DNA from: Erysipelotrichaceae bacterium 66202529
GTDB lineage: Bacteria; Bacillota_I; Bacilli_A; Erysipelotrichales; Erysipelotrichaceae
DNA length: 64,000 nucleotides
Direction: 5' to 3'
Assembly: GCA_017161075.1 (NCBI GenBank)
Contig: CP046174.1
Coordinates: forward strand, 1,054,001-1,118,000
Shown here: one piece after another, positions 1 to 64,000 of the stretch
How positions within the stretch are numbered: position 1 is the first letter of the stretch
How the letters are laid out: every line of letters begins with the position of its first letter
Notes under the pieces: model-generated
The model's input: the letters and a program-made list of their open reading frames with translations, nothing else
The model's database searches: none
What the model was told of the DNA's origin: nothing
Made by a program: the position numbers and the translations under genes

Positions 1-1029
1 GAAATCAATTTCCACATCCACATCAATACCGCCAATCGTATCCACGATTTCAATCATGGAATTGAAGCTGACGCGGGCATAGTAATCAACCGGGATTCCA
101 AAGAATTGTGAAATGGTATCCACACTCGTATCAATACCATAAATACCGGTATGTGTCAGCTTGTCATTGGCATTGTTCAATGCAGTGTTTGGTACCAGGG
201 CGTCTCTCGGTATGGAAACCATATCGATGTGATTTGCGACTGGATTGACAATCAAAAGCAGGTTGGTATCCGTACGTGTCTGCTGGTCAGGGGAACCGGT
301 ACTGTCCAGACCGCTTAAATATACAGTAAAGGTCTGCTTTGTGATATCCTTTTGTTCCTTGGTTTTTACCGTATCAGTCTTAGAGTAGGTCTTTAGAATC
401 TGTACATTTTTTTCGAAATCCTCGATATTGGCCTTTGACATGTTATAGAAAGTTTCGGAAATCGCCATGGCAGAAACAAAGCCCTGCTCCATCTGGTCAT
501 ACAGGGTTGTATAATCCAGCTCCTCCTTTGCAGTATATTCGCTGATGTCTTTTGATACAGAGGACTTGGCAAATGCAAGGTTATCCGCATCGCTGCCGTT
601 TTGAAAGCCAATGACCTTGTTGGACAGATCGGCTTCCTTTTTGATATTGCTGTTCTTCGCTGTAATCAGGTACACGTTAGTGGTAATGGTAGTGGTACCG
701 TCATCATTTACTTTTGTGGTCTTACTCATCTTGTTGATGGTCGTACGGGATTTGTCCATGAAGTAGCCGAAGGTTCCAATCAATGCGACAAGAAGCACTA
801 GAAACATGCGTTTAATGACTAGTCCCCAGGTTGGCATTCGTTTAAATGCCAGCAGCAGCAGAATCAGAAACAGAACTGCGAAGATGCCTGCCGCAATGGT
901 AATCCATTTAAAGGGAAGAAGCCCAAAGCTGTAGGCGATGTAAAATGAAATGATACTTACGATAAGAAATACAGCAAGCAGGCTGATGTCGATCAGCAGG
1001 CTTCTGCGTTTAACTTTTTTATTTTCCAT
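1..1029 (-). CDS. LytR-CpsA-Psr (LCP) family cell-wall ligase, 3' end cut by window edge
   Basis: The reading frame is open from an ATG at 1029 to base 1, giving 343 residues; the C-terminus lies outside the window. LCP enzymes attach anionic glycopolymers such as wall teichoic acid or capsule to peptidoglycan on the outer face of the membrane. The N-terminus has about three hydrophobic helices (roughly residues 12-90). An extracellular segment follows, then the start of the LCP catalytic domain with DTNLLLIVNP and the arginine motif SIPRDALVP. The last visible residues are VEIDF. It is a close paralogue of the gene at 10361-11944, with which it also shares its upstream promoter block. AGGTG lies upstream of the ATG. 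Confident family call; the polymer it handles is unknown. Confidence 0.9.
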   Translation of the reverse strand, partial: MENKKVKRRSLLIDISLLAVFLIVSIISFYIAYSFGLLPFKWITIAAGIFAVLFLILLLLAFKRMPTWGLVIKRMFLVLLVALIGTFGYFMDKSRTTINKMSKTTKVNDDGTTTITTNVYLITAKNSNIKKEADLSNKVIGFQNGSDADNLAFAKSSVSKDISEYTAKEELDYTTLYDQMEQGFVSAMAISETFYNMSKANIEDFEKNVQILKTYSKTDTVKTKEQKDITKQTFTVYLSGLDSTGSPDQQTRTDTNLLLIVNPVANHIDMVSIPRDALVPNTALNNANDKLTHTGIYGIDTSVDTISQFFGIPVDYYARVSFNSMIEIVDTIGGIDVDVEIDF

Positions 1030-1050
1030 GAAAACACCTCAATAATCTAC

Positions 1051-1067
1051 ATTATAGTATAAAAGAT
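1051..1067 (-). promoter_or_regulatory. Probable promoter of the first LCP gene
   Basis: On the minus strand a TATAAT (1056-1051) lies about 20 bases upstream of the start codon. The surrounding 17-base block TTTATACTATAATGTAG is repeated exactly upstream of the second LCP gene, so the two paralogues were probably duplicated with their promoter. No good -35 box is visible. Confidence 0.5.
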
Positions 1068-1168
1068 GCGGAAATTCCAGATTACCTGTAATTACTCTAT
1101 GTGAACGTTTTGTGAATTTTTGAAAAACAGCAGGGAAATTACATAAATCATAGAAAAAAAGGAAGAAT

Positions 1169-1196
1169 TTGCTTTTTCGAGGCATTGTATTATAAA
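1169..1196 (+). promoter_or_regulatory. Probable promoter of the PTS regulator gene
   Basis: TTGCTT (1169-1174) and TATAAA (1191-1196) are separated by 16 bases and sit 35 bases upstream of the regulator ATG. This is a near-consensus vegetative-sigma promoter. Confidence 0.5.
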
Positions 1197-1230
1197 ATAA
1201 CAGTATTAAAATTTAAAAGAGGTGTTCGCT

Positions 1231-3258
1231 ATGATACCGTTTACGGGAAAACAGTTACAGCTGATTCAGCTGCTGATGAATCGATCCTCCCCTGTTGCCT
1301 TTGAGGAGCTGTCACAGCTTCTGGAGGCAGGCAGACGCAGTGTGTATTACATCGTGAATAAGACAAACGAGGTTCTGCAAATGAATGCACTGGAGCCGGT
1401 TTTCTGTAAACGCGGGGCTGGATATTATCTGAAGGAGGAACAAAAGCAGCGGCTTTCTGAATTACTGAAAAATGAAAAGAAGCTGCTCAGTGAGGTACTG
1501 ACACCACAACAGCGTGTGAGCTTTTTGATCTGCTGTATGATTTATCCAAAATCCGTTATTCATGTGGAGGATATCATGCAGCTGCTAAAATGCAGCCGCA
1601 ATACGGTGTTCAGTGATTTAAAGAATGTAAAGGAGCAGTTAAAAGCCTATGGTCTGGAGCTGCGCATTGATTTGAAAAACGGCTATGGGGTTGAAGGTAA
1701 GGCATTCAATAAGCGGGCAGTATTGCTTTATTTTCTGAAGCAGCTACTCAATGAGGTCGATGTGCATACACTGCCGTTTCTCGATATGGAGCAGGTGGAT
1801 GATTATTATGACAGATTGTTGAAAATCTCCAGTGAACGGGAGCATGAGTATCGCAAGGACAATCTGTTGTCCATTGCCTGTATGCTCAGTATCATACGGG
1901 ATTCTCCCGAACAGTATGATTTTTCTTTGATGGAGCTGCGTGATTTGTGCGAAACACAGGAGCTGGATTTGATTGACCGCTATTTTCAGGAGCTGAATGT
2001 ACATGAGCGCCTGTATCTGGCATTGCACCTGCTTGGCTCCAAGGCGAGCAGAGAGCTGAATCCGCAGGATGATGAACATGATATCCGCATTTTTGAATTA
2101 TCAAGCAGACTGGTGGAATCCTTTGAACGTACAGCCTGTGTGTCCTTTGATGATAAAAATGATCTCATCAATTCCATTTATATGCATCTAAAGCTTTCCA
2201 TGTATTATAATCGCCTGGGAATACAGGTGGTGAATCCGCTCATTGACGAGATACAAAAGCAATATACAGACATCTATATGATTACACAGCTGGTTTGTGA
2301 GGATCTTCGTGATTTATTTCAGATGCCGATCATGGATAGTGAAATCGCCTATCTGACCATGCATTTCGGCGGTCATTTGAAGCAGGGAGTTCGCTGCTAT
2401 GATGAAATCCGCATTCTGGTGGTCTGTCCAAGCGGTATTTCCACATCTACACTTTTGAAGCGGGAGATTGAAGGCTTATATGCAAATGTGCGGGTTGTGG
2501 ATACGGCGAGTCTGGATCATGTTCAGGATTATGAGCAGCAGGTGGATTTTATCGTATCTACCATAGATGTGAAAAGTGAAGTACCTGTGATTCAGGTACA
2601 TCCGATATTGACCAGAGAGGATAAGGCAAGGATTGCCTCTATGATGATGCTGAATTTCGACTGTTATGAAATTAACAATGAAAAGCTGGGTGGTCTGTTT
2701 TCCATTATAGCAGCCTATGTGAAGGATACGGATATGGATGCATTGAAACGGGATGTGCTGGCATATCTAAATCATGGAAATTCCTTTGTGGGTATCCGTG
2801 ATCAAGCGCATATCGGTCTGCTGGATATCCTGAGTGAGGAGAATATACAGGTCGTGGAGCACGCTGGTTCCTGGAAGGATATGATACAGACGGCTTCCCG
2901 TCCGCTGCTGAACCGTGGCATCATTCAAAGCAGCTATGTACAGGAGATGATTCATCTGGTGGATGAATATGGTCCTTATATTTTACTTGCCAATGCGGTT
3001 GCGGTAGCCCATGCAAAGCCGGAGCATGGCGCATTCCGATTGGGGCTGTCTCTGCTGGTAAGTCATGAAGAGGTATTCTTTGATGAAGTGTCATCTGTAC
3101 GCTACCTCTTTGTGTTGTCGGATGCAGCCCATGATAAGCATTTGAACGTTCTGCATGAAATCCTGCAGCTGAGTAGAAGCAGTACGCTTTTACAGCAGCT
3201 GGATGCATGCTCCTGTGCACAGGAGGTTCTGCATATTTTACAATCTGCCTTTTCCTGA
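1231..3258 (+). CDS. PRD-containing PTS transcriptional regulator (MtlR/BglG-like) with EIIB and EIIA domains
   Basis: This is a 675-residue activator of a PTS operon, probably the one starting at 3503. The order is an N-terminal helix-turn-helix pair, two PRD modules (about 190-400), an EIIB-like domain with ILVVCPSG (Cys399), and a C-terminal EIIA-2 domain with VAHAKPEHGAF (His594). In this family, phosphorylation of PRD histidines and of the EIIA/EIIB-like domains reports sugar transport and general PTS load. A start at GTG 1222 would overlap the ribosome site AGAGGTG (1218-1224), so ATG 1231 with a 6-base spacer is preferred. Whether it binds DNA (MtlR type) or RNA (BglG type) is not proven. 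The N-terminal HTH and the poor -35 box of the target promoter favour a DNA-binding activator. Confidence 0.88.
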   Translation: MIPFTGKQLQLIQLLMNRSSPVAFEELSQLLEAGRRSVYYIVNKTNEVLQMNALEPVFCKRGAGYYLKEEQKQRLSELLKNEKKLLSEVLTPQQRVSFLICCMIYPKSVIHVEDIMQLLKCSRNTVFSDLKNVKEQLKAYGLELRIDLKNGYGVEGKAFNKRAVLLYFLKQLLNEVDVHTLPFLDMEQVDDYYDRLLKISSEREHEYRKDNLLSIACMLSIIRDSPEQYDFSLMELRDLCETQELDLIDRYFQELNVHERLYLALHLLGSKASRELNPQDDEHDIRIFELSSRLVESFERTACVSFDDKNDLINSIYMHLKLSMYYNRLGIQVVNPLIDEIQKQYTDIYMITQLVCEDLRDLFQMPIMDSEIAYLTMHFGGHLKQGVRCYDEIRILVVCPSGISTSTLLKREIEGLYANVRVVDTASLDHVQDYEQQVDFIVSTIDVKSEVPVIQVHPILTREDKARIASMMMLNFDCYEINNEKLGGLFSIIAAYVKDTDMDALKRDVLAYLNHGNSFVGIRDQAHIGLLDILSEENIQVVEHAGSWKDMIQTASRPLLNRGIIQSSYVQEMIHLVDEYGPYILLANAVAVAHAKPEHGAFRLGLSLLVSHEEVFFDEVSSVRYLFVLSDAAHDKHLNVLHEILQLSRSSTLLQQLDACSCAQEVLHILQSAFS

Positions 3259-3385
3259 GCCTTAGAAGGTGCTGTTTACAGCTTTGATACAGGAGAAAGC
3301 AGGCTGATGTGGTGTGTATGGTGTATCCATTTTCAGTCATTGCAGGTACCACACAACGCCGTGCTGCCAATAAACGATAACAAAG

Positions 3386-3433
3386 AAGTCCAACGACTTG
3401 TACTTTCAAGTTCTGCCAGGTTGGACTTTTTTT
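3386..3433 (+). terminator. Rho-independent terminator after the PTS regulator
   Basis: AAGTCCAAC (3386-3394) pairs with GTTGGACTT (3420-3428). A small inner hairpin (ACTTG/CAAGT) sits in the loop and a run of seven T follows. It separates the regulator from the PTS operon. Because the adjacent protein has PRDs, antitermination at this hairpin is possible but the promoter lies after it. Confidence 0.75.
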
Positions 3434-3456
3434 CTATCCCCTTGTGTCTGTATAAT
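3429..3456 (+). promoter_or_regulatory. Candidate activator-dependent promoter of the PTS operon
   Basis: A perfect TATAAT (3451-3456) lies 46 bases before the first EIIA start. The -35 position holds only T-rich sequence from the terminator tail. A good -10 without a -35 fits activation by the upstream PRD regulator. Confidence 0.5.
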
Positions 3457-3502
3457 GTACATGTAAAGAGATGCATATCTTTCAACCGTGGAGGTGAAGG
3501 CG

Positions 3503-3994
3503 ATGAAAGAAGAGCTGTTAAGCATTGATAATATTCAGGTATTGCAAGCGATAGACAACTGGGAAGCCGCAATTAAAACGGCGGTTGAGCCACTGATACG
3601 AAATGGCTTTGTCGAGGAGAATTATACCCGTGCCATTTTAAAAAATATCAAAGCATGGGGGCCCTATTTCATGGCCGGCCCCTACATCATTCTTCCTCAT
3701 GCAAGACCGGAGGAGGGTGTGAAAAAGAATCAGATTTCCATTCTGTCAATAAAAAAACCGGTTTATTTTGACAATGGAAAGGTACCGATCCGCTTGTTGA
3801 TGATTCTGGCTTCTGTAGATTCAAAATCACATCTGAGAATCCTGAAACTACTGGCGAGTGTGTTAACGGATGAAACAGTGCTGCGGAGTCTGCTGAAAAG
3901 CGATACCCCGCAAAGACTGCTTCAATGTTTTCAAGCAAAGGAATGGAAGGGAGGGAAAGAAGATGGGATTTCAATTCATACCGCAGCTGATTGA
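3503..3994 (+). CDS. PTS EIIA component (fructose/mannitol/ascorbate EIIA-2 type)
   Basis: A 163-residue cytoplasmic phosphocarrier that takes phosphate from HPr and passes it to EIIB. The EIIA-2 signature PYIILPHARPEEG gives the phosphorylated histidine as His66. The true start is ATG 3503, preceded by GGAGGTG (3490-3496); a GTG at 3488 would overlap that ribosome site. Its 3' end overlaps the next gene by 32 bases, so the two are translated together. It belongs to a different EIIA subclass from its neighbour, and a locus with two EIIA proteins and two EIIC proteins may feed two transporters. Confident family call, substrate unknown. Confidence 0.87.
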   Translation: MKEELLSIDNIQVLQAIDNWEAAIKTAVEPLIRNGFVEENYTRAILKNIKAWGPYFMAGPYIILPHARPEEGVKKNQISILSIKKPVYFDNGKVPIRLLMILASVDSKSHLRILKLLASVLTDETVLRSLLKSDTPQRLLQCFQAKEWKGGKEDGISIHTAAD

Positions 3995-4433
3995 GACAGA
4001 CCTGCAGGTACAAAATAAGGAAGAGGTTATCCGTTATCTGGCGAACAAGCTGCAGGCTCATGGCTTCAGCAATCCGTCCTATGCGGACAAGGTATTGATG
4101 CGTGAGCAGGAATATCCAACCGGCTTACGTACCAAATGTGCAGCGATTGCCATACCGCATGCCTTTGATCCCGGAATCAGCGGGAATCATGTTGCACTGG
4201 CAATACTGAAGCATCCCATTCGCTTTTACAATATGGAAGACATGGACAGCGAAATTGAGGTGGACATGGTATTCCTTATGGCAATCAGCAGTGCTCACGA
4301 GCAGTTGAAAATGCTGAAAACAATTATGCAGATGCTGGGGGATGATACCCTGTTTACCCGGCTTGTAAAGCTGCATGATGCAAATGCTGTATGCAGTCAG
4401 CTGAATGCATTTATAGAAGGACAGAAATCATAA
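3963..4433 (+). CDS. PTS EIIA component, galactitol type (GatA-like)
   Basis: A 156-residue EIIA of the galactitol family. The phosphorylated histidine is His66 in AIAIPHAFDP. The ATG at 3963 lies inside the end of the previous gene and follows GGGAGGGAAAG. It is followed 18 bases later by the EIIB gene, and together with the EIIB (4452) and EIIC (4763) it completes a galactitol-type enzyme II. The family name does not prove galactitol as substrate. No galactitol-1-phosphate dehydrogenase, tagatose-6-phosphate kinase or aldolase is present here. Confidence 0.85.
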   Translation: MGFQFIPQLIETDLQVQNKEEVIRYLANKLQAHGFSNPSYADKVLMREQEYPTGLRTKCAAIAIPHAFDPGISGNHVALAILKHPIRFYNMEDMDSEIEVDMVFLMAISSAHEQLKMLKTIMQMLGDDTLFTRLVKLHDANAVCSQLNAFIEGQKS

Positions 4434-4451
4434 CAAAAAGGAGAAGCTATT

Positions 4452-4727
4452 ATGAAGAAAATTGTAATCGCCTGCGGTGCAGGTCTGGCAACATCCAGTA
4501 TGGTGCGTGAAAAGGTGGAGGAAGAGCTGAAGAAGCATGGAATACCATGTGAAATTATTCAGTGCACCCTGCATGAGGTGGAGGGATATGACGGACAGGT
4601 CGATCTCATCATCACCACAATGAAGGTGAAAAAGAAATTTACGTCACCACTCGTTCATGGCAGCGCCTATCTGACAGGAATCAATGAGGACGCTGTAACG
4701 CAGCAGATTATGGATATTCTTGCGTAA
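4452..4727 (+). CDS. PTS EIIB component, galactitol type (GatB-like)
   Basis: A 91-residue EIIB with the active-site cysteine Cys8 in KKIVIACGAGLATSS, the usual P-loop-like Cys motif. It carries phosphate from EIIA to the sugar bound by EIIC. AAAGGAG lies 7 bases before the ATG. The length is normal for GatB (about 94). It sits between the EIIA and EIIC genes in a tight operon. Confidence 0.9.
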   Translation: MKKIVIACGAGLATSSMVREKVEEELKKHGIPCEIIQCTLHEVEGYDGQVDLIITTMKVKKKFTSPLVHGSAYLTGINEDAVTQQIMDILA

Positions 4728-4762
4728 TTGCAGGAAAACAGGAAAGAACAGGAGAAAACATT

Positions 4763-6154
4763 ATGCAGACAGTATTAGATATCATTCAGTATATCGTCGA
4801 TCTGGGGAGCTATGTATTCGTACCAATTTTGATGTGTATCATCGGATTGATTTTTGGATTGAAGCCCTCCAAGGCCATCAAAGCCGGAGTTACCGTAGGA
4901 ATCGGACTCATCGGCGTAAGCATCGTATCCACCCTGACAGCGGATTCCCTGTCACCAGTCATAAACGAAATGGTCAAGGTGCTGCATCTGAATCTGACCG
5001 CTATCGATGTCGGCGGTTCACCGGCAGCAGCGGTAGGCTTTGGAAGTCTGTTGGGGGCAGCACTGATTATTGTCATTTTAATTACCAATATCGTTCTGGT
5101 TGCCCTGAAGCTGACCAAGACCGTGAATGTGGATATTTATAATTTCTGGTATTTCGCTATCACCGCAGGCTTTGTACAGCTTTTGACAGGAAGCTACTGG
5201 CTGGCAATTTTAGCAGGTGTGACCCATGCTATTTTAGGGCTGAAGGTAGCGGACGTTATGGCGCATCGTACACAGGAAATCATTGGTATCGACGCGATTT
5301 CCATACCGCACGGCTTTGCGGCAGCCAGTGCTCCGCTGTTCATGGTACTGGATAAGGTGTATGATCGGATTCCGTATCTGAAGCACCGCAAAGAAAGTGA
5401 AGAAGAAAATGGAGAAGGGCATGGCATCGGTAAGCTGATCGGTTCTGTACTTGGTCAGCCGATTTATTTGGGATTGATTATGGGCCTGCTGTTCGGAGTT
5501 ATTGCCGGCTATGATTTTAAGGGGATCGCGGATGTCACCATGAAAACCGCCGCCATCATGATGCTGTTTCCAACCATGGTAAAAATGATCGTCAACGGAC
5601 TGATTCCGATTTCCAACCAGGCAAAGAAATTCTTTACCACGCATTTCAAGGACAGAGAGCTGTATATCGGTCTGGATTCCGCGGTAACGATTGGGCATCC
5701 GGTAACTATCAGTGTAGGCTTTCTGATGATTCCTGTATTCATGGTATTTGCGGCTATCCTTCCGGGCAATACGACACTGCCGCTTGGCGAGGTACCGTTT
5801 GCGGCCTTCTATGTTTGCTTTGCGACCATCGTACACCGCGGCAACCGCAGAAGAACCATCGTATCCAGTCTGATTTTCATACCGATCGTTTTGTGGATTT
5901 CCAGTTGGGCTGCACCGCTGTTTACTGAGCTTGCCTCCAATGCGGGACTCAGCTATGTACAGGCAGGACAGCAGGCTACCACCATGGCATTGGGAAATAT
6001 GTTTATCTGGCTGCCGACCGTACTGGCACAGACTCCGCTCATCGGTGCAGTTATCCTGATTGTTATCGATATCGCAGTTCTGTTTGGCGGTAAATTCATT
6101 GAGCGCTATTATGCGAAGGAAGATGCGGCATTTGAAGCAGAATATTACGAATGA
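4763..6154 (+). CDS. PTS EIIC component, galactitol type (GatC-like) permease
   Basis: A 463-residue polytopic membrane protein with about ten hydrophobic segments. It contains the family motif SIPHGFAAASAP and the late motif PGNTTLPLGE, both also found in the second EIIC at 8266. It forms the sugar channel and works with the EIIA and EIIB just upstream. CAGGAG stands 9 bases before the ATG. The C-terminus is charged (AKEDAAFEAEYYE), as expected for a cytoplasmic tail. The substrate is probably a polyol or related sugar, by family inference only. Confidence 0.88.
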   Translation: MQTVLDIIQYIVDLGSYVFVPILMCIIGLIFGLKPSKAIKAGVTVGIGLIGVSIVSTLTADSLSPVINEMVKVLHLNLTAIDVGGSPAAAVGFGSLLGAALIIVILITNIVLVALKLTKTVNVDIYNFWYFAITAGFVQLLTGSYWLAILAGVTHAILGLKVADVMAHRTQEIIGIDAISIPHGFAAASAPLFMVLDKVYDRIPYLKHRKESEEENGEGHGIGKLIGSVLGQPIYLGLIMGLLFGVIAGYDFKGIADVTMKTAAIMMLFPTMVKMIVNGLIPISNQAKKFFTTHFKDRELYIGLDSAVTIGHPVTISVGFLMIPVFMVFAAILPGNTTLPLGEVPFAAFYVCFATIVHRGNRRRTIVSSLIFIPIVLWISSWAAPLFTELASNAGLSYVQAGQQATTMALGNMFIWLPTVLAQTPLIGAVILIVIDIAVLFGGKFIERYYAKEDAAFEAEYYE

Positions 6155-6260
6155 GCAAAGACTTGATGAACATGCTTTCTATATTGCTTTAAAGATTGAA
6201 AAATGAAACAACATTGTATTTCATACGGGGATATCATGAAAGAAATGAGGAAAAAAAGAA

Positions 6261-7271
6261 ATGAAAAAAATTAAAATCGGTGTGGTAGGTGCCGGTATTT
6301 ACGGAAACTATCATATCCATACGTATACCTGTGATCCGCATGTGGAAAAGGTGGTATTCTGTGATTTGAACGAGGAACGCCGAGCAGCAACGGCACAACG
6401 CTATCATGTAACAGGATATGCCAGTGTTAAGGAAATGATACAGGCTGAAGCATTGGATGCCGTTAGCATCGCCACTCCTGATCCATACCATTTTGAGCCC
6501 GCAAAGGATGCCATGGAAGCAGGAATCAAATATCTGATGATTGAAAAGCCGCTGGCGACAACCGTAGAGGAATGTGAGCAGCTGATTGCAATGGCAGAAG
6601 CATATGACGTTCAGATCGCAGTGGATTTTCACAAGCGCTGGGATCCGGCTTATAACAATATGCGGGATGAGATTCAGAAGGATAAAGAAAACATCATCCG
6701 CGGCTATATGTCACTGGACGATGTGATTGATGTTCCGACTAGCTGGTTTACCTGGACAGACAAATCCTCGCCATCCTGGTTTCTGGGTGTGCACTGCTAT
6801 GATTTGATACGCTATCTGAGCGGCAGCGAGGTGAAACGTGTATACGCTGTTGGAAACAAAGAGGTATTAAAAAAGCAAGGCTATCAGACCTATGACAATA
6901 TCCAGGCAATTCTGACCATGGAGGACGGAAGCAACTGGACGGTCGAAAACTCCTGGATTCTGCCAAATACCTATCCGAAGTCAAATGACGGACAGCTTGT
7001 GATCGTGACGGAGCACAAGTATTTGAAAAATGAATCCTATCGCGGGGTTAAGACCTATACTGACAAAAAGGCAAGCCTGCCAAACTATATCTTCATGAAC
7101 TTTGATGAGCACCATGCAAGCGGCTTCGGACTGGAGCCGATGCAGGAATTCGTCAGTGATATTGTAAACGGGAAAGCATTCCGGACAAATGCTTACGATG
7201 GTTTACAGGCAACGAGAATTGCAGCGGCTGTGCATGCATCTGCACAAAGCGGCAGCGTCATACAATTATAA
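6261..7271 (+). CDS. Gfo/Idh/MocA-family NAD(P)-dependent oxidoreductase
   Basis: A 336-residue enzyme with an N-terminal Rossmann fold (GVVGAGIYGNYH, residues 7-18) and the family Glu-Lys-Pro motif at 95-97 (IEKPLATT). A HKRWDP segment follows, then the C-terminal alpha/beta domain. The family oxidises or reduces ring or chain hydroxyls of sugars and inositols using bound NAD(P). GAGG precedes the ATG. Its place between the two EIIC genes suggests it converts the imported sugar phosphate or a derivative. A gap of about 100 bases separates it from the first EIIC, with no clear terminator. Substrate not known. Confidence 0.85.
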   Translation: MKKIKIGVVGAGIYGNYHIHTYTCDPHVEKVVFCDLNEERRAATAQRYHVTGYASVKEMIQAEALDAVSIATPDPYHFEPAKDAMEAGIKYLMIEKPLATTVEECEQLIAMAEAYDVQIAVDFHKRWDPAYNNMRDEIQKDKENIIRGYMSLDDVIDVPTSWFTWTDKSSPSWFLGVHCYDLIRYLSGSEVKRVYAVGNKEVLKKQGYQTYDNIQAILTMEDGSNWTVENSWILPNTYPKSNDGQLVIVTEHKYLKNESYRGVKTYTDKKASLPNYIFMNFDEHHASGFGLEPMQEFVSDIVNGKAFRTNAYDGLQATRIAAAVHASAQSGSVIQL

Positions 7272-7276
7272 AGAAC

Positions 7277-7345
7277 AGGGCAGTGCGTACTGATATCTTG
7301 CAAGTATAGTATACTACAAATATCCGGTATCGTCCTGCCCTTTTT
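7277..7345 (+). terminator. Long-stem terminator or attenuator after the oxidoreductase
   Basis: AGGGCAG (7277-7283) pairs with CTGCCCT (7335-7341), with further pairing of GATATC and GGTATC inside, and TTTTT follows. It probably lowers expression of the epimerase and second EIIC relative to the first PTS genes. Confidence 0.6.
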
Positions 7346-7362
7346 CAGAAAGGATATGAATT

Positions 7363-8259
7363 ATGATACAGCTTGAATCAGAGCACCTGACGGTAAGCAT
7401 TGATCCCTTTGGTGCGCAGCTAAACAGTATATATGGGAAACAGGACGATCTGGAATATCTGTGGCAGAAGGATCCTGATGTTTGGAACAGCTCAGCTCCT
7501 GTTGTTTTTCCTATCATAGGAAAGCTGAATAATATGGAATACCGTTTAAACGGAAAACACTACAGCATGCGCTCAAACGGTTTGATCCGCTATGAGCAGC
7601 TGCAGGTACTTTCTGCGGATTGCGAAAAAGCCATTCTGCAATTTACCTCTACAAAGCAAACATATGAACAGTATCCGTTTCACTGTCATGTGATTCTGAC
7701 GTTTACGTTATCCGGGCGCTGTCTGCAGGTGCATACGGATATATATAACGACGATGATAAGCCGATGTATTTCAATTACGGAGGGCATCCGGGCTTTCGC
7801 ATTCCTTTGCAGGAAGGTGAGTCCAGCAACGATTATTATGTAGAGTTTGAAGAGAATGAAAACGCATGGATTTATGAGGTATGTGAAAGCGGACAGCTGA
7901 CAGAGGTACAGCGGCAGTTTTTTATGGATGAACGGCGGTTTTTTATTCGCAGAGAGCTGTTTCTGAAGGAGGCACTGGCCTTTCAGAATGTGAAATCGCA
8001 GGCTGTTTCTATACGGAATCTATACAATGATAAGGCGGTAACGCTTCGCTTTTCTGGCTTTGATGGTCTTGGTATCTGGTCACCCTGCAGAAAGCAGCCG
8101 GTACGCTTTATCTGTCTGGAGCCATGGCTGGGACATGCGGACTTTGTTGGTTTTCATGGGGAATTGAGCCAGCGCCATGGTATGCAGAGCTTGCGTGCAG
8201 GGGAAGCATATTCCTGTGATTATGAAATAGAAATTAGTCAGGGTATCAGTGGTGGATAA
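7363..8259 (+). CDS. Aldose 1-epimerase family protein (LacX-like)
   Basis: A 298-residue galactose-mutarotase-fold protein. The motif YGGHPGFRIP (about 143-152) holds the histidine expected in the active site of this superfamily. The family interconverts sugar anomers; LacX-like members are often in PTS operons and may act on phosphorylated or modified sugars. GAAAGGAT precedes the ATG. Only 6 bases separate it from the second EIIC, so the two are probably cotranscribed. No signal peptide is seen, so it should act in the cytoplasm. Confidence 0.8.
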   Translation: MIQLESEHLTVSIDPFGAQLNSIYGKQDDLEYLWQKDPDVWNSSAPVVFPIIGKLNNMEYRLNGKHYSMRSNGLIRYEQLQVLSADCEKAILQFTSTKQTYEQYPFHCHVILTFTLSGRCLQVHTDIYNDDDKPMYFNYGGHPGFRIPLQEGESSNDYYVEFEENENAWIYEVCESGQLTEVQRQFFMDERRFFIRRELFLKEALAFQNVKSQAVSIRNLYNDKAVTLRFSGFDGLGIWSPCRKQPVRFICLEPWLGHADFVGFHGELSQRHGMQSLRAGEAYSCDYEIEISQGISGG

Positions 8260-8265
8260 GCTGAA

Positions 8266-9576
8266 ATGCAGTTGATTTCCATAATTAGCGGGCTCTTTCA
8301 GTTAAAAAGCTATATCTTTCTTCCGCTGTTTCTGCTGGCTATGTGCACGGTTATGCGGATGCATCCAAAAAAGGCACTTCCCTGCTGTGTATGGGTAGGA
8401 ACCGGATTGCTTGGAGTCAGCTGTGTGAGTACATTGCTTTCTGATACGCTTGCTCCTTTGGTTGTACAGGTACAGCAGCATTGGCATCTGCAGTATCAGG
8501 CACTTGATATCGGAAGTGCACCAGCCTCCATAACAGCGTTTTCATTACCGTTTGCGCCGCTTTTATTGCCGCTGTTGCTGGGAATTAATTTAATTCTGGT
8601 ACGGAAGCAGTGGGTACAGACGCTGCACATTGATTTGTTTAATTACTGGTTTTATCTGATCACTGCAGGCTTTGCGTATCAGGTCAGCGGCAGTCTGGCT
8701 ACCGCAATTCTTGCGGCGTTAGCTCACTCTGTAATAACGCTGTTGCTTGCAGATTACAGCGCTGAGCAGGTGTGTTCTTTTACGGGGATGAACAATATTT
8801 CCGTACCGCATGGCTTTGCTGCAGCTACGATTCCGCTGTTGCTCGGACTGAATCGTTTATTTATGAGGATACTGCCGAAAAAGCATACTAGGAAAGTCGG
8901 ACGTATCGCCGGTATATGGAATAATCCCGCATGTATTGGACTGCTGTTTGGTGCGGCCTTTGCTTTGCTGGCAGGCTGCGGGTTCGCTGAGCTGTTACAG
9001 GTAGCTATGAAAACCGCTGCGATGATGGTGCTGTTTCCGGAAATGCTGCATTTTCTAATTGACGGGTTGCTTCCAATTTCCAATCATGCATCTGTATTCT
9101 TTACCTCCAGGCTGAAGCTAAAGAATGTTCGCATCGGCATTGGATCCTCTTTGCTTGCGGCTAATCAGGATGTATTGCGTTTGGGCTTTTGTATGATACC
9201 TGTTTTACTTTTATTGTCTGTATGCCTTCCCGGAAATACGACACTGCCTTTGGGAGAGTTGCCATTTGCAGCCTATTATGTTTGTTATGGAGCAGTGCTG
9301 ATAAAGGGGACGGGAGGTCATCGGTTTTTGGCCTGTGCTTTTATGATGCCGATCGTGTTATGGATTGCAAGCTGGGCTGCTCCTTATTTCACACAGCTTT
9401 GCGCAGGTACTGGTGTGGAACTTGGTGTTAAAGGGCAGTTGATTACTACTCTTGCCCTTGGAAATCCCTTTCTATTATTTTTCACTGTATTGTCTCGCTT
9501 TCATTTATTTGGTGATTTCTGTATACTGCTGATTATGAGTTTTCCTATCTATCGAAGGAGTAGAGAGCGTGTATAA
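8266..9576 (+). CDS. Second GatC-like PTS EIIC permease
   Basis: A 436-residue membrane protein, a diverged paralogue of the EIIC at 4763. It shares VPHGFAAATIP, the NYWFYLITAGFA region and PGNTTLPLGELPFA. It has no EIIA or EIIB of its own, so it may borrow those at 3503-4727. The ribosome site is weak (GGATAAG), which suggests coupling to the preceding epimerase gene that ends 7 bases upstream. It is shorter at the C-terminus than the first EIIC and ends with a basic tail (RRSRERV). Substrate unknown. Confidence 0.82.
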   Translation: MQLISIISGLFQLKSYIFLPLFLLAMCTVMRMHPKKALPCCVWVGTGLLGVSCVSTLLSDTLAPLVVQVQQHWHLQYQALDIGSAPASITAFSLPFAPLLLPLLLGINLILVRKQWVQTLHIDLFNYWFYLITAGFAYQVSGSLATAILAALAHSVITLLLADYSAEQVCSFTGMNNISVPHGFAAATIPLLLGLNRLFMRILPKKHTRKVGRIAGIWNNPACIGLLFGAAFALLAGCGFAELLQVAMKTAAMMVLFPEMLHFLIDGLLPISNHASVFFTSRLKLKNVRIGIGSSLLAANQDVLRLGFCMIPVLLLLSVCLPGNTTLPLGELPFAAYYVCYGAVLIKGTGGHRFLACAFMMPIVLWIASWAAPYFTQLCAGTGVELGVKGQLITTLALGNPFLLFFTVLSRFHLFGDFCILLIMSFPIYRRSRERV

Positions 9577-9702
9577 GTATGATTATTGGATATAAGAATT
9601 TATCTGACTATGTTAAGCTGTTTATACAATTTTTGAAATTCAAGCAGTGGTGTGTGAATGATAGGGATTGCTAAGTTATATCGACAGATTAAAAAAATAC
9701 TA

Positions 9703-9731
9703 TTGCAATGAAGGCCGTAATATTTTATAAT
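9703..9731 (+). promoter_or_regulatory. Consensus plus-strand promoter with no obvious coding target
   Basis: TTGCAA (9703-9708) and TATAAT (9726-9731) are separated by exactly 17 bases. The transcript would start near 9738 and run into the 3' side of the minus-strand small-gene transcript, so it would be an antisense RNA. This is the strongest-looking promoter in the region, yet no plus-strand gene follows. Confidence 0.6.
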
Positions 9732-9767
9732 GAGGGTGCCAAAATTCTGAGGCTGAAAAGCCTAAAG

Positions 9768-9805
9768 AAAGGGACAGAGCTTACTTGATCGGACTCTGTC
9801 CCTTT
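9768..9805 (-). terminator. Strong hairpin, probable terminator of the small minus-strand gene
   Basis: AAAGGGACAGAG (9768-9779) pairs perfectly with CTCTGTCCCTTT (9794-9805). On the minus strand it is followed by TTTCTTT. On the plus strand it lies at the start of the proposed antisense RNA. Confidence 0.55.
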
Positions 9806-9908
9806 AGACGTGTAAGAGGCACCAAAATTCCGGGAGTTACGATTGGCGGTAAATTCACCTCCTTTCCGTTTCGCAATATCAGGATGGTGTAATTCCATCT
9901 ATCAATCG

Positions 9909-10067
9909 CTACTTATGCCGCCGTCTGTTTTTAAGAATGATATCCAGAACATGACCAAGCTCTCTTGTGATATCTGCAGTATTCCAGATCAGCACAATGA
10001 GAATGGCTGTTATGTAATGCATTCTTCCTCCTTTCATCCCAGTGCGACAAAAGATAAATCTTCGCAT
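9909..10067 (-). CDS. Small hydrophobic peptide, possible type I toxin
   Basis: A 52-codon frame starts at ATG 10067 with AGGAGG 9 bases upstream. An in-frame second ATG at 10022 has its own AAAGGAGGAAG site, so a 37-residue form is also possible. The short form begins MHYITAILIVLIW, a single membrane segment, and ends in a basic tail KNRRRHK. This layout (hydrophobic N-terminus, charged C-terminus, strong ribosome site, convergent antisense promoter) matches type I toxins. No known toxin family was recognised. It could instead be a regulatory or membrane-complex micropeptide. Confidence 0.5.
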   Translation of the reverse strand: MRRFIFCRTGMKGGRMHYITAILIVLIWNTADITRELGHVLDIILKNRRRHK

Positions 10068-10261
10068 GGTATATTACCTCCTACACCCTTATATACGAGT
10101 AAAAAGTGTGAAATTCCTAAATAATATGAAAAAAGAGAAATTTTTTATATAGAAATACAGTAAGCTGTTATCGTAAGATTATCCCTATTCATAAGATTTA
10201 TAATTCAATTTCAGAAGATAGCTTGAAATTTTAGGTAGCTTATTTTCCAACAGCATAAGAA

Positions 10262-10308
10262 AAGGATATATACAAATTGCCATTTCGTTATGGTTCGTAT
10301 ATATCCTT
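10262..10308 (-). terminator. Terminator of the second LCP gene, possibly bidirectional
   Basis: AAGGATATATAC (10262-10273) pairs with GTATATATCCTT (10297-10308). T-rich runs lie on both outer sides (TTTTCTT on the minus strand, GTTTTTATTT on the plus strand). It lies 53 bases after the LCP stop. Confidence 0.75.
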
Positions 10309-10360
10309 GTTTTTATTTCATATGATGTTTCCGGGTAATTTTATACTGACAGACAGATGA

Positions 10361-11944
10361 TTACTGCGGATTTTGTGCCATATCTGCATAACGGATATTA
10401 TCTGATGTATTGATGTTAGGTGTATTCGCATAAAGATTATTCAAATCAAACGCAAAGCTGTTCAGCTTCAGCTGCTTTCGTGCACCATCGTATGCATTAA
10501 CTACTGCATGCACCTCATCACGGCTAAACAGATATACATTGCTTGCCCCAAGAGACGGATCCAGACTAGCGACATACAGATCCTCATAAACACCATTATC
10601 ACTGGTAATGGAAGAAATTGTCCACGGCTTCAGCTCATTCAGCTCTCCGGATACAAAATCTGCAATTTTTTCAGCAGGCATATTCGTAATAATATAATTC
10701 GGTGCGATATCCATTAAATCATTTACCTTGGTCAGTCCGTTTGCGGAAATCAGCTTATTGATAATCGCCTTGATGATGCGCTGCTGCGCACGCTCTCTGC
10801 CGGCATTGTCATAGCCCTTCGTCTTACGGTGACGGGAATAGGCAAGTGCCTGCTTTCCATTCAAATGCTGTTTTCCCTTTTTCAGACAAATCAGATCCTC
10901 TTTCTTAAAGCTCCGATTTTCATCCTGCTCACAGAAGCTGATCTCCACATCCACATCAATCCCGCCAATCGTATCCACAATTTCAATCAGGGAATTAAAG
11001 CTCACACGGGCATAGTAATCAATCGGAATACCGAAGAAATTTTGTATTGTTTCTACACTGTTTTCGATTCCGTCATTTCCGGTATGTGTCAGCTTGTCAT
11101 TTTGATAATTATAGGCAGCATTTGGAATATACCCGTCTCTTGGCAAGGAAACCATATCAATGTGATTTGCCTTCGGATTGACGATCAGAATCAGATTGGT
11201 ATCACTTCGTGTCTGCTGATCCGGACTACCCATATTATCCAATCCGCTTAGATAGACGGTAAAGGTATCCTTTGTGACATCAATATCCGGTCCACTTGCA
11301 GTATCATTTTTCCTTTTATATGTCTGAATGATATCTACACTATCCGCAAAGCCGTCAATATTGGATTTGGACATATCATAATAGGAATCGCTAATAACAA
11401 ACGCATTCACAGTTTCTAAATTCAGATCACTGTACAGGGTTGTGTAATCCAGCTCATCCTTAGCTGTAGTATTACTTACCTCTTTGTCAACCTGTTCCTT
11501 TGCATAGGCTGCATTGATTTTATCAACGCCCTTCTGGTAGCCGATGGTTTTTCCCTCCAGCTGGGAAAGAGAATCAATTCCACTACCTTTTTTCACAACA
11601 ACATAGATTTCTGTTGTAGAGCCTGCCGCATTTTTGCTCATCTTATGCAGGGTACTGCGTGATTTATCCAGGAAATATCCGCCGGTTCCAATCATCACCG
11701 TTAACAGAATGATAAATAGACGCTTTACGATAACCGCCCATTTGGGAAGCTTCTTCATGGACAGCATAAATAATATAAGGAAAATAAGCAGCAAGATACC
11801 AGCGGCAGCCATTGTCCATTTTACCGGAAGGATGCCGAACGTAAATGCTATGTAAAAGGATACGATACTCACAATCAGAAAGACCAGTAAAAACAGCAGG
11901 TCAATGGTACGTGTATAGTATCGTTTCGGTTTTTGTTTTGCCAT
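10361..11944 (-). CDS. LytR-CpsA-Psr (LCP) family cell-wall ligase
   Basis: A 527-residue membrane-anchored enzyme that transfers glycopolymers from a lipid carrier to peptidoglycan. Three hydrophobic helices (about 15-90) are followed by an outer domain with a binding-protein-like look (KKGSGIDSLSQLEGKTIGY). The LCP domain comes next, with DTNLILIVNP, the arginine motif SLPRDGYIP and LAYSRHRKT. ATG 11944 is chosen because GAGGTG lies 8 bases before it; an in-frame GTG at 11953 overlaps that site. It is a paralogue of the gene at 1-1029 in the same orientation. The accessory domain between the helices and the LCP domain is not universal in the family. Confidence 0.92.
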   Translation of the reverse strand: MAKQKPKRYYTRTIDLLFLLVFLIVSIVSFYIAFTFGILPVKWTMAAAGILLLIFLILFMLSMKKLPKWAVIVKRLFIILLTVMIGTGGYFLDKSRSTLHKMSKNAAGSTTEIYVVVKKGSGIDSLSQLEGKTIGYQKGVDKINAAYAKEQVDKEVSNTTAKDELDYTTLYSDLNLETVNAFVISDSYYDMSKSNIDGFADSVDIIQTYKRKNDTASGPDIDVTKDTFTVYLSGLDNMGSPDQQTRSDTNLILIVNPKANHIDMVSLPRDGYIPNAAYNYQNDKLTHTGNDGIENSVETIQNFFGIPIDYYARVSFNSLIEIVDTIGGIDVDVEISFCEQDENRSFKKEDLICLKKGKQHLNGKQALAYSRHRKTKGYDNAGRERAQQRIIKAIINKLISANGLTKVNDLMDIAPNYIITNMPAEKIADFVSGELNELKPWTISSITSDNGVYEDLYVASLDPSLGASNVYLFSRDEVHAVVNAYDGARKQLKLNSFAFDLNNLYANTPNINTSDNIRYADMAQNPQ

Positions 11945-11973
11945 ATGTATCACACCTCAGTTAGTCAGTCTAC

Positions 11974-11990
11974 ATTATAGTATAAACAAA
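11974..11990 (-). promoter_or_regulatory. Probable promoter of the second LCP gene
   Basis: TATAAT (minus strand, 11979-11974) lies in the same TTTATACTATAATGTAG block that precedes the first LCP gene. No clear -35 box is visible. Confidence 0.5.
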
Positions 11991-12136
11991 ATTAAAATAC
12001 TATGGCGGATTTCTGAAAATTTCGTAATAACTATAGAGTACCATGGCGATTTAGGTTATAATTGAAGTTGTTTTCGTGAAGAAAATACAGACAAAGTATA
12101 GTATAATAACCGAGAAGGTAAATAAGAGGTGATTTT

Positions 12137-17544
<5,408 letters not shown>

Positions 17545-17562
17545 TGTAGAAGGAGGAGAATC

Positions 17563-17856
17563 ATGGAAGAATTTAGTGCAGAATATTTCAAGAAGCTGGC
17601 ACATGATATCATGTTCGATCTGAAGGATGATGAGGTCAGTGAATTGCAGGATGAGTTTAAGGTTTTGTTACAGCAAATCGAATTACTGGACGGCATTGAT
17701 ACAGAGGGTGTCGAGGAAATGATCTATCCGTTTGAAGCGGAAACAACGTTTTTGCGTGAGGATAGCGTAGATAATGTGATTTCACAGGATGCAGCGCTTG
17801 CGAATGTGAAGAGCGTAAAAGCAGGGCATGTGCACGTGCCAAAGGTGGTGAAGTAG
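17563..17856 (+). CDS. gatC: Asp/Glu-tRNA amidotransferase subunit C
   Basis: A 97-residue subunit that stabilises the GatA-GatB complex converting Glu-tRNA(Gln) to Gln-tRNA(Gln). AGGAGG lies 6-12 bases before the ATG, 18 bases after camS. Its stop is directly followed by gatA, one base apart. Length and context are normal for GatC. Confidence 0.93.
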   Translation: MEEFSAEYFKKLAHDIMFDLKDDEVSELQDEFKVLLQQIELLDGIDTEGVEEMIYPFEAETTFLREDSVDNVISQDAALANVKSVKAGHVHVPKVVK

Positions 17857-17857
17857 G

Positions 17858-19279
17858 ATGGATTTCGAAAGAGCGAGAAAGCAGGATGTGGAAAGCCGCA
17901 TTCAGGAGGCTTTGGAAAAAGCAAAAGAATCTCAAAAACGGCTGAATGCAGTTGTGACCTTTGTAGATCCAAAGGAACAACTGGAACATCTAGCATCGGT
18001 TGATGCAGATGCACCGATGTACGGTATGCCGATTGTCTTAAAGGACAACGTAAATACAAAGGGAATCCGTACAACGGCATCCTCCCGTATTCTGGATAAC
18101 TATGTACCGGTATACAATGCACATATCGTGGATAAGCTGCAAGCGGCAGGGGCTGTTGTGATTGCCAAGGCCAGTATGGATGAGCTGGGCATGGGCGGTA
18201 CCAATCGCAATGCCTATACAGGACCGGTGCATAACGCCTGGGATGAAAGCAGGATTTCTGGTGGAAGCAGCGGTGGAAGTGCGGCTCTTGTGGCAGCGGG
18301 CATTGTTCCCTTTGCCATCGGAACCGATACCGGAGACAGTGTGCGCAAGCCGGCTGCCTATCAGGGAATCATCGGTATGAAGCCGACCTATGGCAGAATC
18401 TCCCGTTATGGTATTATTCCCTATGCATCCAGTTTGGATCATGTAGGCTACTTTGCGACATCTGTGCAGGACACAGCGACGGCTTTGGAGGTTCTTGCCG
18501 GCCGGGATGATCGTGATATGACCTCCTCCCACAAAGAGGTTGAAGCATATGCGGCCAATCTGAACAGCGATTTGCGTGGAAAACGGATTGCTGTTTTGGA
18601 TAATGTACAGGAAGCGGTACAGGATCCGCAGATTCGTGAAAATCTAACAGCGTTATTGAAAAAGCTGGAAGCGCGCGGTGCTGTTGTAGAGCATGTCCGC
18701 ATGGATGATAAGCTGATGAAGGCACTCATGCCAACCTACTATATTATTGCCAATGCGGAAGCAACGGCAAATCATTCCAATCTCGACGGTATTCGCTTCG
18801 GCATGCGTGAGGATGGGGAAAGCGTTGAGGACGTCATGATCAACACCCGGACTAAGGGATTTTGTTCCTATGTCCGCAAGCGCTTTGTGATTGGCAGCTA
18901 TTCTTTGTTTGTGGAAAACCAGGATAAGATTTTCCGTAAGGCACAAAAGGTCCGCCGCCTGATTGTGGAGGAGCTAAACCGTGTTCTTGCGGGGTACGAT
19001 GTTGTGATAGCTTCTGCGGCCGGAACGATTGCGCCACATGGAAGTGAATCAACGGATTCTCATCTCGGTGCAGATAACAATGTTGCGGAAAATCATATGG
19101 TTCTCGGTAACTTCTCCGGTTATCCGAGTATAACGGTTCCTACAGGCTTTTCTGAAGGAATGCCGGTCGGAATCAATATGACTGCCAAGGCATTTGATGA
19201 GCAGACACTGTTTAACATCGCACTGGCGATTGAAGAGGAAACAGGACTTAAAGGAAATGATGTGGAGGTAGACGCATGA
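17858..19279 (+). CDS. gatA: Asp/Glu-tRNA amidotransferase subunit A
   Basis: A 473-residue amidase that frees ammonia from glutamine for tRNA transamidation. The Ser-cis-Ser-Lys triad is visible: Lys62 in IVLKDNV, Ser137 in ISGGSSGGS and the nucleophile Ser161 in GTDTGDSVRKPA. A usual sequence would read GGSIRxP here, so GDSVRKP is a small variation. It is coupled to gatB by an ATGA overlap. The ribosome site is AAGGTGGTG. Confidence 0.96.
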   Translation: MDFERARKQDVESRIQEALEKAKESQKRLNAVVTFVDPKEQLEHLASVDADAPMYGMPIVLKDNVNTKGIRTTASSRILDNYVPVYNAHIVDKLQAAGAVVIAKASMDELGMGGTNRNAYTGPVHNAWDESRISGGSSGGSAALVAAGIVPFAIGTDTGDSVRKPAAYQGIIGMKPTYGRISRYGIIPYASSLDHVGYFATSVQDTATALEVLAGRDDRDMTSSHKEVEAYAANLNSDLRGKRIAVLDNVQEAVQDPQIRENLTALLKKLEARGAVVEHVRMDDKLMKALMPTYYIIANAEATANHSNLDGIRFGMREDGESVEDVMINTRTKGFCSYVRKRFVIGSYSLFVENQDKIFRKAQKVRRLIVEELNRVLAGYDVVIASAAGTIAPHGSESTDSHLGADNNVAENHMVLGNFSGYPSITVPTGFSEGMPVGINMTAKAFDEQTLFNIALAIEEETGLKGNDVEVDA

Positions 19280-20700
19280 AATACGAAACAGTCATAGGAA
19301 TTGAAATTCACTGCGAGCTGAAAACGAAAACCAAAATGTTCTCCGGTGCTCCCACATCCTTTGGCGAGGTGGCGAATACCTGCGTTAATGAGGTGGATTT
19401 GGGACATCCCGGTACATTGCCATGTGTAAATAAGGATGCTGTACGCCTCGCTATTCTGGCAGCGACAGCATTAAAATGTGAAATTGATCCCCTTGTGAAA
19501 TTTGATCGGAAAAACTATTACTATTCTGATCTTCCCAAAGGCTTTCAGATTACACAGCAGTTCCATCCAATCGGCTCTCACGGTGTAATTACCATTAAAA
19601 CGGATACAGGCATGAAGGATATCCGCATTAACCGTATTCATATGGAAGAGGATACGGCAAAGCAGTTTCATAGTGATGCAGGGACATTGGTGGACTATAA
19701 TCGTGCAGGAACACCGCTAGTGGAAATCGTCAGTGAGCCGGATATCCGAAACGGTGCTGAGGCGGCAGCCTATGTGGAAAAGCTGAGAAGTATTTTATAT
19801 TATCTCGGTGTCAGCGATGTGAAAATGGAAGAAGGAAGCATGCGCTGTGATGTCAATGTATCCATTCGCCCGGAGGGCAGTGATGTATTAGGTACCAAAA
19901 CAGAGGTTAAAAATCTAAACTCTATCTCCAATGTACAAAAGGCGATTGATGCAGAGGTGGAGCGTCAAAAGCAGCTCTTGGAAAACGGAGAACAGGTTGT
20001 TCAGGCAACCCGCCGCTATGATGAAACACAGAAAACAACCATCCTGATGCGGAAGAAGGAGGGGAATGTTGATTACAAATTCTTCCCGGAACCAAACATT
20101 CCGCCAATCCGTCTGGATGCGGCATGGATCAAGGATATCCAGGAGCATATGGAAGAGCTTCCGGATGAGCGTAAGGCACGCTATATGAGCGATTATGTAT
20201 TAAAGGAATACGATGCGGATGTTCTGGTTGCGAATCGTGAGCTGAGCAATTTCTTTGATGCCGTTTGCCAGCATACCAAAAACTATAAAAAGGCCGCTAA
20301 CTGGGTCATTGTAGAGGTACCGGCTGCGTTGAATAAAGCGAATATAAAGCTGAATGACAACCCATGTGATCCTAAGCATCTTGCGGATATGGTGAATATG
20401 GTCGATGCCGGAGAAATCAGCGGCAAACAGGCTAAGGTTGTTTTTGAAGAAATCATGAAGGGCAAGGATCCAAAGAAGGTCGTTGAAGAAAAGGGAATGA
20501 AGCAGATGAGTGACAGCAGTGAGCTTCTTGCGATGGTGACAACGGTGCTGGACAACAATCCGCAGTCCATTGAAGATTTCAAAAACGGAAAAGACCGTGC
20601 TGTCGGCTTCCTGGTTGGTCAGGTGATGAAGGCCAGCAAGGGGCAGGCAAATCCGGCAATGACGAATAAGCTGATTCAGGAGGAGTTGAAAAAACGCTAG
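19276..20700 (+). CDS. gatB: Asp/Glu-tRNA amidotransferase subunit B
   Basis: A 474-residue subunit that binds the misacylated tRNA and phosphorylates its carboxyl group. It starts ETVIGIEIHCEL and has the GatB core with conserved motifs RKNYYYSDLPKGFQI and MEEDTAK. A helical YqeY-like tail reaches the end (VGQVMKASKGQANPAMTNKL). The start ATG overlaps the gatA stop. An imperfect hairpin (GGAAATC/GATTTCC, 20708-20728) follows the stop but lacks a T run. Confidence 0.96.
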   Translation: MKYETVIGIEIHCELKTKTKMFSGAPTSFGEVANTCVNEVDLGHPGTLPCVNKDAVRLAILAATALKCEIDPLVKFDRKNYYYSDLPKGFQITQQFHPIGSHGVITIKTDTGMKDIRINRIHMEEDTAKQFHSDAGTLVDYNRAGTPLVEIVSEPDIRNGAEAAAYVEKLRSILYYLGVSDVKMEEGSMRCDVNVSIRPEGSDVLGTKTEVKNLNSISNVQKAIDAEVERQKQLLENGEQVVQATRRYDETQKTTILMRKKEGNVDYKFFPEPNIPPIRLDAAWIKDIQEHMEELPDERKARYMSDYVLKEYDADVLVANRELSNFFDAVCQHTKNYKKAANWVIVEVPAALNKANIKLNDNPCDPKHLADMVNMVDAGEISGKQAKVVFEEIMKGKDPKKVVEEKGMKQMSDSSELLAMVTTVLDNNPQSIEDFKNGKDRAVGFLVGQVMKASKGQANPAMTNKLIQEELKKR

Positions 20701-20745
20701 ATTTTAGGAAATCGTAAGAAGATTTCCGCTGTAATTCTCACGGCT

Positions 20746-20774
20746 TTGTGTTATACTGGTAAATGTGCTATACT
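20746..20774 (+). promoter_or_regulatory. Promoter of the small membrane-protein gene
   Basis: TTGTGT (20746-20751) and TATACT (20769-20774) are 17 bases apart. The 5' leader of about 68 bases holds ACTCCT (20802-20807), which could pair with the gene's ribosome site AGGAGT. An alternative small hairpin (ACTCCTAAGGAG) could release it. This could tune translation but is only suggestive. Confidence 0.55.
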
Positions 20775-20848
20775 AAAAACACAAATGTGTAAGCAGGCAT
20801 GACTCCTAAGGAGAATGCTCATTGTCTATAGAGTCAGGAGTGAACCCC

Positions 20849-21445
20849 ATGAGTAAAAAGAAAAAAACAAAATCAGGTGGCAGCGGAAAGAGTAAGATTC
20901 TGTACTGGATAGCCGGTATCGTTATTTTGATCCCGCTTCTGTTGCTTGGATGGATCTATCTGAGTGCCAAGGAGAGCAGTGGAAGTCCTACCGTAGGAAG
21001 CCGTTTTGACAATTCCCTGAACCCGGCTATCACCGAGGAGCAGCTGGATAAGGTGAAGTCAGCAATGAAGTTTGATGGTGTGGACAGTGTTGAGGTCAAC
21101 CTGATCAGTGCCACTCTGCGTATCAATATTGATACAAAGGATAATGCAAGTAGTTCAAAGGTAAAGAGTATTATGAATGAAGCCTATGATAAGGTGAACG
21201 ATATTCTGCCGATCAAGAAGTATTTTACAAATAATGATTCCGATAAGATGTATGATCTGGAAGTGCATGTATATAATTTCATTCCGGATGATAAGCATTC
21301 TGCGGATGATCAGATTTATATGATTAAGACAAAAACGGCTGCAGCTAAGAAGCCTAATGTATCAACGCCTTCTTCTCCGAAAAATAAATCCGTCGCAGAG
21401 AAGCTGTTGAAGCAGCAGGAAGAAGCAGCAAAGAAAGCAAAATAA
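20849..21445 (+). CDS. Membrane-anchored protein of unknown function
   Basis: A 198-residue protein, not recognised. A lysine-rich N-terminus (MSKKKKTKSGGSGK) is followed by one membrane helix (about 16-38, ILYWIAGIVILIPLLLLGW), then an outer domain of about 120 residues and a Lys/Ala-rich C-terminal coil (EKLLKQQEEAAKKAK). The topology suggests an extracellular domain. ATG 20849 follows AGGAG with a proper spacer; a TTG at 20822 in the same frame has no ribosome site. It is expressed from its own promoter and ended by its own terminator. Confidence 0.75.
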   Translation: MSKKKKTKSGGSGKSKILYWIAGIVILIPLLLLGWIYLSAKESSGSPTVGSRFDNSLNPAITEEQLDKVKSAMKFDGVDSVEVNLISATLRINIDTKDNASSSKVKSIMNEAYDKVNDILPIKKYFTNNDSDKMYDLEVHVYNFIPDDKHSADDQIYMIKTKTAAAKKPNVSTPSSPKNKSVAEKLLKQQEEAAKKAK

Positions 21446-21466
21446 AAAGGGCGGCTGCCCTTTTTT
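21446..21466 (+). terminator. Terminator after the membrane-protein gene
   Basis: AAAGGGC (21446-21452) pairs with GCCCTTT (21457-21463) around a 4-base loop and is followed by T6. It starts right at the stop codon. rlmD begins only 16 bases later. Confidence 0.8.
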
Positions 21467-21481
21467 CCATGAGGTGAGAGT

Positions 21482-22810
21482 ATGAAGAAAAATGATCAGG
21501 TACACGGTGTCTGCAGCGGGTATACTCATGATGGACACGGTGTTGTAAAGGTGAATGGTTTCCCATTGTTTGTGAAAGGAATGCTGGAGGGGGAGGAAGG
21601 TGATCTTGTTGTAACGATGGCAAAGAAAACCTTCGGCTATGGCAGACTGCTGAAGCGAAGTGTTACTTCTCCACAGCGTGTTACACCGCCCTGTCCAATC
21701 GCAAAGCAGTGCGGAGGCTGTCAGCTTCAGCATATGTCCTACAGTGAACAGCTGCGGTTTAAAAAGCAGAAGGTACAGGATGTGATTCAGCGGATTGCCC
21801 ACCTGGATGTTGAAGTACAGGATGTTTTGGGAATGCAGGAGTATACGCATTACCGCAATAAGGGACAGATTCCGGTTGGTATGGATAAGGGGAAAACTGT
21901 GACAGGGTTTTATCGCATCAATTCCAATTCCATTATAGATACGGATACTTGTCTGATTCAGAGTGAGCGAATCAATGAGGTATTGCAGGAAATGCGCAGA
22001 TTGCTTCAAACATATAATAATGCAAGGGTGTTCCGCCATCTATTGATTAAGCATGCGTTTTCCAGTGATGAGGTAATGGTTGTCTGGATCGTGCGTTCTT
22101 TTCAGATACCGCATGAGAAAGAAATGGTTCGAGAGCTGAGTGAGGCGCTGCCTTTTGTGAAAAGTATAATAGTGAATCTGAATCAGCGTACAGATAATGT
22201 TATCCTGGGGGATAAGGAGAAGCTGCTGTATGGGGAACGTGTGATTGTTGACAGTATTCATGATTTAAAATTTTCCATATCCTCAAAGTCATTTTATCAG
22301 GTGAATCCAAAGCAGACGGAGGTGCTGTATGGAAAGGCGCTGGAGTTTGCACAGCTTACCGGTAAGGAGACAGTACTGGATTTATATTGCGGTGTGGGGA
22401 CGATTTCCATGTTTTTAGCGCAGCAAGCACGTCATGTGACAGGGATTGAAATCGTACCGCAGGCAATTCAGGATGCGAGGAAGAATGCGGCTTTGAATGG
22501 GATAGCGAATATAGAGTTTGTGTGCAGTGATGCAGCCAGTTATGCGAAGAAGCTGTGTGAGCAGGGGATGCATCCGGATGTGATCGTTGTGGATCCGCCG
22601 CGGAAGGGCTGTGATGCAGAGGCGATAGAGAGTATGGTGATGATGCAGCCAAAGCGGATCGTGTATGTGTCCTGTGACCCGGGTACACTGGCTAGAGATT
22701 TGAAGCTGCTAAAGGAGAAGGGATATCATACCGAGATAGTGCAGCCTGTTGAGATGTTTCCGTTTACGCATCATGTGGAGACGGTAGTTCTGATGTCTAA
22801 GGTCAGGTAA
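21482..22810 (+). CDS. rlmD: 23S rRNA (uracil-C5)-methyltransferase, RlmD/RlmCD family
   Basis: A 442-residue SAM-dependent methyltransferase that makes 5-methyluridine in 23S rRNA. An N-terminal TRAM domain (about 1-55) is followed by the iron-sulfur cysteines CPIAKQCGGC. The SAM site is LDLYCGVGTISMF, and the catalytic and PPRK region is VVDPPRKGCD. A late YVSCDPGTLARD holds the nucleophilic region. GAGGTGAG precedes the ATG. In Bacillota one enzyme often does the work of both RlmC and RlmD. It is the last host housekeeping gene before the accessory island. Confidence 0.93.
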   Translation: MKKNDQVHGVCSGYTHDGHGVVKVNGFPLFVKGMLEGEEGDLVVTMAKKTFGYGRLLKRSVTSPQRVTPPCPIAKQCGGCQLQHMSYSEQLRFKKQKVQDVIQRIAHLDVEVQDVLGMQEYTHYRNKGQIPVGMDKGKTVTGFYRINSNSIIDTDTCLIQSERINEVLQEMRRLLQTYNNARVFRHLLIKHAFSSDEVMVVWIVRSFQIPHEKEMVRELSEALPFVKSIIVNLNQRTDNVILGDKEKLLYGERVIVDSIHDLKFSISSKSFYQVNPKQTEVLYGKALEFAQLTGKETVLDLYCGVGTISMFLAQQARHVTGIEIVPQAIQDARKNAALNGIANIEFVCSDAASYAKKLCEQGMHPDVIVVDPPRKGCDAEAIESMVMMQPKRIVYVSCDPGTLARDLKLLKEKGYHTEIVQPVEMFPFTHHVETVVLMSKVR

Positions 22811-22820
22811 TTATGTGTGA

Positions 22821-22846
22821 AAAAGGCCTGATTTCAGGTCTTTTTT
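22821..22846 (+). terminator. Terminator of rlmD
   Basis: AAAAGGCCTGA (22821-22831) pairs with TCAGGTCTTTT (22834-22844) with one G-U pair, followed by T. It marks the end of the conserved host block. Confidence 0.75.
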
Positions 22847-22938
22847 GCTATCAGGAATATGAAAACATTCAATCCAAGGTCTAAACCTAACGCTCTGCGG
22901 AAACAGGGCAAAGAGGCGTTACCTAAAAATTGTGTATA

Positions 22939-23018
22939 GTTTAGGCGCTGATTTAGATGTCGGGCATTGAAGCAGTGATTTAGATGTCAGAGAGAGTTTA
23001 GGCAGTGGATTGGATGTC
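22939..23018 (+). repeat. Three imperfect 23-bp direct repeats ahead of the HEPN-like gene
   Basis: The copies are 22939-22961, 22966-22988 and 22996-23018, 27 and 30 bases apart. All end in GATGTC, and copies 1 and 2 share TGATTTAGATGTC exactly. The third copy ends 2 bases before the AGGAGG ribosome site of the next gene. They could be operators, a repeat RNA as in type III toxin-antitoxins, or the multi-repeat end of an IS21-type element. A separate inverted repeat (AACGC/GCGTT, about 22893-22919) lies just upstream. Confidence 0.8.
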
Positions 23019-23037
23019 ACAGGAGGTGTTTTATATA

Positions 23038-24435
23038 TTGAATATACGAGATAGAATTAAAGCGATTGATGATGAGTATTCAGAAAGTGAAATCTTTTTG
23101 GAGTATGGGCTGACCAGTTTAATGTTGTACGAGCCTATGCCGTATAAAAACCTTATTGTGGATATAAATATCGAACGAGATAAATATAAAATTACAGAAG
23201 ATAGAATGAAGTTCATTCCGCTATACAAGCAAGTTTATTTTGCGCAAAGAAAAAAATTAAAAGCGATTTTAGCAAAGGTCGAAAACAGAACTACAGTTAT
23301 ATTTCCTGAGCCAACAAGGGAAGAAATGATTAGCCTTTGGGGAGATAGTCGACGATATGATGATTCAATTTCGAACGCTGAAAACGTATATCGTTATGCA
23401 GCAGCCTGCATCAGGAGAGTGATATGCGATACTGAAGAGGAAATCTATTTACTCCGGTATTATCCATCAGTATATTATAACTATTCAGATTCTTATATAG
23501 GTGGTGAGTTTAATTATCGCTATGAAAACGAAGTGATAATTTACAACAAAGTAAATCTACTAACCGATGGGATGCATCATTTTAAGCTTTATGTTAATGA
23601 TGGAACATCTGATATAGATAAGCGTTCTATTCTAAATGTTTTTGCTTATTTGAATGGATGCCCTAATTTTGAATTTCTAAATAATACACGAGTTAATCAA
23701 AAATTGGATGACCTATATCAGAAATTTGATTTGCTTGACTGTATTCGACTCAGACATCCGAAGTACTTGAAATCTGATGTAGAAAAGCCTATATATTTAG
23801 AATTGCCAATACTTAAAAATAAACGGGGACGTAAAATCATAGCTTTTGATAAGATGCCACACGAAGGTATTTTGGATTTATATCATGCCACACTAAAACA
23901 ATTTGAGCCGCTGCCAAGATGTGTTTTCTTATATAGAGTGTTTGAATATGCTGCGGCAAATCATTATAAAACCCGATTTAACCCAGTACAATATAAACCA
24001 GAAGACGCAATAGAATACTATTTGAATTTAGCCATGAATTATAATCCTAACCCACTGTATTTCATAGATTTCGGGAGTGAAAATGCTAAACCAAAGCTCT
24101 GTAATTTCTTTACAGTATTAAAGTCTGAAGCAAAAAGAATATTGAATGAATGGTCCACGGCTCCGTATTTATCGCATAAGACGACAGGTGAAATCATATA
24201 TTTGACAGGTAGAAATTTTACTGTGCATGGGGCTTCAGGAACACGTGGTGAACGAAATATGCAGTACGATTATGATAAAAATTATATGCACATAAATAAT
24301 GTGAACATTCTATTAGAACTTATTGCAAGATATGTTATAGAGTTACTTAATCCGGAATTAAAAAATGTGGTGGAAAGACGAACATTATTTTATAAGGACA
24401 AGTATAAGCGGTTATTCGAAAAAGAAGATAAATAG
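23038..24435 (+). CDS. HEPN-like (ApeA-type?) putative defence protein
   Basis: A 465-residue cytoplasmic protein, clearly A+T-richer than its neighbours. The C-terminal part contains RNFTVHG (Arg392-His397), which fits the Rx4-6H active site of HEPN RNases. It is followed by a long helix (NVNILLELIARYVIELL) as in HEPN bundles. The N-terminal 300 residues have no recognised motif. Large N-domain plus C-terminal HEPN is the layout of ApeA-like abortive-infection proteins, but this is inference from one motif. TTG 23038 follows AGGAGG by 11 bases. A GTG at 23005 lies within the repeats and before that site. The gene converges on the recombinase operon. Confidence 0.6.
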   Translation: MNIRDRIKAIDDEYSESEIFLEYGLTSLMLYEPMPYKNLIVDINIERDKYKITEDRMKFIPLYKQVYFAQRKKLKAILAKVENRTTVIFPEPTREEMISLWGDSRRYDDSISNAENVYRYAAACIRRVICDTEEEIYLLRYYPSVYYNYSDSYIGGEFNYRYENEVIIYNKVNLLTDGMHHFKLYVNDGTSDIDKRSILNVFAYLNGCPNFEFLNNTRVNQKLDDLYQKFDLLDCIRLRHPKYLKSDVEKPIYLELPILKNKRGRKIIAFDKMPHEGILDLYHATLKQFEPLPRCVFLYRVFEYAAANHYKTRFNPVQYKPEDAIEYYLNLAMNYNPNPLYFIDFGSENAKPKLCNFFTVLKSEAKRILNEWSTAPYLSHKTTGEIIYLTGRNFTVHGASGTRGERNMQYDYDKNYMHINNVNILLELIARYVIELLNPELKNVVERRTLFYKDKYKRLFEKEDK

Positions 24436-24438
24436 AAA

Positions 24439-24471
24439 AAGCCCTCCCAGCCATCATGGCCGAGAAGGCTT
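24439..24471 (-). terminator. Terminator of the recombinase operon
   Basis: A 14-pair stem (24439-24452 with 24458-24471, including G-U pairs) and a 5-base loop are followed on the minus strand by CTTTTTCTATTT. It lies between the convergent HEPN-like and recombinase genes. The left prophage end (attL) is likely in or near this stretch. Confidence 0.8.
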
Positions 24472-24487
24472 CGTGCATCTATAGGCA

Positions 24488-26056
24488 TTAACCTTTAATA
24501 TCAACGCTAACGCCAGACTTGAATTCCACCGTAAAGTGGTCATCGAATACCATGATTTTCTGCAGCAGCCTGCGGACAAGGCTTTCATCAAAGTCTGTTA
24601 TTCCGCTGGGCTGTTCCTTTAGGAAATCGCAAAGCTCGGTAATGCGAGCAAGTTTTTCATCACGGATGACGCTGTCGGTTTCTGATTTTGATTTCAGCTC
24701 ACGGAGCTGGAATATCTCCTCGGCGATGGAGTCGTAATCATCACGATTGTTGGCCTTCTGCAAGAGCTCCTTTTGCAGCTCCAGCAGCTTGGCGTCAATG
24801 TCATCGGTGGAAGCGCTGGCATCGTTGCGAATGACCGTTGCAATGTTCTCCTGCAGCATTTTCATATAGCCGCTTTTGTCAAGTATCATCTCATTGATGG
24901 CTTTCAGGATGATGTCCTGCAAAAGCTCTTCATTGACTGTTCTGGCCCGGCAAGCGATGCCAGTGTTCTGCAGGCGACTTTCGCAGCGCCACACGATGGA
25001 TTTGCAGCCACGGTTGTTCCAGTGGATTCGGCGAAACATCTCCTTGCATTCTCCGCAGAAGATGAGCTGTGAGAAACAGTGATTACTGCTGTAGCTACGC
25101 TTACAGCCATTGGCGCTGGTATGAATTACTCGCCTGCGTACCAGTTCTTCCTGCACCTGCATGAAGATTTCCTTTGGAATAATTGCGTCGTGATTTCCTT
25201 CAACGTAATACTGAGGAACGGTGCCGTTATTCTTGATTCTGGTTTTACTGAGAAAGTCGGTGGTGTAGGTCTTTTGAAGGAGAGCATCACCGATGTATTT
25301 TTCATTGCGTAAAATCTTATTGATGGTGCTTGTCCACCATTTGGTTTTGCCTGCGCCGGTGAGAATACCGTCGGCCATAAGCCCGGCGGCAATCTTATCC
25401 ATGCTATAGCCTTCCATATACTCACGGTAGATGCGCTTGACCGTTTCGGCCTGTTCCGGGTCAATAATAAGTTTCCCGTCAGCATCTTTCGTATAACCAA
25501 GGAAGTGATTATGGTTGACTTGAACGTGTCCTTGCTGGTAGCGGTACTGCAAGCCGAGCTTGATATTCTGGCTCATGGATTGGCTTTCTTGCTGGGCCAG
25601 AGAAGCCATAATGGTAAGAAGCACTTCCCCCTTGGCGTCCATCGTATTGATGGATTCCTTTTCAAAGTAAACCGGGATGTTCTTATCTTTAAGCTGGCGG
25701 ATAAATTTCAAGCAGTCCAGCGTGTTTCTGGCAAAGCGACTAATGGATTTTGTGATAATCATATCGATGTTGCCAGCCATACACTCATCAATCATACGAT
25801 TGAATTCGGTACGCTTTTTGGTGTTGGTACCGGAGATACCGTCATCAGCAAAAATGCCTGCCAGCTGCCATTCTGGATTCTTGGAAATATACTCTGTATA
25901 ATGTTCAATCTGTGCGTCATAGCTGGTGGCCTGCTCATCGCTGTCGGTACTGACACGGCAGTACGCTGCGACTCGGAGCTTCGGCTTTTCAGAGGATTTG
26001 ATGGTGTTGCCGATCTGACGCCTTGCCGGTATGACCATAACCTTACTTTGTGCCAT
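24488..26056 (-). CDS. Large serine recombinase (third of three)
   Basis: A 522-residue site-specific recombinase. The N-terminal resolvase domain has [16 protein letters not shown] with nucleophile Ser36. It continues with the recombinase domain, a zinc ribbon ([10 protein letters not shown] and a later Cys pair) and a coiled coil near the C-terminus. Such enzymes integrate and excise phages and conjugative elements between short att sites. ATG 26056 follows CGGAGGTG. The start overlaps the end of the previous gene by 14 bases. It is the gene closest to the left prophage boundary, where attP would be expected. Confidence 0.92.
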
Positions 26057-26474
26057 TGGTAATCACCTCCGTTCTGATGAGGCTGTACAGGTACTCAGCC
26101 TGTCTAAGCGGATTCGGCAGTTCCTTTTCGGCTTGACTCATAAGAAAGTCGGTAGGAACATATTTCACATGTTGCTTGGACACTTTATCAAGTCGACCTA
26201 ATTTGCCTGCACGCTTTTCAAGCTCGACAGGAACCGCATCAAAGGTCGCTTTGTCAATAATCGCTGGGTAAAAGCTATCACCCAGGTAGTGCTTATTAAG
26301 CATCATTCGTTTAGCTGTACCGTGGTAGGGTTCAAGACCTGACTTCTTCGCAGCATCGCTGAGTCCCATGCCAGATAAATAATTTTCGAAAAGTGCTCGA
26401 ATGGTGGAGGCAGCAGCTTCATCAATAACTGCTTTTCCATTTTCTATACGATAGCCGTAGGGTGTATGGCCCAT
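26043..26474 (-). CDS. Recombinase-domain protein lacking the catalytic domain
   Basis: A 143-residue protein matching only the middle recombinase domain of large serine recombinases: [21 protein letters not shown], then [15 protein letters not shown]. There is no resolvase domain and no catalytic serine. It has its own ribosome site (AAAGGATG) and sits 4 bases after recombinase 1 and overlapping recombinase 3. The clean ends argue for a dedicated partner, perhaps a directionality or DNA-targeting subunit, and not just a fragment. That role is an inference. Confidence 0.7.
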
Positions 26475-26478
26475 ATAA

Positions 26479-28035
26479 TCACATCCTTTCTCGCAGTGTT
26501 AATCCGCACTTCAGTTCAAAGCCGACTTCTTCACGGCTGTAAACAATGATGTGGTCTGCATATTCTGTAAATAAAGTTTCTCTAAATTCCTGCAGCATAT
26601 CAGTGTGCTCGGTGAAATGCAGGAGCTTTTGAAGCTCTGCAATTCGTGTTGAGGCCTGACCGCTACTGTTTTGAAGCATTTCAATTTCTGTTTTGCACGC
26701 TTCCGTCTGCGTCATCAGCTCATTTTTCTGCTGGGTAAAAATAATCTGGTCAAGGTAGCCTTGTGCCATCAAGCGCTGCAGGGTTTGTCTCTGCTCTGTG
26801 ATTTGCAATAGCTGCCTTTCCAGTTCTCGTATGCGGCAAATGCCGCCATCCTCTGAGGTGTTTTTGAGCTGCTCCAGAAGTGGAGCCAGAAGCATTTTCC
26901 TGCTGAAGATGAGCTTATTCATCATAGTAATAAAAGCATGCTCAAGGTCATCGTTTCGGATATACAGCATGGAGCAGGCTTTCACATTATCCAGATGCGT
27001 GTTACAAGTCCATGCAGCATATTTGTGACCCTTACAGGTGTGGATTCGCCTGCGGAAGGTTGCACCACATTCGCTGCAGATGATGTTACCCGAAAAGGCA
27101 TAACGTTGTAGGTACTTGTCGCAGCCTTTTACAATACCTTTTTCAATACTATGCTGTTCCAAAAGGCGTGCAGCCAGTTCAAAGTCCTCGTGACTAATGA
27201 TTGCTTCGTGGTGTTCAGCGCAGAAGTATTGGTCTTTTTCACCGTTGTTCTGGTGCCGATTGAACTGTACATCTGTATAGGTCTTTTGAAAGATGGTATC
27301 GCCGGTGTACTTCTCATTTGTCAGAATCGCCTTTATGGTGCCGTGTGACCACCTGCCACCTTTCTTTGTGGGTATTTGACGGGCGTTGTAATCCTTGGCA
27401 ATTTGGTTAATGCCAATGCCAGACAGGAAGGCCTGGAATATTTCCTTCACTATATCTGCCTGTTCTGGATTCACCTTCATTTCTTCTCCGTCCCAGTCAT
27501 AACCGTAGGGCGGATAACTGATTTTGAAGGTACCATTTTGGAAACGCTTCTGAACGGCCCACTTGGTATTTTCAGAGGTGGAGGTGGACTCCCCCTCCGC
27601 CATCGAGCTTAGAATTGCCAGCATTAGCTCACTTTCCATTGAGCCGGTGTTTAGGTTTTCCTTCTCAAAAAAGATAGGAACATTCACCGCAAGTAAGCGC
27701 CTGACCAGTTCTAAGCAATCTGTTGTATTTCTGGAAAAGCGGCTCAGTGACTTTGTGATAACCATATCGATTTGATGATTTTCACAATCTGACATGAGTT
27801 GAAGGAGGGCCGTTCTTTTTTCCTTTTTGGTGCCGGTGATACCTTCATCGTAGTAAATACCGGCAAGCTCCCAGTCATTTCTGGAGTTGATGTAATTTTC
27901 AAAGTATGTCTTTTGCGTATACAGACTTTCAAGCTGTGCATCACTGCCGGTTGATACACGGCAGTAGGCCGCTACACGGAGCTTTTTCTTTTCAGCAGGA
28001 GCTTTCACCTGCTGCAATTTTGTGATTGTTTTCAA
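26479..28035 (-). CDS. Large serine recombinase (first of three)
   Basis: A 518-residue recombinase with [16 protein letters not shown] (nucleophile Ser28), recombinase domain PYGYDWDGEEM, zinc ribbon CSECGATFRRR and a coiled-coil region. The start is TTG 28035 after AGGAGGTG. It is only distantly similar to the recombinase at 24488, so the two may act together or on different sites. It follows the small gene at 28083 in the same direction. Confidence 0.92.
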   Translation of the reverse strand: MKTITKLQQVKAPAEKKKLRVAAYCRVSTGSDAQLESLYTQKTYFENYINSRNDWELAGIYYDEGITGTKKEKRTALLQLMSDCENHQIDMVITKSLSRFSRNTTDCLELVRRLLAVNVPIFFEKENLNTGSMESELMLAILSSMAEGESTSTSENTKWAVQKRFQNGTFKISYPPYGYDWDGEEMKVNPEQADIVKEIFQAFLSGIGINQIAKDYNARQIPTKKGGRWSHGTIKAILTNEKYTGDTIFQKTYTDVQFNRHQNNGEKDQYFCAEHHEAIISHEDFELAARLLEQHSIEKGIVKGCDKYLQRYAFSGNIICSECGATFRRRIHTCKGHKYAAWTCNTHLDNVKACSMLYIRNDDLEHAFITMMNKLIFSRKMLLAPLLEQLKNTSEDGGICRIRELERQLLQITEQRQTLQRLMAQGYLDQIIFTQQKNELMTQTEACKTEIEMLQNSSGQASTRIAELQKLLHFTEHTDMLQEFRETLFTEYADHIIVYSREEVGFELKCGLTLRERM

Positions 28036-28082
28036 GCTATCACCTCCTTGTCAGTGTCACATATTACCTCTGAATGCGTCTA

Positions 28083-28331
28083 TTATCCACTTATATCGGG
28101 CATAATCTCGACCAGATATGGGGAGAAAGTTTTGCGGTTTAGGAGCGTTATTTTGTTGTATTCCAACAAGGAAATAAGTCCAGAATCCAGCATATTTTGA
28201 AGCAGTAACTCGGCCTTGTGGTAACCGGCATCACGCTGCAATTGTTCTGTTGTGGGTGGTGTTGGTGGTGCCACCATCGGAAGCGCTTCAAGAGAAATCG
28301 GTGTTAATAATACTTTTTGTTCGTTTGTCAT
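28083..28331 (-). CDS. Small SHOCT-like protein of the recombinase operon
   Basis: An 82-residue protein with a proline-rich N-terminal part (VAPPTPPTTEQLQ) and a C-terminal segment (LLQNMLDSGLISLLEYNKI) resembling the SHOCT short helical domain. TTGGAGGT precedes the ATG. It is the first gene of the recombinase operon and follows one copy of the 35-bp repeat element. It might help bring recombinases together, but no function is known. Confidence 0.6.
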   Translation of the reverse strand: MTNEQKVLLTPISLEALPMVAPPTPPTTEQLQRDAGYHKAELLLQNMLDSGLISLLEYNKITLLNRKTFSPYLVEIMPDISG

Positions 28332-28361
28332 AGTTGACCTCCAATCTGAGAAATTCTCTAA

Positions 28362-28396
28362 TTTCCCACTGGAGATGAAATTTGATTTTGAGCGGA
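28362..28396 (-). repeat. 35-bp two-box element, copy A
   Basis: Plus-strand reading: TTTCCCACTGGAGA (28362-28375), 12 variable bases, then TTGAGCGGA ending at 28396. The same two boxes at the same spacing occur at 56113-56147 and 60387-60421. Identity with copy B extends to 24 bases at the left box. It lies between the amidase terminator and the recombinase operon. Confidence 0.8.
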
Positions 28397-28403
28397 CAAA
28401 AAG

Positions 28404-28433
28404 AAAAAGGCCTGCAGGATTCTCCCACAGGCC
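28404..28433 (-). terminator. Terminator of the lysis genes
   Basis: GGCCTG (28409-28414) pairs with CAGGCC (28428-28433), extended by imperfect pairs, followed on the minus strand by TTTTTCTTTTT. It separates the late operon from the recombinase operon. Confidence 0.85.
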
Positions 28434-28448
28434 AAAGCTATATCGGTA

Positions 28449-29396
28449 TTAAATTCGTGAGGCATAGTCAAGGGAAATCCAGCCATCACGTCCATTGGCA
28501 TAAGATTTCAAAAGGCCCCATTTAGAAGCACCCTGTCCAGTGGCTTCCTCCACGATGGTGAAGCAGCCCTTTCCGGTGAACTTTCCGACTGTATTGTAGT
28601 TCGTGCCAGGGCCTTTGCGGATGTTTAGATTATCAATGGTGACACTGACCATATAGGGAGTAAAGCCCTCGGTGACGGTAGCAGTGTTGCCGTAGACGAC
28701 CTTGCCCTCTTCATCAAAAACCGCATAGCCGGGATTGGCGTCAACCTTCGCCTTTGCATTGGCCAGTACCTTGTAGGCACCAAGCTGACTCTTGCTGTCG
28801 GCCCAGGTCTTACGGACACGGTACCAGATTGATTTTTCAGGGATAGGCTCCGGAGTAGAGCCAAGAGCAGCAGTAACCTTTGCTGCCAAATCTCCAAGAC
28901 GGTTATAGAGCCAGTCGCCCGGACAGCTCTTATTCGCAAACCAGCGATGAACAGTAATAACCATTTCCTCTGATTTTGGAGCGTAGTTTAAGGTCTTGTC
29001 CTTGTCGCCCAGCCACAGGAGCTTAGTCTTTCCGTTGCGCTGGCAGATGTCGGTACAGAGCTTGATAAGCGTTGCATAAACAGCAGCATTCATGGTGTAG
29101 GGCTCTATCTTATCGCTGGCGCACTCGATGGTAATAGCACGCTGGTCATTTGCATTGCTGGAGGTGCACCAAGAACGATTCTTTTCCTCTACGCAAAGGG
29201 ATACACGGCCATCGGTGCCGATGCCGTAATTGCAGCTTGCATCTCGTCCTGCCGGAAAGCAGGCACAGATGGTTTCTGCGGATAACTGACCCACCACACA
29301 ATGAGGTGTGATACGGTCAATGGAATGGGTTCTCTGCCCGGAGTGATTTGGACTCAACCCTGTGTAAGCTACTAAAGAACTGTTTGTATAACCCAT
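28449..29396 (-). CDS. Endolysin, N-acetylmuramoyl-L-alanine amidase with C-terminal SH3b
   Basis: A 315-residue amidase that cuts the peptide from glycan in peptidoglycan at lysis. The amidase_2 domain (about 1-165) has zinc-site candidates in DRITPHCVVG and VHRWFANKSCPGDW. A linker region (WYRVRKTWADSKSQLGAYK) and an SH3b wall-binding domain (LNIRKGPGTNYNTVGKF) follow. GGAGATGAG precedes ATG 29396. The upstream holin reading frame, if restored, would end 3 bases before this ATG. Confidence 0.92.
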   Translation of the reverse strand: MGYTNSSLVAYTGLSPNHSGQRTHSIDRITPHCVVGQLSAETICACFPAGRDASCNYGIGTDGRVSLCVEEKNRSWCTSSNANDQRAITIECASDKIEPYTMNAAVYATLIKLCTDICQRNGKTKLLWLGDKDKTLNYAPKSEEMVITVHRWFANKSCPGDWLYNRLGDLAAKVTAALGSTPEPIPEKSIWYRVRKTWADSKSQLGAYKVLANAKAKVDANPGYAVFDEEGKVVYGNTATVTEGFTPYMVSVTIDNLNIRKGPGTNYNTVGKFTGKGCFTIVEEATGQGASKWGLLKSYANGRDGWISLDYASRI

Positions 29397-29398
29397 AA

Positions 29399-29813
29399 TT
29401 ACTCATCTCCTTTCTCGCTGCGGTCATGCAACTGTTCCAATACTTCCTTCATTTTTTTCTGGGATAGGCAGACCAAGGTGTCCTGCATTTTCAAGAAGGG
29501 AAATGCCTTCATTGGAAATGTAGAAAAATGCAACAGCAGTACGCAGCACCGAACCACTGCCGATAACCTGCACATCAAGAATATTTGCAATCCCTACAAG
29601 CAGAAAAATCAGCACCTTTCGGCAGATACCTTTGAATCCGACCTCGCTGGACAAGGTATGGTCTGCAATGGCACACATCACTCCCGTGATATAATCCACC
29701 ACTACAAAGGCAAGCAGTGCATAGAGCAGGCCGTCACAGCCGCCCAAAAACCAGCCGAGCCATCCTCCGATGACTGCAAAAACAAATTGAATCGTATTCC
29801 AGAATTCTTTCAT
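29399..29813 (-). pseudogene. Phage holin with a homopolymer frameshift near the C-terminus
   Basis: The intact frame from ATG 29813 gives 129 residues ending at 29424. Membrane helices and the holin-4 pattern (FVVVDYITGVMCA, then ISLLENAGHLGLPIPEK) are normal. After PIPEK a run of seven A (minus strand, 29452-29458) shifts the frame to NEGSIGTVA. With six A it would continue MKEVLEQLHDRSEKGDE and stop at 29399, the usual holin tail, for 137 residues. This may be a true indel, transcriptional slippage, or a sequencing error. The membrane part is intact, so function may survive. Confidence 0.75.
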
Positions 29814-29845
29814 GATAAATTCCTCTCTTTCTTTGATTTTTGTAT

Positions 29846-29877
29846 GAAAAAAGGACTGTCCAAAATTGGATAGTCCT
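29846..29877 (-). terminator. Terminator between tail and lysis genes
   Basis: AGGACTGTCCAA (29852-29863) pairs with TTGGATAGTCCT (29866-29877) with one mismatch, and T6 follows on the minus strand. Confidence 0.85.
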
Positions 29878-29898
29878 CATTCCCAAAGTATTAAATTG

Positions 29899-31302
29899 TT
29901 ACTGTTCCTGAATGATGTATGTGACCTTCATGGTCTTGTCCGCCGTTTTTGTCACAGGCTCAGACAGGTTATTGATGGTTGCCAGATAGTTGGACAGGAT
30001 AAAATACCCAATGGTCGAATAGTTCCCATAGCTTCCATACCACAGCATCGGCTCATTCAGTACCGGAGTGTAGCATGGGTAGTGGTTTCCGCCGATAATA
30101 CGTGAAGCTTCTACTTTAAGAATTTCATTGGTATCGAGGTTAATGACATACAGATAGTAGGTGCTGCTGCTGTAGCCCTCAATATAAATCCTGCCGTTAA
30201 TTCCCAGTGCAAAGGAACCTGTGATGCTCGTAAAATTCACAAGCCGCAGCTGTTCCACATTTGCTGAGTTGCCAATCTCCATCTTAAAAAGGTGATTGGC
30301 ATTGTTATACCCACGAACCACAATATATCCTCTGTGGACATAGGAAGTACGCATACCGCCAAGAGTGATTCGCTCCGAAGTGGTATTTGTCATGGCGTAC
30401 TGCGTTACCTTCCAATTGGAGACATCCACCTTTGTGATATAAAAAGTCCCATTTGCATCAAGGTAACTGGATGCGCTGTTCACTATATATAAACAGTTGT
30501 CCGCTGGGTCGAAGTTATAGGAGATGTAGTTGGTCGGCAGTTCCGTTTTCAGTTCCTCCAGCTCAAAGGAATCGATGAGCGGCTTTGTGGAATATGGATT
30601 TTCCAGCACCGACACCGACTTCATATAAGCCCTGCGCTTGACAATGGTTATCTTTGTGGAGTTGTCAATTCTGAAATAGCACACCGCATCCTCGTCCATA
30701 TTGATGAGGAAAATAAGCTCTGTCGTTCCGATGGTACAGCCGGAATATTTATCTCCGGTATTTGCGCCTGTATAGTTTGTGTACACATACTGCAGATGCC
30801 CATCGCAGACCTGCATACCAAGAGGATAGTTACTGCCGAAGGGAGAATCCTTACCACCATAGGAACTGTAGCCTGCATTTTTATGGGTAAGGCAGACACA
30901 GGAAATCGTGCCGTTTGCCTGCGAAGTAGTGAAGTCATACACATATTTCATATAATGGTCTGCCATATTCAGTTCGCTCTCTGTCTGATTAAATCCGCCC
31001 CGCAGAGTTCCCGTGGTGTTGTTCTGTACTCCATAAGACGCACAGCCTATCAGATTGACCCAGGATGGAGGGTACAGATTGTCTGCGTTCTCCTCAATCT
31101 CCGAATCGAACAGCAAAATTCCGCCAAGCACGGTCTGATAATAGGGGTTCATGCCATTCAGCATTTTGGCAGGCGATTTATCCAAGCCCATCGGCTTAAA
31201 GATATTCGCCAATGCATTGGTTACCATATTCTGTTCCAGCACCGTTTCCATTTTGCCTGTATGAATATCCGTCATTTCTATTTTCATTGAGCCTTTCAGC
31301 AT
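29899..31302 (-). CDS. Phage tail or baseplate protein, possible receptor-binding protein
   Basis: A 467-residue protein, last of the structural genes before holin, a usual place for host-recognition proteins. The N-terminus (MKIEMTDIHTGKMETVLEQNMVTNAL) resembles tail-associated proteins. The remainder is rich in beta-strand patterns, Tyr, Asn and Gly, with repeating short segments as in a beta-propeller. GGAGGACG precedes the ATG. The receptor-binding role is inferred from position. Confidence 0.6.
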   Translation of the reverse strand: MLKGSMKIEMTDIHTGKMETVLEQNMVTNALANIFKPMGLDKSPAKMLNGMNPYYQTVLGGILLFDSEIEENADNLYPPSWVNLIGCASYGVQNNTTGTLRGGFNQTESELNMADHYMKYVYDFTTSQANGTISCVCLTHKNAGYSSYGGKDSPFGSNYPLGMQVCDGHLQYVYTNYTGANTGDKYSGCTIGTTELIFLINMDEDAVCYFRIDNSTKITIVKRRAYMKSVSVLENPYSTKPLIDSFELEELKTELPTNYISYNFDPADNCLYIVNSASSYLDANGTFYITKVDVSNWKVTQYAMTNTTSERITLGGMRTSYVHRGYIVVRGYNNANHLFKMEIGNSANVEQLRLVNFTSITGSFALGINGRIYIEGYSSSTYYLYVINLDTNEILKVEASRIIGGNHYPCYTPVLNEPMLWYGSYGNYSTIGYFILSNYLATINNLSEPVTKTADKTMKVTYIIQEQ

Positions 31303-31316
31303 TTTCTCGTCCTCCT

Positions 31317-32849
31317 TTAGTTGATGTAGGTAATCTTAAATCGTGATATAGCAGCATTGTCATGGAGCGTAAAACGCAGAAGCAGCCGTTTCTCTTCACT
31401 GAGACTGTTATAAAGTTCCTCCACATCGGTGTTCAGCCACTCTCCAAGTGGCATATCCTCCGAATAAATCTGTCCGTTATCGACAGAAATCGACACGGTA
31501 ACATCCCCGGAATATTCAGCCGTCAACATTTTGATGCCAAGAATGGAGATATGGCTCATATCCGCCACAGCGTCAAGAACCTGCGGATACGGATAGGCTT
31601 TCACATTGGCTTTTAAGAGTTCCTCCGTTCCGCCCGCCTTCCACAGATACATCTGCAGGTTGTCGATTGGTGTCAGAACTTCTGCGGGAGGAATTTCTTC
31701 GAAGCCGTATTTCAGAAACATCGCCGCCGTCAGCGTTTCAATCGGCACAGCAGTCAATGCTACGTCCGCATAGGTGTAAAAGGTATCACCCTGCCGTACC
31801 AGATACGCAAAGGAAAAGGTATCCGTTTCCTCATACATGGCATAGATGATATTCCATGTACGACCGCTATCGTCACCGTGATAAAAGCTGACCTGTGTGC
31901 CTGCACCACTACCGTCTGCCAAATCAAGTGCTGTGGTAGTGCCACCGCATATCATATCCGATGTTCCCAGATATCCTGTGTTCGTTGGTGTTTGAATGAC
32001 ATTGAGGAACATATCATTGTTGGAGAGTAGAAACAGTTCAAATATCAGCCTTATGGCTTCCACTCGATTATTGTATGCTGTATATCCCTCAAAACGGATT
32101 TTTAAGAACTGCAGTCCATTGGTGGTTTCTCCAAGCTGACGATAGATGGCAGTGGAGCAGCCGTCCCTGCGCAGGATTCTAAGCTGCTCCGAGCCTGTGC
32201 CAAATCCGATCCAGTGATTGCTGGAGATATACAGCGGACTGGTGGCGATGCCGTTGAACATAAAGCCATCCAATCCCTCCGTGCTGTATGTTCCATCATC
32301 GTTGTAGCCATTGCTGATGTAATCCATATTATCCGCCGTGTTGAGAAATGGGAGCAGTACCGTCTTTTCCTGCCCGACCTCTGCAATCAAACGGATTTCC
32401 GAAAGCCCGACATACTTTACTCCGGCTTCTGCATCTGCCAAAAGATGAAGCACCAGCTTGTCACAGGAGAACGGCTGTGCCGGCTCCAAATCGCACTCGC
32501 CCTTTGATTCCGGCGGGAACTCTCCTGTGATGATTGGCTCCGTCATTTCTTCGTCCGCATAAATCTCCACGGTTTTCGTGATATGAATATTGCTGGTGGG
32601 TTTATTGACCAGCTCTATCCGATAGATTTTCAGCGGCTTGTCAAAATTCCAGATAAACGGAGTATCGGTTACACCTTCTTCACTTTCCCAGTGGGTATCC
32701 GCATTTTCATCCAAGGCATGATATTCTGAGTAATCAAGACCCTCCACCTTATGCACAGAAGCGGCAGAAACCATGCCCCACGTTTCATTGTCCGTGAAAA
32801 CAGGCTGCTGCCACTTCGACCAGATATATTTTGTTTCATCTATCAGCAC
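31317..32849 (-). CDS. Phage baseplate/tail protein with discoidin-like N-terminal domain
   Basis: A 510-residue protein. Residues about 20-150 look like an F5/8 type C (discoidin) carbohydrate-binding fold (ALDENADTHWESEEG, then IYRIELVNKPTSN). The middle is beta-rich and the last 100 residues form another small domain (SVDNGQIYSEDMPLGEW). The start is GTG 32849, 7 bases after GGAGG, overlapping the upstream gene by 7 bases. It probably contacts wall sugars. No enzymatic motif was seen. Confidence 0.6.
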   Translation of the reverse strand: MLIDETKYIWSKWQQPVFTDNETWGMVSAASVHKVEGLDYSEYHALDENADTHWESEEGVTDTPFIWNFDKPLKIYRIELVNKPTSNIHITKTVEIYADEEMTEPIITGEFPPESKGECDLEPAQPFSCDKLVLHLLADAEAGVKYVGLSEIRLIAEVGQEKTVLLPFLNTADNMDYISNGYNDDGTYSTEGLDGFMFNGIATSPLYISSNHWIGFGTGSEQLRILRRDGCSTAIYRQLGETTNGLQFLKIRFEGYTAYNNRVEAIRLIFELFLLSNNDMFLNVIQTPTNTGYLGTSDMICGGTTTALDLADGSGAGTQVSFYHGDDSGRTWNIIYAMYEETDTFSFAYLVRQGDTFYTYADVALTAVPIETLTAAMFLKYGFEEIPPAEVLTPIDNLQMYLWKAGGTEELLKANVKAYPYPQVLDAVADMSHISILGIKMLTAEYSGDVTVSISVDNGQIYSEDMPLGEWLNTDVEELYNSLSEEKRLLLRFTLHDNAAISRFKITYIN

Positions 32850-34861
32850 ACTGTCACCTCCAATTTTTCCACGCGCTCGAATGGCTCTGTATTTACCTTC
32901 AGATGCTGCAGCTGTCCGGCATTGATTTCTTCTGCTGAGGATACAAACACATAATCATTGATCATACAGAACGCGCCGCTTTCATTGACCTCCACAACGG
33001 TTTGGTCATAATGCGGCGGGAAGTCCTTATCCATTGTAAAGGTCTTGATAACCTCCACAGCTGTCACTCGCTCGTTCAGACGATGGTATGTGAACGCTGT
33101 CTCCTGAATTGGGATGCGTGTCATGGTCTGCGTAATCGGACGAAGAATAATCCTTGGGAATACCACAGCCGCGGTATCCGTAAAGGCATCGTAACCAAAG
33201 GCAGTTTGTGCAATCGGAATACGGTCGATGGTCTCGGATATACTGATACGGCCATTCCAATCACCGATACCTGCCACAAGTCCCTGTCCGTTGATGGTTG
33301 CACGGATTTGGGATTCTCCGATGGTCAGCGTACCGCCTGTCATTTTGAGATAGACCGCCAGTGTGTTTTCACTGTTGGCAATAACCTGTGTGATAGGCAG
33401 AAAAAGCGTCAGTATGTGCTTTCCATTGATGCAGGTTTTCTTCGGATAAAAAGTTTTGACTTCCTCGTCATTCATTTTGTAGGTAACCGTCAGTTCCGAA
33501 TGCCCGATTTCTGTAAATGTAAAATCAACCTCTCTGCTGCCCTCGGTGCCTTCCTCGTCAACAGTTGGCACCGTTCCATGAATTGTCCGCTCTACTTCAT
33601 CGTTGACTGTTTCAAATAATATTTCAGCCAGAAAGCTGGCTGTGGTTTCTTCCTTTGAAGTAAAGGCAATCGCCATAATCTCTGTATTGGAACTGCCAAT
33701 GGTAAAGGGCGATGCATTAACAAAGTTATACACCACGATTTTTCCTGCTTCGATTTGGTTCAGCAGTCCCGTGATGTTCTTGTCATTCTTGCTTTTTGCA
33801 GCTGCCAGCTTTGGATTTTTGCCCACACATTTCAGGCTGTGTTTTCCGTTGATCTTATAGGTAATGTTCGTAATGCAGGACAGCTGTTTTTCATCCGCAT
33901 GACCGCCTGAAAACCGCAGCACATCCATTGGGTCAAATGCCGGATTGCCGATGGTGGTGCTGTCAAATGGTACATAATCCACCACGGAAATGGCATTCAG
34001 AATATTTGTAATCAGCCTTTCTCTCGTGGTTTTCAGACCAAACTGCAAAAGCGGATTGACTCCAAGATTCAGCGTTAAAGCATCATCCGGGTCGAGGGCA
34101 TAATACTCTGCTTCCTCCGTGATAAGGTTTGTGGAGGATACCGCCGTGTACCTTGTGACAAAATCAGAGTAACTGCTGTCAAAGCGGTGTCGGCTGGTCA
34201 CCTCCGCCACAGGAGAGTTTCCATACGGAATAAGCTCCAGCTTGCCTTCACGATTGATTTGGCAGACACAGCCCAGCAGCTGTGCCACATAGAAAATGAG
34301 GTCACGGTAGCTTTCCATGTCATTGTCCGAGTAGATGCCCAGCGTTTCTTTTCCGTTTGGCAGAGCTTCAATATCTGCCTTACTCTGGGCAAGTGCTACA
34401 TTGCACTCTGTACTTGCCATCAAAAGAAAGCTGTATGCCGTACCGCCGGATGCCGTCAAATTCAATGCTTTTTCAAAACGGAGCATATAGTCATAGGCTT
34501 TGAGTTCCAGCGTTTTGATGTGCCGGTTGGCTTCGCTGACCTCGAAGATTCCCATTGGGATGGATTCCACAGAGTCGTCCAGCAGCACCAAATGAAAATA
34601 CAGACGAACCTCTGCATCATCCAAGGTATAACGGTCAATATCGGAGAGAAGTGTGATACCCAGCTCCGAGGCATAGACTGTTCCAAGCTCAATCTCAGTG
34701 CTGCAACAGCACTGTCTTGTAATATAGCCGGAGCCTTTCACGATGTCCTGATTGGTGAAGTCATAGGTTACATGATTTTTGGTGGTGATGCTGCCCGTCC
34801 AATAATAATTTCTTGAGTTACTTTCTATGGTAGCCATAAAGGCATCGGAAACTGGATACAC
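32843..34861 (-). CDS. Phage tail protein with DUF5048-like N-terminus (tail hub)
   Basis: A 672-residue protein. Residues 1-350 fit the DUF5048 tail-hub type (MYPVSDAFMATIESNSRNYYWTG, then GIFEVSEANRHIKTLELKAYDYML). The C-terminal third is beta-rich. The start is GTG 34861 with GGAGG upstream; the nearby ATG is in another frame. The neighbours are the tape-measure-side protein at 34875 and the discoidin-like protein, so it likely joins tail tip to fibres. Confidence 0.65.
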   Translation of the reverse strand: MYPVSDAFMATIESNSRNYYWTGSITTKNHVTYDFTNQDIVKGSGYITRQCCCSTEIELGTVYASELGITLLSDIDRYTLDDAEVRLYFHLVLLDDSVESIPMGIFEVSEANRHIKTLELKAYDYMLRFEKALNLTASGGTAYSFLLMASTECNVALAQSKADIEALPNGKETLGIYSDNDMESYRDLIFYVAQLLGCVCQINREGKLELIPYGNSPVAEVTSRHRFDSSYSDFVTRYTAVSSTNLITEEAEYYALDPDDALTLNLGVNPLLQFGLKTTRERLITNILNAISVVDYVPFDSTTIGNPAFDPMDVLRFSGGHADEKQLSCITNITYKINGKHSLKCVGKNPKLAAAKSKNDKNITGLLNQIEAGKIVVYNFVNASPFTIGSSNTEIMAIAFTSKEETTASFLAEILFETVNDEVERTIHGTVPTVDEEGTEGSREVDFTFTEIGHSELTVTYKMNDEEVKTFYPKKTCINGKHILTLFLPITQVIANSENTLAVYLKMTGGTLTIGESQIRATINGQGLVAGIGDWNGRISISETIDRIPIAQTAFGYDAFTDTAAVVFPRIILRPITQTMTRIPIQETAFTYHRLNERVTAVEVIKTFTMDKDFPPHYDQTVVEVNESGAFCMINDYVFVSSAEEINAGQLQHLKVNTEPFERVEKLEVTVC

Positions 34862-34874
34862 GCATTCTCACCTC

Positions 34875-35237
34875 CTACATTTCGTTTAGTGTGAAGGACA
34901 CCGTCCAGAGACTTTTATAGGAGGTGTCCTTTTCCAGCTTGGCTTTGAAGCCCTCGATATACATTTCGCTTTCTTTGAGTTCCAAATTCTCGGTATCAAA
35001 ATAGCGCACAGGAATTTTGGCTTTCTTAGAGTAGGCCGTCAGCTTTTTTAGCCAGACCTTTGTTACAGAAAAAGAGGCGGAGATACTTACCACACCGGTG
35101 CGTATGATATCACGCTGGGTTGTTCCCGCCTCGGTTTCTCCGCTGGAGTCTGCCTCGATAGAGGAAAGCTCCATATCGTAGGAATTGGGTAGAGGTAGCT
35201 TGTCTTGGTCAAAAACCAAATATTGAATAAATGCCAT
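34875..35237 (-). CDS. Small tail-associated protein
   Basis: A 120-residue protein between tape measure and hub genes. GGAGGTAG precedes the ATG. It contains MAFIQYLVFDQDKLPLPNSYD and later a beta-rich half, the pattern of distal tail adaptor proteins in gut phages. Not assigned to a named family. Confidence 0.6.
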   Translation of the reverse strand: MAFIQYLVFDQDKLPLPNSYDMELSSIEADSSGETEAGTTQRDIIRTGVVSISASFSVTKVWLKKLTAYSKKAKIPVRYFDTENLELKESEMYIEGFKAKLEKDTSYKSLWTVSFTLNEM

Positions 35238-35239
35238 AG

Positions 35240-37762
35240 TTATCTACCTCCACTTCGTAAATTTGTTCTTTGCTGTGCATTGACGATGACCTCATCCAGC
35301 AAGGTTCCGCCAAGATAAACAGGGATAACAATATCTCTGTTCTGGCCCGAAAGACCACTGACTGTATCCTTGATGGCAGCCACAAGTCCGGAAGCTGTAT
35401 CTGCTATGGAGGGAGTTCCACCAGCGGTCAGAGCAGAGATGTCCGTTGTGCCAATCTTAGGATTGATAACCATATCTGAGGCAATCCCAGAGACGGCCTT
35501 TTCAATCATACCTCGACTGCCTTCGATGCCCTTTGCCAGTCCACCAATGAAGTCCGGCATCCAGCTCTCATAATCCGTCAAAGGCCCTTCGTCTGGCACA
35601 GAGAAGTGTAGGAAGGATTTAATCGTATTGGCTACATTTCCGACCGCATCCTTAACCTTGCCGATGCAGCTTTTGATGCCGTTGACGATACCATTGATAA
35701 TATCGGAGCCCCAGGAAAAGGCTGAGGAGGCCAGATTTTTGATGAAGTTTACAGCATTGTCAAAGCCGGTTTTAATGGTGTTGTAAATACCGGTAATCGT
35801 CGATTTTATGCCGTTCCACATAGCACTGAAGGCCGAGGACACAGCGGTCTTTATTCCATTTACCACAGAGATGACCGTGCTTTTGATACTGTTCCAAACG
35901 GAGGTGATAGTGGTCTTGATGCCGTTAACCACCGTAGTAATCACAGTTTTGATTGCATTCCAGATAGTTGTGAAAACCGTCTGAATCGCAGTGAGCACAG
36001 TGATAATTACAGTTTTTATGGTATTCCAAGCGGTGGTAAGGAAGGTCTGAATCGCTGTAATTATTGTTGTGATAAAGGTCTGGATGGCAGTAAAGACAGT
36101 GGTAACGGTCGTTTGTATTGCAGTCCAGGCGGTGGCGAGGAAGGTACTAATAGCGGTGACCACTGTCGTAAATACCGTTTTTATGCCTTCCCACAGACCA
36201 GTGAAAAAGGTCGCCAGTCCATTCCAGATGGTTGTGGCAACGTCTACGATTGCCTGCCATGCCGCTGCGAAGAACTCCTTCAGTGCATTCCATACAGCAA
36301 CAGCAATCTCCTTGATGTTGTTCCAGAGGTCAATCCAGAATTGACGGAAGTCCTCATTGGTGTTCCAGAGATAAATGAAGGCCGCTACCAAAGCAGCAAT
36401 CGCTGCGATAATCAGTATGATGGGGTTTGCCAGCATTGTGGCATTCAGCGCAGCAAAGGCTCCCTTAACCACGTTGATAACACCGGCGATTTTGGGAACA
36501 ATCGTCATAATTGTACCAACGGCCGAGATGACCTTGCCGACAACAATCAATACCGGGCCGAGTGCAGCGGCGAGTAGTGCCACTGTAACGACTACCTTTT
36601 TTGTACCTTCATCCATGCCATTGAGCCAGTCCACAAATTTCTGAATCCAGCCTACAATCAGTTTGATGGCAGGCATTAGGAGTTCACCAAAGGAAATGGC
36701 GAGACCTTCCAGTGCGGATTTCAAAATTGTCAGCTGGCCCTGTAGGTTATCAAGCTGCGTGTCGGCCATCTGCTGAGCAGCGCCACCGCTATCTACGATG
36801 GATTTTTGCAGATCATTCCAGGTGCTGCCTGTGTTCGCAAGCAGTGCGTTTACGGAAGATAGGTCAGTTTTATTGAAGATATTGCTGATGATGTTACTCT
36901 TCTCAGCAGAAGTCATTCCATCCATGCTGGTGTTCAAATCACCGAGGATGTCATTCATGCTACGCATATTACCCTGCGAATCGTAAACCTGTACGCCAAG
37001 AGACTCCATTGCGGCAGCGGCCAAGTTCAGTACGGTCGGGAGTGTATCGCACATTTCCTGCGTATCATAACCGGCGAGGGCCAAATAGTTCAGAGCCTCG
37101 GCACATTCGCTGGCAGAGAAGGCAGTCTCGGAGCCCATTTTCTTGGCGAGCTTTCCGAGCGTATCCATTGTGTTGACGGATTGGCCATCAACGGTGGACA
37201 TGGAATCCTTTGTAATGCCCATCGTGGCCTGTACCTGCGACATGGAGGACTCGAAGTTTGCAGCAGTGGTTACGGCTGCCGTTCCAAGCCCGGCAATTGC
37301 GGCAGTGACGGGCAGCAACTTTTCTCCAGCTGAGGAGACATTGTTACCTACGGTTTTTAGCTTTTCACCGGTGGCAGCAATTTTCTGAACAGCGGTGGCT
37401 GATTGATTGGCCTGTTCCTCCAGCTTTTTCAGGTCTTGCTCTGTCTCTAAGATTTCACGCTGAAGGGCATCATATTGTTCCTGCGAAATGTCGCCATTTG
37501 CAAGAGCCGTGTTTGCCTGTTCAGCAGCCGTTTTTAAAGTTTCCAGCTTCGTCTTGGTTTCCGCAACGGCATCACCGAGGAGCTTATGCTTTTGGGCCAG
37601 CAGTTCTGTGTTACCGGGGTCAAGTTTTAGGAGCTTGTCTACATCCTTAAGCTGTGCCTGCGTATTTTTGATTTCTGAATTAACACCCTTTAGGGCAGTC
37701 TGGAGTTTGGTGGTATCGCCGCCGATTTCAACAGTGATACCTTTGATTCTATTTGCGGCCAC
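35240..37762 (-). CDS. Phage tail tape measure protein
   Basis: An 840-residue protein that sets tail length and is injected with the DNA. The N-terminus (VEIGGDTTKLQTALKGVN) and a coiled coil (about 20-115) lead to a TP901-like core with ALAGYDTQEMCDTLPTVLNLA. Two hydrophobic stretches follow, then about ten degenerate 11-residue repeats of the type TAWNTIKTVITT (about residues 480-660). The C-terminal part (FSVPDEGPLTDYESWMPDF) is usual for these proteins. The start is GTG 37762 after AAGGAGGTG; an upstream GTG overlaps the ribosome site. Confidence 0.9.
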   Translation of the reverse strand: MAANRIKGITVEIGGDTTKLQTALKGVNSEIKNTQAQLKDVDKLLKLDPGNTELLAQKHKLLGDAVAETKTKLETLKTAAEQANTALANGDISQEQYDALQREILETEQDLKKLEEQANQSATAVQKIAATGEKLKTVGNNVSSAGEKLLPVTAAIAGLGTAAVTTAANFESSMSQVQATMGITKDSMSTVDGQSVNTMDTLGKLAKKMGSETAFSASECAEALNYLALAGYDTQEMCDTLPTVLNLAAAAMESLGVQVYDSQGNMRSMNDILGDLNTSMDGMTSAEKSNIISNIFNKTDLSSVNALLANTGSTWNDLQKSIVDSGGAAQQMADTQLDNLQGQLTILKSALEGLAISFGELLMPAIKLIVGWIQKFVDWLNGMDEGTKKVVVTVALLAAALGPVLIVVGKVISAVGTIMTIVPKIAGVINVVKGAFAALNATMLANPIILIIAAIAALVAAFIYLWNTNEDFRQFWIDLWNNIKEIAVAVWNALKEFFAAAWQAIVDVATTIWNGLATFFTGLWEGIKTVFTTVVTAISTFLATAWTAIQTTVTTVFTAIQTFITTIITAIQTFLTTAWNTIKTVIITVLTAIQTVFTTIWNAIKTVITTVVNGIKTTITSVWNSIKSTVISVVNGIKTAVSSAFSAMWNGIKSTITGIYNTIKTGFDNAVNFIKNLASSAFSWGSDIINGIVNGIKSCIGKVKDAVGNVANTIKSFLHFSVPDEGPLTDYESWMPDFIGGLAKGIEGSRGMIEKAVSGIASDMVINPKIGTTDISALTAGGTPSIADTASGLVAAIKDTVSGLSGQNRDIVIPVYLGGTLLDEVIVNAQQRTNLRSGGR

Positions 37763-37822
37763 GAAAAGCACCTCCTTCCTGTGAATATGAAAATAGCCCG
37801 GATTGCTCCGGGCAGTAATTTG

Positions 37823-37987
37823 TTAGAATTTGTCGAAATCCTCCTGAGTGGCCAGGGTCGCATATTTGCAATCATCGTTCCGGCTTTCTGCGAACATATC
37901 ATTGACCATGCCAATTGTAAGCAAATCTAAATCACGAATGGAAAGTCCAAGCTGAACACAGCGTAGCAGGAACAACGGTGTTGTCAT
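37823..37987 (-). CDS. Tail assembly chaperone, second part (gpT-like)
   Basis: A 54-codon frame from ATG 37987 to 37823 (starts MTTPLFLLRCVQLGLS, ends TQEDFDKF). It is in the -1 frame relative to the gene upstream and overlaps its stop codon (AAATGA). In siphoviruses this part is made mostly as a fusion to the first chaperone by -1 frameshifting, which would give a 179-residue product. The fusion binds the tape measure and the tail tube protein. Confidence 0.75.
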   Translation of the reverse strand: MTTPLFLLRCVQLGLSIRDLDLLTIGMVNDMFAESRNDDCKYATLATQEDFDKF

Positions 37988-38361
37988 TTCCCGGTCAGTT
38001 GGGCGAGCTTTTTTTTAGACTCAACCTCCGTCTGGGTATTGAGGCCCCACAGCTCGATGAGCTTCGGAAGTACCTGATAGATGGAGAAGGTGTTAAATCC
38101 ATCCAGCCATTCTTCAGGAGAATCAGGAACGGAAGCATCTGCGTGCTTCGCCATGATGTAGGCGATGTTCTCAAACATTTCAAGAGAAAACATATCCAGA
38201 GAGGATTCCTCCGGATTACCTTCGCCCAGACTTTTTTCCAAGGCACGCAGGTCTTTATAGATGTCACGATGGAATTTCATACGGTAAATACGAGGAATGG
38301 CAGCAGAGGCCCTGAAGGGCACCTGCTTACCATCAATTTCGATGTTCTGTTTCATGCTCAT
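37984..38361 (-). CDS. Tail assembly chaperone, first part (gpG-like)
   Basis: A 125-residue protein (starts MSMKQNIEIDGKQVPFRAS). It lies between the major tail protein and the tape measure, the canonical location of the gpG/gpGT chaperone. Near its end is the A-rich slippery stretch (38016-38008). The zero-frame stop overlaps the gpT ATG. GGAGAAGG precedes the ATG. Confidence 0.82.
   Translation of the reverse strand: MSMKQNIEIDGKQVPFRASAAIPRIYRMKFHRDIYKDLRALEKSLGEGNPEESSLDMFSLEMFENIAYIMAKHADASVPDSPEEWLDGFNTFSIYQVLPKLIELWGLNTQTEVESKKKLAQLTGK
38008..38014 (-). promoter_or_regulatory. Programmed -1 ribosomal frameshift site
   Basis: The zero-frame codons AAA AAA AAG contain the heptamer A AAA AAG at 38014-38008. 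A -1 slip reads on through the gpT frame with no stop until 37825, for 179 residues. Heptamer, frame and gene position all match the conserved tail-chaperone mechanism. Confidence 0.75.
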
Positions 38362-38363
38362 GA

Positions 38364-38963
38364 TTAACCTTCTCCTTCCGTAGTTGCGGTGTCAGTAGCA
38401 GCAGTCGGGATATACACGGCTTTGTACCAATTCCCGTAGACAGTAGCGTCAGTGGTGTCACCGGTCTTTGCCTTAACCATGCCATTAGAAAGCGGCGTAG
38501 CTTTGATGGTCAAGGTTTCCGTCTGTACTTCCTTGCTGTCCTCATTGGTCTTACCTTCGATACCAGGACGGGAGGCAGAGCAGTTATACATGATGTGACG
38601 GATATGCTTCTGGTCGCCATCAAACTCAAAGAGAAGTGCAAAGGATGCAAGCTCCACCTCGGAGTTTTCAATCAGAACACCCTTGCTGTCCAGTTCCTCC
38701 TTCAGCACGTCGGTACGGAAGGATTCAGGAATCATCGCAAGCTCAAGGTCGCCCTCGTAGCCCATATTGTTATTGATGACATAATAGGCGATGCCATCAG
38801 CGTAGAAGTTTTCCGGCTCACCATTGGCATCCAAGGAGATGGATACGGAGCCGGGCATTGCAACAGGAGTGGCAAAAGAGAAGGTGCCGTCCTCTGCAAT
38901 GGTAATGAGCGCATAGTGCGCATTTTTAAGGTTGTATTTCACCTTATTGTTTTTATCAGCCAT
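38364..38963 (-). CDS. Major tail tube protein
   Basis: A 199-residue protein of the phi13-type major tail family (starts MADKNNKVKYNLKNAHYA). The order tail completion protein, this gene, then chaperone pair and tape measure is the standard siphovirus order. The protein is acidic and beta-rich. GGAGGTCTG precedes the ATG. Confidence 0.87.
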   Translation of the reverse strand: MADKNNKVKYNLKNAHYALITIAEDGTFSFATPVAMPGSVSISLDANGEPENFYADGIAYYVINNNMGYEGDLELAMIPESFRTDVLKEELDSKGVLIENSEVELASFALLFEFDGDQKHIRHIMYNCSASRPGIEGKTNEDSKEVQTETLTIKATPLSNGMVKAKTGDTTDATVYGNWYKAVYIPTAATDTATTEGEG

Positions 38964-38966
38964 TTG

Positions 38967-39284
38967 TCAGACCTCCATTTCAAATGTGTATAGGACTTCA
39001 TAGAGCTTTTCGCTCTCAATCCAGGTTTCAGATTTGTTATAAAAAATGCCGTGATTATCCAGCACGGCCTCCAAGCTGCTTTCTAACGCTGGGGATTTCT
39101 CGTCAGTATACAGCTCGATATGATATTCATTTATCTTGAAATACACTCGCCCGTCAGCAGCAAAGTTATTGCTGCCAGGAACGAGATAACAGATAAAGGG
39201 TGGCTCCGGAGCTTCACCCTCTGCAAAATGGTCGTAAGCAAAAGGTAGCTTCAGCTCCCGGAGCATTGCTAAAATATCATCCAT
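38967..39284 (-). CDS. Tail completion / neck protein
   Basis: A 105-residue protein located between the HK97-gp10-like protein and the tail tube. Position and size fit the tail terminator of siphoviruses. AAAGGAG precedes ATG 39284, which lies inside the end of the upstream gene. The function is inferred mainly from order. Confidence 0.7.
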   Translation of the reverse strand: MDDILAMLRELKLPFAYDHFAEGEAPEPPFICYLVPGSNNFAADGRVYFKINEYHIELYTDEKSPALESSLEAVLDNHGIFYNKSETWIESEKLYEVLYTFEMEV

Positions 39285-39660
39285 CTTGCAGGCTCCTTTC
39301 GATTTCTTTTTCCAGTTGCTTTACACCAATTTCCTCTGCAGGAGCGATATGCGCCTTTCCGGCCACACGGCCACCGCCACGCTTGGCATGACCGAATTCC
39401 AGAAGATGCGCTAACTGATAGCGATTTTTGGAATAGACGGTCACTTCCAGCGCATTGGAGGTTTCCCTTGTGTTTTTTACAGACCAGCTCTTGGCATAGG
39501 TGCCCTTGTTCTTCGGAGCGTTGGCTTCGATTTCCTTACGAACAGTGGTACCGGCTTTTTTTACAGCCTTTTTCATATCGTCGGTAGCAAGGTCGGCATA
39601 TTCTGTCAGGCCCTTCATCACCTCGGAAGCCAGATGGTCGATGCGGATGCTATTTGCCAT
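39277..39660 (-). CDS. HK97 gp10-family head-tail component
   Basis: A 127-residue protein with the gp10 pattern: KAVKKAGTTVRKEIEANAPKN, then LAHLLEFGHAKRGGG (the LEFG..G motif). ATG 39660 is part of an overlap with the previous stop codon. It helps complete the head-tail neck. Confidence 0.85.
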   Translation of the reverse strand: MANSIRIDHLASEVMKGLTEYADLATDDMKKAVKKAGTTVRKEIEANAPKNKGTYAKSWSVKNTRETSNALEVTVYSKNRYQLAHLLEFGHAKRGGGRVAGKAHIAPAEEIGVKQLEKEIERSLQDG

Positions 39661-39992
39661 CATCGCCTCACTTTCTGGCAGCGGAGCTTGATACACTTGC
39701 GCTTGAAATTCATGTGGTCAACGGCGGTAATGTCATAGGGCTCACCGGCGAATTCCACACGAAAACCGGTAGAAGTGAGAGCAGCAGTTTTCCTGCAATA
39801 GCGGAGCGTAAAGTCAATCGTATCGGCCTCCACAGTCTGGGCCGCAGCAGTTTCTTCCTTGCCACCCTCAGCGCTGACCGTTGCATAGCAGGAGTAGTAT
39901 TCTTGCCAGCCATTTTTGTGATTCCCGATTTCATCCACTATCACAGCGTTTTGCAGGAGCTTGATGCGGACATTCAAAAGTTCAATGTTCAT
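39660..39992 (-). CDS. Head closure / head-tail adaptor protein
   Basis: A 110-residue protein with the pattern of SPP1 gp16-type stoppers (NGWQEYYSCYATVSAEGG, then EFAGEPYDITAVDHMN). The upstream stop TGA and this ATG overlap as TGATG, so translation is coupled. GGAGGG precedes it. Confidence 0.8.
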   Translation of the reverse strand: MNIELLNVRIKLLQNAVIVDEIGNHKNGWQEYYSCYATVSAEGGKEETAAAQTVEADTIDFTLRYCRKTAALTSTGFRVEFAGEPYDITAVDHMNFKRKCIKLRCQKVRR

Positions 39993-40267
39993 CAAAAGCC
40001 CTCCTGTCTGCTGCCGAAGAGGAGTGAACGCAGGGTCAGCGTCAGCGCATGATGGTCGGCTTCCTCACGATGCTCGTAAAGATAAGCGACCGTATACATG
40101 ATGGCGGTCTTGGCGTTTTCTACGGCTTCCAGCGTTGCGGAATCCTCTGTGCGAAGAATATCCATGCAGAGCTTTTCAGCACTGTTTAGCAGCGTTTCCA
40201 AAAGTTCATCGTCATCCTCGTAATCCACACGCAGGTATTGTTTCATTTCAGCAAGTGTTACAAGCAT
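39992..40267 (-). CDS. Head-tail connector (gp6/gp15-like)
   Basis: A 91-residue protein (starts MLVTLAEMKQYLRVDYEDDD), a well-known form of the phage connector that binds under the portal. GAGGTG precedes ATG 40267; an in-frame GTG at 40279 overlaps that site. It is first after the capsid hairpin. Confidence 0.85.
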   Translation of the reverse strand: MLVTLAEMKQYLRVDYEDDDELLETLLNSAEKLCMDILRTEDSATLEAVENAKTAIMYTVAYLYEHREEADHHALTLTLRSLLFGSRQEGF

Positions 40268-40296
40268 ATTTATCACCACCTCGGTCTCATAAAAGA

Positions 40297-40326
40297 GGCA
40301 GTGCCACTTGCTGAAAGGGCACTGCC
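40297..40326 (-). terminator. Intergenic hairpin after the capsid gene
   Basis: GGCAGTGCC (40297-40305) pairs perfectly with GGCACTGCC (40318-40326), followed on the minus strand by TCTTTTAT. Probably a partial terminator or RNA-processing hairpin that keeps capsid levels higher than connector levels. Confidence 0.6.
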
Positions 40327-40342
40327 TTTATCACAGGGTTTC

Positions 40343-41518
40343 TTATTTTGTGTCAGCGAGCTTCAAAATCTGAACTGCCTCAGGGAGGATGAGCTTACCA
40401 TCCACACGCTCCTTGGCCACATAACCAATCAGGCCGTTACCAGCAAAAAGCTCAGTGAGCTGTTTGAAGGAACGAGTACCACGGTCGCCAATATTGTAGT
40501 AGCTGTAATCACCAAAGGCGATGGCGTTCTCAGGTGCAAACTCAGAGGTGTGAACTGCATAGCCCAGCACCTTGTCCGGCTCACCGGCCTGATAAGAAGG
40601 CTGCCAGATGTAGGCACCATTGTTATCCTTAAATTTGCGGATAGTAGCAATGGTGCGGTCATTCATGATGAAGGACGCATTTTTACGGTAAGGGCGCTTC
40701 AAAGCATAAACGAGATTGAACAGGTCATCTGCCTTCAAAGCAGCCGTAAGAGTTTCTGCTACCTGACCACCGCCGGTTTCAGCAAAGAGGCCAAGAGGCT
40801 GACCGGTACCAGTACCATTGAGGAAGGAATCCTCCTCGGCATTAGACAGTGCCTTACCAAACTGCTCGATGATGTAGCTCTCCAGATTGAAGGCATTGTC
40901 ATAGAGCAATTCCTCGGTCACCTTGATAGCGACATGGAGCTTGTGAGCATCCAGCAAAATCTGAGAGAAGGTTGCATCGGAAAACTGAAGCGCTCCACCT
41001 TCCTCAATCCAGGCAGCGGCAGGCTTTGTTGCAGCAATATTGATTTTGTGTTCACCGCTGGTAGTGATGGTGTGGGCCAGCTGACGCATGATGTTGCCTT
41101 CAGTAAGCGCCTGAATCAAGCGGTGGTCGTACTCCTCAGGAACGAGATAACCGCCATCAGCATCCACGCCCTCCTGCAGAATGTTGGACACCTGCTTGAA
41201 GTTAGAGCGGAGTGCCTTCAGCATACCGGCTTTGTACTCATCAGAGGCACGGCCGGTTTTGATTTCAGGCTGCTTGCCGGTAGCAGGCTTGGAAGTAAGA
41301 GGAGTGTTTACAGGCTTAGAAAGCTCTGCCTCCAGCTGCTCCTGACGCTCCAAACGACTGATTTCTTTGCCGAGATCAGAGATTTCCTGCTCCATTTTGC
41401 AGTAGGTAGCATCATCCTCGGCAGTCAAGGTGCCTTTTTCGGTACGGTGGGAATCGAGAAATGCCTTTGCAGCATTCCATGCAGTGTTGCGCTTTTCACG
41501 CAGTTCTAAAATAGTCAT
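40343..41518 (-). CDS. Major capsid protein, HK97 fold
   Basis: A 391-residue protein. The N-terminal 100 residues form a coiled-coil scaffold (delta domain) that the protease should remove. The mature part has the HK97 pattern (VPEEYDHRLIQALTEGNIMRQLA, then DDLFNLVYALKRPYRKNA). A long antisense frame across this gene is not a gene. GGAGGTATT precedes the ATG. Confidence 0.93.
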   Translation of the reverse strand: MTILELREKRNTAWNAAKAFLDSHRTEKGTLTAEDDATYCKMEQEISDLGKEISRLERQEQLEAELSKPVNTPLTSKPATGKQPEIKTGRASDEYKAGMLKALRSNFKQVSNILQEGVDADGGYLVPEEYDHRLIQALTEGNIMRQLAHTITTSGEHKINIAATKPAAAWIEEGGALQFSDATFSQILLDAHKLHVAIKVTEELLYDNAFNLESYIIEQFGKALSNAEEDSFLNGTGTGQPLGLFAETGGGQVAETLTAALKADDLFNLVYALKRPYRKNASFIMNDRTIATIRKFKDNNGAYIWQPSYQAGEPDKVLGYAVHTSEFAPENAIAFGDYSYYNIGDRGTRSFKQLTELFAGNGLIGYVAKERVDGKLILPEAVQILKLADTK

Positions 41519-41533
41519 AATAAAATACCTCCA

Positions 41534-42280
41534 CTAAATGTATTGTTTGATAAGGTCAAGGCGCTCCATAAGAGTATTAACGGAACGCTCGGTTTCGACG
41601 GGCTTCGGCTGGATACGACATTTTGCGGCTAGCTTATCCAGCAAGGAATTTGTAACAGCAGCACGGGAAAAGAGCATCGGGCCATCGGCCTTATTCTCAA
41701 TAGGCGTGTCACTTGGACGCATCAGGATTTCATCGGCAAAGCCCATATCCACAGCCGTATGTGCATCCATCCAGGTCTCCGCATCCATGAGATGGGAGAG
41801 CTTTGCACGGCTCATACCGGTTTTGATTTCGTAAGCGTTGATGATGCTTTCCTTTACCTCGTCCAGCATAGCGATGGCCTTTTGCATTTCTGCGGAATCG
41901 CCAAAGGCTACAGTGGCCGGATTATGAATCATCAGCATAGATACCGGAGAGACCAATACCTTTGTACCTGCCATTGCAATGACCGAAGCTGCCGAAGCAG
42001 CAATGCCATCAATCTTTACCGTAACGTTGCCCTTGTAGTCCATCAGCATGTTGTAAATCTGTGCTGCAGCTACGCAGTCGCCGCCCGGAGAGTTAATCCA
42101 GACGGTGATGTTACCGCTGCCAGAAAGCAGCTCATCTTTGAAGAGCTTTGGTGTGACATCATCGTCAAACCAGCTGTCCTCGGCGATGGTGCCGTTTAGG
42201 AACAGCGTCCTCTCCAGCATTTCCTCCTGAGCCTCCTGATTTGTCGCTGTCTGATTCTTCCACTTCCAGAATTTCTTCAT
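41534..42280 (-). CDS. ClpP-like head maturation protease
   Basis: A 248-residue S14-type protease that processes the capsid and scaffold. NSPGGDCVAAAQIYNML and IDGIAASAASVIAMAG hold the oxyanion loop and catalytic serine, and the MLMIHNPATVAFG histidine is the second triad residue. ATG 42280 has a good spacer from GGAGG. It lies inside the portal gene's last 116 bases. Confidence 0.9.
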   Translation of the reverse strand: MKKFWKWKNQTATNQEAQEEMLERTLFLNGTIAEDSWFDDDVTPKLFKDELLSGSGNITVWINSPGGDCVAAAQIYNMLMDYKGNVTVKIDGIAASAASVIAMAGTKVLVSPVSMLMIHNPATVAFGDSAEMQKAIAMLDEVKESIINAYEIKTGMSRAKLSHLMDAETWMDAHTAVDMGFADEILMRPSDTPIENKADGPMLFSRAAVTNSLLDKLAAKCRIQPKPVETERSVNTLMERLDLIKQYI

Positions 42281-43538
42281 GGTCATCTTCCTCCTTTCCT
42301 GCAGCAGTGGTCGCTGCGAATATACCGGCATCCTCCAGCTTGGTCATGTTGCCGTTGATGAGATATAGGTCACCACCTTGCTCGGTGGGGATGCGGTCGA
42401 GATTTTCAAGTTCACGGATGTCGTTGGCGCTCATCCAGCCGTTCTGTCTGGCTGTTGCATAGCCATTCATGCGGCTTTGGTAATCACCACGGAGGAGGCC
42501 GTCCACATTGAACTTTACAAAATAAGCAGCTTTCTCGGATTCGGAGAGAAGTGCACGGTTGATGGATTGCTCCCAACGGACTATCCAAGGCTCAAGGGTG
42601 TACTTCACGAATTCCAAGGACTGCTGCTCAATATTAGAAAAGCTCGAATTCTCCAAATCACCGACCATGTGAGGCGGCACTCGGAAAATTCGAGCTATTT
42701 CATCAATCTGAAATTTTCGGGTTTCTAAGAACTGTGCTTCATTTGGTGAAATGGAGATAGGCGTGTATTTCATGCCTTCCTCTAACACAGCTACTTTGTT
42801 TGCATTGGAGCTTCCTCCGAAGGCGCTGTTCCAGCTTTCTCTAACCTTTGCTGGGTCTTTCACCGTACCGGGATGTTCCAAGATACCGCCGGGTGTCGCA
42901 CCATTTGCAAAGAATTTTGCACCATATTCCTCACAGGCAATTGCCATGCCGATAGCATTTTTTGCCATCGCAATGGGAGAATAGCCTACAAGTCCATCAA
43001 AGCCGAGACCCGGAATATGCAGCACATCGGTGGCCTTTAGTGTGACCGTGCCGACCTTCATGGTAGGCGCATCCGAATCCTGCATCTGGTATTGATAGTA
43101 GAGCTTGCCTTTGTCATCCCGGTCAACGGTCACTCGATTTGGCATCAGCGGATACAGTGCAATAACCTCGCCCTTGCCGTTACGAATTATCTGCGCATAA
43201 GCATTACCCCATAGGAGTAGGTGCGTCATCAGAGTTTCTCGAAACACAAAGGAGGTCATCTCTGGATTTGGTGCGTCGTGCAGGAGCCGATATAAGGAAT
43301 GCTCCAGAGCTTTTTCCTTGCTGCTATCCTCACGATATTTATAAAGGTGTAGCGGCAGCCCGGCGATGGCTTCTGACAGAATACGCACACAGGCGTAGAC
43401 CGCAGTCATCTGCAGCGCCGAGCGTTCATTGACAGGCTTGCCAGAGGTGGAACCGCCAAAGAAAAATCGGTAGGCACTGCCGGAGGTGCTGTTGGTAGGC
43501 TTGTCCCTTGACCGGAACAGACCAGAAATAATGCTCAT
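42165..43538 (-). CDS. Phage portal protein, HK97 family
   Basis: A 457-residue portal, the dodecameric DNA channel of the head. It has AVYACVRILSEAIAGLPLHLY and FGGSSNANKVAVLEEGMKY. ATG 43538 follows AAGGGAGTG. The C-terminal tail (EVEESDSDKSGGSGGNAGED) overlaps the protease gene by 116 bases in another frame, longer than the usual few bases. Confidence 0.92.
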   Translation of the reverse strand: MSIISGLFRSRDKPTNSTSGSAYRFFFGGSTSGKPVNERSALQMTAVYACVRILSEAIAGLPLHLYKYREDSSKEKALEHSLYRLLHDAPNPEMTSFVFRETLMTHLLLWGNAYAQIIRNGKGEVIALYPLMPNRVTVDRDDKGKLYYQYQMQDSDAPTMKVGTVTLKATDVLHIPGLGFDGLVGYSPIAMAKNAIGMAIACEEYGAKFFANGATPGGILEHPGTVKDPAKVRESWNSAFGGSSNANKVAVLEEGMKYTPISISPNEAQFLETRKFQIDEIARIFRVPPHMVGDLENSSFSNIEQQSLEFVKYTLEPWIVRWEQSINRALLSESEKAAYFVKFNVDGLLRGDYQSRMNGYATARQNGWMSANDIRELENLDRIPTEQGGDLYLINGNMTKLEDAGIFAATTAAGKEEDDHEEILEVEESDSDKSGGSGGNAGEDAVPKRHHRRGQLV

Positions 43539-43554
43539 ATAAAAATCACTCCCT

Positions 43555-45156
43555 TCAGATAAACAAAATGCCTCTGTCATCATAAACAGAAGCACCTGCG
43601 TCGTTGCCACAGCGGATAGCTCGGTCGAGGCCCATGATGGTAGCAACAGCGCCGTCAATCTTTTCTGTGGATTTTTCTTTGTCGGCCTTGATGTTGCCAG
43701 CCGGGTCGGTACGGATGAAGATGTTATCCATCATCCAGCGGAGTACGGGATGACCGCTGTGGGCCAGCCGCTGCTCCAAGGTCAGCTTCATCAGCTCTTT
43801 GGTCGGAGGCGACATATCCTTGAAGCCCTGTCCAAAGGGCACAACAGTAAAGCCCATGCCCTCCAAGTTCTGCACCATCTGTACAGCGCCCCAGCGGTCA
43901 AAGGCAATCTCACGGATATTGAAGCGTTCACCGAGGCCCTCGATGAACTTTTCGATATAACCGTAATGCACGACATTTCCCTCGGTGGTCTGCACGAAGC
44001 CTTGTCGCTCCCAAACATCATAAGGAACGTGGTCACGCTTCACTCGCAAGTCGATGGTTTCTTCCGGTATCCAGAAATACGGGAGAATGGAGTATTTGTC
44101 ATCCTCATCCTCCGGTGGGAACACCAGCACAAAGGCGGTAATGTCAGTAGTGGAAGAAAGGTCGAGGCCGCCGTAGCAGACCCGCCCCTCCAGCGCCTCC
44201 TCATCCACCTTAAAGGAGCAGGCATCCCATTTGTCCATCGGCATCCAGCGGATTGCCTGCTTGACCCATTGATTGAGTCGCAGCTGCCGGAAGGAGTTCT
44301 CCTCGCCGGGATTCTGCTGGGCGGATTCACAGGCTGCTTTTACCTTATCCATGCCGACTGTGATACCGAGGGAGGGATTGGCTTTCTTCCAGACCTCCGG
44401 GTCAGTCCAGTCGTCGCTTTCATCAGCACCGTAGATGACCGGATAGAAGGTGGAGTCCAGCTTGCGGCCCTCTAGAATATCCTTGGCCTTCTGGTGTGTT
44501 TCATAGCAGATGCTGTTGGTGTCGGTACCGGCAGTGGTAATCAAAAAATACAGCGGCTGCATACGAGCATCGCCAGAGCCCTTGGTCATAACATCAAAGA
44601 GCTTTCGATTGGGCTGGGTGTGCAGCTCATCAAAGACAACGCCGTGAATATTGAAGCCGTGTTTGCTGTAGGCCTCTGCGGAAAGTACCTGATAGAAGCT
44701 GTTGGTAGGTTGGTAAACGATACGCTTCTGTGAGGTTAGTATTTTCACTCGGCGATTGAGTGCAGGACACATACGCACCATATCAGCGGCCACATCAAAT
44801 ACAATGGTCGCCTGTTGGCGGTCAGCTGCACAGCCGTAGACCTCCGCACGTTCCTCACCGTCGCCGCAGGTAAGCAGCAGGGCCACCGCAGCGGCCAACT
44901 CGGACTTGCCCATCTTCTTGGGAATTTCCACATAGGCGGTATTGAACTGTCTGTAGCCGTTGGGCTTGAGGGTGCCGAAGATGTCTCGGATAATTTGTTC
45001 CTGCCAATCAATCAGCTCGAAGGGCTTTCCGGCCCAGGTGCCTTTGGTATGGCAGAGGCATTCAATAAAATTGACTGCGTAATCCGCCATCTGTTTATTG
45101 TAGGTGGAGTCCGCAGCCATAAAGCGCGTGGGTTTGTGGTTTTTTAGTTTTCTCAA
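43555..45156 (-). CDS. Terminase large subunit
   Basis: A 533-residue DNA-packaging motor. ATPase motifs are visible: PKKMGKSELAA (Walker A region, about 80) and GVVFDELHTQ (Walker B). The nuclease part has acidic residues DLSSTTDI and late FIRTDPAGNIKADKEKS. The start is TTG 45156, 8 bases after GGAGG. Unusually, about 4.4 kb of DNA-modification and small genes lie between it and the small subunit. Confidence 0.94.
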   Translation of the reverse strand: MRKLKNHKPTRFMAADSTYNKQMADYAVNFIECLCHTKGTWAGKPFELIDWQEQIIRDIFGTLKPNGYRQFNTAYVEIPKKMGKSELAAAVALLLTCGDGEERAEVYGCAADRQQATIVFDVAADMVRMCPALNRRVKILTSQKRIVYQPTNSFYQVLSAEAYSKHGFNIHGVVFDELHTQPNRKLFDVMTKGSGDARMQPLYFLITTAGTDTNSICYETHQKAKDILEGRKLDSTFYPVIYGADESDDWTDPEVWKKANPSLGITVGMDKVKAACESAQQNPGEENSFRQLRLNQWVKQAIRWMPMDKWDACSFKVDEEALEGRVCYGGLDLSSTTDITAFVLVFPPEDEDDKYSILPYFWIPEETIDLRVKRDHVPYDVWERQGFVQTTEGNVVHYGYIEKFIEGLGERFNIREIAFDRWGAVQMVQNLEGMGFTVVPFGQGFKDMSPPTKELMKLTLEQRLAHSGHPVLRWMMDNIFIRTDPAGNIKADKEKSTEKIDGAVATIMGLDRAIRCGNDAGASVYDDRGILFI

Positions 45157-45186
45157 CGGTGCAGCCTCCTTTCTGGCATAAAAAAT

Positions 45187-45239
45187 AGCCGCCTGTCAGC
45201 GACTTTGTGTACAAGGAACAGAGCCCTTCGGCTCCGTCC
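45187..45239 (-). terminator. Two hairpins upstream of the large terminase gene
   Basis: AGCCGC (45187-45192) pairs with GCGACT (45199-45204) with one G-U pair, and ATTTTTT follows on the minus strand. A second hairpin (about 45219-45239) with a CTTCGG loop lies upstream. They may attenuate transcription from the small-gene block into the structural genes. Confidence 0.55.
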
Positions 45240-45260
45240 TGCCTGATTGTATTCAGGTGG

Positions 45261-45503
45261 TTAGTTGTAGTTGTTCAAGAGGATGCAAAGCGCAAGCTCG
45301 GCTTCCTTGCAGGTGGGCTTGATGTCCCAGCCTCTATCGTAGTTGCAGATGACCTCGCCGCCAGCCTTCAGCATCAGCTTGGAAATCTTGCCGCTGTTGA
45401 TGCCGTATTCTTCGCTTGGCTCCTCGAAATGCTTTACCCAATAATGCACTGCGGTATATTTGCTGCCTTCAGCTGGAATTCCGATTGTTCCTTCGCTCCA
45501 CAT
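45261..45503 (-). CDS. Small phage protein of unknown function
   Basis: An 80-residue protein. It starts MWSEGTIGIPAEGSKYTAVHYWVK and ends with a helix (CKEAELALCILL). AAGGAGGAAG precedes the ATG. Not recognised; the position between modification genes and terminase suggests an accessory role. Confidence 0.6.
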   Translation of the reverse strand: MWSEGTIGIPAEGSKYTAVHYWVKHFEEPSEEYGINSGKISKLMLKAGGEVICNYDRGWDIKPTCKEAELALCILLNNYN

Positions 45504-45516
45504 AATTTCTTCCTCC

Positions 45517-45861
45517 TTACAGGCTCATTTTGATTGCAGGGATGATTTGCTTTTCGCCGGTGCGGTAGTCGGTGTAGCGAGCGTTGACTTCCGTAAGCCC
45601 GGCCATGTGGCAGCCAAGTTTCTCGAACTCGGCAAGGGTGGCAATCAAGCTGGAGAAGGTTGAGCTGATGGTGAATTCGGAAATGCCGTGTTCCTTGCAG
45701 GTGTTCAGGATTTCAGGAATGTCCTGTTCCCAAATAACCTCGTTGAAATCCAGCAGGTCGTTTCCGGCTTCCTTGGCGGCCTCGTAGGCCCAGAAGACTG
45801 TGCGGTTTACCTTGCTGTCCTTGTTGTTTCTTGCTTCCTCGAATGCTTTAATTTCCTTCAT
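45517..45861 (-). CDS. Small phage protein of unknown function
   Basis: A 114-residue protein. ATG 45861 after CGGAGGAAAC is preferred to the longer frame upstream. It has an acidic helical first half (FEEARNNKDSKVN) and a basic second half (VNARYTDYRTGEKQ). It is the first gene after a repeated promoter-like cassette. No known domain was identified. Confidence 0.6.
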   Translation of the reverse strand: MKEIKAFEEARNNKDSKVNRTVFWAYEAAKEAGNDLLDFNEVIWEQDIPEILNTCKEHGISEFTISSTFSSLIATLAEFEKLGCHMAGLTEVNARYTDYRTGEKQIIPAIKMSL

Positions 45862-45892
45862 TTTCGTTTCCTCCGTATGTGTTTTTCCCTTT

Positions 45893-45993
45893 CGGTAGTA
45901 GCATATTACCTCTGTAAAGCACATATATCCAGTCAATTTGGAGATATATATGTTACAAACATAAGCGGTGGATTGTGTGCTATTTGGTGTACC
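45893..45993 (-). promoter_or_regulatory. Promoter-like cassette, copy 1
   Basis: On the minus strand this contains AATTGACT (45945-45938), then ATATGTGC about 5 bases later and CAGAGGTAATATG. It aligns with a second copy at 47105-47217 over about 100 bases, and part of it (CATATTACCTCTG in plus reading) recurs at 28062-28074. Likely a shared regulator target or promoter. Confidence 0.5.
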
Positions 45994-46170
45994 TTACACC
46001 TCGCCAGTCAGGATGAAATTGCCGTATTCTTCTGGGTGTTCCTCGATGTAAACCACCAGCTCCAGAAAGCCCATTTCATTGGCGACATTCTGCACTCCGG
46101 AAAAGTCCAGCATATTGATGAGGGCGGTGTCACGCACCTTCATAATTTGTTCTCGTACTTTTTTATTCAT
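45994..46170 (-). CDS. DUF5049-like small protein
   Basis: A 58-residue protein (starts MNKKVREQIMKVRDTALINM, ends HPEEYGNFILTGEV). Lengths and sequence fit DUF5049, common in gut phages. ATG 46170 lies inside the DUF4314 gene. No function is known. Confidence 0.65.
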   Translation of the reverse strand: MNKKVREQIMKVRDTALINMLDFSGVQNVANEMGFLELVVYIEEHPEEYGNFILTGEV

Positions 46171-46396
46171 GCTCCTCCACAACCTTTCTACAAATATCCT
46201 CGCCATAAATCACGTTCAAGCTGGAGCCATTATCCCAGGAAACCATAATCGATGCAGTGTCATCCACACCTGTAACGGTACCCTTGGTGCCAATGGGTGG
46301 GGCCTGCACGTCCTCCATCCGAACTAACTCCACACGGGAGCCAGTTGGATATTGGCGTCGAACACGGTCAACCGTTTCTTTATTCGGAAATCGCAT
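46163..46396 (-). CDS. DUF4314-like small protein
   Basis: A 77-residue protein (starts MRFPNKETVDRVRRQYPTGS) with a small beta-barrel pattern (GTKGTVTGVDDTASIMVSWDNG), typical of DUF4314. ATG 46396 follows AAAGGAGGTG. It overlaps both neighbours, so a three-gene coupled unit is likely. Confidence 0.7.
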   Translation of the reverse strand: MRFPNKETVDRVRRQYPTGSRVELVRMEDVQAPPIGTKGTVTGVDDTASIMVSWDNGSSLNVIYGEDICRKVVEEHE

Positions 46397-47099
46397 GGCC
46401 TTCACCTCCTTTGAAGGCGCTATTGCCCGAAAGCCTGCGCAGGAGAATTTTCCGTTCTTCCTTATATTCGTTACCGATGAAGCCAAGTCGAAGGAGAAAG
46501 CAGCGGAAGGCGTATTTCTCGTTTTCCACGGGCTTTTCCGTAGCGCTGATGCGCTTTTGATTTTTGCTCATCTGGCAAAGGGCTGCAATGAAGTGGGTGT
46601 AGGCCTTGATCTCGTCCGGCTCCGGCAGCTTGTGAAACCAAGGGAAGGAAATCGTCTCCTCGGTGATGAAGATTGGTGTTTCTTCAATATTCAGCGCTGC
46701 TTTAATGAGGCTGCCCTTAGCGTCCAGAAGATTTGTCAGGTTTCCGGCTGCGACCTTGTCCAGCGGCAAGCAGACGGTCAGTCCGGTTTCTTCTTCAGGA
46801 GCAGCATAGGCTGGAGGGCAATCCGCCAAAGGTTCCTGTTCGCTAAGCTCCGGCTGAGGCTCATCGTATTCAATGCTTTCGTAGGTGAAGCCGTGCTCTG
46901 CAAGGGCCGCCAACACTCGCTCGATTTCCTTGCTGTCGGCCATGTCGTTGAAGGTAAGATTACCTTCTCTGGTAACGGTGAAATAATCTACCTCGTAGGC
47001 GTAGGTCGGTGTCTTTTTGTAGATTGCCTTGACTCCTGTGATTTCCTCAAGGGCCTTTAAAAAAGGCTTTCTGTCGGTAAGATTGTAAGTAACTTTCAT
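46380..47099 (-). CDS. Conserved phage protein of unknown function
   Basis: A 239-residue protein. The first 85 residues (VTYNLTDRKPFLKALEEITG) form a compact alpha/beta domain. A Glu/Pro linker follows, then a second domain of about 120 residues ending in a basic helix (RKILLRRLSGNSAFKG). It is conserved in Bacillota phages and sometimes labelled virulence-related. AAAGGAGGT precedes the ATG. No catalytic motif was seen. Confidence 0.65.
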   Translation of the reverse strand: MKVTYNLTDRKPFLKALEEITGVKAIYKKTPTYAYEVDYFTVTREGNLTFNDMADSKEIERVLAALAEHGFTYESIEYDEPQPELSEQEPLADCPPAYAAPEEETGLTVCLPLDKVAAGNLTNLLDAKGSLIKAALNIEETPIFITEETISFPWFHKLPEPDEIKAYTHFIAALCQMSKNQKRISATEKPVENEKYAFRCFLLRLGFIGNEYKEERKILLRRLSGNSAFKGGEGHAISE

Positions 47100-47104
47100 G
47101 GTGT

Positions 47105-47217
47105 GTACCTCCTTTATTTTGGTACTACATTAATCACTCTACAGGCACATATTAGCAAGTCAATTCCGAGAATAAACGTGACAAAGATGTGCCTTTAGAA
47201 TTGTGTATTGTACCAAG
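47105..47217 (-). promoter_or_regulatory. Promoter-like cassette, copy 2
   Basis: Minus strand: TTTGTCACGTTTATTCTCGG, AATTGACT, a 4-base gap and AATATGTGC. It aligns with copy 1 (45893-45993) at roughly two bases in three. TTGACT may be a -35 box, but no good -10 is visible. It sits upstream of the 239-residue gene. Confidence 0.5.
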
Positions 47218-47221
47218 GCGG

Positions 47222-48457
47222 TTACACCTCCACAGCAGTGATTTCTTCGTAGCTGTAGGTCAAGCCCTCACGAAGGACAGAGACCTTTTCAGCGGAGCCG
47301 ACCTGCTCAATGTAGCGTTTTACGATAACATCGCAAAACTTTTCATCCAGCTCAATGGTGTAGCAGCTGCGCTTGGTTTGTTCGCAGGCAATCAGTGTGG
47401 AGCCGCTGCCACCGAAGGGGTCGAGGACAAGCGAATTGGTCATGCTGGAATTCATAATGGGATAAGCCAGAAGCGGAATCGGCTTCATAGTAGGATGGTC
47501 ACCATTTTTCTTTGGCTTATCAAATTCCCAGATGGTTGTTTCCTTGCGTCCGGTGTACCATTGGTGTTTGCCGGATTTCTTCCAGCCATAGAGCACAGGC
47601 TCATGCATCCACTGATACGGTGAACGGCCCAGCACCAAGGACTGCTTTTTCCAAATGCAGCAGCCGGAAAGATAGAAACCTGCGTCCGTGAAGGCTTTCC
47701 TGAAATTCAAACCTTCAGTATCTGCATGGAAAACGTATATGCTGGCATCGTCTGCCATTGCAGCAGCCATTTGCGTATAAGCATCAAACAGGAATTGGTA
47801 GAAGGCATCGTTGCCCATATTGTCATTTTTGATTTTCCCGGCAGAGCCTTCGTAGTTGACATTGTAGGGTGGGTCGGTCACTACGAGGTTTGCCTGCTTT
47901 CCGGCCATCAGAAGCTCATAGGTTTCTGGCTTGGTGGAATCGCCGCAGACCAAACGGTGGTCACCCAGCAGCCAAAGGTCACCGGCCTTGGAGAAGGTCG
48001 GCTTCTGCAGCTCAGCCTCCACATCAAAGTCATCGTCCTTTACGCCACTTTTCGTATCCTCTCGGAACAAGTCCTCCAGCTCCTCCGGCTCAAAACCAGT
48101 AAGAGAAACATCAAAGTCAGAGCCCTGCAGGTCTGAGATAAGTAAGGCCAGCTTGTCATTATCCCATTCGCCGCTGATTTTATTGAGGGCCACATTCAGA
48201 GCCTTTTCTTTTTCTTCGTCCATCTGGACGATGACGCAGTCCACTTCGGACAGGCCCATGTCCTGCAGCACATTCAAGCGCTGGTGACCGCCGACCACAC
48301 GACCGGTGGTTTCGTTCCAGATGACAGGTTCCACATAACCAAATTGCTCGATGGAGCGCTTCAGCTTTTCATATTCCTTGTCGCCCGGCTTCAAATCCTT
48401 ACGAGGATTGTATTCTGCCGGGAGCAGGTCTTTTACATTTTTAATCGCAATCTGCAT
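47222..48457 (-). CDS. ParB-domain / DNA methyltransferase fusion
   Basis: A 411-residue enzyme. Residues 1-110 form a ParB/sulfiredoxin-like domain (LLPAEYNPRKDLKPGD, then VVGGHQRLNVL). The remainder is an amino-methyltransferase with TDPPYNVNYEG (catalytic DPPY, about 200) and VLDPFGGSGST (SAM site, about 350). It methylates adenine N6 or cytosine N4. The phage may use it against host restriction. The metK gene upstream could supply SAM, but it is frameshifted. It overlaps the end of metK by 17 bases. Confidence 0.9.
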   Translation of the reverse strand: MQIAIKNVKDLLPAEYNPRKDLKPGDKEYEKLKRSIEQFGYVEPVIWNETTGRVVGGHQRLNVLQDMGLSEVDCVIVQMDEEKEKALNVALNKISGEWDNDKLALLISDLQGSDFDVSLTGFEPEELEDLFREDTKSGVKDDDFDVEAELQKPTFSKAGDLWLLGDHRLVCGDSTKPETYELLMAGKQANLVVTDPPYNVNYEGSAGKIKNDNMGNDAFYQFLFDAYTQMAAAMADDASIYVFHADTEGLNFRKAFTDAGFYLSGCCIWKKQSLVLGRSPYQWMHEPVLYGWKKSGKHQWYTGRKETTIWEFDKPKKNGDHPTMKPIPLLAYPIMNSSMTNSLVLDPFGGSGSTLIACEQTKRSCYTIELDEKFCDVIVKRYIEQVGSAEKVSVLREGLTYSYEEITAVEV

Positions 48458-49621
48458 ACTTTTTCACGACCTCCTCCAAACGAATATCTTCCTTCAGGGA
48501 GAGCGTATCCTCCCAAGTGTTATAACCAGTAAAATGACCATAGGTGGCAGTCTTTTCATAATCAGCATTGCGCAGACACAGCTTTTCGATAATGGCTGCA
48601 GGACGCAGGTTGAAGACCTCAAGGCAGGCCTTGCAGATTGCGTCGTCCGAATACTTGCTGGTACCGAAGGTATTCACAGTGAAGGCCACAGGGTCAGCCT
48701 TGCCAATGGCATAAGAGATACTGACCTCGCATTCCTTCGCAATTCGAGAGGAGACGAGGTTTCTGGCAATGTAACGAGCCATATAGGCACCGGAGCGGTC
48801 AACCTTTGAGGGGTCTTTGCCGGAGAAGGCACCACCGCCATGATGAGCAAGACCACCGTAGCTATCCACCATCAGCTTTCTGCCCGTGAGGCCGGTGTCA
48901 GCATCCGGGCCACCCTTGACGAAGCGACCGGAAGGATTCACCAAAATCTCGGTATCGTTATCAAACGGGAACTTCTCAAAAACGGGCCACAGGATATTGG
49001 AGATGATTTCGCTGCGTAGTTGTTCCAGCTGTACGCTTTCCTTATGCTGGATAGAAACCACGATGGCCTTCACACGAGCAGGCTGTCCGTCATGATATTC
49101 AATAGTGACCTGAGCCTTGCCATCTGGCAAAATATCATGAACAAGACCGGACTTACGGCATTCATCCAGCTTCTTGCAGATGTCATGTGCATAGAGCAGT
49201 GGAAGAGGAAGGTAGCAATAGCCGCCCTCATCAATGGCGTAACCATAAACAGTGCATTGGTCGCCAGCACCTATAGAGGAATACCAGCTGTCGTCGCCGT
49301 TACGGCTTTCTAAGGAGTAATTCACACCGCCAGCGATGTCCGGGCTCTGCTTTCTCATATAAACCTGAAGCAGGCGCCTCCAAGATTTCATGCCGATATC
49401 GTCCAGCACACGCCAGACGACAGCCTGAAGGCTGCCTTGGCAGTGGAGCTAATTTCACCTCCAATAATGATGCGACGGCCAACGGCCATAACCTCCACAG
49501 CAACATGAGCACTTTTGTCTTTTCGTAGATATGCATCCAAAATTGCATCGGCAATTTTATCACACAGCTTGTCAGGATGCCCTTCGCAGACAGATTCTGC
49601 AGTTTTATAAGTAATGTTCAT
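48441..49621 (-). pseudogene. metK: S-adenosylmethionine synthetase (MetK), one-base frameshift
   Basis: ATG 49621 starts MNITYKTAESVCEGHPDKLC (methionine/ATP site GHPDK). After ISSTAKA the frame runs into a stop at 49388. The rest is in the next frame: VLDDIGMKSW, SIGAGDQCTVYGYAIDE, PDADTGLTGRKLMVDSYGG, HHGGGAFSGKDPSKVDRS, so all other motifs are kept. One base is missing at about 49424-49436 (GGCAGCCTTCAGG); restoring it gives 393 residues, the normal length. Either inactivation or an assembly error. Confidence 0.85.
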
Positions 49622-49622
49622 A

Positions 49623-50177
49623 TCAATTTCCTTTCCGTGCACGCAGCAGTAGTTCCATCGTGTCATCCATTGGAGTGGCACCGTTGTACTCGTTGGCACA
49701 ATTCTCTTTTACAATTTGATAGATTTCCATCCAGAGACGATTGGTCTGGGACATAAAGTTCTGACTCATCGCCACATAGGGAGATTGGATTGCATTGCCG
49801 GTAGTGGGGTGTTTGGCTAAAAAGCCGAACTCCGAGATGGCTTCCTCACATTGAATCCACCGGGCAGCGCTCATAGCATAGCGTTCCAAAAGGTCTGGAG
49901 AGACCAAGGAAGCACAATGGCGCTCCTGCAACCATTCCCATGTTTTTTTATAAACTGTCGGAGCAAGCAGCTTTTTACCGTCCTTTTGCTTTGCGGATAA
50001 TAGTCTGGAGGGTTTGGGCATCGGCTGACCTTCTAAATCGGCTGATTGGTTATCGAAGTCAATGACAGTCAACTCTCGTTTGCCCGGATTTCCCTCGGCG
50101 AGCTTATCAGCTAAGGGCTTTTTCTTGGCTCCAGCTCCTATACGAGCACCGCCACGGTTAGTACCGTCCTTAGCCAT
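49623..50177 (-). CDS. Terminase small subunit, P27 family
   Basis: A 184-residue DNA-recognition subunit of the packaging machine. ATG 50177 follows AGGAGGTG. It has the P27 pattern (GGARIGAGAKKKPLADKL, then YAMSAARWIQCEEAI). metK follows after one base. The HNH gene upstream is typical for cos-type packaging. Confidence 0.85.
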   Translation of the reverse strand: MAKDGTNRGGARIGAGAKKKPLADKLAEGNPGKRELTVIDFDNQSADLEGQPMPKPSRLLSAKQKDGKKLLAPTVYKKTWEWLQERHCASLVSPDLLERYAMSAARWIQCEEAISEFGFLAKHPTTGNAIQSPYVAMSQNFMSQTNRLWMEIYQIVKENCANEYNGATPMDDTMELLLRARKGN

Positions 50178-50287
50178 TTTCACACCTCCTGTTCTGGGGC
50201 CTGTATACCCCGTTTGAATTTGCGACTTTGTGCGTAAGAGCCCACGCCCGTTCCACGGGAACTTCACCGTAGAGAAGTAGACCGCCC
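50178..50287. other. Gap between HNH and small terminase; possible cos region
   Basis: A 110-base gap without coding features between HNH and terS. In HNH-terS phages the cohesive-end site usually lies nearby. The sequence has a G+C-rich stretch (CCACGCCCGTTCCACGGG). No direct mark of cos is visible. Confidence 0.25.
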
Positions 50288-50647
50288 CTACCGGTTGTGC
50301 CAACGGTCTCCGTGTTCGGCATGGAGCTTCGCATGACAGCTTTTGCAAAGGGCGATGAGATTACTTCTATCGTGCGTACCACCCTGTGAGAGTGGGAGCT
50401 TGTGATGTATCTCCTCGGTCGCAACGTAACGTCCGTCCTTCAGGCACTGCTCACAAAGTGGATGGGCAGCAGCGAAGCTGTCACGGATACGTTTCCAAGC
50501 CCGTCCATAGCGTCGCTTGACAGCAGGGTCACGGTCGTATCGTTCGTAGCGCTTGTTCTCTTCCTTTTCATGTTCGGGACAGTAGCGACCCTCTGTTAGG
50601 TTGGGGCAACCGGGATGAGAACACGGTCGTTTGGGTTTTCTTGGCAT
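50288..50647 (-). CDS. HNH endonuclease
   Basis: A 119-residue nuclease with a zinc-binding CSHPGCPNLTEGRYC and CEQCLKDG, then EEIHHKLPLSQGG and LCKSCHAKLHAEHGD (the H-N-H core). HNH proteins next to the terminase stimulate cos cleavage in HK97-type phages. AAAGGAGGTG precedes the ATG. Confidence 0.9.
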   Translation of the reverse strand: MPRKPKRPCSHPGCPNLTEGRYCPEHEKEENKRYERYDRDPAVKRRYGRAWKRIRDSFAAAHPLCEQCLKDGRYVATEEIHHKLPLSQGGTHDRSNLIALCKSCHAKLHAEHGDRWHNR

Positions 50648-50672
50648 TGGCGTTCACCTCCTTTGGGCATAA

Positions 50673-50707
50673 GAAAAGCCCTGCAGGTCGGGGTGACCTA
50701 CAAGGCT
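50673..50707 (-). terminator. Terminator between the late regulator and the packaging genes
   Basis: AGCCCTGCAGGTC (50677-50689) pairs with GACCTACAAGGCT (50695-50707) with two G-U pairs, and TTTTCTTA follows on the minus strand. It ends the early operon. The late promoter should lie close by, but none is obvious. Confidence 0.7.
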
Positions 50708-50771
50708 CTCTGTGATTTTCGCTTTTCGCTATTGTAATAATATCATAGGAAGGGATTCTCATTCTATCACA

Positions 50772-51191
50772 TTAGCTCTCATGCTTTGGCGGCACAGTAA
50801 TTTCTTTTAGTGCAGCGCTGTGCATGCGGTGGATGTGCTGCATGGAATAGTTCATATCCACGGCTATCTGCTCCCAGGTGACAAAGCACAGGTAGCGCTT
50901 TTCTAAAAGGGTCTGGTATTCCACATTGGGAACTGCCTTGATGACACCCATGATTTCATGCTTCAGGTCAACCAGTGCATCAATGTCCTCGTTGATTTCT
51001 TCCTGCAGAGAAACAATCTTGATTACAGCATCAGCCATACGGGAGCCGCCATGATTCGGATTTCTCGGCATATCTGAAATCGTAGAGGTGCATCTGGTGG
51101 CCAGCTCGTTCAAGGAAGCAATTTGCTGGATTTTAGAGTTGATACGCTCGTCAAGATAACGGGCCTGTAGTAAGTATTCTTTTTCTGTCAT
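50772..51191 (-). CDS. DUF1492 / ArpU-like late transcription regulator
   Basis: A 139-residue protein. A helical first half (RINSKIQQIASLNELA) leads to a sigma-region-4-like HTH (TLLEKRYLCFVTWEQIAVDMNYSMQHIHRMHSAAL). In related phages this type of protein sits just before the packaging genes and drives late transcription. CCGGAGG precedes the ATG. Confidence 0.8.
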   Translation of the reverse strand: MTEKEYLLQARYLDERINSKIQQIASLNELATRCTSTISDMPRNPNHGGSRMADAVIKIVSLQEEINEDIDALVDLKHEIMGVIKAVPNVEYQTLLEKRYLCFVTWEQIAVDMNYSMQHIHRMHSAALKEITVPPKHES

Positions 51192-51236
51192 ACGATACCT
51201 CCGGAATTTTTATTTCCCTCGGATTGTCTTTGATTG

Positions 51237-52580
51237 TCATAGATTGGCTTTTACGGCATCAATCAAAGCGGTCTGGGTCAGCTCCTTTTGGGAGAGGGCC
51301 TTTAAGATGCGCTCGTCGATGGTGCCTTTTGTGATGAGGTGTTCTATCACCACAGTGCCGGATGTCTGGCCTTGCCTCCATAATCGGGCGTTGGTCTGCT
51401 GATATAATTCCAGTGACCAGGTCAGCCCAAACCAGATAAGGGTGGAGCCGCCAGCCTGTAAATTCAGGCCATGACCGGCAGAAGCAGGATGAATAACAGC
51501 TACCGGGATTTTTCCTGCATTCCAATCGGTGATATCCCGGCTTTCTTTGATTTCTCTTACCGGGAAGCGCCGTTTGATACGTTCCAGGTCATGCTTAAAC
51601 CAGTAGGCCACCAGAACAGGCTTGCCGTTTGCAGCCTCCAGAATATCCTCCAGCGCCTCCAGCTTCCGGTTATGAAATTCAATGGTATCGCCGATATCGG
51701 CATAAATTGCACCATTGGCCAGTTGGGATAGCTTGCCGGTAAGAGAGGCAGCATTTGCAGCAGTCACTTCACCGTCTGGGAGCTGCAATACTAAATCCTT
51801 CTTCAGCTCCTCGTAGCGCAGGCGCTCTTCCTCGGAGAGCTTCACCTCATATTTCGAAGAAATCAGCTCCGGCATCTGCAGGTGGTCAGTGGATTTCATA
51901 GAAATCGTAATATCTGAAATCTGCCTGTAGATAAGCTCCTCTGCATAGGGCAGCGGTTTGTAGGAATAGATAATCATGCCATTTCGTTTATCTGGTAAAA
52001 AATAATTGTTACGGTATTCGGTAATGAAGCGACCGAGGCGCTTGCCCATATCCAGTAACCGGAACTCAGCCCATAAATCCATAAGGCCGTTGGAGCTGGG
52101 CGTGCCTGTCAGACCTATAATGCGTTTGACCTTGGGCCGTACCTTCATCAAGGAACGGAAGCGTTTCGACTGGTGATTTTTGAAAGAGGAGAGCTCGTCG
52201 ATGACCACCATATCATAGTCAAAGGAAAATCCGCTGTCCTCAATCAGCCATCCAAGATTCTCACGGTTGATGATGGTAATATCTGCTGCAGTCATCAAAG
52301 CTGCTCGGCGTTCTTTCACGCTGCCAACAGCAACTGTAAAGGTCAGGTTTTTTAGGTGAGACCACTTTTCAAGCTCTGCTGGCCAGGTATCACGAGCCAC
52401 TCGAAGTGGGGCGACCACCAGAATGCGGTGGGCCAGAAAGCTATCGAATAACAGGTCTGCAATGGCAGTCAGGGAAATTACCGTTTTGCCAAGGCCCATA
52501 TCCAGCAGCACAGCAGCTATGGGATGCTCCTCGATGTAGTCGATAGCATAGGTTTGGTAATCATGAGGTTTGAAGTTCAA
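51237..52580 (-). CDS. SNF2-family DEAD/DEAH-type helicase
   Basis: A 447-residue SF2 translocase. Motifs: DMGLGKT (Walker A), VIDELSSFKNHQSKRF (motif II with DELS, typical of phage SNF2 proteins), GLTGTPSSNG (III), and RLWRQGQTSGTVVIEHLI (VI). The start is TTG 52580, 8 bases after GGAGG; upstream codons in the frame overlap the VRR-NUC gene without a ribosome site. It is paired with the VRR-NUC nuclease, as in many phages. Confidence 0.9.
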   Translation of the reverse strand: MNFKPHDYQTYAIDYIEEHPIAAVLLDMGLGKTVISLTAIADLLFDSFLAHRILVVAPLRVARDTWPAELEKWSHLKNLTFTVAVGSVKERRAALMTAADITIINRENLGWLIEDSGFSFDYDMVVIDELSSFKNHQSKRFRSLMKVRPKVKRIIGLTGTPSSNGLMDLWAEFRLLDMGKRLGRFITEYRNNYFLPDKRNGMIIYSYKPLPYAEELIYRQISDITISMKSTDHLQMPELISSKYEVKLSEEERLRYEELKKDLVLQLPDGEVTAANAASLTGKLSQLANGAIYADIGDTIEFHNRKLEALEDILEAANGKPVLVAYWFKHDLERIKRRFPVREIKESRDITDWNAGKIPVAVIHPASAGHGLNLQAGGSTLIWFGLTWSLELYQQTNARLWRQGQTSGTVVIEHLITKGTIDERILKALSQKELTQTALIDAVKANL

Positions 52581-52842
52581 GAAGCATTCCTCCAATCTGT
52601 TCAGGGTTATCGATGACATAAACACGAAAGCCTAAGGAGCGCAGCAGCCTGTGCCTTGCTTCCTGTAGTGGGCGTGGACGTTTTCCCGATGCCTTCAGTT
52701 CTACAAAAGCGATTACGCCATCAGGTAATAAGATAAGTCGGTCGGGCATCCCATCGAAACTCGGAGACACGAACTTTACAGCGATGCCACCGGCCCTTTT
52801 GACCGCCACAGTTAATTTGGTTTCTATCGTTTTTTCTCGCAT
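52561..52842 (-). CDS. VRR-NUC domain nuclease
   Basis: A 93-residue PD-(D/E)XK-type nuclease. The core is visible in GGIAVKFVSPSFDGMPDRLIL and AFVELKASGKRP (D and ExK). ATG 52842 follows GGGAGG. The end overlaps the SNF2 helicase by 20 bases, so the two probably act together on branched DNA. Confidence 0.88.
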   Translation of the reverse strand: MREKTIETKLTVAVKRAGGIAVKFVSPSFDGMPDRLILLPDGVIAFVELKASGKRPRPLQEARHRLLRSLGFRVYVIDNPEQIGGMLLELQTS

Positions 52843-52877
52843 ACTTGTCCTCCCGTCAGGCTTTTTAAGAAGAGCTG

Positions 52878-52968
52878 CAAGGTGTATCAAGGGTCTTTTC
52901 CTAACTTTTTCTTATAGCTTTTTTTATAGTGCTAAGAGAATTTTTGTATATGACCTTGATACACCTTG
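52878..52968. repeat. 15-bp inverted repeat around an A+T-rich spacer
   Basis: CAAGGTGTATCAAGG (52878-52892) and its exact reverse complement (52954-52968) flank about 60 bases rich in T. It lies between VRR-NUC and the primase-helicase, where a replication origin could be. It could also be a long-loop terminator or an operator. Confidence 0.6.
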
Positions 52969-52981
52969 TCATTATTAAAAA

Positions 52982-55255
52982 TCAGCTCAAGAAATCTTCC
53001 TCAGCATCGTTTCTTTGAGTCAGGCGCAGGCCCTTAAAGTAGCGCTTGCGATTCAGCGTGACACGCTCATAACCAGCGCTCTCCAAGGCAAGATAGAAGT
53101 CTGCCGTATTACGCACATAGTCATTGGTATCCAAGCAGTAATTGCGATACGCCTGATACAAACCAGAGGAGCTTTCCTTATAGGTCGGGTCAATATCGCA
53201 GCAATCCTCCATGAAGTGGCCAAACCAGTCATTTTGATTACGGTATTCGTCGATTGCCTTTTGTACGCAGGCCGGTACGGGAATCTGGTAATCCAGCTCA
53301 ATGACCTTTTTGGCACCCTCGATGACCCACGCCAGAATGCTATCACCGGCATTGTCATACAGGTACTCGCCGTAATTCTTGATGTCGCTGTTGCCGGTAA
53401 TCTTGGCACCAAACGGAATGACGATAAGGCGACGCCAGATACCATCATCGGATGCACTGACACGAGGCAGATGGTTGGTATAAAGCACCAGCGTGTGGCA
53501 GGGCTTGAAGGAGAAGGGGTCTTTATACTTCTTTTCAGCAAACACATCATCTGTGGAACAGAGCTGCTTGACGGTAGAGTCGTTCAAACGGGCACCCTCC
53601 TGCATTTCTGCTGCAATAAGCAGACGCTTGCCCTTGACCTCGGCCATTTCCGGTTTGATGTTTCTACGGCAGCCTACGGTCAGGGTGTCGGCGGAGATAT
53701 TGCCGCTGTACAAGCCAAGCACTCTGGAGATTGCATTCCAGAAGGTAGACTTACCATTTCGGCCATCACCGTAGGCAATGATGAGGGCCTCGACATAAAC
53801 CTTGCCGATAGACGCCAGACCACAAATCATCTGCACATAATCGATAAGCTCCCTATTACTCTGGAAGATAAGGTCAAGGCTATCCAGCCAAAGCTGCTGA
53901 CCCTTTTGGCTCGGTGATACAGAGGTGATTTTGGTAATGTAGTCCTCCGGCAGATGCTCCCTGGCTCCAGCCACACCCTTGCGAAGGTCATAAGTAGCTT
54001 CAGGGGTACAAAGAGCGAAGCAGTCGGCATCCAAATCTCTCGGCGAAATCTCCAGCATTGGGTGCGATTCCTTCAATGTTGAAGTGATGTTTTTGGAATC
54101 ACGGCGCTTGACTGCAAACGCCTGATAGGCCTTGGCTGCGGAAAATTCCTGAAACGCCTGCAGCTGTTCCTCATTCATCAGCTGTTCGGCCTTGCTCTTG
54201 GAGGCGCTGTCCAAAATCGCCTGTGCACCACAGTTCTTCAGCTTTTCCAAAGCGGAGAGCAGGTCGTTACCCGATTCCTTTAATTGGCGACGGGTCAGTT
54301 CATGCGCAACAGCCTGTGCGCCGGGCTCCGATTCCTGCCAATAGTGGTCAGAGTAGCGGATAAAGTGGGTGGCCGGAGAATAGCGCAGCTCTTTTGAAAA
54401 ATACTTCGACAGCACCTCAGCCTGTCCAACATCGGAATAATCGCCCGGCTTATAGCAGGAAGGGTCGTTATAAACCTCCGGTGCCACATAGTCCTCTTGA
54501 TTGGAGAGCCTTGCGTAAAAACGCTGGGCGCTGTGCCAGATAGTACCAAGCTCGCTATTATCCAGCGGCGGCTCACATTTGGCGGCTTCTTCAAGAAAGG
54601 TCTGGTAGGCCTTGTCCGTATCGCCGTATTTCTTGATGACACGACCGGCGAAGCGACTCAGCGTTGCATTGCGGCTGCCCTCCGGGATAACAGAAGAATC
54701 GTATTGCCCCTCCGGCAGACCTTCATCGAATAGGTCATCGTCCAGAAACTCAGTCAAGTTCATGCGGCCCGGATACAGTGCTACTTCGGCAGCAGCAGTT
54801 CCAAAGAAGAAACGTGCGGCATCCAGCGCCTGTGTGTCAAAATACGGAAAAATGGAATTGACCAGCTTCTTCATATCGCTGTACAGGCCAGCATCGGTTA
54901 CGGTCTCAATGGGAAATAGCACATGGAATTTGGGCCTTGCAGCCTTGCCATTTTTCTCACGCTGGTTAAAGCGGCTGTAATGAATGGCAAAGGTCACGCC
55001 TGGAAAAGCCTGCAGAACATCCTCCGGTGTAATCCAGTCTTCAGAATTTTCGGAGTGGTCATTATCGCAGTCTACCGGCAGGCAGTCGCTACCGAGGAAG
55101 TTTTCGCCATTACGATAGCTGTTTCGATACTCGGCACAAACATAATCGTGGCAAATAGCAGCTTTCAGGCTTGCCTCATCTAAAACTACCTGCTTATGAG
55201 GGTAGGAGCAGTTACCGGGATTTCCGGTAACGTCCGCAGAATAAAGTGTAAACAT
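52982..55255 (-). CDS. Phage/plasmid primase-helicase, P4/D5 type
   Basis: A 757-residue replication protein. The N-terminal primase part (1-300) has VDCDNDHSE (an acidic DxD of archaeo-eukaryotic primases). Then comes a D5_N region, and an SF3 helicase with Walker A YGDGRNGKSTFWN (about 495) and LLIAAEMQEGARL. The tail (FYLALESAGYERVTLNRKRYF) looks like a winged helix. ATG 55255 overlaps the upstream stop (TAATG). It probably opens the origin and primes it. Confidence 0.9.
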   Translation of the reverse strand: MFTLYSADVTGNPGNCSYPHKQVVLDEASLKAAICHDYVCAEYRNSYRNGENFLGSDCLPVDCDNDHSENSEDWITPEDVLQAFPGVTFAIHYSRFNQREKNGKAARPKFHVLFPIETVTDAGLYSDMKKLVNSIFPYFDTQALDAARFFFGTAAAEVALYPGRMNLTEFLDDDLFDEGLPEGQYDSSVIPEGSRNATLSRFAGRVIKKYGDTDKAYQTFLEEAAKCEPPLDNSELGTIWHSAQRFYARLSNQEDYVAPEVYNDPSCYKPGDYSDVGQAEVLSKYFSKELRYSPATHFIRYSDHYWQESEPGAQAVAHELTRRQLKESGNDLLSALEKLKNCGAQAILDSASKSKAEQLMNEEQLQAFQEFSAAKAYQAFAVKRRDSKNITSTLKESHPMLEISPRDLDADCFALCTPEATYDLRKGVAGAREHLPEDYITKITSVSPSQKGQQLWLDSLDLIFQSNRELIDYVQMICGLASIGKVYVEALIIAYGDGRNGKSTFWNAISRVLGLYSGNISADTLTVGCRRNIKPEMAEVKGKRLLIAAEMQEGARLNDSTVKQLCSTDDVFAEKKYKDPFSFKPCHTLVLYTNHLPRVSASDDGIWRRLIVIPFGAKITGNSDIKNYGEYLYDNAGDSILAWVIEGAKKVIELDYQIPVPACVQKAIDEYRNQNDWFGHFMEDCCDIDPTYKESSSGLYQAYRNYCLDTNDYVRNTADFYLALESAGYERVTLNRKRYFKGLRLTQRNDAEEDFLS

Positions 55256-55587
55256 TAGTCAAACACCTCCTTGGCTTCTTCCTCCAGTACCTTGGTGATG
55301 AATTTCAGAGCACGAATAGTGGTTTCAAGCTCACAGTCGCCGCCAAGGAAAACCTCAAAGCCTGTGGAATCACCGAAGCGGTCTCGTAGTACATGAATGT
55401 CCATATCAGTGCATCCTGCATCCTGAATACGGAAATAGGTGCGTCCGCCATGACCAGTGTCCCCACCCTGATAGCCAGTTGTGCCAGCTTCCGCTTCGAG
55501 AATGTTGCAGCTTATTACCTCACGGGTATAGGTGCTTATTTCAGTGCCGTCTGGCAGTCTTTTTCTTTTTTCGATTACTTCGTACAT
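55255..55587 (-). CDS. Small conserved phage protein of unknown function
   Basis: A 110-residue protein. ATG 55587 follows GAGGAGGTC. It contains TTGYQGGDTGHGGRTYFRI and ends in an acidic helix (VLEEEAKEVFD). It is coupled to the primase gene. No family recognised with confidence. Confidence 0.6.
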   Translation of the reverse strand: MYEVIEKRKRLPDGTEISTYTREVISCNILEAEAGTTGYQGGDTGHGGRTYFRIQDAGCTDMDIHVLRDRFGDSTGFEVFLGGDCELETTIRALKFITKVLEEEAKEVFD

Positions 55588-55591
55588 AGTC

Positions 55592-56032
55592 TTAGACCTC
55601 CTCAAGATTTTCAGTAAAGTAGCGCAAGCGGTAGTTCTTCCACTTGGCTCGTTCAATTTCAGCTTCCATGCCGGATGAGATACGTTTGCCAAACACCCAG
55701 ACCTCGGAGCACTTGCTCATTAGGGCATTTCCGAAGAACAGCCCAAGCTCTCGTTCCTGTGGGTCTGCGCCATTCAGAAACTGCGGAAATAACAAGTGTG
55801 GTGCGATAGGGATGTATCCGGCTTCTACGGCAAAGCGACTGTAGGCTCTGGCAGCTTTTAGGTTGGTGTCAATATCTCCGGCAAAGGGAGAGCAGATGTA
55901 GACGATAGGCCTGAAGGCAGGTCGTGCTCGTTCTTCCTTATCGATGACAGACAGTGCGCCATAGGCGGTGGGCCAAAAGGTCTCACCTGCCGGTTCGGTC
56001 GGTGCTTGACGCTCCCCACTGGGGAGCAGCAC
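55592..56032 (-). CDS. DUF4406-like protein with start in doubt
   Basis: The DUF4406 core is clear: FRPIVYICSPFAGDIDTN, then AHLLFPQFL, then SEVWVFGKRISSGMEAEIERAK, a nucleoside-deoxyribosyltransferase-like fold. In this frame only a GTG at 56032 is available, and it has no good ribosome site. A well-placed ATG at 56061 (after AGGAGGAAG) starts MSISKFNNE in another frame, resembling the usual N-terminus. Between them is a hairpin CTCCCC/GGGGAG (about 56000-56014). So the gene is probably shifted by an indel or small insertion, or uses an unusual start. Confidence 0.65.
   Translation of the reverse strand: MLLPSGERQAPTEPAGETFWPTAYGALSVIDKEERARPAFRPIVYICSPFAGDIDTNLKAARAYSRFAVEAGYIPIAPHLLFPQFLNGADPQERELGLFFGNALMSKCSEVWVFGKRISSGMEAEIERAKWKNYRLRYFTENLEEV
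56000..56014 (-). repeat. CCAGTGGGG hairpin inside the DUF4406 5' end
   Basis: CTCCCC and GGGGAG pair around ACT in a stretch where the DUF4406 frame changes. Its core CCCACTGG matches the left box of the 35-bp elements. It could be a partial or fifth copy. Confidence 0.4.
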
Positions 56033-56095
56033 TCCTCGTTGTTAAATTTGCTGATGCTCATTGCACGCTTCCTCCTTTCTGGGTGGCATAGAAAA

Positions 56096-56140
56096 AGAGC
56101 GTCCACCTCTAATTTCCCACTGGAGATGAACGCTCGTTTT
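56096..56140 (-). terminator. Terminator of the DNA polymerase gene, containing the left box of copy B
   Basis: On the minus strand GAGCGTTCATCTC pairs with GAGGTGGACGCTC (13 pairs including G-U) around a 13-base loop CAGTGGGAAATTA, and TTTTT follows. The left box of the 35-bp element B forms one side and the loop of this hairpin. Confidence 0.75.
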
Positions 56141-56147
56141 GAGCGGA
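56113..56147 (-). repeat. 35-bp two-box element, copy B
   Basis: TTTCCCACTGGAGA (56113-56126), 12 bases, TTGAGCGGA (56139-56147). It is identical with copy A in 35 of 41 bases over the wider region. It lies between the DNA polymerase stop and the DUF4406 gene. Confidence 0.8.
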
Positions 56148-56153
56148 TATTTA

Positions 56154-58094
56154 TTAGTCTTTTTTATAAAAATCTGTAACATACCCATCGGCACGAAGTA
56201 ACAGGCCTTCTGCCCAAGGCGGTGTGCGGCCCATCTGCTCACAGATTGCCTCAAGAGACATGCGAGGGTCGCCTTCGATAACCAATTCATCGTGGATATG
56301 CATAACAATGGAGCAGCAGCGCAGTGTTTTCATGGCATAGCATAAAATATCACGAGCAGTTGCTTGGACGATGTTTTCGACAAATTTCGGCCCGTAGGAA
56401 TCTAAGCGTTCCCATTTCTTAGTGCCGCCAACACCCTCATAGGTGATACAGCTGCCACCAAATTTGTTTATACCGACCTTTGGTTTTACATAGGCCAGCT
56501 TTCTGCCGGAGGGAAGCGTAATAAAGAGCATACCGCTGCGGCAGGAAAAGGTCAGTCCGTAATCGGTAGTGGTGTGTTTATACTTCACGGCTTCCATAAC
56601 GGCCCGGTCAACGGCCCACCAAAATTCGACAATTTTCGGGTTAGACTGTCGCCAGGCATCAACCAGTGGAGGAAGCTCCTCCTCCGTAAGGCCCATGTCC
56701 AAAGCGCCCATTGCTTTGAGTGCACCGACGCTGCCGCCATAGCCGAGGGCCAGCTCTGCGATTTTACCCTTTTGACGCAGGTGGCCATTGATGCCATGCT
56801 TCTCTACCGGTACTCGAAACATCTGACTGGCAGAGGCGCAGTAAATATCACCGCCCTTGGCAAAGACCTCCTGCCTCCAGATTTCACCTGCAAACCAGGC
56901 GATGACACGAGCTTCAATTGCAGAGAAGTCTGCAACATAAAAGCGAGTGCCTTCCCTTGGGATAAAGGCAGTACGGATAAGCTGTGAGAGAGTGTCAGGG
57001 ACATCTTCGTATAGAAGTTTTACACCCTCGAAGTCGCCGGAGCGTACAAGAGCACGTGCTTCTGCTAAATCAGGTAGATGATTTTGTGGCAGATTTTGCA
57101 GCTGAATGTTGCGTCCGGAAAAGCGGCCTGTCCGATTGGCCCCATAAAACTGAAACATGCCACGGGCACGTCCATCAGCGCATACGGTCTTTTCCATTGC
57201 CTGATATTTGCGAACAGAGGATTTTGCCAGCTGCTGACGCAGAGTCAAAACCTCACAAAGCTCTGGCGGTGCTGATTTCAAAAGTTCAGATACAGCCTTT
57301 TTATCTAAGCTGTCGGTGGCTATTCCGTTTTCGGCCAGCCACTGCTTCATTTGCTGGACGGAGTTCGGGTTTTCCAGTGCAGTAATATGCTGCATAGCTG
57401 AGGTCAGCTCCTTTCTTGAACGTTCATCCATCTCAAGGGCCTGTTGCACCAGCTCTAAGTCAAGCCTTACACCGGCGTCGTTTATCTGCTGGTCAAGATG
57501 GTATTCGTCCCAGACCATTTCAGGCACCGGGAATTTATAAAGCCTCTGTTGAATCCCCATTTCAGTTTCTACATCACGAAGCTTGTAACGCTTGAAATCG
57601 GCCCACTTATCTGGTGCATGGAAGGGACGATTACGGGTACGCTGTCCATTTGTTTTTGTAGGCGCACAGGGCTGACAGAAGTATTTGATGAGGTCTTTGC
57701 CCTCTGAAAGCTTTTGCTTTTCAAGACCAAGAACGGTACCGACACCCTCCAAGGATAACGGCAGTCCCATTGTGGCCGCCCATATCATAGAGCAGCGCCA
57801 GCTTTCAGGGTCAAGGTAGTCTCCAGTCGGATAGCCCAAGAAGCGAGAGAGGCAGATACGTTCAAAGGTGGCATTGAAAGCCCACTTGATTACGGTCTCA
57901 TCCTCCAAGGCAGCAAGTATCTCCTTTGGGATAGCTTCACCGCAGGCAAGGTCAACAACTTGCACCGGGCCAGCATCCACGCTATAGCCAAAGAGCAGTA
58001 TTTCAAAGTCGGGAGCTTCCACATAGCGGTATACGCCAGATTTTTGAAGCTGGATACTACTGTAGGTTTCAATATCAATACTCAGTGTTTTCAT
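56154..58094 (-). CDS. DNA polymerase I-like family A polymerase
   Basis: A 646-residue phage replicative polymerase. The N-terminal 3'-5' exonuclease has LSIDIETYSS (Asp/Glu of ExoI). Polymerase motifs follow: motif A VADFSAIEARVIAWFAG, motif B around KIAELALGYGGSVGALKAMG and motif C IHDELVIEG. It has no 5' nuclease domain. AAAGGACG precedes ATG 58094. Confidence 0.93.
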   Translation of the reverse strand: MKTLSIDIETYSSIQLQKSGVYRYVEAPDFEILLFGYSVDAGPVQVVDLACGEAIPKEILAALEDETVIKWAFNATFERICLSRFLGYPTGDYLDPESWRCSMIWAATMGLPLSLEGVGTVLGLEKQKLSEGKDLIKYFCQPCAPTKTNGQRTRNRPFHAPDKWADFKRYKLRDVETEMGIQQRLYKFPVPEMVWDEYHLDQQINDAGVRLDLELVQQALEMDERSRKELTSAMQHITALENPNSVQQMKQWLAENGIATDSLDKKAVSELLKSAPPELCEVLTLRQQLAKSSVRKYQAMEKTVCADGRARGMFQFYGANRTGRFSGRNIQLQNLPQNHLPDLAEARALVRSGDFEGVKLLYEDVPDTLSQLIRTAFIPREGTRFYVADFSAIEARVIAWFAGEIWRQEVFAKGGDIYCASASQMFRVPVEKHGINGHLRQKGKIAELALGYGGSVGALKAMGALDMGLTEEELPPLVDAWRQSNPKIVEFWWAVDRAVMEAVKYKHTTTDYGLTFSCRSGMLFITLPSGRKLAYVKPKVGINKFGGSCITYEGVGGTKKWERLDSYGPKFVENIVQATARDILCYAMKTLRCCSIVMHIHDELVIEGDPRMSLEAICEQMGRTPPWAEGLLLRADGYVTDFYKKD

Positions 58095-58122
58095 AAAGCA
58101 CGTCCTTTCCGCAAGTGCTAAA

Positions 58123-58150
58123 CAGGGTGACAGATTTCTCCGCCACCCTG
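58123..58150 (-). terminator. Weak hairpin between DUF2815 and polymerase
   Basis: CAGGGTG (58123-58129) and CACCCTG (58144-58150) pair perfectly. No strong T run follows on the minus strand (TTTAGC), so it is perhaps an RNA-stability hairpin and not a full terminator. Confidence 0.4.
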
Positions 58151-58171
58151 CCAGTAACTCAGATGCTATTG

Positions 58172-58744
58172 TTAGTCAAGAAAATCCTCGGCTTCCTCCG
58201 TTGCGAAATCAGACTCAGCGCTGGACTTACCACCAAGAGGCTCTCCATCACGCACCTTCTGCAGATTGTTAAGGCCGCAGGCGATGCCCTTGTTGCCAGA
58301 ACTGTTGAAGGCATAGAAGCTGATACTTGCACGACCGTATACTCCAGAGTAAACCTCGGAACGAGTCAAGATAGGATTGCGGTCTACATCTACGACGCCA
58401 GGAGCAGAGGTCGCATTGGCGTTTACAAAGTAGGCATTTGCATAAGCAGGGTCATCCGGGCGTTCCAGGTCGCCGTCACGCAGCGGAGTCTTCAAAACAG
58501 ATAGTGCCGGTACGGACTTGCCATTACCCTTGAGCTTGCTTTCGCCTTCCTTATAGGCTGCCTCGATGGCGGCTTCGATTTTAGCGACAGTCTTTGTGTC
58601 AGACTTCGGGATGATAAGGCTGACACTGTATTTCGGAGTGCCGCCATTGATAGATTTAGGCTCCCAGACGTTGGCATAGCTCCAACGGGTGTCAGGCCCA
58701 GTGATAACCTTCATGGGATTTGCAGTTTTTACATTCTTATTCAT
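58172..58744 (-). CDS. DUF2815 protein, probable ssDNA-binding protein
   Basis: A 190-residue protein (starts MNKNVKTANPMKVITGPDTR, with an acidic tail EEAEDFLD). DUF2815 proteins act as phage single-strand-binding proteins, and the acidic tail supports this. ATG 58744 follows GGAGG; the longer upstream frame is not needed. It overlaps the restored DUF2800 stop. Confidence 0.85.
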   Translation of the reverse strand: MNKNVKTANPMKVITGPDTRWSYANVWEPKSINGGTPKYSVSLIIPKSDTKTVAKIEAAIEAAYKEGESKLKGNGKSVPALSVLKTPLRDGDLERPDDPAYANAYFVNANATSAPGVVDVDRNPILTRSEVYSGVYGRASISFYAFNSSGNKGIACGLNNLQKVRDGEPLGGKSSAESDFATEEAEDFLD

Positions 58745-59879
58745 AATCGTTTTCCTCCATAAAATCATTTTTTGCGTTATTCATTGCCGGGCGCTTATCG
58801 CTCTCCGGCACGAGTGTTGGTTTACCTTGTGGCTTTTCAATGAAAGCTGTAAGTAGCTCATCAAATCTGGATTTGCCGAGACGCTTCTGCATTGCTGTGA
58901 TACCGAGCAACTTCTTCTCATAAGGGTCAAAGCCTGCATCGGTAACAGCCTGAATAACAGCATCTTCATTAGATTACTTACGATTGGAGCGCCCTTCGAC
59001 TAATTTCCAGCCGTTCCATTCCTTACCGCTGACTGCCTGTCGTAGGGCGTATTCCTTAATGTCGGAAGCCCACGCTACCAGTTCGTCCACACGGGAGAGG
59101 ATGACTTCGATTTCCGTATCCTCTAATAGAGGTGGCAGCTTGAAGTCGTGCTGTGCAAGTGAGAGATTTGCTTCAGCTCTGGCCCTGCATTCATGCTTGG
59201 CCTTACAGAAGCCACACCATTCACCACAGAGGTAGCTGCCCTCACCGGCAAAAGCTAAAGCTGCGGTTGGTTTTAGAACTTCCTCGGCCCAGCGGTAAAG
59301 CTCTTCTTTGGTAATCTCGACGGTAGAAATGTTCTGGCGTCTGGGCTGGTAGATGGTCATGCTGACCGTATCGATATCGTAAATATCATCGAACAGCTCC
59401 AGTGCACCAAGCGCATAGCATTTCATCTGCGGATTGTCCTCAGCAGAAACGAGGATACCCAAACCATGCTTGTAATCGCAAATTCGAAGTGTACCGTCTG
59501 CAATGACAATACTGTCTGCTGTACCGAAGCCTTGTTCTACCCAACGAGAGAAGTCTACTCGCTGTTCAATCAGGACGACGGGGTCAGCGCAGGTTTGCTT
59601 TGCGGACTCGACCTGTTCAAGGATGTAGGCAGCGTAGCCGGTAGCACAATCCTCCAGTTCCTCACTATACCAGGACAGGCCCTTGGTAGGATTTTTAGCC
59701 TTTTGGCCCAGCGCCTTGCGGAGCTTATATTCACAAAGACTGTGTGCCTCGGTGCCTTCTGCTGCGTAGTCGCTTCCTTTATCCTCGTAGCTTTCACCAA
59801 GCCTTGCAGAAGGCGGACAGTGAAGCCAGCGATTTGAGGAGGAAGCGGATAGAATTGCATGTCCTTTATTAGGTGGCAT
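58737..59879 (-). pseudogene. DUF2800 (Cas4-like nuclease family) gene with an in-frame stop codon
   Basis: ATG 59879 (after GGAGGTG) starts MPPNKGHAILSASSSNRWLH. The first 301 codons run to a TAA at 58976-58974. The frame then resumes directly after the stop with SNEDAVIQAVTDAGFDPYEK and reads on for 78 codons to 58737, ending just before DUF2815. The usual sequence has a residue such as Tyr at this place, so one base change (TAC/TAT to TAA) explains it. Only the C-terminal tail is lost if not read through. Cysteines CGEWCGFCKAKHEC suggest the Fe-S Cas4-like exonuclease domain remains. Confidence 0.8.
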
Positions 59880-60195
59880 CGCCAAGCACCTCCGCTTCCC
59901 TTAAGAGGGCTTCATAATTTGCCGGGTCAATCTGCGATAGCTTGCTGGCACCGTATTTTAGAAGTAGCTCACGAACTGCAGCAGTATGACCGGCACGGGA
60001 TTTATCTGCCAGTACAGCTCGTACCTGTTCCAGCGTCAGCTGCGGCTTAGGCTCTGGTTTTGTGGCTTCTTCAGCTGGCTGCTCCTCGGCAGTACCGCTG
60101 AACTGCTGAGCCAGCCAATCGGCTGCATCCTTAATAGCGGCAGCTGCATTGCGTAGTTCTTCGATGGTCATGACCATATCGTTCATTTTGCTCAT
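59869..60195 (-). CDS. Small conserved phage protein
   Basis: A 108-residue protein. ATG 60195 follows AAGGAGGAAG. Helical first part (MTIEELRNAAAAIKDAADWLA), proline-glutamate linker, and a SAP-like C-terminal half (VRAVLADKSRAGHTAAVRELLLKY). In databases similar proteins carry an rRNA-biogenesis label of doubtful value. It overlaps both neighbours. Confidence 0.65.
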   Translation of the reverse strand: MSKMNDMVMTIEELRNAAAAIKDAADWLAQQFSGTAEEQPAEEATKPEPKPQLTLEQVRAVLADKSRAGHTAAVRELLLKYGASKLSQIDPANYEALLREAEVLGDAT

Positions 60196-60340
60196 GGTAT
60201 CTTCCTCCTTCCTCGGATTGTCCTGTGGCGGCGAGGATTCTAAGATTTCTCGCCATTCTTGCGGATACCTGACTGATTGCTGTGAGTACTTCAACTAACT
60301 CGGTGTCGGTACCGCATTTTCTGTGATAAGCCTGTGTCAT
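60131..60340 (-). CDS. Small phage protein of unknown function
   Basis: A 69-residue protein. ATG 60340 follows CGGAGGTGAG. The first half is a helix (ELVEVLTAISQVSARMARNL); the C-terminal half is basic (ERYGHDHRRTTQCSCRY). Its last 65 bases overlap the next gene. Not recognised. Confidence 0.5.
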   Translation of the reverse strand: MTQAYHRKCGTDTELVEVLTAISQVSARMARNLRILAATGQSEEGGRYHEQNERYGHDHRRTTQCSCRY

Positions 60341-60386
60341 ATTGCTCACCTCCGTTTCTGAGAGGCTGTTTTGTTGTGCCTCATAC

Positions 60387-60421
60387 TTTCCCACTGGAGA
60401 GGAGTTGCAGAGTTGAGCGGA
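60387..60421 (-). repeat. 35-bp two-box element, copy C
   Basis: TTTCCCACTGGAGA (60387-60400), 12 bases, TTGAGCGGA (60413-60421). Spacing is equal to copies A and B although the middle differs. It lies between the sigma-like gene and the 69-residue gene. Confidence 0.75.
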
Positions 60422-60485
60422 TATTTTTCAAAAAAGTTTTCTCTCCGACCGAGAACGGCCCAGCCGGAGAGAAGGCTATTACCTA

Positions 60486-60992
60486 TTAATAACCACGCAC
60501 TTTACGCAGCTCAGTGCGGATGCGCTTCATCTGGTCAGCAAAGGTGCGCTGCTTGCGGCCCAGAGCCTCGGCAATGCTGCGGTCTGAAATCTTCTCATTT
60601 GAAGTCCAGAGTTCGATGATGCGGTCGGCATCAGGGTCAAGCTCCTGCAAGCGCTGGAACAGCTGTGCCAAAAGAGCACGGTCGGCATAGATGTCTTCCA
60701 TGCTGACAGTTTCGGTCAGCTCGGTATCAAGAAGTGTGCCATCGTCGTCGGTGTTTGAGGCATCGAGCGAGAGCGTTCCGTAACCGAGATGGTGTTCACA
60801 GTTTTCGCAGTCACCGTCGCAGGCCCAGAAGTATTGCTTCGGACATTTGCAGCGATGGTGATATTGCTCCTTCTTACGAGTGGCTCCGGCCATACGGTAG
60901 AAGTCCTGAAACTGCTGTTCTGTGCAAGGAATTTTCTCCTTGGTGGAGCGAAGATAGATGAAGCGAGTGGTTTGATTTTCATTGAATGCCAT
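60486..60992 (-). CDS. Sigma-factor-like HTH regulator with Cys cluster
   Basis: A 168-residue protein. The C-terminal 70 residues look like sigma region 4 (ELDPDADRIIELWTSNEKISDRSIAEALGRKQRTFADQ). The middle has CKCPKQYFWACDGDCENCEHH, a likely metal site. ATG 60992 follows CGGAGG; the longer frame upstream has no site. It is the first gene of the early operon and probably switches it on. Confidence 0.75.
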   Translation of the reverse strand: MAFNENQTTRFIYLRSTKEKIPCTEQQFQDFYRMAGATRKKEQYHHRCKCPKQYFWACDGDCENCEHHLGYGTLSLDASNTDDDGTLLDTELTETVSMEDIYADRALLAQLFQRLQELDPDADRIIELWTSNEKISDRSIAEALGRKQRTFADQMKRIRTELRKVRGY

Positions 60993-61250
60993 AATAAATT
61001 CCTCCGTTGACGATTTCTCAGAACGGAGGAACTCTGGCACAGCTGCAAAAGGGCGCAATAAATGAACCGCAGTCCTAACGGAATTACTCCGTTCTGGATT
61101 GCAGCGGCCCGCTCAAAAGGCAGCTGTTGATATTAAGTTGTCATCATAGATCGTTGAGCTACCAGTGATCAATTGGTACAATCAATGATGGTGTGAGTGA
61201 GCTTTTTCATCTCACAGCTATATTGTAATCGGGAAGAGCAGAAAGCACGA

Positions 61251-61265
61251 GGAAGTGCCATTTCC
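61251..61265. promoter_or_regulatory. Near-palindrome, possible operator 1
   Basis: GGAAGTGCCATTTCC reads nearly the same on both strands and resembles the copy at 61361-61375 (GGAAGTGGCGCTTCC). The pair is 110 bases apart and brackets the terminator. A phage repressor site is a reasonable guess. Confidence 0.4.
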
Positions 61266-61283
61266 GGTCATAGAACTAAAAAA

Positions 61284-61298
61284 GCCCGCAAAACGGGC
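61284..61298 (-). terminator. Terminator of the right-end fusion gene
   Basis: GCCCG and CGGGC pair around CAAAA. On the minus strand it is followed by TTTTTTAG. Confidence 0.7.
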
Positions 61299-61360
61299 AA
61301 AAAAATAAAGCGTCCACGTCTTGAGAGCGTGAACGCCTTGATAGTATAGGATTTTTTATC

Positions 61361-61375
61361 GGAAGTGGCGCTTCC
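61361..61375. promoter_or_regulatory. Near-palindrome, possible operator 2
   Basis: GGAAGTGGCGCTTCC lies just after the stop of the fusion gene. See operator 1; the two share GGAAGTG and TTCC ends. Confidence 0.4.
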
Positions 61376-61384
61376 GAATTATTT

Positions 61385-64000
61385 TTAAGAAACGGTATTT
61401 TTGTTACCGTTCTTAGGCAACTGCTGTGAAATTCCTGCTTCTTGAAGCTTCTGGTTCCACATATGTATGTTTTCCATGTGGTGGTTGTCTATCAAATAAC
61501 GATAAACTAGATTTTCTTCCACAGGAATCATGATGTTGTAACCAGCTTTTGTAATTAGGTCATAGGCGAAGACAGGGTGCAAATTGAGTCCAATACATAA
61601 TGCGAGTACACTTGGAAGAGTGGGTTTCGCATCGCGCTTGTTTCTATAGTCCTGAATCGTTCGTGAACTGATGCCGGTGCACTCCTCCATTTTTTCGTTA
61701 GTATAGTCACGGCGTTTTATATGATAGTCGAGAGTGCCACAGAAAGAAGATGGCATTTCAGCGAGAATTTCAGCTACACGTTTAGCCTCGGCCATGATAG
61801 TAGACATTTCCTGGGCTCTTTTAACAACATCTTCGTTTTGACTTTCACGAGGATTGTATTTCGCCTCGACAAAGCTTTTTGAATCAGCATCCCTACAGAG
61901 AAAGCAAATCCTATAGAAGGAATCATCGTAGTGTTTACTGACACGAGTTTCTCGGTCAAAGACCAGACAGCATTCATCGACATGTTCTAGAGCATATTCT
62001 GTCAATTCCGCTTCAACATTATCTTGAATATGTACATACTTCGGGTCATTGATAACAAACATGCCACCAGCATGAATGAAGCGGCCAGAGTTATATACGT
62101 TTGCAAGGTCTGCGTTAAAAGCTGACTCGAAAATAGCGTTATTACGGTCGACAATAAATGTCTGACCTTTTTTCAGAGCCCCCTTTTTGAAAGAGAATGG
62201 AGGATAGTAGTGTCCATCGACGAAATTGAATACACCTGCAGCCTGTTCAAAACCGAGCTCAATTGCACGGATTTTAGCTGCTGTGGTTGACACCTTGAAG
62301 AAATCTGCGAATTCGCTGATTGCAAGCTCCATATTCGAAGCTCTTCGAGTGGTTTTGAGGGTGCGTGTCAGGTGATTTAGAATTTCGTTTAGCTTTATGC
62401 GGCCAGTGCGAGCTGGAATAAGAATTTTGGGAGCAATAGCGCTTGCTTGCCATTCCATCCACTCAAGCTCACTGGATAGCTCATCTTTGCTTTTTTTATA
62501 TTGTTCCACCACTTTACAAGAAATTGAGGCGAGCTCAGGATTTATGAGTTTTTGAAGCTCGAAGAACTTATAATGCTTGTCCCAATGGACGCATTCGTGG
62601 ATGATTGTGTTGTTCATGGAACCAATATTGCGCATGAAAAAAGCTTCCGGGCTAACCAGTATGGTGCCCTCATCAATATCGATGGAAGTGACATTTCCCT
62701 CATCATAAACATCTACGGTGGCGTTATTAAAGTATGTACGGCCAAATATCCCATCAGGGAGAGGAGCAGAATAAACCGTAAGACACATAGCATCAAGGAT
62801 TTCCTTTATGGGTAGCGGAATGGGAGCCTCTAAGGCGCGAGGACAGTATTTCTGCAAAAACTTCTCAGCATGGCTGTCTAGGTCCTTGGCATACACATAA
62901 GGAACCAGAAATTTGCTGAGGGCATCTTCTTTACAGAATTTTTCCTTGGTATATTCCTCTACAGCGGTAATTGTGACCATAGTAAGTCCACAACGCAGAA
63001 TGCCAGTAAAAGATACGGCGAACCATGAGCAGGGCATGTCTTCTTCATAATCACGGTAAGTTTTACCTTTGATGACGATATCGGCTTGAATCGCAGCACG
63101 AAACATGATTCGATCATCTTCGGTTTCTTTAAAGGTCACCCCCATTACATGCAGATCATCAAGCGCAACATAGCTGGGATCAGGAACAAGGCTGGTATAC
63201 AAATTAAGCCTGCTTCTGTTTTGATATACATGTGTTTTTATTTGATTGAACATCATGTCATAATATTCATTCTCCAAATATGCTGCAAAAGTTTTATCCT
63301 TGAGTGCCAGGGTGACCACCTCCATGCCTTTCATTTTGTTTTTTACTATAAGACTTGTTAATTTCGAGACTAATAATTTTGATTTATCGCTCTGACGGAC
63401 AAAAGCTGCAAACTGCTCTTGAAGGTCGAGCGGCGGCATTGGAATCATTGTATTATCCAAATAATCTAAAAGCTTCAGATTGTGAATGCCGGTAGTCTTG
63501 TTTTCATACAACTTCGTTTTACCACTCCAATAGGTGACAAACAAGAACATGAATAAAAAAATGCTGTTTATTGAACAATCTTTCGGACGAAGCAGCGCTG
63601 TAAAATTGTTGAACAAATAGCTTTCAGAGGTGTCGTGATATAAAACCACACGGCCAACTGGCTTAGTGTCGGAACCTCCAGACTTTTCGATGAGAATGTC
63701 ACCGTCTTGCATTATTTTTGCTTCAACTTTTTTCGGTTCGATACATCTTGTTACAACATTGGTATAATCAATATAACCGCCATCTGTAAAATTCGTAGTT
63801 CTAAGAACCTTAATTCCAGTACCTGAAAGATCATCTTTGCCCCATTCACCGCTAATTGGCTTAAAAACCACATTGCTTACGGGTAATAATGGCCATTTAT
63901 TTTCAGCTATGGCATTAGGGCCAAACTGCACCATAAATTGAGACTTAACGAGTTCATCTGTGGCAGAAATCAGCTTTTTATAGGACTCCATCGTTTCGTT
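61385..64000 (-). CDS. HsdS specificity segment fused to ImmA/IrrE metallopeptidase and HTH; cut by right edge
   Basis: The frame is open to base 64000, so the start may lie outside. From ATG 63991 there are 868 residues. Residues 1-215 match a type I restriction specificity subunit: linker ISATDELVKSQF, target-recognition domain, and MPPLDLQEQFAAFVRQSDKSK. Residues about 228-700 form a phage ImmA/IrrE-type protein with the zinc motif IIHECVHWDKH (His465, Glu466, His469). The C-terminus (about 770-830) holds an XRE-like HTH (ECTGISSRTIQDYRNKRDAK). A buried GGAGGTG (63323-63317) followed in frame by CTG or ATG/GTG codons suggests the peptidase once started near codon 223-228. The fusion may mark attR, or be a true defence/regulator chimera. 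Confidence 0.75.
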   Translation of the reverse strand, partial: NETMESYKKLISATDELVKSQFMVQFGPNAIAENKWPLLPVSNVVFKPISGEWGKDDLSGTGIKVLRTTNFTDGGYIDYTNVVTRCIEPKKVEAKIMQDGDILIEKSGGSDTKPVGRVVLYHDTSESYLFNNFTALLRPKDCSINSIFLFMFLFVTYWSGKTKLYENKTTGIHNLKLLDYLDNTMIPMPPLDLQEQFAAFVRQSDKSKLLVSKLTSLIVKNKMKGMEVVTLALKDKTFAAYLENEYYDMMFNQIKTHVYQNRSRLNLYTSLVPDPSYVALDDLHVMGVTFKETEDDRIMFRAAIQADIVIKGKTYRDYEEDMPCSWFAVSFTGILRCGLTMVTITAVEEYTKEKFCKEDALSKFLVPYVYAKDLDSHAEKFLQKYCPRALEAPIPLPIKEILDAMCLTVYSAPLPDGIFGRTYFNNATVDVYDEGNVTSIDIDEGTILVSPEAFFMRNIGSMNNTIIHECVHWDKHYKFFELQKLINPELASISCKVVEQYKKSKDELSSELEWMEWQASAIAPKILIPARTGRIKLNEILNHLTRTLKTTRRASNMELAISEFADFFKVSTTAAKIRAIELGFEQAAGVFNFVDGHYYPPFSFKKGALKKGQTFIVDRNNAIFESAFNADLANVYNSGRFIHAGGMFVINDPKYVHIQDNVEAELTEYALEHVDECCLVFDRETRVSKHYDDSFYRICFLCRDADSKSFVEAKYNPRESQNEDVVKRAQEMSTIMAEAKRVAEILAEMPSSFCGTLDYHIKRRDYTNEKMEECTGISSRTIQDYRNKRDAKPTLPSVLALCIGLNLHPVFAYDLITKAGYNIMIPVEENLVYRYLIDNHHMENIHMWNQKLQEAGISQQLPKNGNKNTVS

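What the first reader, a model, noticed from the sequence alone, without database searches (positions are those of the whole stretch)
61385..64000. In-frame fusion of a restriction specificity subunit to a phage ImmA/IrrE-HTH protein
One frame joins a HsdS target-recognition domain to a metallopeptidase of the repressor-cleaving type and a DNA-binding HTH. A ribosome site buried near codon 225 suggests two genes became one. If made as one protein, DNA recognition would be linked to repressor cleavage; if not, this is the prophage right junction inside hsdS.
Basis: partly seen in the sequence, partly recalled or inferred. Interest (0 to 1): 0.7.

Follow-up and report, generated by a model that had tools for sequence, protein, structure and literature searches.

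The report
Restriction gene runs into phage regulator
In what looks like a gut-bacterium prophage, the last DNA-recognition gene of a shuffling-type restriction system has no stop codon and runs in frame into a phage regulator gene that keeps its own start signal, so this is most likely a read-through between neighbours rather than a purpose-built hybrid protein.

Summary
The open frame is real: 61385-64000 (-) joins a type I HsdS half to an IrrE/ImmA-type peptidase with a C-terminal HTH, and it runs off the window. It is not one strain's accident. The same junction is in P0001 (13 contigs; NCBI name [Clostridium] innocuum), a second allele has another recognition domain (P0002), and a diverged protein repeats it (P0006). 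The peptidase-HTH part is phrog_4031, a phage gene family. In 14 of 14 close sequences, this window included, it has a Shine-Dalgarno-like site and a CTG/TTG start at one fixed codon, here 63323-63308. In many relatives the slot before this gene holds restriction or BREX genes, in several a type I system whose recognition cassettes lie between direct repeats beside a tyrosine recombinase, like the pneumococcal tvr locus. The window's hsdS ends at those same repeats and lacks the usual HsdS tail. Best reading: the terminal cassette of a tvr-like array, carried as prophage cargo, abuts the regulator without a stop. A prophage junction inside a host hsdS is not supported. A working HsdS-ImmA fusion is possible but unproven.

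The parts
61385..64000 (-). Open frame joining the HsdS half to the IrrE/ImmA-HTH protein; 868 aa from ATG 63991; 5' end beyond the window
63395..64000 (-). 3' part of hsdS: end of the central spacer and second target-recognition domain (Methylase_S match at about 63383-63802)
63933..63946 (-). Repeat AAGTCTCAATTTAT (codes KSQF): 5' boundary of the exchangeable recognition cassette
63376..63394 (-). Repeat CAGAGCGATAAATCAAAAT (codes QSDKSK): 3' boundary of the cassette, identical in L002 and at three places of L011
63311..63376 (-). 66-nt array-end spacer (LLVSKLTSLIVKNKMKGMEVVT), open and in frame; stands where other HsdS proteins have FELEQ..ENLG and a stop
63308..63323 (-). Shine-Dalgarno-like GGAGGTG and CTG start codon of the regulator; position shared by 14 of 14 close sequences
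61385..63310 (-). phrog_4031 phage gene: NTF2/VirB8-like N-terminal domain (weak match), IrrE/CapP-type zinc peptidase, XRE HTH; 641 aa from the CTG
62585..62599 (-). HECVH (HExxH zinc motif); H, E and H invariant in the 60-sequence alignment
61535..61753 (-). C-terminal XRE-type helix-turn-helix
24488..28035 (-). Two large serine recombinase genes (24488-26056, 26479-28035) and between them a short one with only a Recombinase domain (26043-26474), at the end of the prophage away from the regulator
28449..61058 (-). Phage core; the genes tested, all minus strand, include amidase, holin, tail, head, portal, terminase, helicase, primase and polymerase

Best explanation
The frame is the junction between two neighbouring genes of a prophage. 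Upstream is the last hsdS copy of a type I restriction operon carried as cargo. Its recognition cassettes are bounded by the direct repeats KSQF and QSDKSK and are probably moved by a tyrosine recombinase, as at the pneumococcal tvr locus. Downstream is phrog_4031, a phage gene coding an IrrE/CapP-like peptidase plus HTH, probably a lysogeny or damage-response regulator. The terminal hsdS copy lacks the usual C-terminal tail and stop, so its frame runs through a 66-nt spacer into the regulator. The regulator is most likely translated mainly from its own conserved Shine-Dalgarno/CTG start. Ribosomes that read through hsdS could add some fused protein, whose recognition domain would change with each cassette exchange. 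Shown: the frame, the start site, the repeats, the cassette alleles and the recurrent cargo slot. Inferred: the array and recombinase in this strain (they lie beyond the window if present), transcription from the restriction operon, which product is made, and repressor cleavage.
For: Start: SD-like stretch plus YTG exactly 6 codons before a conserved [TS]F in 14 of 14 sequences examined (7 CTG including the window, 7 TTG; spacing 7-8 nt; weakest in L011). Cassette logic: after the shared QSDKSK, HsdS tails come in three kinds: FELEQ..ENLG; cassette-site FA(A/V)L..SNLNL; and array-end (window, P0001, P0002, P0006, L002, hsdS2 of L011, P0126). The window's recognition domain also occurs with the cassette-site tail (P0122, 96% identical over 85%) and with another upstream edge (P0001); a different domain sits on the same regulator in P0002. 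Array beside the gene: L011 has hsdM, hsdS, a Phage_integrase-family tyrosine recombinase, a cassette, hsdS2, a TAG, and 18 nt on, in the same frame, the regulator's CTG. The recombinase was found with a regulator homologue in 7 of 19 viral loci, in one of them on the other strand. Cargo slot: of 20 loci with a same-strand gene within 60 nt upstream, 19 neighbours were tested and 13 are clear restriction/BREX genes. In L011 a stop separates the two genes, in P0006 none does. HsdS frames that run into a following hsdR also exist (P0245, P0249).
Against: The window ends at 64000, so no tyrosine recombinase, hsdM, hsdR or second cassette was seen in this genome; the array is inferred from relatives. 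All three distinct array-end-to-regulator junctions whose frame could be checked (window, P0006, L011) are in the same frame and two are open, more than the 4-6% expected for each. P0001, P0002 and P0006 were found because they are long proteins, so this count is biased. CTG is a rare start codon and nothing here tests it by experiment. The joined frame is on 13 contigs of one protein cluster, so it persists. L002 has an array-end tail but no recombinase gene in the stretch read.
Confidence: 0.78

Rival explanations
1. A working HsdS-ImmA fusion. The hsdS recognition domain guides or tethers the peptidase-HTH protein to its target sites, and cassette exchange changes the target.
For: The frame is open in P0001 (13 contigs), in P0002 with another domain, and in the diverged P0006. 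Cassette exchange keeps the frame. A full hsdS2 stands at the same place in L011, with an upstream GAGGAGG that looks like a ribosome site.
Against: The regulator's own SD-like site and start are retained. Of the 120 best homologues 114 are under 660 aa and only 4 reach 700. The HsdS tail is missing. In P0001 the hsdS part starts at a cassette edge; its DNA was not at hand, so a ribosome site there cannot be judged.
Confidence: 0.08
2. Prophage right attachment junction inside a host hsdS.
For: hsdS is cut short just before the junction, and the regulator lies at the phage end away from the serine recombinases.
Against: No hsdS 3' end on the left of the prophage. The truncation point is the cassette boundary that also occurs inside arrays. 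Restriction genes precede this gene in many other viral contigs. In L001 the tRNA and following genes start about 15 kb upstream of the gene, past the BREX genes.
Confidence: 0.05
3. The phrog_4031 protein serves the restriction operon as its damage-responsive regulator, like CapP for CBASS, rather than lysogeny, and the tight join reflects coupled expression.
For: Closest folds are CapP and IrrE, and its HTH resembles restriction controller proteins among other XRE proteins. 13 of 19 tested close upstream neighbours are restriction/BREX genes.
Against: Homologues stand near one phage end with other cargo upstream: two of three Streptococcus suis phage records opened have resistance genes there, the third starts just before the gene. 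17 of 53 loci have an opposite-strand nearest neighbour.
Confidence: 0.2

Closest known systems
Streptococcus pneumoniae SpnIV tvr locus (PMC6265443; abstract and passages seen)
   Same: Type I restriction locus whose hsdS recognition segments are shuffled by excision and reintegration through direct repeats, with a tyrosine recombinase
   Different: As I recall it is chromosomal and not phage cargo; here the last cassette reads into a phage regulator. Shuffling is inferred here from alleles, not measured
IrrE/PprI and CapP zinc peptidases (Pfam M78)
   Different: About 640 aa with an extra N-terminal domain and the HTH at the C-terminus; target repressor unknown
C. clostridioforme LM41 prophage phi5 (PMC11318856; abstract, passages and section 16 seen)
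   Same: Published prophage with a complete type I restriction system and three hsdS genes. A table passage lists two specificity genes, a methyltransferase and an IrrE-domain gene as ORFs 9-12; the prophage number is cut from that passage but fits phi5
   Different: No fusion, cassette array or shared start described in what I saw; sequence not compared here
Streptococcus rum-integrated phages (phi-SsUD.1 and others)
   Same: Homologue of the regulator near one end of the phage, with variable cargo upstream
   Different: About 30-33% identity in the best rows; in phi-SsUD.1 the rum gene is at the cargo end, whereas here rlmD lies beyond the recombinase end

Membership tests
Type I HsdS specificity subunit | Methylase_S target-recognition domain | tested here: met
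   PF01420 E 2.3e-6; PADLOC Specificity_I models
Type I HsdS specificity subunit | Conserved C-terminal tail (FELEQ..ENLG in the nearest relatives) | tested here: not met
   The tail after QSDKSK is replaced
Type I HsdS specificity subunit | Two recognition domains | tested here: inconclusive
   One domain and the end of the spacer are in the window; the gene runs past 64000
ImmA/IrrE (Peptidase_M78) | HExxH zinc motif and M78 fold | tested here: met
ImmA/IrrE (Peptidase_M78) | Cleaves a cognate XRE repressor | not testable with these tools
   No substrate known
tvr-type shuffling restriction locus | Direct repeats bounding recognition cassettes | tested here: met
   Both repeat types in the window (one of each) and, as direct repeats, in L011
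tvr-type shuffling restriction locus | Tyrosine recombinase and hsdM/hsdR in the same locus | tested here: inconclusive
   Recombinase with hsd genes in relatives L011 and L221-L224 (Pfam run on L011 and L221 only; L011 as read has no hsdR); the window ends before they could appear and no genome is held
tvr-type shuffling restriction locus | Excision-reintegration of cassettes | not testable with these tools
   Alleles P0001, P0002, P0122, P0125, P0126 fit it but no reads are at hand
phrog_4031 | Full-length match to the family profile | tested here: met
   E 6.8e-172, profile positions 4-624 of 626
rum-integrated phi-SsUD.1-like phage | att at the rum/rlmD gene | tested here: inconclusive
   An rlmD-like gene lies at 21482-22810 beyond the recombinase end, but orientation differs from phi-SsUD.1, no att repeat was found and the other end is outside the window

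The most novel reading that the evidence does not exclude
The regulator frame is the fixed end of a recombining cassette array, so in some cells the phage's IrrE-type peptidase is made with an exchangeable DNA-recognition domain at its N-terminus. The prophage's lysogeny or damage response would then be tied to the restriction specificity currently stored at the end of the array.
Probability: 0.06. Interest if true: 0.85.

Novelty: new member of a known kind. Interest (0 to 1): 0.42.

Why it matters
It explains a protein that databases carry as a 'restriction endonuclease subunit S' of 855 aa (P0001) as, most likely, two genes with a missed CTG start. It shows tvr-like restriction arrays as recurrent cargo directly in front of one phage regulator gene. 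It gives a concrete place to test whether restriction and lysogeny control are co-expressed.

Tried and rejected
Left attachment site by shared words between 63200-64000 and 20001-30000: only 9-13 nt chance words. hsdS remnant left of the prophage: none. The hsdR query was out of frame by my mistake; one search repeats it in frame with two HsdR proteins, again without a match. Exact 32-nt junction pattern in viral contigs: 0 hits, so no DNA of another fused copy could be read; P0001, P0002 and P0006 are known as proteins only. Genome collection scan with the long protein: 1 relative. First structure model from 21 close sequences was poor (pLDDT 55.8) and was not used. Foldseek against PDB gave nothing below E 0.001; against viral models 1 match below 0.001, 81 columns. 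The VIA second look gave the CapP/IrrE match. The sequence profile search of PDB matched only in the HTH region. The paper search closest to this fusion (hsdS, fusion, ImmA, IrrE, prophage; 3 of 5 terms, 20 of 13,201 listed) and that for C. innocuum prophage restriction (2 listed) showed no such junction in their listings; some searches were on related topics. Only openly licensed PMC papers were searched. My notebook says 17 of 20 upstream neighbours are defence genes; the checked count is 13 clear of 19 tested (L010 not sent, a gene much like that of L002 by eye), 2 more probable (DUF4357/RAMA), 1 AlbA-type, 3 without a match. The loci are not independent.

Full report
What is there. The minus-strand frame 61385-64000 is open to the window edge. 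Its first part is the end of a type I HsdS: Methylase_S at residues 64-203, PADLOC Specificity_I models, and 79.9% identity to residues 155-363 of the HsdS P0125. Its second part is a full-length phrog_4031 protein (E 6.8e-172), a phage family of unknown function. The phage genes tested in the window, all on the minus strand, include terminase, portal, head protease, major head protein, helicase, primase and polymerase. Two large and one short serine recombinase genes sit at the other end. The source organism is not told; the name [Clostridium] innocuum comes from P0001.

The start. In the window and 13 close relatives (64-82% identity) a Shine-Dalgarno-like stretch precedes a CTG (7) or TTG (7) exactly six codons before a conserved [TS]F, spacing 7-8 nt, in 14 of 14. 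L011 has the weakest site. In the window it is GGAGGTG at 63323-63317 and CTG at 63310. The ORF lists here use ATG, GTG and TTG only, so they pass over CTG and reach back into hsdS. I expect the same happened for P0001, which NCBI calls restriction endonuclease subunit S; that step is inference.

The first part is a recombination cassette. L011 (contig of 50,887 bases) has hsdM, a complete hsdS, a Phage_integrase-family recombinase, a 204-aa gene, a partial hsdS cassette, a second hsdS, and then the regulator. Direct repeats coding KSQF and QSDKSK bound the cassettes, and one of each is in the window. Aligned HsdS proteins have three kinds of tail after QSDKSK. The window's domain occurs with a cassette-site tail in P0122. 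P0125 and P0126 share a second domain but differ in first domain and tail. P0001 and P0002 carry different domains on the same regulator. This is what excision and reintegration would give, as shown experimentally for the pneumococcal tvr locus (PMC6265443, passages).

The cargo slot. L002 has hsdR, an ADP-ribosylglycohydrolase-hsdM gene, a second hsdM-like gene, hsdS and a GmrSD-like gene before the regulator. L001 has BREX genes: a methylase gene, PglZ and BrxL. L221-L224 have cassettes and an hsdR-like gene directly before the regulator homologue (HsdR tested by Pfam for L221 only). Of 53 loci with enough upstream sequence, 36 have a same-strand nearest neighbour and 20 of these lie within 60 nt. 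Of those 20, 19 were tested: 13 are clear restriction or BREX genes, 2 probable, 1 AlbA-type, 3 without match. In L001 the slot ends, beyond BREX, at a tRNA-Leu gene. Two of three Streptococcus suis phage records opened carry resistance genes at this place.

The fusion. L011 has a TAG between hsdS2 and the regulator, 18 nt before the CTG and in the same frame. P0006, 66% identical to the window over 96%, has no stop. A 66-nt spacer stays open and in frame by chance in about 4-6%. Two open junctions of three are more than expected, but the open ones were found because they are long. Frame joins also occur elsewhere: P0009 joins the regulator to the ADP-ribosylglycohydrolase piece, apparently by deletion, and P0245 and P0249 join HsdS to HsdR. 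So a join after an HsdS tail needs no special function. Of the 120 best homologues only 4 reach 700 aa.

Verdict. A working link of recognition and cleavage is possible but unproven (0.06-0.08). The prophage junction inside hsdS is not supported. The anatomy fits a tvr-like restriction array as prophage cargo whose last cassette reads into a phage regulator with its own CTG start. A published prophage, LM41 phi5, has a complete type I system and an ImmA-type control module (PMC11318856). I found no print of this junction in the searches named under Tried and rejected.

Noticed in passing
window 63308-63323; L001, L002, L003, L010, L011, L013: phrog_4031 genes with a CTG at the start position (7 of 14 close sequences); in four of the relatives (L001, L002, L010, L011) a same-strand gene ends just upstream. 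The other 7 use TTG.
   Followed up: partly
P0245, P0249 (P0252 by its Pfam list only): Proteins that join HsdS domains in frame to HsdR (1409-1447 aa): a parallel case of frames running on after the HsdS tail.
   Followed up: partly
P0009: In-frame join of an ADP-ribosylglycohydrolase piece to the regulator, as if the restriction genes of an L011-like element had been deleted.
   Followed up: partly
L222:4106-7351: The array recombinase gene seems present twice in tandem, each copy followed by a recognition cassette.
   Followed up: no
L002:3134-5548; L221, L223, L226: ADP-ribosylglycohydrolase fused in frame to the first hsdM of the restriction operon (Pfam run on L002; the others, 805-806 aa, by sequence start only).
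   Followed up: partly
window 22880-24435: A 476-aa opposite-strand gene without Pfam or PADLOC match lies between the rlmD-like gene and the recombinases, preceded by short repeated words (..TTAGATGTC..); two close relatives (L135, L136) have other-looking opposite-strand genes at this place.
   Followed up: no
P0242: An HsdS with two second-type recognition domains in tandem joined at a hybrid DKSQF, as if the two repeat types had recombined.
   Followed up: no
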